Positions 1 through 26,786 of a DNA stretch of 26,786 bases are shown in pieces. The notes beneath the pieces are model-generated. The model made no database searches and was not told the DNA's origin. It saw only the letters and a list, made by a program, of their open reading frames with translations. Made by a program: the position numbers and the translations under genes. Position 1 is the stretch's first letter. Each line of letters starts with the position of its first letter. Source of the stretch: a virus; the IMG/VR virus record IMGVR_UViG_3300006917_000126, positions 1 through 26,786 of that record; one strand, 5' to 3'.

Positions 1-1
1 G

Positions 2-445
2 ATCTCCAACTACACCACCAACGAGCTTAACGAGTCTACCCTGCTGAACGCGATGATCGCGATCCGCACGAACTTCAAAGATCAGGCTGGTCTGAAGGTG
101 TTCGCGCGTGGCCGCAAGCTGATCGTCCCGGCGGCTCTGGAACCGGTTGCTATCCGCCTTACCAAGACGGAACTGCGTCCGGGTACTGCGGACAACGACG
201 TGAACGCGATCATGATGACCGCCGGTGGCCTGCCGGAAGGTTACATGGTCAACGACTTCCTCACGTCGGCGTCGGCTTGGTTCCTTCTCACCAACATTGA
301 CGGCCTCTCCTACATGGAGCGTGTCAAGTTTGAGACGGATATGCAGGTTGACTTTGTGACCGATAACCTTCTGGTTAAGGGTTACGAGCGTTATAGCTTC
401 GGCTACTACAACTGGCGTTCCATCTACGGCGCTATCCCGTCGTAA
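2..445 (+). CDS. Major capsid protein, C-terminal part (gene cut by window start)
   Basis: This is the 3' end of the shell-forming coat protein. The reading frame is open from base 2 to the TAA at 443-445 (147 residues seen), and the true start lies upstream of the window. The C-terminal half looks like HK97-fold coat proteins of podovirus-like phages: a segment around LIVPAALEPVAIRL, a Met/Gly-rich loop with LPEGYMVNDFL, a helix-like LSYMERVKFETDMQ stretch, and an aromatic end (RYSFGYYNWRSIYG). Identity rests on overall resemblance and on context: a hairpin terminator follows, as is usual after highly expressed coat genes, and small head proteins and the tail connector come next. The ATG at 53 is internal, since in-frame codons continue upstream without a stop. 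Confidence 0.8.
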   Translation: MSNYTTNELNESTLLNAMIAIRTNFKDQAGLKVFARGRKLIVPAALEPVAIRLTKTELRPGTADNDVNAIMMTAGGLPEGYMVNDFLTSASAWFLLTNIDGLSYMERVKFETDMQVDFVTDNLLVKGYERYSFGYYNWRSIYGAIPS

Positions 446-454
446 TTTTGACAG

Positions 455-480
455 GGCGGGGGCTACGGCTCCCGCCTTTC
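455..480 (+). terminator. Rho-independent terminator after the capsid gene
   Basis: A perfect 9-bp stem (455-463 GGCGGGGGC with 468-476 GCTCCCGCC, one G-U pair) closes a TACG loop and is followed by TTTC. In RNA the loop is C(UACG)G, a member of the extra-stable UNCG tetraloop class. The T tract is short, so termination may be partial. It sits 9 nt after the capsid stop codon. Confidence 0.8.
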
Positions 481-493
481 ATCTAGGCTAATT

Positions 494-538
494 GATCTTG
501 TAGACCGGCCTAGCGGACGCTGCACAGACTACAAGATC
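494..538 (+). promoter_or_regulatory. Perfect 10-bp inverted repeat in the 5' leader of the next gene
   Basis: GATCTTGTAG (494-503) and CTACAAGATC (529-538) are exact inverted repeats separated by 25 nt. The repeat lies between the capsid terminator and the ribosome binding site of the gene at 559. No T tract follows, so it is not a simple terminator. It could be a leader RNA hairpin or a protein-binding palindrome. I could not identify a convincing -10/-35 promoter in the 78 nt between terminator and start codon. Confidence 0.5.
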
Positions 539-558
539 GCATCGTGCAGGAGGGCCTT

Positions 559-1014
559 ATGGGCGCTACTACGTTTACTGGTCCGATCAAGGCCGGTAAC
601 ATCCTGAACACGAGCGGCACCACTCTTGGCTCGGACGTTACTAACGTCGGCTATGTGGTGATGGCTCAGTCTTCGGCTGTTACGCAGGCTTCGGGCGCGA
701 CCTCCATTGTGATCCCCGCCAACAGCCAGATTCTTTCCATCAGCGTCATGGTGACGACTGCTTGGGATGGCGTTGCCACGACTTTTGGCGTTGGCACGAC
801 GGCTTCGGCTACGTTCCTGACGGCTGCTGGCGCGCTTGACGGCGTTGCTGTTGGCCCGCTTTCGGCGACTCCGGGCACCGACGCTACCCGCGCTGGCAAC
901 TGGAATGACGTTGGCACCACGGATCGCAAGATCGCTGTGACTTCCACCAACACCGGCGCTGGCGTCGGCGTTATCACTGTTACCTACGTTCAGGCGCGCA
1001 ACCTGACGGCGTAA
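559..1014 (+). CDS. Small virion protein, decoration/head protein-like
   Basis: A 151-residue protein encoded directly after the capsid gene. The start is ATG 559 because AGGAGGG (548-554) lies 5 nt upstream; the GTG at 544 would place this Shine-Dalgarno sequence inside the gene. The protein is rich in Thr, Ala, Gly and Val with alternating hydrophobic strands and few charges. It contains IVIPANSQILSISVMV and ends in a strand-like GVGVITVTYVQARNL. No signal peptide or membrane segment is seen. The composition and position fit a capsid decoration or head-stabilising protein of beta-sandwich type, but I do not recognise a named family. The function is inference from position. Confidence 0.65.
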   Translation: MGATTFTGPIKAGNILNTSGTTLGSDVTNVGYVVMAQSSAVTQASGATSIVIPANSQILSISVMVTTAWDGVATTFGVGTTASATFLTAAGALDGVAVGPLSATPGTDATRAGNWNDVGTTDRKIAVTSTNTGAGVGVITVTYVQARNLTA

Positions 1015-1034
1015 ACTAGCCATTGGAGGCTATC

Positions 1035-1298
1035 ATGAAGGGTCGTAATGCTCGCAAGACCGGTGGCGTTGTGATGAAGAACAGCGCGCCGACCGATGTG
1101 TACGCTGGCGCTAACTCGGAAGTCGTGAAGGAAGCCAAGGGCGGCACCAACGGCTTCAAGAAGGGTGGCAAGGCTATGGGCAAGGTCCATGGCGAGGCTG
1201 CTAAGATGAACGCTGGTCGCAAGCCCCGTAAGGCTGGCGGCGGTGTGTTCTCGTCTGCCGCTTCGGGCTCGCCCCGCAAGGCAAGCTCCCATTACTGA
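1035..1298 (+). CDS. Small Lys/Gly-rich basic protein of unknown function
   Basis: An 87-residue, strongly basic protein. ATG 1035 is chosen because GGAGG (1025-1029) lies 5 nt upstream. It starts MKGRNARKTGGVVMKN and has Lys-Gly-Gly motifs in the middle (GFKKGGKAMGK) and a basic, Gly-rich end (AGRKPRKAGGG). It is probably intrinsically disordered. Small proteins of this type are common near capsid genes in environmental podovirus-like genomes, but I know of no assigned role; nucleic-acid binding or a minor head role is speculation. Its last codons form one arm of a hairpin at 1288-1322, and a terminator follows at 1323, so its mRNA end is structured. Confidence 0.6.
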   Translation: MKGRNARKTGGVVMKNSAPTDVYAGANSEVVKEAKGGTNGFKKGGKAMGKVHGEAAKMNAGRKPRKAGGGVFSSAASGSPRKASSHY

Positions 1299-1322
1299 GT
1301 AAAGCTCCCATTCAGTAGTGGG
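1288..1322 (+). promoter_or_regulatory. 11-bp stem-loop straddling a stop codon, just before a terminator
   Basis: CCCATTACTGA (1288-1298, including the TGA stop) pairs with TCAGTAGTGGG (1312-1322) through 11 bp with one G-U pair and a 13-nt loop. A terminator hairpin starts one base later. The loop contains a partial direct repeat of the upstream arm (AAGCTCCCATT occurs at 1283-1293 and 1302-1312). Two stacked hairpins could protect the upstream mRNA from 3' exonucleases. Confidence 0.45.
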
Positions 1323-1349
1323 AAACGGGGGCCATTGCGCCCCCGTTTT
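1323..1349 (+). terminator. Rho-independent terminator
   Basis: AAACGGGGGC (1323-1332) and GCCCCCGTTT (1339-1348) form a perfect 10-bp stem with a 6-nt loop, ending in TTTT. The next start codon (ATG 1364) is only 14 nt beyond the T tract, with its AGGAGG at 1353-1358. No promoter can fit between, so downstream genes must be expressed by read-through or from a promoter further upstream. Confidence 0.85.
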
Positions 1350-1363
1350 ACTAGGAGGATACG

Positions 1364-1603
1364 ATGCCCGGCGCATGGACACGCAAAGAAGGCAAGAACC
1401 CTGAAGGCGGTTTGAATGAGAAGGGCCGCGCGTCTCTCCGCGCCCAAGGCCATGACATTAAGCGGCCCCAGCCAGAAGGCGGCTCCCGCAAAGATAGCTT
1501 CTGCGCCCGGATGACCGGCATGAAGCGCAAGCTGACTGGCTCGGCTAAAGCTGCCGATCCTGACAGCCGTATCAACAAAGCCCTCCGTAAGTGGGATTGC
1601 TGA
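1364..1603 (+). CDS. Short conserved phage protein (DUF6321-like)
   Basis: A 79-residue protein with a strong ribosome binding site (AGGAGG, 5 nt spacing). It begins MPGAWTRKEGKNPEGGLN and carries a central basic region, the motif SRKDSFCARMTGMKRKLTG and a C-terminus DPDSRINKALRKWDC. I recall this pattern from short phage and environmental proteins grouped as a domain of unknown function (probably DUF6321), but the family number is from memory. Two Cys (in SFCARM and at the very end) and many Lys/Arg suggest a small basic folded protein. The gene ends one nt before the next one starts, so the two are probably translationally coupled. Its role is unknown. Confidence 0.65.
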   Translation: MPGAWTRKEGKNPEGGLNEKGRASLRAQGHDIKRPQPEGGSRKDSFCARMTGMKRKLTGSAKAADPDSRINKALRKWDC

Positions 1604-1604
1604 C

Positions 1605-2003
1605 ATGGCGTCAAAGCCACAAAACTCCGGTCTTTGGGGCCGCGCCAAGGCTGCTGCCAGAGCCAAGTTTGACGTTTACCCGTCTGCTTATGCCAATGCT
1701 TGGGCTTCCAAGTGGTACAAGCAGCACGGCGGTAAATGGTCCGGCGATGACAACCGAGTTAACAAAGCGTCTGGCGGCGGACTTGGAAAATGGTTCGCAG
1801 AAGACTGGCGTGATGTGAAAACTGGTGAGGAATGTGGTAGGATTCCCGGTGAAAAGGGCAAAAGGCCATACCCGGCATGTCGCCCTGCCGCTGCTGCCAA
1901 ATCAATGAGTAGCTCGCAGAAGGAGACAATGGCTAAGAAGAAAACTGGCCCCGCTAGGAAATCTTGGCCTGTATCTCCATCCGGCGTGAAAAAGGAAAGC
2001 TGA
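1605..2003 (+). CDS. Conserved phage protein (DUF5872-like)
   Basis: A 132-residue protein. The segment GLWGRAKAAARAKFDVYPSA then YANAWASKWYK, with a following GLGKWFAEDW motif, matches the pattern I recall for DUF5872, a short domain found in phages and large viruses whose function is unknown. Two Cys (ECGRIPGEKGKRPYPAC) frame a basic loop that could bind metal or nucleic acid; that is a guess. The C-terminal 40 residues are Lys/Ser-rich and look disordered (KKKTGPARKSWPVSPS). Start ATG 1605 follows the previous stop by one nt. It forms a pair with the upstream gene, and both resemble small proteins with no assigned step in the phage cycle. Confidence 0.65.
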   Translation: MASKPQNSGLWGRAKAAARAKFDVYPSAYANAWASKWYKQHGGKWSGDDNRVNKASGGGLGKWFAEDWRDVKTGEECGRIPGEKGKRPYPACRPAAAAKSMSSSQKETMAKKKTGPARKSWPVSPSGVKKES

Positions 2004-2004
2004 A

Positions 2005-2331
2005 ATGCAGTACCGCACTATTTCTCTGACCGATGAAGGCCGCAGCGAGGTTATTGCTGTTGATGACTTCCAGACGCCTTTCAACCTTGGTCTGGCGGCA
2101 AATATCACGGCTGGCACGCCCACGTTCAGCATCCAGTACTCCTTGGATGATCCTAATGCTGTCGGCTATGACAAGGACACGGCTCTGTGGTTCAGCGTCA
2201 CCGGTCTTTCCGGTGTCACGGCGGACACCGCTGTTGGCATGACCATTCCTTGCCGCGCCATCAGCATCTACATGGCGACCGGTCAGACGGGCACTGTGGA
2301 ACTTAAAGTCGTTCAGGCTGGCCCCGCCTAA
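2005..2331 (+). CDS. Small beta-rich virion-type protein
   Basis: A 108-residue protein with no charge clusters and predicted alternating beta strands (for example VIAVDDFQTPFNLGLA, TFSIQYSLDDP, GTVELKVVQAG). Start ATG 2005 overlaps the end of the previous gene region by spacing only (stop at 2001-2003), with AAAGGAAAG upstream. It lies immediately before the gp4-like connector gene. Size, composition and position fit a minor head, decoration or head-completion protein. I do not recognise a family, so the structural assignment is inference. Confidence 0.6.
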   Translation: MQYRTISLTDEGRSEVIAVDDFQTPFNLGLAANITAGTPTFSIQYSLDDPNAVGYDKDTALWFSVTGLSGVTADTAVGMTIPCRAISIYMATGQTGTVELKVVQAGPA

Positions 2332-2343
2332 TAGGAGAGCCGG

Positions 2344-3033
2344 ATGACAACCAGCGGGACGTACACGTTCAATCCGTCTTTGGGCGAGCTGACCCTGTAT
2401 GCGTACAACCTGATCGGTTTGCGCAACACGTCGCTCGTGCAGGAACATATGCAGACGGCCCGCATGGCGACCAACCTGCTTCTGGCGAGGTGGTCTAACC
2501 AAGGCGTAAATCTTTGGGCTGTTGATCTTGAAACGGTTCCGCTGGTTCAGGGCACGTCTACTTATAACGTGCCTGCCGACACCGTCATGATCTTGGACGC
2601 TTACATCACGATTGCGCAGGGTAATTCTAATACTGACCGTATTATTTTGCCGATCTCGCGCACGGAATATGCGTCCTATCCCAATAAAGAACAGCAGGGC
2701 TTTCCAACCACGTATTGGTTTGATCGCCTGCTTGATCCCACGATTACGCTTTGGCCCGTGCCAGATGGCGGCGAGGCAACCACGCTGAAGTACTACCGTG
2801 TCAGGCGTCTTCAGGATGCCAATTACACGGCGGGTCAGACGGTTGAAATCCCGTATCTGTGGCTGGAGGCGTTTGCTTACGGTCTTGCCACGAGGCTAGC
2901 GCAGGTCTGGTCGCCTGAAAAGGTCCAGATCATGAAGCCGTTTGCTGACGAGGCGTATCAAATCGCTGCGGATCAGAACACTGAGTACGTCTCTCAGTAC
3001 ATCTCTCCGCAAATTCAGGGGTACTTTAGGTGA
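2344..3033 (+). CDS. Head-tail connector, P22 gp4-like tail accessory factor
   Basis: A 229-residue protein resembling the P22 gp4-like / tail-accessory family, whose members bind below the portal ring and extend the channel after DNA packaging. Visible features: an N-terminal helix-rich part with QEHMQTARMATNLLLARWSN, a beta-rich middle (TYNVPADTVMILDAYI; TITLWPVPDGGEATTLKYYR), and a C-terminal helical part (WLEAFAYGLATRLAQVWSP, then EAYQIAADQNTE) ending PQIQGYFR. The order 'LWxVPDG / YYRVRRLQD / IPYLWLEAFAYGLA' is typical of connector proteins in environmental podovirus-like phages. ATG 2344 has AGGAGAG upstream. Its stop overlaps the next start (GTGA at 3030-3033). Confidence 0.75.
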   Translation: MTTSGTYTFNPSLGELTLYAYNLIGLRNTSLVQEHMQTARMATNLLLARWSNQGVNLWAVDLETVPLVQGTSTYNVPADTVMILDAYITIAQGNSNTDRIILPISRTEYASYPNKEQQGFPTTYWFDRLLDPTITLWPVPDGGEATTLKYYRVRRLQDANYTAGQTVEIPYLWLEAFAYGLATRLAQVWSPEKVQIMKPFADEAYQIAADQNTEYVSQYISPQIQGYFR

Positions 3034-3767
3034 GGCCACACGGTCGCGCATCGGTAAGCTCTACCAACCCGCGTGCCTTTGGCATCTGCGACCGCTGTGG
3101 CTTTTTGTATAATCACCATGAGCTTCAGTGGCAGTTTGACTATCGTGGCGCTGCCCTGATGAACATCCGCATCTTGGTATGCGAGACGTGCCTTGATGTG
3201 CCTCAGAATCAGCTTCGGAACATCATCATTCCGGCTGATCCAACGCCCATCATGAACGCCCGTATTCAGGATTATGTCACGGCGGAAACCAATAACCGCT
3301 ATACATCCAGTCAGGTTTTGCAGGTCTCTGCGGCCTCTGGCACGGGTTCTGTCGCCACGCTGACGTTCCCAGTGCCGTTGTCTCTGACTCCAATTACCGT
3401 TGGCAGCACTATTGTGGTGTCTGGCATGGAGCCCGCCACGTACAATGGCACCTATGTTGTCACGGCCTCCAGCAACTCTGGGTCGTACACGGTGTCATTT
3501 GCCAGCAATGCCACGGGGAGCATGACGCACGCTGGCTCGGTGGCGATCAACATTGATCCCATTACCGGCCTGCCCATGGGCAACACCCAGAACCGAATCA
3601 CTCAGAGCAGCCAGAACCGCGTCACCCAGACCACTGGCGAGCCCCCGTTTGGCCTCAATGAAGAGCCGGGCACGAGCCTATTTGTGCCTGACGATATTGG
3701 TGGCAATGACCCCGGCTTGCCGTATAATTTCAACCAAGTTCCGAAGACGGGTCCGTTAAATGGCTAA
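3030..3767 (+). CDS. Zinc-ribbon phage structural protein
   Basis: A 245-residue protein starting with GTG 3030, overlapping the connector stop by 4 nt. The N-terminus has two CxxC pairs ([10 protein letters not shown] and VCETCLD, about 35 residues apart), a zinc-ribbon arrangement that probably binds one Zn ion. Residues about 85-180 form a Thr/Ser/Val-rich beta-sandwich-like insert ([20 protein letters not shown], then [17 protein letters not shown]). The C-terminal 60 residues are Asn/Gln/Pro-rich and look extended (two NRxTQ-type repeats). Similar proteins with this N-terminus follow the connector gene in related phages, so a connector-associated or fibre-attachment role is plausible but unproven. 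It overlaps the fibre gene start by 8 nt, suggesting coupled translation. Confidence 0.65.
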
Positions 3768-6252
3768 CATCCAGATTCCAAACCTTCCCGTTGCCGTGTC
3801 TCTGAATGGCACGGAGGAGATGGAACTTGTTCAGTCCGGCGTATCCGTCCGCGCTACGACTCAACAAATTGCTGATTTGCAGGGTGTTGGCCCCACGGGC
3901 CCTACGGGTGCTGTTGGTCCGACCGGCCCCACGGGCGTGACTGGCCCGACCGGCCCAACTGGGGCAACTGGTCCTACCGGAACCCCCGGCAACTCAACCA
4001 GCTTGTTTCTGTTTCAAGCTAATACGGCTTCCACCAGCGGCTATCCGGGTGATGGATATATCCTCTGGAATAACGCTACCCAAACGTCGGCCACGCAGCT
4101 TAACATCAGCCATCTGACCGATAACGGCATTGACGTAGATATTTTTCTCTCGCTGCTGACGATTGGCGAGAGAATTATTGTTCAAGACCAATCGGCCAGC
4201 GCCAACTATCAGACGTTCACGATTACTGGTGCGCCGACTTCAGTTAACCCCGGCTCCCCAACTGCTTATTGGACCTATCCTGTCAGCCTTTTCTCGTCTG
4301 GCGGCACGGGAACCACTGGATTTTCTTTCGGCCTTCCGCTGTTCTTAGCTCTAATTGTTGGTCAGGCTGGCCCGACCGGCCCGACTGGTAACAATGGCCC
4401 GACCGGTCCTACGGGCGTTGGGGGTGCTACCGGCCCTACGGGCGCGACTGGCCCCAGCGGCGGCACGAGCTATACGGAATCACCTACTCCCCCACTAAGC
4501 CCGGTGGTTGGCGACCGTTGGCTCGATACTGATTCTGGTATCGAGTACACATGGATTTCTGATGCCAGCGGCGCGCAGTGGGTGGAGATCAACACCTCTG
4601 GCTTCATTGGGCCAAGCGGTCCTACGGGTGCGACTGGCCCCACTGGAGCGACCGGTGCTGTTGGCCCTACTGGCCCGACCGGATCGGTTGGCTCCACGGG
4701 TCCCACGGGTCCAACCGGCGTTTCTGGCCCGACTGGACCTACGGGTGCGGCTTCTACGGTGGCTGGTCCCACTGGACCTACCGGCCCGACAGGCGTTTCC
4801 GGCCCTACCGGCTCTGGAGGTCCAACCGGACCCACTGGCGCGGCTTCTACTGTGGCTGGTCCGACCGGACCTACCGGTGCTACTGGCGCAGTTGGCCCCA
4901 CCGGCCCCGGCGGCGCGCTTGCCAGCTATGGCTCGTTCTTCAGTGACGTTGACCAGACGGCGACGGTAAACACACCGACGCCGATGACGCTGAACAACAC
5001 AGCGGGCGCGACTAACATCTCTATCGTGTCAAACTCGCGGATTACGTTTGCTGCGGGCGGCACGTTTGACATTCAGTTCTCCGCTCAATTCCACAACACG
5101 GGCGGCGGCGGCTCTGGGCAGACGGTCAACATCTGGTTCCGCAAGAACGGTGTGGACATTCCAAGCTCTGACACCAAACTGACGGTTCCAAGCAATGCGC
5201 CGTATGTTGTGGCGGCATGGGATTATCTGGATACGTTCGTAGCGGGCGACTACGTTGAACTGATATGGATGACGGACAACGCCTCCATCATCCTTGAGCA
5301 TGAGCCGATTGGGGCGCTTAATCCGGCCATCCCGTCTCTCATTGTCAGCGTTATGCAGGTCATGTACCTGCAAGTTGGTCCTACCGGCCCCACGGGCGCG
5401 GGAGCTACTGGCCCGACCGGTCCTACAGGCGCTACCGGCAGCGCAGGCATTGATGGCCCCACAGGACCCACCGGCGTAGCGGGCGCATCTGGTCCTACAG
5501 GCCCCACGGGAGCCAACGGCATTGATGGGCCTACTGGCCCTACGGGCGTGGCTGGACCTACCGGCCCAACGGGCGCTAATGGTATTGACGGCCCCACAGG
5601 GCCCACTGGTGTCGCTGGTCCGACTGGTCCAACTGGCACTGCGGGCGTTGACGGCCCGACCGGGCCAACTGGAACTGCGGGTGTTGCTGGCCCCACGGGC
5701 CCAACGGGTGATATTGGACCCACTGGCCCTACGGGAGCCGCTTCTACTGTAGCGGGTCCGACTGGCCCGACCGGTACAGCCGGAACGGCTGGTCCCACGG
5801 GTCCTACTGGCCCGACTGGCGTTGCGTCCTACACCCGCACATCCTTCACGGCTACCGGCGGTCAGACGACGTTCTCGGTCACGTATACCGTGGGCTACAT
5901 TGAGGTCTACGTTAACGGCGTATTCCTAAATGGCTCTGACTATACGGCCACCACGGGCACGGATGTTGTCCTTGCCACGGCGTGTACGGCTGGCGATATT
6001 GTTGAGTTTGTCGCCATCTCTGTGAACACGTTCGGCGCTGGCCCGATTGGCCCGACTGGTCCTACGGGCGCGAGCGGCCCCACTGGCTTCTCGCCGCTGG
6101 TGGCTAACGACGCGATCATTCTTAACTACACAACGATCTCGGCTAACTACACGATGCCCACTTCTTACAATGGCATCTCTGTCGGCCCGATCACGATTGG
6201 CAGCGGGGCGACAGTGACGATTTCCTCGGGACAGCGCTGGGTGGTGATCTGA
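3760..6252 (+). CDS. Large collagen-like tail fibre protein with alternating globular domains
   Basis: An 830-residue fibre protein. Residues 1-43 form an N-terminal attachment-type region ([20 protein letters not shown]). Five blocks of collagen-type Gly-X-Y triplets, mostly GPT, follow at about residues 44-76, 201-233, 281-387, 540-689 and 761-778. Between them lie globular, beta-rich domains: 78-200; 236-280 ([15 protein letters not shown] motif); 390-538 (jelly-roll-like, with [17 protein letters not shown] and [11 protein letters not shown]); and 690-758 ([29 protein letters not shown]), a module seen repeatedly in phage fibres. The C-terminus (about 779-830) includes [10 protein letters not shown]. 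The triplet blocks should form triple-helical rods, making this a trimeric string-of-beads fibre. There is no catalytic motif. It overlaps the next ATG by one base. Confidence 0.8.
3889..3987 (+). repeat. Collagen-like Gly-X-Y coding block 1
   Basis: Eleven uninterrupted Gly-X-Y triplets, mainly GPT, encoded with many different synonymous codons so that the DNA is not a perfect 9-bp repeat. Confidence 0.9.
4360..4458 (+). repeat. Collagen-like Gly-X-Y coding block 2
   Basis: Eleven triplets ([18 protein letters not shown] types) linking two globular domains of the large fibre. Confidence 0.85.
4600..4920 (+). repeat. Collagen-like Gly-X-Y coding block 3
   Basis: A long GPT-rich block broken twice by the same off-register insert [10 protein letters not shown]. 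This repeated interruption indicates internal duplication. Confidence 0.88.
5377..5826 (+). repeat. Collagen-like Gly-X-Y coding block 4 (longest)
   Basis: About 50 triplets. Higher-order repeats such as [18 protein letters not shown] recur, and the [10 protein letters not shown] interruption of block 3 occurs again near the 3' end. Confidence 0.9.
6040..6093 (+). repeat. Collagen-like Gly-X-Y coding block 5 (short)
   Basis: About six triplets ([18 protein letters not shown]) joining the last two globular modules of the fibre. Confidence 0.8.
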
Positions 6253-6728
6253 TGAGTACGATTGCTGCGGGAACCACTGGCACAACCGCCCTGCAAAGCA
6301 CGGGCGACACGACCGGCAATCTGGTTTTCCAGACTAATGGCACCACGACTGCGCTGACGTTAACCAGCGCACAGGCGGCAAACTTTACGGGCGTCGTGTC
6401 GGATTCGGCTGGTAAACTGCGCGCTATTCCTCAGTCTGGATCGGCTAAGACCAGCAGCTATACGCTGGCTACCGGTGACGTGGGTGAGTTCATTCAGGTC
6501 AGCACCGGCGGCAGCATTGTTATCCCTGACGCGACGTTTTCAACGGGTGACGTGGTGTCGGTGTTCAACAACACGTCTGGCAGCATTACGATCACTTGCA
6601 CGATCACCACGGCCTACATTGGCGGCACGGACGCTGACAAGGCGACCGTTTCCCTCGCCACGAGAGGTGTCTGCACCATTCTGTTCATCTCTGGCACGGT
6701 CTGCGTGATTACGGGGAACGTCTCGTGA
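6252..6728 (+). CDS. Small beta-rich fibre protein, carrier type A (copy 1)
   Basis: A 158-residue protein whose ATG overlaps the previous stop (TGATG). The N-terminal 45 residues (TTALQSTGDTTGNLVFQTNG) resemble the start of the protein at 9422. The rest, from about residue 58 (IPQSGSAKTSSYTLATGDVG through [18 protein letters not shown] to the end), is closely similar to the C-terminal domain of the collagen-like protein at 12853. It therefore looks like a free-standing version of that fibre tip domain. No enzyme motif is visible. The next gene begins 4 nt inside this one (GTGA), so the two are probably made in fixed ratio. I infer a fibre segment that carries the glycine-rich protein encoded next. 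Confidence 0.65.
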   Translation: MSTIAAGTTGTTALQSTGDTTGNLVFQTNGTTTALTLTSAQAANFTGVVSDSAGKLRAIPQSGSAKTSSYTLATGDVGEFIQVSTGGSIVIPDATFSTGDVVSVFNNTSGSITITCTITTAYIGGTDADKATVSLATRGVCTILFISGTVCVITGNVS

Positions 6729-7576
6729 GCGGCATCCACCTCGCTCTTCTTGGTAGTCAATTTGGCAATGCAGGAAATGCCCCGCCAACAGTAGAGTATT
6801 TGGTTGTTGCAGGTGGTGGGGCCGGTGGAGGAAACGCTGGCGGTGGCGGCGGCGCTGGAGGCATGAGAACAGCGTCCGGGTTTGCTGTTTCATCTGGTTC
6901 AGCAATAACCGTTACTGTAGGCGCGGGTGGGGCAATTGGCGCAAGCTTAGGTAGAGGCTCAAGCGGCAGTAATTCTGTTTTTAGTACAATTACATCCACG
7001 GGTGGCGGCGGCGGCGGTGCTGGCCGTAGTGGCTCAAACGCGAATGGGCTTGCTGGTGGATCGGGTGGTGGAGCTGGATCAGCAGGGTCGTCAGGGGGCG
7101 TTGGAACAAGCGGGGAAGGTAATAATGGTGGGAACCCTTATGATGGAGGCGGTTCCGATGAAAACGGCGGCGGCGGCGGCGGCAAGAATGGGAATGGAGG
7201 AAGTGCTTCCTCTAATCAGGCAGGATCAGGTGGTTCTGGGGTTTCTTCTTCTATAAGTGGCGCTTCTGTTAATTATGCAGGTGGTGGCGGCGGTGGCGCT
7301 AATGCCGGAAGCGCGGGGAGCGGTGGCTCTGGTGGTGGAGGAGATGGCGGAAGGGCAACTACTGTAGGTCAGGCCGGGACAGCTAATACCGGCGGTGGCG
7401 GCGGTGCTGGGGGCGGAAGTGATGTCGCCGCCGGGGCGGGTGGATCGGGCGTCGTAATTGTCCGTTATGCTGACACATACTCAGCCGCGACATCAACAAC
7501 AGGCTCCCCAACAATCACTGTTTCTGGCGGCTTCCGCATTTATCGCTGGACCGGTAGCGGTTCCATTACGTTCTAG
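6725..7576 (+). CDS. Glycine-rich tail adhesin-like protein (copy 1)
   Basis: A 283-residue protein starting with GTG 6725, overlapping the upstream stop. After an 18-residue leader (MSGIHLALLGSQFGNAGN) comes PPTVEYLVVAGGGAGGG, then about 190 residues dominated by Gly-Gly-Gly-Gly runs, and a conserved end (SGVVIVRYADTYSAATSTTG, later FRIYRWTGSGSITF). Similar start and end segments occur in the proteins at 11953 and 13638. Poly-Gly regions of this kind can pack as polyglycine-II helices, as in the receptor-binding adhesin gp38 of Salmonella phage S16; I use that only as a structural analogy. A receptor-binding tip role is inferred from composition and position in a fibre array. Codons look more A/T-ending than in the capsid region. 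Confidence 0.7.
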   Translation: MSGIHLALLGSQFGNAGNAPPTVEYLVVAGGGAGGGNAGGGGGAGGMRTASGFAVSSGSAITVTVGAGGAIGASLGRGSSGSNSVFSTITSTGGGGGGAGRSGSNANGLAGGSGGGAGSAGSSGGVGTSGEGNNGGNPYDGGGSDENGGGGGGKNGNGGSASSNQAGSGGSGVSSSISGASVNYAGGGGGGANAGSAGSGGSGGGGDGGRATTVGQAGTANTGGGGGAGGGSDVAAGAGGSGVVIVRYADTYSAATSTTGSPTITVSGGFRIYRWTGSGSITF

Positions 7577-7585
7577 GAGTAAGAA

Positions 7586-8110
7586 ATGCCTGTAACGATA
7601 GTTGGCAGCAACACCCCTACCGCTGGCGGGGTTGGCTATGGCGATGGCGCTAATGTTGCCTTCACAGGTGCCGGAACCTCTGGTCAGGTGCTTGTCTCCA
7701 ATGGCTCCAGCGCGCCCGGCTTCTCGTCTACCATCTCTAGTGCCACTCTTTCTAGCCCGACGCTGACCAATCCAACCGTTAGCGCGTACACGGAAACCGT
7801 GGTCGCCCTTGGTACTGTGACAAGTTCTGCGACGATTGCGATCTCGGCTGGCACGGTCATCACGGCGACCCTTACTGCCTCTACGGCCTGCACGTTCACA
7901 ATGCCGACCGCCACGGCTGGTAAATCATTTGTCCTGCTTCTCAAGCAAGCCGCCAGCACAGGTAATGGCACAGCGACTTTCACTGGTGTAAAATGGCCCA
8001 CGGCTGGCGCACCGACGATCACCGCTACCGCTGGTAAGATGGACATTTTGACGTTCATCTCTGACGGAACCAACTGGTATGGCACTTACGTTCAGGGGTA
8101 TACGCCGTAA
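7586..8110 (+). CDS. Small beta-rich fibre protein, carrier type B
   Basis: A 174-residue protein with AGGAG upstream of ATG 7586. The N-terminal part is fibre-like (GQVLVSNGSSAPGFSSTISS, then a Ser/Thr/Leu repeat of SATLSSPTLTNPTVSAYTE), a sequence style common in phage tail fibres next to the tip. The C-terminal domain (AISAGTVITATLTASTACTF; FVLLLKQAASTGNGTATFTG; ISDGTNWYGTYVQGYTP) is a beta-rich module known from many phage fibre and tip proteins. Its stop overlaps the ATG of the glycine-rich gene at 8110 by one base, the same arrangement as in the neighbouring cassettes. Function as a fibre segment is inferred. Confidence 0.65.
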   Translation: MPVTIVGSNTPTAGGVGYGDGANVAFTGAGTSGQVLVSNGSSAPGFSSTISSATLSSPTLTNPTVSAYTETVVALGTVTSSATIAISAGTVITATLTASTACTFTMPTATAGKSFVLLLKQAASTGNGTATFTGVKWPTAGAPTITATAGKMDILTFISDGTNWYGTYVQGYTP

Positions 8111-9018
8111 TGTTTGCCGCCAAAAACATGCAGTTTTCTTCTTCTACCGCAGCGGCGGTGAGGTCTTTTACGATCTCCCCGGCTGTAGCGGGGAAATCTA
8201 CATGGAACTTGGACACTGACGGGCCGTTGACGCTCTCTGCGTATGGGGACTGGACAATTGTGCCGACCGGCACCTTTTCTGCCACGGTAAAAATGTGGGG
8301 CGGCGGCGGCGGGCGAGGCAATAACACTGGAGCTACGGGCGGTGGCGGTGGCGCTGCCACGGGAACGGTTTCTTTTACCGGTTCAACAACGCACCTTTTG
8401 TCTGTAGGCCAAGGTGGTCAGTACGGTAATCCGTCTGCGGCAGCTTTCAACGGTGGTGGACCCGGCAAAGGAAGCTCGCAAAACGCAGGCGGCGGCGCTG
8501 GTTACACTGGCATTTTCCGCAATTCCAAAACCCAAGGCAACGCCGTCCTTATGGCAGGCGGCGGCGGCGGAAATGGATATTCTTTTGGCACCAATCAGGG
8601 CAATGGTGGTGCGGGTGGCGGCAGTAGCGGTCAGTCAGGTTATGGGGGTTCTGCGGCGGGTGATGTAAACAATCAAGGGACGCAATCCGCAGGCGGACCT
8701 AGCGGCAGCGGATCGGCCTCTAATGGGTCGGCGCTACAGGGTGGTGACGGAACCGGCGGCAGCTATAATGGCGGCGGCGGTGGTGGTTATTTTGGTGGCG
8801 GCGCTGGCGGTACTTTTAGCAGTCCAATTAGCACTAACTACGCAGGCGGCGGCGGCGGCTCTGGATACGTAAACAACACTTACGTTACGAGCAGTACCTT
8901 GTATACTGGCAACTACGCAACGCCCGGAAACAGCTCTGACGCGCAGCGCGGGACTTCAGGCGCAGGATCAACTTCTCAAGACACCAACGGCAATGATGGC
9001 CGCATTTACATTGCGTGA
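8110..9018 (+). CDS. Glycine-rich tail adhesin-like protein, divergent type
   Basis: A 302-residue protein. Residues 1-60 are not glycine-rich (AAKNMQFSSSTAAAVRSF, then FTISPAVAGKSTWNLDTDG), followed by TFSATVKMWGGGGGRGNNTG and about 200 residues of Gly-rich sequence. Unlike the other three glycine-rich proteins here, it lacks the RYADTYSAAT and YRWTGSGSITF ending and instead finishes DTNGNDGRIYIA, a glycine-rich-domain ending seen in other bacterial and phage proteins. It probably shares the same general fold but has a different origin. An adhesin or fibre-tip role is inferred from context. Start ATG 8110 overlaps the upstream stop. Confidence 0.65.
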   Translation: MFAAKNMQFSSSTAAAVRSFTISPAVAGKSTWNLDTDGPLTLSAYGDWTIVPTGTFSATVKMWGGGGGRGNNTGATGGGGGAATGTVSFTGSTTHLLSVGQGGQYGNPSAAAFNGGGPGKGSSQNAGGGAGYTGIFRNSKTQGNAVLMAGGGGGNGYSFGTNQGNGGAGGGSSGQSGYGGSAAGDVNNQGTQSAGGPSGSGSASNGSALQGGDGTGGSYNGGGGGGYFGGGAGGTFSSPISTNYAGGGGGSGYVNNTYVTSSTLYTGNYATPGNSSDAQRGTSGAGSTSQDTNGNDGRIYIA

Positions 9019-9027
9019 GGGGATAGA

Positions 9028-9420
9028 ATGGCTCACTTTGCACAACTGGACCCTAGCAGCGTCGTTCTTCAGGTAATTGTTGTAAACAACAATGAATTGT
9101 TGGACGAGCAAGGAGTTGAGAGCGAGGCTAAAGGTATTGCGTTTTGTCAGTCGCTTTTTGGCCCTGAAACTCTTTGGGCGCAAACCAGCTATAATGCCAA
9201 TTTCCGCAAAAACTACGCTGGGATTGGGTTTTCATTTGACGCGGTAAGGAACGCCTTTATTCCGCCAAAGCCTTACCCCTCATGGGTTCTCAATGAAGAA
9301 ACTTGCCAGTGGCAGGCACCTATTCCGTACCCGAATGATGGCAATTCATATTATTGGGATGAATCATCTACGGGTTCTCCAACCTACCAAACGTGGGTTG
9401 AGGTAACTTACGAGGTCTAA
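9028..9420 (+). CDS. Widely conserved small phage protein of unknown function
   Basis: A 130-residue protein with GAGGGG upstream of ATG 9028. The motifs VIVVNNNELLDEQGVESEAK, GIAFCQSLFG, NFRKNYAGIGFSFD and FIPPKPYPSWVLNE are ones I recall from many marine and freshwater phages, including cyanophages, where the protein is usually near tail fibre genes and unassigned. The end is Trp/Tyr-rich (CQWQAPIPYPNDGNSYYWDE). The fold is probably compact. No catalytic pattern, signal peptide or membrane segment is seen. Inside this fibre array it may be a small fibre-associated or assembly protein; that is context only. Confidence 0.65.
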   Translation: MAHFAQLDPSSVVLQVIVVNNNELLDEQGVESEAKGIAFCQSLFGPETLWAQTSYNANFRKNYAGIGFSFDAVRNAFIPPKPYPSWVLNEETCQWQAPIPYPNDGNSYYWDESSTGSPTYQTWVEVTYEV

Positions 9421-9421
9421 G

Positions 9422-9997
9422 ATGCCTTCAACGATCAACGCCTCTAATGGAGCTTCAAGCGGCCTGATTTCCACAGGCGACGCTTCTGGCGTGCTTCAGC
9501 TTCAGACCAATAACGGCACTACGGCGCTGACGTTGGGAACGGATCAGTCTGCCACGTTTGCCAATAAGGTGACTATCACCGGCACTACGTCGGCGCTTGG
9601 TCTGGTTGTGACAAACATGGTGGAGGCGACAACTGTTTCCGCCACGTCAGCAACAGGCACGATCACCTATGACGTGACGACCCAATCCATTCTCTACTAT
9701 ACGGTTAACGCTGCGGCTAATTGGACGATGAATTTCCGCGCCAGCAGCGGGACCAGTCTGGACACGGCTATGGCAACTGGGCAGACCATCACGGTCGTCT
9801 TCCTCGCTACCAATGGGCCGACTGCTTACTACAACAGCGCCGTTCAAATTGATGGCTCGTCCGTTACGCCGAAATATCAGGGCGGCACCGCATGGACATC
9901 TGGCAACGCTTCCAGCATTGATGCGTACACATACACAATCATCAAGACTGGCTCTGCTACGTTTACCGTGTTGGCTTCTCAGACTAAGTTTGCGTGA
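9422..9997 (+). CDS. Small beta-rich fibre protein, carrier type C (copy 1)
   Basis: A 191-residue protein with GAGG 6 nt before ATG 9422. The N-terminus (GLISTGDASGVLQLQTNNG) is a phage fibre head motif shared with the 6252 protein. From about residue 60 to the end it is closely similar to the 11368 protein, sharing TTQSILYYT-like strands, SGTSLDTAMATGQ, AYYNSAVQIDGSSVTPK, YTYTIIKTGSATF and the terminal SQTKFA. These are two copies of one family within 2 kb. No enzyme motif is visible. It precedes the beta-propeller gene by 9 nt, whereas its paralogue precedes a glycine-rich gene. Confidence 0.68.
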   Translation: MPSTINASNGASSGLISTGDASGVLQLQTNNGTTALTLGTDQSATFANKVTITGTTSALGLVVTNMVEATTVSATSATGTITYDVTTQSILYYTVNAAANWTMNFRASSGTSLDTAMATGQTITVVFLATNGPTAYYNSAVQIDGSSVTPKYQGGTAWTSGNASSIDAYTYTIIKTGSATFTVLASQTKFA

Positions 9998-10006
9998 GGT
10001 AGCTCC

Positions 10007-11065
10007 ATGCCCACCGCAATCAGCTTTGCCGCAGGATCAGCTAGAGGATTTGGGTTTGCAACCCTGTCTGCGGGTGGTTTTTTAGCTCTCTCACACGGTT
10101 TGACGCCGTTTGTGAGCGTCTATGCTTTCACTGCGAGTGGATTTGGCTCAAAATATGCAAATCCTGCTACGCTGCCTGCAAGCACAGGCGTGGGCGTTGC
10201 TTACAACCACAACTCAACTGTGTTGGCTGTAGCTCATGCAACAACCCCATTTTTAAGCGTGTATCCTTGGTCAGCTGGTGGGTTTGGAGCCAAATATGCC
10301 AATCCAGCTACTCTGCCAACAGGCTTAGGCAACGGCGTTGACTTTAACTCTAATAGCTCCGCGATAGCTGTTTCACATGGTGCAACGCCATATATCACCG
10401 CTTATCCGTGGTCTTCTGCTGGTTTTGGAACAAAATACGCCAATCCGTCTACGTTGCCGACAGGAACCGGTAATGGCGTAGCTTTTAGTCCTAGCGATGC
10501 TGCACTTGCGGTTTCTCATAACGCTTCGCCGTTTATCTCCATATATGCCTTTTCCGGGAGCGGTTTTGGGTCAAAATTTGCGGACCCAGCTACTTTGCCA
10601 ACAGGAACCGGAAATGGCGTTGCGTTTGCGCCGAACGGCTCTCATGTGGCAGTTGCTCATACTACGACGCCCTTTATCACGGCCTATCCTTGGTCGGGTG
10701 GCGGATTCGGAACTAAGTATGCCAATCCTTCAACTTTGCCGACAGGAACGGGTGATAGCGTTGCATTTAACCCAACTAGCACTGTTGTGGCGGTAGGACA
10801 TGGAACAAACACTTTTGTCTCAGCCTATGCGTGGTCTGGCAGCGGATTCGGAACCAAGTATTCAAACCCCGCCACCCTCCCTACTGGCGAGGGTTTTGGC
10901 GTGACGTTTAACGCAGCCGGTACGGCCATTGCGGTTGCCCACGGCACTACGCCATTTGTCACCGCTTATCCTTGGTCCAACGCAACCGGTTTTGGAACTA
11001 AGTACGCTAATCCTTCTACACTTCCACCCAGCACTGGCACTAGCGTGTCATTTGGCACAGCTTAA
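10007..11065 (+). CDS. Seven-repeat beta-propeller protein (WD40/YVTN-like), probable fibre tip
   Basis: A 352-residue protein made almost entirely of seven repeats of about 47 residues, each with the pattern [VA]-x-H-x-x-x-[PT]-[FY]-[VLI]-[ST]-x-Y-x-[FW] ... GFG-x-K-[YF]-x-[DN]-P-[AS]-TLP, followed by a strand such as GVAFNPTSTVVAVGHG. The conserved His of the first repeat is residue 30 and the next is residue 77. Seven blades of this size fit a closed beta-propeller. Residues 1-29 (AISFAAGSARGFGFATLSAG) are a leader plus the first strand; the last strand (SVSFGTA) probably closes the ring. Propellers are common carbohydrate- or protein-binding scaffolds; use as a receptor-binding tip is inferred. 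Start ATG 10007 has GAGGTAG upstream. Codon use seems more A/T-rich than in its neighbours. Confidence 0.75.
   Translation: MPTAISFAAGSARGFGFATLSAGGFLALSHGLTPFVSVYAFTASGFGSKYANPATLPASTGVGVAYNHNSTVLAVAHATTPFLSVYPWSAGGFGAKYANPATLPTGLGNGVDFNSNSSAIAVSHGATPYITAYPWSSAGFGTKYANPSTLPTGTGNGVAFSPSDAALAVSHNASPFISIYAFSGSGFGSKFADPATLPTGTGNGVAFAPNGSHVAVAHTTTPFITAYPWSGGGFGTKYANPSTLPTGTGDSVAFNPTSTVVAVGHGTNTFVSAYAWSGSGFGTKYSNPATLPTGEGFGVTFNAAGTAIAVAHGTTPFVTAYPWSNATGFGTKYANPSTLPPSTGTSVSFGTA
10091..11062 (+). repeat. Seven tandem ~141-nt beta-propeller repeats
   Basis: The units are about 141 nt (47 codons) long with diverged DNA but a strongly conserved encoded GFGxKYxNPxTLPxGxG core. The last unit carries one extra residue (SNATGFG). 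Confidence 0.85.
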
Positions 11066-11086
11066 CTCTACAATCGGGAGACTGAA

Positions 11087-11341
11087 ATGGTTGACACTGT
11101 AGCCGCGCGATCCGCGATCCTTGTAACTGCTCTTGAGGCGCGTGAGCAGGAAGTCCTGCATTATCAGATTAACATTGATAACTACACGCTGGCTCTTGAG
11201 CGTATTGCCGCCATGTCCGCGCAGGAACAGTCTGATCTTTCCGCGTTCAAAGATCAGTTGCAGAGCCTTCTGGCGTCTGAAAAGGCGGAACAGAAAAAGG
11301 CGCAGATCATGCTTGACGTTATTCGGGCGCAGGTCGGCTGA
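11087..11341 (+). CDS. Small coiled-coil protein of unknown function
   Basis: An 84-residue, almost wholly helical protein with GGGAG before ATG 11087. Hydrophobic residues alternate with Glu/Gln/Lys through most of its length (ALEAREQEVLHYQINIDNYT, then DLSAFKDQLQSLLASEKAEQ), giving a coiled-coil appearance. It has no signal peptide or membrane segment and no cysteine. It sits alone between two fibre cassettes. A fibre chaperone, a trimerisation helper or a minor tail protein are all possible; nothing in the sequence decides between them. Confidence 0.6.
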   Translation: MVDTVAARSAILVTALEAREQEVLHYQINIDNYTLALERIAAMSAQEQSDLSAFKDQLQSLLASEKAEQKKAQIMLDVIRAQVG

Positions 11342-11367
11342 GTAGCTAGTTCTTTAAGGAGAGATCA

Positions 11368-11943
11368 ATGACGATCCCCCGCGACCTATCCAATCTTGCT
11401 CCGGGCGCTAACACGTCTGGCGTTTTGCAGCCGTCTAAAGGCGGGACGGGGGCCACCACTCTGGCGGGGGCTAATATCCCCGTTACCACGGCGAACAACA
11501 CGTTTACCGGCACTCAGAGCTTCACGGGCACGTCCTCCGCTTTGGCGGCGGTTCTCACTGACGTGGCAGAAAGCATCACGGTTTCCGCTACTGCGGCAAC
11601 CGGCACGATCAACTACGACGTGACCACGCAGAACGCCCTTTTCTACACCACCAACTCATCCGGCAACTTTACGGTCAATTTCAGAGGTTCGTCTGGCACA
11701 TCGCTGGACACTCTGATGTCAACCGGCCAGATGATTACCGCAGTGTTTCTCGTGACCAACGGTTCGCCTGCTTACTACAATACGGCTGTGCAGGTGGATG
11801 GCTCGTCTGTCACTCCAAAGTGGCAGGGCGGCACCGCGCCAACGAGCGGTAATACGTCATCGGTAGACATCTACACTTACACGATCATCAAGACGGGAAG
11901 CGCCACGTTCTCTGTCTTTGCTTCGCAGACTAAATTTGCGTGA
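11368..11943 (+). CDS. Small beta-rich fibre protein, carrier type C (copy 2)
   Basis: A 191-residue paralogue of the 9422 protein, with a good ribosome binding site (AAGGAGAG) before ATG 11368. The N-terminal 55 residues differ and contain a fibre motif familiar from other tail fibres (GVLQPSKGGTGATTLAGANI, then FTGTQSFTG). From there the two proteins align to the same final SQTKFA (for example SGTSLDTLMSTGQ, AYYNTAVQVDGSSVTPKW, YTYTIIKTGSATFSVFASQ). The downstream partner is a glycine-rich protein rather than a propeller. The unequal N-termini suggest different attachment points for a common distal domain. Confidence 0.68.
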   Translation: MTIPRDLSNLAPGANTSGVLQPSKGGTGATTLAGANIPVTTANNTFTGTQSFTGTSSALAAVLTDVAESITVSATAATGTINYDVTTQNALFYTTNSSGNFTVNFRGSSGTSLDTLMSTGQMITAVFLVTNGSPAYYNTAVQVDGSSVTPKWQGGTAPTSGNTSSVDIYTYTIIKTGSATFSVFASQTKFA

Positions 11944-11952
11944 GGTGCAAAT

Positions 11953-12771
11953 ATGCCCACTATCGTCACGCGAGGCGTAGCATCTGCCAGAGCATTGGGC
12001 TTTGCAAGAATAACCGGCAATCCTCCTCCTACGGTTGAATACCTCGTTGTGGCGGGTGGTGGTGGAGCCGGATATGGCGGCGGTGGCGCGGGCGGTTATA
12101 GAACTGCCTCTGGGTTTGCTGTAACAAGCGGCTCTGCGATCACCGTTACTGTTGGCGCTGGTGGAAGCGGTAGCACCGGAAGCCCCTCTAATGGTTCAAA
12201 TTCTGTCTTCAGTTCCATAACAAGTCTTGGTGGCGGTTATGGAGGCTCATCAAACGATTATACTGGTGATACTGGCGGGTCCGGCGGCGGCGGATTTCTT
12301 GGTAATGGCAGCGGAGAGGCGAATGGTTCTCCGGGAACGTCAGGACAAGGTAATAGTGGAGGGCGTGGCGGGAGCGATGATGAAACGTACCGCACCGGCG
12401 GCGGCGGTGGTGGCGCAGGCGGGAGTGGAACGGATAGCGGCGGCGGCGGGGGTAACGGTGGTAACGGGTCATCGTCTAGCATCACTGGCTCATCCGTAAC
12501 TTACGCGGGTGGCGGTGGCGGAAACGGCTCCACCTCTGATGGCGCTGGATCAGGCGGCTCTGGCGGTGGCGGCACAAATGGTGGTTCCGGCACGGCAAAT
12601 ACCGGTGGTGGCGGCGGGGCCAATAGTGGAAGTGGCGGCTCTGGGGTGGTTATTATTCGGTATGCCGACACTTATTCTGCCGCGACAGCAACAACCGGGT
12701 CGCCTACAATTACTGTTTCTGGCGGGTATCGCATTTACCGTTGGACAGGCTCAGGCAGCATCACGTTCTAG
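11953..12771 (+). CDS. Glycine-rich tail adhesin-like protein (copy 2)
   Basis: A 272-residue paralogue of the 6725 and 13638 proteins: PPTVEYLVVAGGGGAGYGGG start, RTASGFAVTSGSAITVTVG strand region, Gly-rich core, and the ending SGVVIIRYADTYSAATATTG to YRIYRWTGSGSITF. Its 24-residue leader (TIVTRGVASARALGFARITG) differs from theirs but resembles the leader of the beta-propeller at 10007 (SARGFGFATLSAG versus SARALGFARITG). Both of those genes follow a type C carrier. GAGGTG precedes ATG 11953. I infer a receptor-binding tip mounted on the carrier encoded just upstream. Confidence 0.7.
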   Translation: MPTIVTRGVASARALGFARITGNPPPTVEYLVVAGGGGAGYGGGGAGGYRTASGFAVTSGSAITVTVGAGGSGSTGSPSNGSNSVFSSITSLGGGYGGSSNDYTGDTGGSGGGGFLGNGSGEANGSPGTSGQGNSGGRGGSDDETYRTGGGGGGAGGSGTDSGGGGGNGGNGSSSSITGSSVTYAGGGGGNGSTSDGAGSGGSGGGGTNGGSGTANTGGGGGANSGSGGSGVVIIRYADTYSAATATTGSPTITVSGGYRIYRWTGSGSITF

Positions 12772-12773
12772 CG

Positions 12774-12802
12774 AGAAACCATTGGTCGTGGTGGAGGTTT
12801 CT
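12774..12802 (+). promoter_or_regulatory. 7-bp inverted repeat in an intergenic gap of the fibre array
   Basis: AGAAACC (12774-12780) and GGTTTCT (12796-12802) are exact inverted repeats separated by 15 nt, in the 81-nt gap before the gene at 12853, which is much wider than most gaps in this array. No T tract follows. A weak promoter-like pairing (TTGGTC at 12782 and CAATAT at 12806, 18-nt spacer) overlaps it but is far from consensus. An internal promoter or regulatory hairpin is possible. Confidence 0.25.
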
Positions 12803-12852
12803 GCCCAATATGTTAGTATCCACCAAACTCCTGACCGTGACCGAGGCCACTC

Positions 12853-13637
<785 letters not shown>

Positions 13638-13638
<1 letters not shown>

Positions 13639-14504
13639 TGGCCGCAGTCCACCAAATCTGTCTTGCGACTCAGACGCCGCTACCGGCCCCGCCAAGCGTG
13701 CAATATCTGGTTGTGGCAGGCGGTGGTGGAGCTGGCTCTGACATGGGTGGCGGTGGTGGTGCAGGTGGTTATCGCACGGCCAGCGGCTATTCCGTCACCG
13801 GAGGCTCGACGTATACCGTAACCGTTGGCGCGGGTGGCGCACGCGGCGGCTCTACTGGCAAAGGCTCAAACGGGTCTAACTCCGTCTTTGACACCATCAC
13901 ATCTACCGGTGGTGGCGCTGCCACTGGCGGTTTGGATGCTTTTGATGGTTTCGCGTCTAATTCTGGCGGTTCTGGCGGTGGTGGTGGTTCTGATTCTAGC
14001 GGTAATCCCGGCGGCGCAACGCCGGGGTCCGGCACTAGCGGTCAGGGCAACTCTGGTGGTTCTGGGTCGGCCTATAATGGTTCTTACAAAGCTGGCGGCG
14101 GTGGCGGTGGCGCTGGCGCAGGCGGTCAAGATGGCTACATTGATTCGGCTCCGCGTTATGCGGGCGCGGGCGGCGCGGGTCTGCAAGCCTTTGACGGAAG
14201 CTACTACGCTGGCGGTGGCGGCGGCGGTAGCGTGAACGCTCCTAACGGCGGCGCAGGCGGTATTGGTGGCGGTGGCACGGGTAGTGATACTGTTGCCGGA
14301 ACGGCGGGAACTGCCAATACCGGTGGCGGCGGTGGCGGTGGCACCAATAACGAGTTTGGCGGAAATGGCGGCTCTGGCGTTGTTATTCTCCGTTACGCTG
14401 ATTCTTATCGTGCAGCCACATCTACAACTGGCTCTCCCACTGTGACTGTTTCTGGTGGGTTCCGAACGTATAAGTGGACATCTTCCGGCAGCATCACATT
14501 TTAA
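13638..14504 (+). CDS. Glycine-rich tail adhesin-like protein (copy 3)
   Basis: A 288-residue paralogue of the glycine-rich proteins at 6725 and 11953, starting at an ATG that overlaps the upstream stop by one base. After an 18-residue leader (MAAVHQICLATQTPLPAP) come PPSVQYLVVAGGGGAGSD, RTASGYSVTGGSTYTVTVG, a Gly-rich core of about 170 residues, and the ending SGVVILRYADSYRAATSTTG to YKWTSSGSITF. The leader loosely resembles that of the 6725 protein ([IV]H near residue 4-5 followed by a hydrophobic run), and both follow a type A tip domain. A receptor-binding role is inferred. Confidence 0.7.
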
Positions 14505-14516
14505 AGAACCGCGCCA

Positions 14517-16343
14517 ATGGCAAATGACAAAGCATCAGTTGTTGGTGGTCAAATCCGTCTAGGCCGCGATCCGGCTAACGGCGAACTGCTTATTGGCGAT
14601 GGTTCTGGTTTCACGCTCGGATCACTAACCGCTGGCACCAACGTCACAATCACTAGCCCGTCTCCGGGTGAGATTGAGATTTCGGCTACTGGCGGGGGTG
14701 GTGGCGCTGGCCCGACAGGACCAACTGGTGCTGTTGGACCCACCGGACCTGCGGGCGGCGGCGGTGGTGGTGCAACAGGTCCCACTGGTCCTACGGGTCC
14801 GACCGGACCTACTGGAGCAGGGACAACTGGCCCGACAGGTCCGACGGGCTCCATTGGCCCGACTGGTCCGGGTGTGGGTGCAACTGGTCCAACAGGTCCT
14901 ACAGGTCCGTCTGGCGCTGGTCCTACTGGCCCAACCGGCACTAGCGGCCCGACCGGTCCTACTGGAACGGCTGGTCCAACGGGACCCGGTGTCGGCGCAA
15001 CTGGTCCTACAGGCCCAACAGGGGCAACCGGTGCTGGCGGCACGGGTCCTACAGGTCCTACAGGGGCTAATGGAATTGATGGCCCGACAGGCCCGACTGG
15101 TGCAACTGGTCCTGCCGGTGGTGGCCCAACGGGTCCGACGGGTCCCGCGTCTACGGTAGCGGGCCCGACTGGTCCTACGGGAAGTTCTGGCACTGCTGGT
15201 GCCGTTGGCCCAACTGGGCCGACAGGCGCATCAGGTGGTGGCGGTTCCTCATTTTGGGTTAGCGTTGCTGATTATGGGGCTGTCGGTAACGGCTCAACAG
15301 ATGACACGTCTGCCTTTCAGTCTGCAATCAACTCTCTCGGCGCGGCTGGCGGTACAGTTATCATTCCTGATGGGTTCCGGTGCCGAATCGCTTCCAATCT
15401 GACGGTGAAGCCAAATGTGACCCTGAAAGGTCCGTTTAAGTACGTGGGCACCCCCGGCAACAACTCTTCTACGCCCTATGGCAGCGTGTCCGCTATTCTT
15501 CTGAGTTCTAGCGCCACCATTGAGCTTCAAGGCGGCGCTGGCGTTGATGGCTGTCTCATCTACCGTTATGGCATGTCATTCCCGGAAAGTAGTTCTTCTG
15601 GGTTCTCTGGCACGGCCATTCAAGTTAGCTCCTATGACGATGCGTTTGTCACAGGCTCTATGATCCTTGGCTTCAATCAGGCCATTTACTCCACCAACTC
15701 TCAGAGAATCAGAGTGGTGGATGTCTATATTGACTGTAACAACGGTGTGTGGATTGACCAGTGCGCAGACATCTCGCGTCTGGCGCGGGTGCATTGCTGG
15801 CCGTTTGTCACCATTGCGGGCGGGGGCGGAACGTCTCGTCTTCAGAGAAGCGGCAACGCTTTTTACTTCACTAATCTCAATGACTGGGGCAAGGTAGTTG
15901 ACTGCTTCAGCTACGGGTATTTTAGAGGTTATCACGTTAACGGACCTGATGAGATGTCCTTCATCGGGTGTGGTGCTGACAATACACCCGGTGCTTATTC
16001 CGGCTCCATTGGGTTCCTTGTCACGGGCAGCAGCACCAATACGACATTGGTTGGCTGTCAAACCGCAGCGCAACAAAACGGATATTACTTCTCAACGTCT
16101 GGCAGCAGCCGCATGATTCACTGCGATGCTTGGGGCTGCACAGACAATGGGATTGTTGTCTCCGCTGGCGATGTAGCTATTATGGGTGGCGGCATCCGTT
16201 ATGTTGGGCCTTATGGTCCGGCGACAGGATTGGCTCGCGTAGGTGGCAACGCATATGTGTGGGGTGTTGGGTTCCAGACAGGCGGAACCATGACGCCGAC
16301 TTCTGGCACTATTACTACTATGCCTGCGACTTATACATTCTAA
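14517..16343 (+). CDS. Tailspike: collagen-like stalk plus pectate-lyase-type beta-helix
   Basis: A 608-residue protein. Residues 1-63 are an N-terminal module ([20 protein letters not shown], then a [19 protein letters not shown] strand region). Residues about 65-240 are GPT-rich collagen triplets with a repeated [14 protein letters not shown] interruption. From residue 244 it matches the start of the pectate-lyase superfamily right-handed beta-helix ([40 protein letters not shown]), a hallmark of tailspikes that bind or cleave surface polysaccharide. The remainder (to 608) has short Gly/Asn-rich coils as in beta-helices. I cannot place catalytic residues, so it may be a depolymerase or a non-cleaving lectin. 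It is followed 20 nt later by the glycosyltransferase fusion gene. Confidence 0.82.
14709..15233 (+). repeat. Collagen-like Gly-X-Y coding block of the tailspike
   Basis: About 58 triplets, mostly GPT, with irregular interruptions (GPGVGATG twice, [10 protein letters not shown] once). The STVAGPT interruption is also present in the large fibre at 4750-4860 and near 5745, suggesting exchange between the genes. Confidence 0.87.
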
Positions 16344-16363
16344 ACCGGCACTAAGGGGGTCAC

Positions 16364-17956
16364 ATGCCGTTTAGCTCTCAGTCTGGCAAAGCCAGCATCA
16401 AATGGGTTATGTCCAAAATTCCGCAGCCTGAAACTGCGTTGGACATTGGCGTTGGCGAGGGTACTTACGCCAAGCTATTCCCTAAAATTAAATGGACAGG
16501 CGTTGAGATTTGGGAGCCATACGTTGAGAAGTATGGCCTTAATAAGCTGTATCCTGACCTGCATATTTCGGATGCCAGAACGTGGGACACAGATCAGCGC
16601 TTTGACGTATGCTTCCTTGGCGATGTTCTTGAACATATGGAGAAGGACGAGGCACAGGCTCTTGTCCGCCGCGCCAAGTGTTGGGCTGCGACTGTCATCA
16701 TCAGCATCCCTATTGGCAAGTATCCGCAGGGTGAGTTTGAGGGCAACCCCCACGAGGCCCATGTTACTGACAATTGGTCTGACGCCGACGTTAAACTGTG
16801 CTTTGGCAAGCCTACGTGGTCTTATATTGACGGTGAGATCGGCGTGTATGTTTACTCGCCGTTTGAGATCAAGTTAACTTACTGCGTCTACGCCATCAGC
16901 AAGAATGAGGAACAATTTGTTCAGCGGTTCTGCGAGTCTGCCAAAGAGGCTGATCTTGTCCTCATTGCTGACACTGGAAGCACTGATAGGACGGCTGATC
17001 TATCCCGTGAGTGCGGCGCAAAGGTCCACGATATTTACGTCAACCCTTGGCGCTTTGACATCGCTCGCAATGCTGCTCTTGCTCTTATTCCCCGGTCTAT
17101 TGATATTTGCATATCGCTGGATTTGGACGAGGTTTTAGAGCCGGGCTGGAAAGACAAGATTGAGCGTGTCTGGGTCCCCGGTAAGACTACGAACCTGTGG
17201 TACTACTTTGACTGGGGCCACAACATCCGGTTCCCCTATCGCAAAATCCACAGCCGTCACGGCTACCACTGGCACCACCCCTGCCATGAGGATTTGCGGA
17301 TTGATGGGCGCGTGGAGCATGTCACGGCATGGTGTCCGCACCTGCTCGTGTCACATCACCCGGACCCGACCAAAAGTCGTGGTCAATACATGGAAATGCT
17401 GGAGGTGGCTGTCAAAGAGGACGCCACCGATCCGCATCATTATTTCTACTATGCCCGCGAGTTGACGTTCTATCGCCGCTGGGAGGAAGCCAAGAAGGCG
17501 TTGACGACCTATCTGGGCATGAACGCCGCCAGCAATCAGAACGAGCGGTGCTACGCCATGCGACTCATGGGTAAGTCCTACGCTGAGACTGGCGACATAG
17601 TGCAGGCTGAGAAGTGGTATTACATGGCCGCTGGCGAGGCCCCCAATACCCGCGAGCCGTGGTGCGAGCTTGCCATGCTCATGTATCGCCAGAGTCGTTG
17701 GGAGGAGTGCTTCGCCGCCTCCATGCGTGCGCTGAAGATCAAGGATAAACAGCTTGTCTATACCTGTGACCCGGCGGTTTGGGGCTACTGGGCGCACGAT
17801 CTTGCCAGCATTTCTGCTTGGCGGCTTGGGCTAAAAGACATTGCCCTTGAGCAGGCAAAAATTGCGGCTGAGATGGAGCCTAACGACTTACGTTTGAGAC
17901 AAAATTTAGAGTATATTCTCAACGCAATTCAGGCGCAGGGGGAGAAAGCGGCATGA
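16364..17956 (+). CDS. Methyltransferase-glycosyltransferase-TPR fusion enzyme
   Basis: A 530-residue three-part protein with AAGGGGG before ATG 16364. Residues about 1-165 resemble a class I SAM-dependent methyltransferase: the glycine-rich motif LDIGVGEGTY (26-35), an acidic residue after the next strand (E48 in GVEIWE), and FDVCFLGDVLEHM (80-92). Residues about 172-330 are a GT-A family 2 glycosyltransferase: YAISKNEEQFV (176-186), LVLIADTGSTDRTADLS (198-214) and a DxD-type motif SLDLDEVLEPGW (251-262). Residues about 345-525 form TPR-like helical repeats (KKALTTYLGMN, QAEKWYYMAAGEAPNTREPW, AKIAAEMEPNDLRLRQNLEY). GT2-TPR proteins are known in bacteria and phages. Its substrate is unknown. 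The position directly after collagen-like fibres suggests it may modify those fibres or a host surface glycan; that is inference. Confidence 0.78.
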   Translation: MPFSSQSGKASIKWVMSKIPQPETALDIGVGEGTYAKLFPKIKWTGVEIWEPYVEKYGLNKLYPDLHISDARTWDTDQRFDVCFLGDVLEHMEKDEAQALVRRAKCWAATVIISIPIGKYPQGEFEGNPHEAHVTDNWSDADVKLCFGKPTWSYIDGEIGVYVYSPFEIKLTYCVYAISKNEEQFVQRFCESAKEADLVLIADTGSTDRTADLSRECGAKVHDIYVNPWRFDIARNAALALIPRSIDICISLDLDEVLEPGWKDKIERVWVPGKTTNLWYYFDWGHNIRFPYRKIHSRHGYHWHHPCHEDLRIDGRVEHVTAWCPHLLVSHHPDPTKSRGQYMEMLEVAVKEDATDPHHYFYYARELTFYRRWEEAKKALTTYLGMNAASNQNERCYAMRLMGKSYAETGDIVQAEKWYYMAAGEAPNTREPWCELAMLMYRQSRWEECFAASMRALKIKDKQLVYTCDPAVWGYWAHDLASISAWRLGLKDIALEQAKIAAEMEPNDLRLRQNLEYILNAIQAQGEKAA

Positions 17957-17960
17957 AACG

Positions 17961-18206
17961 GTGGACCCCCAGTCCCTCATAAACTTAGCTGTAGGAATAA
18001 TCCTTACTGGTCTTGGCTGGTTTGGGCGGCAACTTTGGGATGCCGTCAAAGACTTGCGTAAAGACCTGCATAAGATTGAGTCGGAACTCCCGCGAGTCTA
18101 CGTCGCCAAGGAGGAGTTCCGGCATGACATCCAAGAAATTAAGCAAATCTGCAATGAGATATTCCGCAAAATAGACGATCTGCGCGACAGAAAGGCAGAC
18201 AAATGA
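17961..18206 (+). CDS. Small membrane-anchored coiled-coil protein of the lysis cassette
   Basis: An 81-residue protein. GTG 17961 is the only usable start: the ATG at 17953 runs into a stop after nine codons in another frame. Residues about 5-22 form one membrane segment (LINLAVGIILTGLGWFG), followed by a charged helical region (LWDAVKDLRKDLHKIESELP, EEFRHDIQEIKQICNEIF) that looks like a coiled coil. Small phage proteins with the pattern 'LP-x-x-YV-x-[KR]-E-[DE]-F-[RK]-x-DI-x-EIK' are common near lysis genes, and some are treated as holin- or spanin-like without proof. It overlaps the next gene by ATGA (4 nt). A holin, holin regulator or tail-associated membrane protein are all possible. Confidence 0.65.
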   Translation: MDPQSLINLAVGIILTGLGWFGRQLWDAVKDLRKDLHKIESELPRVYVAKEEFRHDIQEIKQICNEIFRKIDDLRDRKADK

Positions 18207-18673
18207 GCCTCGACGTTGACCGAATCACTAAGTCGGTTGGCGCTGTCACGGCTGTCTTTGCCATGGTTGGCGGGGGTTATACCGCCTCAGATAAGCTTGG
18301 CTTGTTCAGAAAGCCGATCCTTGAGTGGTCGGCGGAGCATTTCAGCATTACGGATGGCCCCGCCAATGGTGAGTTTGCCGTGGTGGCAGCGCGCCGAAAG
18401 ATCAGGGACGATTGCTCGGTTGAGCAGTTCTATCTGGAGGTTCGCGACTCCCGATACATTGTCCACAAAGCTAACCCATCCATAGCCAAGTTTTCTGGTC
18501 CAGCTAATGATAAGGTGGATAAGTTTGGCTACACCATAACCATTGAGGATTCCAATAGAGTAGCACCCGGAAGGGCCACTTTGTTGGCTCATATCAGGTA
18601 CAAATGCCCAGAGGGTGAGGTTCTTCTTAATTACCCGGATCACGCCAATCTGACTTTCAACATCACCAAATAG
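18203..18673 (+). CDS. Membrane-anchored protein of unknown function upstream of the endolysin
   Basis: A 156-residue protein starting at ATG 18203, inside the ATGA overlap. Residues about 10-30 form one hydrophobic segment (SVGAVTAVFAMVGGGYTAS), followed by an exposed beta-rich domain of about 120 residues (ILEWSAEHFSITDGPANGEF; CSVEQFYLEVRDSRYIVHKA; EVLLNYPDHANLTFNITK). Two Cys (DDCSVEQ and KCPEGE) could form a disulphide if the domain is periplasmic. I do not recognise the family. It belongs to the lysis cluster by position: four consecutive genes here encode membrane or lytic proteins. It might be a signal-anchor lysis regulator or a superinfection-exclusion protein; neither is shown by sequence. 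Confidence 0.6.
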   Translation: MSLDVDRITKSVGAVTAVFAMVGGGYTASDKLGLFRKPILEWSAEHFSITDGPANGEFAVVAARRKIRDDCSVEQFYLEVRDSRYIVHKANPSIAKFSGPANDKVDKFGYTITIEDSNRVAPGRATLLAHIRYKCPEGEVLLNYPDHANLTFNITK

Positions 18674-18683
18674 GAGCTGTGCC

Positions 18684-19403
18684 ATGCGTATGTCTGAAGA
18701 TGGATTGGCGCTGGTCAAGGAGTTTGAGGGCCTGCGTCTGAAGGCATATAAGTGCCCGGCGGCTGTCTGGACTATTGGCTACGGCCACACTTCTGCGGCT
18801 GGCGCGCCCACCGTGAATCCCGGCATGGAGATCACCAAGGAGGAAGCCGAAGCTATCCTCAAGCGTGACATGGTGCAGTACGAGGCCGGTGTCGAGAAGC
18901 TCGTCAAAGTGGAGCTTACGCAGGGCCAGTTTGATGCGCTGGTGGACTTTGCCTACAACGCTGGTGTTGGCGCGCTTGCTAAGTCTACGTTGCTGAAGAA
19001 GGTTAACGCAGAAAAGTTTGATGAAGTTCCCGCCGAGTTCATGAAATGGACCCGTGGCGGCGGCAAAGAGCTTCCGGGCTTGGTTCGCCGCCGTCGCGCA
19101 GAAGTAAAACTCTGGCGCGGTTTGGACACCGAGAAGCCCATTCCGGTGGAAGAAGCTCGTATGGAACCGGATGCTCCGGCACCCAAGAAAAGCATCGTGC
19201 AGTCCAAAGAGGCCAATGGCGCTGTCATTGCTGGTGGTGCGGGCGCGATTGCTGTGGTTCAGGAGGTCATGCCTATCGTGAAAGAGGGAGGTGACATCCT
19301 GTCTGCCATGAGTACGACAGCTATCGTATGTCTCGTAATTGTTGTGGCTGCGGGCGCTATTTGGTATTTCCGCAAGCAGAGGCTTGACGAGGAGGGGGCA
19401 TGA
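18684..19403 (+). CDS. GH24 endolysin (T4/P21-type lysozyme) with holin-like C-terminal membrane tail
   Basis: A 239-residue cell-wall hydrolase that cleaves the glycan strand of peptidoglycan. ATG 18684 is preferred because AGGAG ends 7 nt upstream. The GH24 pattern is clear: KEFEGLRLKAYKC ... WTIGYGHT (12-36), with the spacing E15-8 aa-C24-5 aa-T30, the Cys form of the catalytic triad seen in some phage lysozymes; FDALVDFAYNAGVGALAKST follows near residues 87-106. The lysozyme core ends around residue 150. A Pro/Ala/Lys linker then leads to two hydrophobic segments (GAVIAGGAGAIAVVQEVM and TAIVCLVIVVAAGAIWYF) and a charged tail (RKQRLDEE). There is no N-terminal signal, so membrane targeting would come from the C-terminus. 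Confidence 0.85.
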   Translation: MRMSEDGLALVKEFEGLRLKAYKCPAAVWTIGYGHTSAAGAPTVNPGMEITKEEAEAILKRDMVQYEAGVEKLVKVELTQGQFDALVDFAYNAGVGALAKSTLLKKVNAEKFDEVPAEFMKWTRGGGKELPGLVRRRRAEVKLWRGLDTEKPIPVEEARMEPDAPAPKKSIVQSKEANGAVIAGGAGAIAVVQEVMPIVKEGGDILSAMSTTAIVCLVIVVAAGAIWYFRKQRLDEEGA

Positions 19404-19630
19404 TTGGGTTTTTGTTCTCGCCCATCGGGCGCTTTGTGTCAGCGGTTGGCGGGGTCCTCCTCGCCATCGCCGCTGTTTATGGCAAAGGCCGGAGAGACGC
19501 CCGGCAAAAGCTGGAGGCCGAAGCCAATGCTGATGCTCTTGCACGCACGCAGTCTGCTATTCGGGCTGGCGATAACGCTGCTACTGATTCTGCCCGGCTG
19601 CGCGACTCCGACGGCCACCGTCGCGACTAA
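19400..19630 (+). CDS. Inner-membrane spanin subunit (Rz-like)
   Basis: A 76-residue protein with an ATGA overlap with the endolysin stop and a strong GAGGAGGGGG upstream. It has an N-terminal membrane segment (about 4-27, FLFSPIGRFVSAVGGVLLAI, AAVYG), then a charged helical periplasmic part (KGRRDARQKLEAEANADALA, RTQSAIRAGD). This is the topology of i-spanins, which join the inner membrane to the outer-membrane o-spanin and fuse the envelope at the last step of lysis. The o-spanin gene begins inside this one in another frame. It is short for an Rz protein but similar in style to spanins of alphaproteobacterial phages. Confidence 0.7.
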   Translation: MIGFLFSPIGRFVSAVGGVLLAIAAVYGKGRRDARQKLEAEANADALARTQSAIRAGDNAATDSARLRDSDGHRRD

Positions 19631-19751
19631 CAAATCTGTCTGCGAGGTTTGGAAGCCAGTCTCGTGGTCCAAGAAAGATACAGACCAGACAATTACGGAA
19701 GTTAAGGTCAACAACGCTCGTCGTGAGGGGTGGTGCCACGACGCCAAATAA
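19527..19751 (+). CDS. Outer-membrane spanin lipoprotein (Rz1-like), starting inside the i-spanin gene
   Basis: A 74-residue lipoprotein in the +1 frame relative to the i-spanin. The frame extends back to 19404, but ATG 19527 is chosen because GGAGG (19513-19517) lies 9 nt upstream and the protein then starts as a signal peptide: MLMLLHARSLLFGLAITLLL then ILPGC, with lipobox L22-P23-G24-C25. The mature part is about 50 residues (KSVCEVWKPVSWSKKDTDQT, ITEVKVNNARREGWC). The W-S-x-x-DT ... NNA ... WC pattern is familiar from short lipoproteins next to lysis genes in alphaproteobacterial phages. Two further Cys may crosslink dimers. The gene overlaps the i-spanin by 104 nt and runs 121 nt beyond it. 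Confidence 0.78.
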   Translation: MLMLLHARSLLFGLAITLLLILPGCATPTATVATNKSVCEVWKPVSWSKKDTDQTITEVKVNNARREGWCHDAK

Positions 19752-19784
19752 ATGGTATCATGAGCAAAACCGCGAGGCTTGACC

Positions 19785-20501
19785 GTGACTACAGGTCTTA
19801 CTTACTCCACTTATAAGACCCAGATTGCGACCTTGGCGGTTGTTTCTGAGACAGATGCCAATTTTTTGACAATCCTGCCTCAGACCATCACCTACGCTGA
19901 GAACCGCATTTATCGCGATCTTGATCTTCTCAGCACGGTTACGAGCAACACGTCCTACTCTTTGACCGCTGGCAACAGGAACGTAACGGTTCCTGCGTCT
20001 ACGTTTGTCACGATCCAAGAGGTGAACGTGCTGCTGCCTGCTGGCGCGGTAGACCCGGAGATCAGCACACGTGTCGCCCTTGTGCCGACGACCAAAGAGT
20101 TCCTTAACGTAGTCTATTCCAGCATCAGCGGAGCAGCTACGCCGGAATACTTTGCGATGTTGGATCAGAGCAGCTTTGTTGTTGGTCCATGGCCTGACAA
20201 CAACTACACGGTAGAGATTGTTGGCACGATCCGTCCTGCCAGCTTGTCGGCTGCTAATACCGAAACATTCATCAGTCTGTATCTGCCTGACCTCTTCATC
20301 ATGGCAAGCATGATTTACGTGTCTGGCTATCAGCGTAACTTTGGCCGTCAGTCAGATGACCCCGCCATGGCGCAATCTTATGAAACGCAGTACCAAGCTC
20401 TTCTGAAGGGCGCGACTGTTGAAGAGTACCGCAAGAAGTTCCAGTCTAGTGGTTGGTCTTCTATGTCGCCTGCTGTTGTTGCAACGCCTTCTCGGGGATA
20501 A
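19785..20501 (+). CDS. Head-tail adaptor protein (SU10-type adaptor-like)
   Basis: A 238-residue protein. GTG 19785 is preferred over TTG 19779 because GAGG (19774-19777) is 7 nt from the GTG but only 1 nt from the TTG. The N-terminal half is helical (YSTYKTQIATLAVVSETDAN; LPQTITYAENRIYRDLDLLS), then beta-rich (RNVTVPASTFVTIQEVNVLL; GPWPDNNYTVEIVGTIRP), and the C-terminus is helical with a mobile Ser/Pro tail (AQSYETQYQALLKGATVEEY). This order fits phage adaptors that form a ring beneath the portal, as in SU10-type podoviruses. It directly precedes the nozzle-like gene by 3 nt. It is distinct from the gp4-like connector at 2344, so two adaptor-like proteins are encoded. Confidence 0.72.
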   Translation: MTTGLTYSTYKTQIATLAVVSETDANFLTILPQTITYAENRIYRDLDLLSTVTSNTSYSLTAGNRNVTVPASTFVTIQEVNVLLPAGAVDPEISTRVALVPTTKEFLNVVYSSISGAATPEYFAMLDQSSFVVGPWPDNNYTVEIVGTIRPASLSAANTETFISLYLPDLFIMASMIYVSGYQRNFGRQSDDPAMAQSYETQYQALLKGATVEEYRKKFQSSGWSSMSPAVVATPSRG

Positions 20502-20504
20502 TAA

Positions 20505-22601
20505 ATGCCCCACGCTTCACTAAAGCTAGTTCCCGGCGTTGATCAGAACAAAACACCCGCTTTGAATGAGGCGGGTATTTCTGAATCAAATCTGATCCGG
20601 TTCATTCCTGACAGGAACGGCCTTGGTCTGGTTCAGAAACTTGGCGGCTGGACACAGTTCTATCCCAACCCGATTGAAAGCCCTGTCCGCGCGCTTCATG
20701 CGTGGCAAGGTCTTAGCACGGACACGTATCTGGCAATCGGTGCCGAAGAATCTCTGTCGGTCTTGACTCCAGTTACGTCTACTACACGCAACCGGAAAGA
20801 CATCACTCCGCAGACGACCGATAGCACAACGTCTGTGTCTTTCACGACGACGACCGGCGCTAACGGTTATATCGTGAATGTGGATGATACTGCCAGTAAC
20901 ATTGATAACTATGACTCTGTTTGGATTAAAACACAGGTGTCCGTTGGTGGCTTGATCCTGTTTGGCGTTTATCAATGCTATGCAGTTAGTGCTAATCAGT
21001 TTCAGATTTATGCTCGGGACAAACTTGGCAATCTTGAATATGCCACTTCTGCGGTTGCTGCTGGCGGTTCACTAGCGCAGTTTGCTACGACTAGTGGCTC
21101 TGCGAGCGTTACTGTAACCTTGAACAATCATGGCTACGTAGACGGGGGGTTCTTCCCCGTGCTGGTTGCGACGACCGTTGGCGGAATTACGTTCTCCGGC
21201 GTTTATGAAGTCTTTAACGCAACCACTAATACGTTCACGATTACCGCCAACAACACAGCTACAGCTACGACAACTGGATATATGAACGGCGGAAACGCTC
21301 AGTTCACATATTTCAACGGTGTCGGGCCACTGGCGGGCGGAACCGGTTACGGTGTTTTGGGTTATGGCCGTGGTGGTTATGGCACTGGAACGCCGCAGCC
21401 TGCGGGAACAGGAACGCCTATCACGGCTACTGATTGGTCCTTGGACAACTGGGGCGAGACGTTACTCTCATGCCCAGCAGGCGGAGCAATCTATTACTGG
21501 TCGCCTACATCCGGCAATCCTATTGGCGTCATTATTCCAAATGCCCCGCCAGTAAATGATGGCATGTTTGTCGCGATGCCTCAGCGTCAGGCAATCGCAT
21601 GGGGTTCCACGTTTGATGGCGTGCAAGACCCCCTTTTGATCCGCTGGTCAGATGTCGGTAACTTTAATCAGTGGATTGGCTTGGTTGAGAATCAGGCCGG
21701 TTCATACCGCATACCCAAAGGCTCCAAGATTGTGTCCTGTATTCAAGGCCCTCAACAGGGTCTTGTTTGGACGGACCTTTCTGTTTGGGCGATGCAATAT
21801 ATTGGCTACCCGGATGTGTACGGGTTTAACGAGATTGGAACGGGCTGCGGTCTGATCTCTCGCAAAGCCTGCGCGTCCATGAACGGCGTGGTTTACTGGA
21901 TGAGCCAAAGCCAGTTCTTCCGGCTGGCTGGTTCTGGTCCTGAGCCTATTCCGTGCCCCGTCTGGGACGTAATCTTCCAAGACTTGGACACAGACAATTT
22001 GGACAAGATTAGAATCGCTCCAAATAGCCGGTTCGGTGAAATCTCTTGGTTCTATCCCACTGTCGGCAATGGCGGAGAAATTAGCCATTACGTTAAGTAC
22101 AATATCTATCTGAACAGTTGGGACTTTGGCACGTTGCAGCGGACGGCTTGGATTAACCAGTCCGTCCTTGGACCGCCTATCGGCGCGGGTCTTCTGCCGG
22201 GAGGCGCTGATCCGTTCATTGTACAGCATGAGACATCTACAAACGCTGTTAATGCTGGCAATGAATCGGTAGCCATGAACTCGTACTTCCAGACTGGTTA
22301 CTTCCAGCTTCAGGACGGCGATCTGCTGACATTCATTGACCAATGGTGGCCCGACGCTAAGTGGGGCTACTACGGCAGTCAGGATCAGGGAGCAGAATTG
22401 CTGCTGACATTTTATGTCACGCAATATGCCGGTGACACGCCTATCGCCTATGGCCCGTTCACGCTGACTGAAGCAACGCAGTATGTAACACCCCGACTGC
22501 GCGGACGTTTGGTGTCCATGAAGATTGAAAGCAACGACATCAACACGTTCTGGCGTATCGGCAATATGCGCTATCGCTGGCAACCTGACGGGAAGTTCTG
22601 A
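20505..22601 (+). CDS. Tail hub/nozzle protein, P22 gp10-like
   Basis: A 698-residue protein resembling P22 gp10 (packaged DNA stabilisation protein), which forms the hexameric tube below the portal and carries the fibres. The N-terminus has the family start (LKLVPGVDQNKTPALNEAGI, LIRFIPDRNGLGLVQKLGGW). Beta-propeller-like repeats rich in Trp and Gly follow (AIAWGSTFDGVQDPLLIRWS; LVWTDLSVWAMQYIGYPDVY; YNIYLNSWDFGTLQRTAWIN), and it ends in WRIGNMRYRWQPDGKF. Residues about 100-250 form an insert of Ser/Thr-rich beta domains (VTVTLNNHGYVDGGF; VYEVFNATTNTFTITANNT) similar in style to the insert in the zinc-ribbon protein at 3030. ATG 20505 follows GGGGATAATAA. It overlaps the next gene by one base. 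Confidence 0.8.
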   Translation: MPHASLKLVPGVDQNKTPALNEAGISESNLIRFIPDRNGLGLVQKLGGWTQFYPNPIESPVRALHAWQGLSTDTYLAIGAEESLSVLTPVTSTTRNRKDITPQTTDSTTSVSFTTTTGANGYIVNVDDTASNIDNYDSVWIKTQVSVGGLILFGVYQCYAVSANQFQIYARDKLGNLEYATSAVAAGGSLAQFATTSGSASVTVTLNNHGYVDGGFFPVLVATTVGGITFSGVYEVFNATTNTFTITANNTATATTTGYMNGGNAQFTYFNGVGPLAGGTGYGVLGYGRGGYGTGTPQPAGTGTPITATDWSLDNWGETLLSCPAGGAIYYWSPTSGNPIGVIIPNAPPVNDGMFVAMPQRQAIAWGSTFDGVQDPLLIRWSDVGNFNQWIGLVENQAGSYRIPKGSKIVSCIQGPQQGLVWTDLSVWAMQYIGYPDVYGFNEIGTGCGLISRKACASMNGVVYWMSQSQFFRLAGSGPEPIPCPVWDVIFQDLDTDNLDKIRIAPNSRFGEISWFYPTVGNGGEISHYVKYNIYLNSWDFGTLQRTAWINQSVLGPPIGAGLLPGGADPFIVQHETSTNAVNAGNESVAMNSYFQTGYFQLQDGDLLTFIDQWWPDAKWGYYGSQDQGAELLLTFYVTQYAGDTPIAYGPFTLTEATQYVTPRLRGRLVSMKIESNDINTFWRIGNMRYRWQPDGKF

Positions 22602-22960
22602 TGGCCTCGTTAGACGACATTCTCACTACTCAGAAGAATGGTGTTGTCGCCATCAACAACCTTAACAATACATATCGTATTGAGGTTGGCACAAATACGT
22701 CTGACACGGTGACTGCTGACTCTCTAGTGATTGCAGGTCGCGGCAAGATCATCAACATCTCGGTTGTAGTGGCTGGAAGCAGCAATGGCGTGATTTATAA
22801 CGCCAGCGCCAACATTGCAGGTCTGCTGACTAACGCTTCTCGGCTGCTTGCCATACCGAATACTATTGGCGTGTTTCCCGCCGGGGTTTTGTTCACAAAC
22901 GGGATTGTGATTTCTCCCGGTACTGGGCAGGCCGTCAACGTAACTTATGCGCTGGGGTAA
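22601..22960 (+). CDS. Small conserved virion protein downstream of the nozzle
   Basis: A 119-residue protein whose ATG overlaps the nozzle stop (TGATG). The pattern MASLDDILTTQKNGVVAINN, GRGKIINISVVVAGSSNG and NGIVISPGTGQAVNVTYALG is one I recall from many environmental phages, where it follows the gp10-like gene and is unassigned. It is beta-rich, uncharged and without a membrane segment. The position suggests a tail-tip plug, knob or minor tail protein. The function is inference from gene order only. Confidence 0.65.
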   Translation: MASLDDILTTQKNGVVAINNLNNTYRIEVGTNTSDTVTADSLVIAGRGKIINISVVVAGSSNGVIYNASANIAGLLTNASRLLAIPNTIGVFPAGVLFTNGIVISPGTGQAVNVTYALG

Positions 22961-22963
22961 GCC

Positions 22964-23512
22964 ATGCCACTGAAAAAAGGTTCATCCCAAAAAACAGTTA
23001 GCTCCAACATCTCGGAGCTTGTTCACTCGGGCAAGCCGCAGAAGCAGGCTGTTGCAATAGCTTTGAATGTTGCTCGGGAGAGTCGCGCCAAGAGAGCGTT
23101 TGGTGGCAACGTCACGACTACAGAAAAGGTCCATGTTGGCCCGATCCACTCTCCGGTCGCTGGCCGCACTGACCATCTGCCTATGCACGTTCACTCTGGA
23201 TCGTATGTCATCCCGGCTGACATCATCTCGGCCATGGGTGAAGGCAATACGATGGCAGGTTTTAAGGTTGCCAATGAACTATTCGGGCCTGAGCAGGGTA
23301 TTCCATTGGCGAGGGCAAAAGGGGGAGAGACTGGTGAGATTGTTCCAATCATAGCGGCAGGCGGTGAATATGTGATTCACCCGGACGACGTAACGCGAAT
23401 TGGCAACGGGACCTTGGATGAGGGGCACAAGGTTCTGGACCACTTTGTGAAAAAGATGCGGGCCAAGACGGTCCAAACCTTGAAGAATTTACCCGGCCCC
23501 GCTAAGGACTAG
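22964..23512 (+). CDS. Conserved phage protein with DUF6496-like N-terminus and duplicated YVI motif
   Basis: A 182-residue protein. The N-terminus (MPLKKGSSQKTVSSNISELV, GKPQKQAVAIALNVARES) matches a short helical domain I recall as DUF6496, common in phage virion genes. The C-terminal part has two related units: SGSYVIPADIISAMGEGN with TMAGFKVANELF, and GGEYVIHPDDVTRIGNG with TLDEGHKVLDHFVKKMR, pattern G-x-YVI-x-x-D ... G-x-G ... G-x-x-[VL]. This motif is frequent in phage internal or tape-measure-like proteins. A segment HVGPIHSPVAGRTDHLPMHV links the parts. GGGGTAAG precedes ATG 22964. A minor virion or internal protein is likely; no enzyme function is visible. Confidence 0.68.
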   Translation: MPLKKGSSQKTVSSNISELVHSGKPQKQAVAIALNVARESRAKRAFGGNVTTTEKVHVGPIHSPVAGRTDHLPMHVHSGSYVIPADIISAMGEGNTMAGFKVANELFGPEQGIPLARAKGGETGEIVPIIAAGGEYVIHPDDVTRIGNGTLDEGHKVLDHFVKKMRAKTVQTLKNLPGPAKD

Positions 23513-23515
23513 CTT

Positions 23516-24007
23516 ATGTCTGAAGATATTGGCATCAGGGTTGGCACGCCGGAGGACGTAGATGCGATCATGGAGATCGCTCTGTCGGCGTGTGAAGAAA
23601 ATGGGTTTGTTGACCCCAATCCTGCAAAGCTTCTGGGTGAAATCTGGCCCGCGCTTAATCTGGAAAAGGGCCTGATCGGAATTATTGGCGATCCCGGTGG
23701 CAAGGCAGAAGGAGCAGTTCTTCTGCGAATTGGATCAATGTGGTATAGTGATAAAGAGGTGCTTGAGGAGAAGGCTATCTTTATTCACCCCGACTACCGC
23801 AGCGCTAAAGGGGGCAGGGCGCGTCGGCTTTGTCAGTTTTCTAAACAGGTAGCCGACAGTCTTGGCATCCCGCTTATTATTGGGGTGCTGTCTAACAACA
23901 GGACCGAAGCCAAGGTCCGCCTTTATGAGCGTCAGTTTGGTAAGCCAAGCGGTGCGTTCTTCCTTTACAATGCCCGTACTGGCGGGTTCAGGGCTGCTGC
24001 GGAGTAA
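23516..24007 (+). CDS. GNAT-family N-acetyltransferase
   Basis: A 163-residue protein with the GNAT layout: an N-terminal strand and helix (IGIRVGTPEDVDAIMEIALS), a central strand before the acetyl-CoA loop (EEKAIFIHPDYRSA), the pyrophosphate-binding region KGGRARRLCQFSKQVADSL, and C-terminal IPLIIGVLSNNRTEAKVRLY, ERQFGKPSGAFFLYN. The usual Q/RxxGxG/A loop is represented by a variant (RSAKGGRARR). These enzymes move acetyl from acetyl-CoA to an amine. Similar genes lie among structural genes in marine and freshwater podovirus-like genomes, just before the internal virion proteins. The substrate is unknown; acetylation of a virion or host protein is a guess. Confidence 0.75.
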   Translation: MSEDIGIRVGTPEDVDAIMEIALSACEENGFVDPNPAKLLGEIWPALNLEKGLIGIIGDPGGKAEGAVLLRIGSMWYSDKEVLEEKAIFIHPDYRSAKGGRARRLCQFSKQVADSLGIPLIIGVLSNNRTEAKVRLYERQFGKPSGAFFLYNARTGGFRAAAE

Positions 24008-24012
24008 CTGGA

Positions 24013-26786
24013 ATGGGTGGAAAGACCGCTACAACTACGCAATCGGTCAAAATCCCTGAAGAGGTGATGGCCCGATATAATGCGGTCAATGCCCGCGCTG
24101 AAGAAGTGGCAAAACAGCCCTTTCAGCAATATCAGGGGCAGTTTGTAGCTCCACTCACCCAGACACAGCAGGCAGGTATTGCCGGGACTTCCGCCGCAGC
24201 AGGAATGGCCCAGCCGTACTATCAAGGAGCTACGCAGCAGCTTCTTGGCGCACAGCAGGCAGCGACTCCTCTCTACTATGGCGCGCTTGGCACCGCTGGC
24301 GGGGCCGCAGAACAGGCTCAGAACCTCTACGGTTCAGCTCTTGGCGGCATTAATCAGGCTCAGAGAGCAGGTCAATCCATCACTGGCGCGGCCATGCAGC
24401 CGATCATGGGAGCCCAGCAGGCTTCTGCGCCCCTAATGGGTGCCGCCGCTGGTTTGACCGGGGCTGGTCTTTCTGCTGCACAGCCGTACATGGGCGCTGC
24501 TGGTGGCTATCTGGCTGGTGGCACGCAGGGGATTGCTCCGGGTGCGCTTACTGGTCAGGAAATCAACCAGTATATGTCGCCTTATATGTCTAATGTGATT
24601 GGAGCCCAGCAGGCGCTTCAGGCACAAGAGAACGCAGCGCAGCGTGCCGCTCTATCCAGCCAGCAGATTGGACGCGGTTCCTTTGGTGGTGAACGGGCTG
24701 GTCTGGGTCAGGCCAATCTGGCTAGACAGCAAAGCCTCGCCAATCAGGCGACTCTCGCCAACCTGCTTCAGTCTGGATACGGGCAGGCCCTTGGCACAGC
24801 CCAACAGCAGCAGGCGCAGCAGCTTGCGGCGGAACAGGCGAATCGCGCGGCCATGCAGTTCGGCGTGCAGGCCGCTGGCAATCTGGGTCAACAGGCTTTC
24901 GCGCAGAACCTTGCTGCGGGTCAACAGCTTGCCAATCTCGGTCAGTCTGCATTTGGGCAGAACATTGCTCAAGGCCAAGCTCTTGCTGGTCTTGGTCAGC
25001 AGCAGTACGCTCAGGGTCTTGGCGCTGCTCAGGCGCAGGCTGGCATCGGCCAAAACATTTATGGCATGGGCGCGCAGCAGGCGGCGCTTCAGCAGGGCGT
25101 TGGGCAGGGCCTTTATGGCATGGGCGCTCAAACCGCTCAGTCCTTGGCGGGGCTTGGCGCGGGTGCGCAGCAGGCCGCGTTGCAGGGTGCGCAGGCTCAG
25201 ATTGGCGCTGGCACGCTGGAGCAGCAGACTCAGCAGGCCGACGCTACGGCTCGCTATCAGCAGTTCCTTCAGGAGCGTGGGTATCCGTTCCAAGTGGCGC
25301 AGTTCCTTGCGAACATCGCCATGGGCACGGGCGCACTGTCTGGCAGCACCACCACCACGCAGCAGCCTGCTCCGTTCTTCTCTGACGTGCGACTCAAGGA
25401 TGATGTTGAGCCCGTCGGTGAGCTTTATGACGGCCAGAAGGTCTATCGCTACAGCATGGGTGATGGGCCCAAGCAGCTTGGTCTGCTGGCTCAAGAAGTT
25501 GAAGGCGTGCGCCCGGATGCTGTTGGCGAGGCTTCAGGCTTCAAGACCGTTGACTATGACCGCGCTACTGAACAGGCGGCTGGCCTTGGCGCTGCGGCAT
25601 CCATGGGTGGCGCTGTCACCCAGCCGGGCGCTTATGCTGCGGGCGGTCTGGTAGACGGCGACGATCTCAAGGCTATTCTTGCTGCGCAGGCGCAGTCGTT
25701 CGGTCCATTTGGCGGCGCTGGCATGTATGGCGGCAGTGCGCAGGGCGCTCCGTTTGGCGGCGTTAAGGGCTTTGTGCCGGATGCCAAATTGCCGGTCGCC
25801 AAACTTGCGACGGCTGGTAATGCGCCTGCCCAGCGCCAGTCTGGTCTTGGTGAAGCCGTTCAGACTGGCAAATCTATTGCTGACCTTGGCAAGATGGCAA
25901 AGACTGGCCTTGTTGGGTCCGAAGCCACCAAGGACAATCCCAAGGGTGACGCTGGACTGTTTGGTTCTGGCGGCAAGTTCTCGTCCGAAGACAATCTCTT
26001 CACTCGCGGCAAAGAGTTTTTGGGTTTCTCCTACGGCGGACTGGTGCCGCGTGATGGCTATGCCACCGCAGGTTCGGTGAACCCTTATGAGAAGACTGAG
26101 GACCCGCTTGAGAATGTGCTTGAAGAGCAGAGCAAGAATGACATTGAGCCGATTAAGCCCGGTCAAATGCCTGCTCCTCCCAAGTCTGCGATGAGTGACA
26201 TCTTAGACATGGGTAAATTGGCAATGGCCGCATATTCCATGTCGGATGCTCGCTTGAAAGATAATATCCGACCCGTGGGCGAGACGTATGACGGCCAGAA
26301 CATCTATGCCTATGACATGGGTGATGGTCGCACCCGCATTGGCTTGATGGCGCAGGAAGTCATGAAGCGTCATCCTGAAGCGGTTGGTGAGCGCAACGGG
26401 TATCTGACGCTGGACTACGACAGAGCGACTGGCGAGGCTACGCCGTATGCTTACGGCGGTCTGGTCCCGCGCCAAAGGTACGCCACTGAGGGCGCTGTTG
26501 AGGAAGAGCCCGCGTTTGACATTGAGAAAGCCAAGGGCGCGATTGCCTCTATTGAGAGCAGGGGTCAAGCCGCGCCATATGAGGCCCTTGGCCCTGTGAC
26601 AAAACGCGGCGACCGTGCCTACGGCAAATATCAGGTCATGGGAGCTAACATTCCGTCGTGGACGGAAGAGGCCCTTGGCAAGCGTCTGACGCCGGAAGAG
26701 TTTGTGAAAAACCCTGACGCTCAAGAGAAGGTGTTTGAGCATCACTTTGGGAAAGCCGTTAAACAATACGGCAATCCTTATGATGC
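24013..26786 (+). CDS. Giant internal virion/ejection protein with two S74 autoprotease motifs and a lytic domain (3' cut)
   Basis: At least 924 residues with no stop before the window ends. ATG 24013 has GGAG 8 nt upstream. Residues 1-90 are an ordered N-terminal part. About 95-450 is Gln/Ala/Gly-rich and helical (ALQQGVGQGLYGMGAQTAQS), like ejection proteins. An S74 chaperone/autoprotease motif is at S457-D-V-R-L-K462, continuing GQKVYRYSMGDG and LGLLAQEVE; a second is at S744-D-A-R-L-K749, continuing GQNIYAYDMGDG and IGLMAQEVM. Both keep the Ser/Lys spacing (Ser to Lys +5) of the S74 dyad. GGLV motifs recur (AAGGLVDGD about 543; YGGLVPRDGYAT about 675; YGGLVPRQRYAT about 815). From about 836 (AIASIESRG; YGKYQVMGANIPSW) a transglycosylase-like domain starts, with E848 the probable catalytic Glu. 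Overlapping ORFs here are shadows. Confidence 0.78.
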   Translation, partial: MGGKTATTTQSVKIPEEVMARYNAVNARAEEVAKQPFQQYQGQFVAPLTQTQQAGIAGTSAAAGMAQPYYQGATQQLLGAQQAATPLYYGALGTAGGAAEQAQNLYGSALGGINQAQRAGQSITGAAMQPIMGAQQASAPLMGAAAGLTGAGLSAAQPYMGAAGGYLAGGTQGIAPGALTGQEINQYMSPYMSNVIGAQQALQAQENAAQRAALSSQQIGRGSFGGERAGLGQANLARQQSLANQATLANLLQSGYGQALGTAQQQQAQQLAAEQANRAAMQFGVQAAGNLGQQAFAQNLAAGQQLANLGQSAFGQNIAQGQALAGLGQQQYAQGLGAAQAQAGIGQNIYGMGAQQAALQQGVGQGLYGMGAQTAQSLAGLGAGAQQAALQGAQAQIGAGTLEQQTQQADATARYQQFLQERGYPFQVAQFLANIAMGTGALSGSTTTTQQPAPFFSDVRLKDDVEPVGELYDGQKVYRYSMGDGPKQLGLLAQEVEGVRPDAVGEASGFKTVDYDRATEQAAGLGAAASMGGAVTQPGAYAAGGLVDGDDLKAILAAQAQSFGPFGGAGMYGGSAQGAPFGGVKGFVPDAKLPVAKLATAGNAPAQRQSGLGEAVQTGKSIADLGKMAKTGLVGSEATKDNPKGDAGLFGSGGKFSSEDNLFTRGKEFLGFSYGGLVPRDGYATAGSVNPYEKTEDPLENVLEEQSKNDIEPIKPGQMPAPPKSAMSDILDMGKLAMAAYSMSDARLKDNIRPVGETYDGQNIYAYDMGDGRTRIGLMAQEVMKRHPEAVGERNGYLTLDYDRATGEATPYAYGGLVPRQRYATEGAVEEEPAFDIEKAKGAIASIESRGQAAPYEALGPVTKRGDRAYGKYQVMGANIPSWTEEALGKRLTPEEFVKNPDAQEKVFEHHFGKAVKQYGNPYD

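Follow-up and report, generated by a model that had tools for sequence, protein, structure and literature searches.

The window analysed here, the whole stretch of 26,786 nucleotides, ends within a plus-strand open reading frame (24013-26784) that stays open up to the contig end and carries two Peptidase_S74 domains. The features discussed below are as follows.

19779..20501 (+): head-tail adaptor, SU10_adaptor (PF24175)
20505..22601 (+): nozzle or P22 gp10-like virion protein (phrog_3287)
23516..24007 (+): GNAT-type acetyltransferase, the gene before E1 in several relatives (phrog_1249, weak Pfam match)
24013..26784 (+): very probable fused ejection-protein gene, residues 1-924 of 1491, completed by L005:6001-10476
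24013..25380 (+): N-part, residues 1-456, homologous by hhalign to separate podoviral E1 (gp7-like) proteins with their S74 left out
25381..25563 (+): first S74 domain (S74-1), residues 457-517, from Pfam and the AF2 core; putative scissile bond F456/S457
25564..26241 (+): central region, residues 518-743, from the sequence
25642..25659 (+): GGLVDG glycine segment, downstream of S74-1
26035..26052 (+): GGLVPR segment inside the central region, upstream of S74-2
26242..26424 (+): second S74 domain (S74-2), residues 744-804, from Pfam; putative scissile bond M743/S744
26455..26472 (+): GGLVPR segment, downstream of S74-2; AYGGLVPRxGY is conserved in two-copy relatives
26536..26784 (+): lytic (lysozyme/transglycosylase-fold) domain, residues 842-924, extending to 964 in L005 (phrog_24990, phrog_6654)

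The fused gene and its surroundings

The original prediction described a Gln-rich protein of more than 924 residues with S74 motifs in mid-chain. The mid-chain position holds, and the length is corrected to 1491 aa (about 157 kDa) by the contig L005, which is 100% identical to the window frame over 924 aa; 974 residues of frame remain downstream of S74-1. An assembly artefact or read-through is ruled out by this identical contig together with 43 distinct complete relatives, each encoded by one uninterrupted frame (1162-1931 aa). In L005 the fused gene is followed by a 789-aa ORF and then by a fibre-like ORF. The N-part is rich in Q (19%), A (22%) and G (15%), and a pI of 4.7 is calculated for residues 457-743. 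The N-part of the window protein (24013-25380, +) has 456 residues compared with about 270 in most relatives, and the additional length comes from repeats rich in Gln, Ala, and Gly that appear to recur about every 18 residues.

A lytic domain had been proposed to follow the second S74, and it proved to be real, as seen from the PHROG matches and from a lysozyme/transglycosylase fold. The domain model aligns with bacterial Slt (6cf8) at Z 11.2 and with the T7 core protein gp16 (7eyb_I, residues 24-156) at Z 11.0, and Glu848 (26554-26556), within a conserved IES motif, is the candidate catalytic residue. On the basis of the modelled transglycosylase/lysozyme fold, the window-type lytic domain is predicted to be wall-degrading. 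The lytic family found behind S74-2 and AYGGLVPRxGY varies among relatives, including the window type, SLT, phage lysozyme, Hydrolase_2, GH108, and Transglycosylas; in the alignment of relatives the joint is kept and the lytic cassette is exchanged. Given this swapping of lytic families behind S74-2, the S74/GG segments serve as module joints.

Several other features of the window can be described. Two SU10-type head-tail adaptor genes, at 2344-3033 (+) and 19779-20501 (+), flank a fibre cassette, and this dual layout resembles the 'dualA' arrangement of phage phiGT1 (PMC10386132). Long collagen-like GPTGPTG runs occur in several virion-type proteins encoded at 3760-6252, 12853-13638, and 14517-16343 (+), one of them fused to a pectate-lyase-like domain, and Gly-rich proteins (6725-7576, 11953-12771, and 13638-14504) are interspersed among them. 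The ORF at 10007-11065 (+) encodes a repeat protein with about seven HGTTPFVTAYPWS-type units, whose sequence is suggestive of a beta-propeller. A single ORF at 16364-17956 (+), midway through the structural module, encodes a methyltransferase part joined to family 2 glycosyltransferase and TPR-like parts.

Relationship to separate ejection proteins

In the window phage the order is adaptor, nozzle, acetyltransferase, fused gene, and next ORF; Sulfitobacter phage phiGT1 and Rhizobium phage RHph_N2 have this order with a separate S74 protein in place of the fused one, and a similar order is found in Pseudomonas phage AH02. At the place corresponding to the fused gene, cultured podoviruses encode separate P22 gp7-like proteins (E1) of 271-367 aa, in which an S74 domain ends 1-26 residues from the C-terminus. 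Such S74-ended E1 proteins occur in phiGT1, RHph_N2, AH02, Vibrio PVA1 and 199E37-1, Microcystis Mae-JY35, RHph_Y1_10, and Bradyrhizobium ppBeUSDA76-2, and they are followed by larger genes, which in several of these phages carry annotations as injection or DNA-transfer proteins. The separate E1 proteins match PHROG 'DNA ejection protein' families (4287 and 6121); the N-part of the AH02 S74 protein matches phrog_598 'DNA ejection', and the gene after it carries the annotation P22-like injection translocase. Searching the viral contigs for further separate-gene forms, with L079 E1, L079 E2, or phiGT1 E2 as queries, yielded nothing new.

With the S74 domains removed, the N-parts of the window family and of the separate E1 proteins align with each other (hhalign probability 96.7, E 4e-10), and residues 1-328 of one relative, L050, match phrog_4287. 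This homology indicates that the window protein starts out like a gp7-type ejection protein, with S74-1 at the point where such a protein usually stops. Because many cultured podoviruses have S74-ended gp7-like proteins, S74-1 appears to mark an old gene end rather than a new insertion. The premise that S74 normally occurs once, at the C-terminus of tailspikes or fibres, thus needs to be widened, since the domain is not confined to fibres. In the P22/LUZ24-type E1 proteins phiGT1_17, RHph_N2 EVC05_012, and AH02 gp11 (PHROGs 4287, 6121, and 598), gene position, a homologous N-part, and a short S74 with SDxxxK and without trimer helix are shared with the window, whereas the window protein continues beyond this S74, the last domain of the separate proteins, for 974 more residues, which include another S74 and a lytic domain.

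No homology between the C-part and separate E2 (P22 gp20-like) proteins is detected by hhalign, and a single weak hmmsearch match (E 0.0016) links the C-part to the E2 of L079; the fusion with the next gene is therefore deduced from gene order and from the annotated lytic domain of the second phiGT1 protein. Profile comparison by hhalign shows no homology between the ORF following the fused gene and E3. Since a separate 789-aa ejection-type ORF still follows, at most the first two proteins have been joined. Accordingly, the idea of one polyprotein in place of three separate ejection proteins stands as far as the fusion relative to separate-gene podoviruses is concerned, but does not extend to the third protein. 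Collectively, the gene product is very probably a fused ejection protein. A fibre origin of the gene is rejected on the basis of the gene order and the N-part homology to ejection families. The window phage appears to be a podovirus, a virion shape that, like the host, we infer.

The ORF after the fused gene (e.g. L005:10473-12842, +), for which no family match was found, has in most relatives a conserved C-terminal tail of the TKPLLNAPDEHIAKALEIANRHI type, which in the window phage is preceded by a GG motif. A short [RYF]AxGG[LVK] motif also occurs in neighbouring virion-type proteins, as RAFGGNV and RADGGKV, at sites in the window ORF 22964-23512 (+) and in L005:10473-12842 (+). It resembles the segments behind each S74 and may function as a packaging or hinge signal common to these proteins.

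The S74 domains, their conservation, and their fold

The two S74 motifs, S457...K462 and S744...K749, were confirmed at the predicted positions, with codons at 25381-25383 (Ser457), 25396-25398 (Lys462), 26242-26244 (Ser744), and 26257-26259 (Lys749). PF13884 (Peptidase_S74) was detected by hmmscan in two stretches of the ORF (E 2.3e-13 for the protein). In the genome profile search, the Pfam core of S74-1 (25381-25524, residues 457-504) scored 28.0 bits (E 8.5e-8) and that of S74-2 (26242-26385, residues 744-791) scored 32.5 bits (E 3.4e-9); as both exceed the curated cut-off of 22 bits, chance motifs can be ruled out. A GGLVPR-type segment had been placed after each S74. This is correct for S74-2, whereas the segment after S74-1 reads GGLVDG and the other GGLVPR precedes S74-2.

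A viral-contig scan with search patterns that did not include the SDxxxK motif gave 78 loci. In all 43 distinct complete relatives the S74 is internal; 17 of the 43 have two copies and the other 26 have one, so the two-copy form is not universal. The nearest annotated relative, 'internal virion protein D' of Caudoviricetes sp. ct7L0027 (MW202675.1), is an 1185-aa fused chain with an N-part, an internal S74, a lytic domain, and the same gene order, but with one S74 only and a lytic domain of a different family (SLT). A genome scan extended the family to bacterial assemblies. Among these is a 397-kb contig of Rhizobium sp. BK316, whose prophage has a fused gene with one S74 (L101); the scan also found one additional two-copy member, L095. 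In the S74 tree, support for which is limited because the domain is short, the second copies fall mostly into one group of 16, with those of L069 and L095 elsewhere. Changes between first- and second-copy labels number at least two as forced by well-supported branches and five on the best tree, from which second copies appear to have arisen more than once. The position of the L095 second copy outside the main second-copy clade suggests an independent duplication. This two-S74 fused protein (L095:5177-10480, 1767 aa) lies on a contig binned as Candidatus Paceibacterota.

SDxxxK, the catalytic motif of S74 (PMC10769870), is kept in 86 of 86 S74 copies, with the motif Arg lost in three. The motifs of the separate E1 proteins were located by an SDxxxK regular expression, so the viral-contig set provides the cleaner test of conservation; in its 70 distinct copies, eight columns show no variation at all, and four of them are S, D, R, and K. 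The second copies retain Ser and Lys as strictly as the first (20 of 20), and all four residues also persist in a first-copy clade that has diverged along a branch of 1.16 changes per site. The very divergent first copies of L018, L019, L029, and L077 score about 22 bits against the family profile and keep SDxRxK, while much else in the domain differs. The Ser-to-Lys spacing of five is also found in MyRF (S587/K592) and endoNF (S911/K916) (PMC8326128).

The fold and the surrounding elements were compared with those of known S74-type domains. The AF2 model of S74-1 shows a beta-beta-beta-alpha-beta-beta core followed by a short low-confidence helix, with modest confidence (mean pLDDT of 60, core of about 75). 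Its top-ranked and sole related PDB match, a weak one, is the MyRF ICA domain (Foldseek probability 0.47-0.69); the VIA comparison with MyRF ICA gives Z 4.8 over 68 residues with an rmsd of 2.8, a value to be read with the modest confidence of the model. For S74-2, a single-sequence PDB search returned no S74 structure and a profile search returned weak S74 matches only, and in the fold comparison of the S74-2/lytic model the lytic domain took up all of the listed matches, leaving no S74 structure among them. MyRF provides a precedent for an internal S74/ICA domain cutting a chain (PMC8326128), and its ICA (PDB 7dc3) shares with the window protein the internal position and a Ser-Lys dyad at +5. 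Unlike the window protein, MyRF is a membrane transcription factor with a single cut and a C-terminal coiled coil. Its cutting requires the trimer, and the coiled coil drives trimerisation (PMC8326128); a C-terminal helix of the coiled-coil type is likewise present in T5 pb1 (PMC4690869). The fibre S74 chaperones of K1F endosialidase, T5 pb1, and GA-1 gp12 resemble the window copies in the Pfam domain, the Ser at the cut site, and the Lys at +5, but each has one C-terminal S74 with a coiled-coil helix in a trimeric fibre, whereas the window has two internal, helix-less copies. No heptad helix was found downstream of S74 at either window copy or in the fused relatives, and it is absent from nearly all S74s at the free C-terminus of ejection-type proteins, L106 with a short helical tail behind S74 being a possible exception. 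Fibre S74s of related genomes (L003, L006, L028, and L041) are followed by a heptad helix of 22-40 aa, e.g. LVFALINAVKELSAEVEALKAKLP.

Possible self-processing and its implications

The best overall explanation, to which we assign a probability of about 0.5, is that a gp7-like protein and the next ejection gene have been joined and that the S74 domains process the resulting chain. A gp7-like protein with a short C-terminal S74 would have been joined to the next ejection gene, encoding a wall-degrading protein, with a second S74 at the second joint, and each S74 would cut the chain before its own Ser during virion assembly. The products would be an N-part of 456 aa (45.9 kDa, mature E1), a central part of 287 aa (29.3 kDa), and a lytic part of 748 aa (81.6 kDa). 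The N-terminal product would equal the mature gp7-like protein minus its S74, the last would bear the lytic domain, and a single gene would give the pieces that other podoviruses encode in separate genes. The lytic part could open the peptidoglycan for the DNA channel, as does T7 gp16, which is likewise an ejected virion protein with a transglycosylase-fold domain, but with that domain N-terminal and with no S74. As the usual trimerising helix is absent, the oligomer that triggers cutting would have to come from the rest of the protein. When the invariance of Ser and Lys is weighed against the absent trimer helix and the weak MyRF ICA match, cutting at one or more sites is slightly favoured. 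Cutting at both sites, giving a three-way polyprotein, falls somewhat short of an even chance, and the full scheme, in which two helix-less S74s release pore-type, central, and wall-degrading parts in a fixed ratio upon assembly of the internal core instead of fibre trimerisation, is more tentative again.

The same data could be read without any cutting, which we consider less probable although a serious contender. The short S74 would then be a folded assembly or docking domain, the chain would remain whole in the virion and be ejected unfolded through the tail, and the S74/GG segments would act as structural hinges and recombination joints. This would agree with the missing trimer helix of ejection-type S74s, even at nearly all free C-termini, with the exchange of lytic families behind a conserved S74-2/GGLVPR joint, and with the sufficiency of one S74 in many relatives; moreover, T7 gp16, too, is ejected as a long chain of several domains, as described in a review (PMC8954989). 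A purely structural domain would not, however, be expected to keep Ser and Lys in every one of 86 copies while the adjacent Arg can vary. This invariance, equal in the 20 second copies, also weighs against partial processing, in which S74-1 alone would cut and free the N-part while S74-2, a duplicated non-cutting joint, holds the lytic cassette, as does an S74-2 score no lower than that of S74-1. Partial processing is improbable on balance, even though every relative has an S74-1-type copy, the separate E1 proteins end in one, and second copies are an optional extra, mostly of one clade. It is highly improbable that the S74s derive from a fused tail spike or fibre and serve the ordinary S74 use: the window is rich in fibre-like genes and S74 is best known from fibres, but the gene stands where ejection proteins are encoded, ejection families match the N-part of its product, neither a beta-helix nor a fibre domain was found in the window protein, and related genomes have separate fibres with their own full S74.

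The occurrence of S74 in ejection proteins is not new, as the domain is already annotated at their C-terminus in public genomes; what is new is its internal, duplicated, and fused arrangement. In open-access papers, we found no discussion of the internal or duplicated form, of the loss of the trimer helix, or of ejection-protein cutting, and no published cleavage evidence for an S74-ended ejection protein, proteomics included. Proteolytic maturation of ejection proteins by a protease of their own was not mentioned in the searched passages of the review (PMC8954989).

Ejection proteins are poorly understood. If S74 cuts, a whole class of podoviruses would have an extra maturation step, the S74-ended separate gp7-like proteins would be explained, and S74 cutting without a coiled coil would be shown. 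If S74 does not cut, the exceptionless Ser-Lys pair needs another explanation. Should the proposal be true, a fibre-maturation domain would have been reused to produce several ejection proteins from one gene in a fixed ratio.
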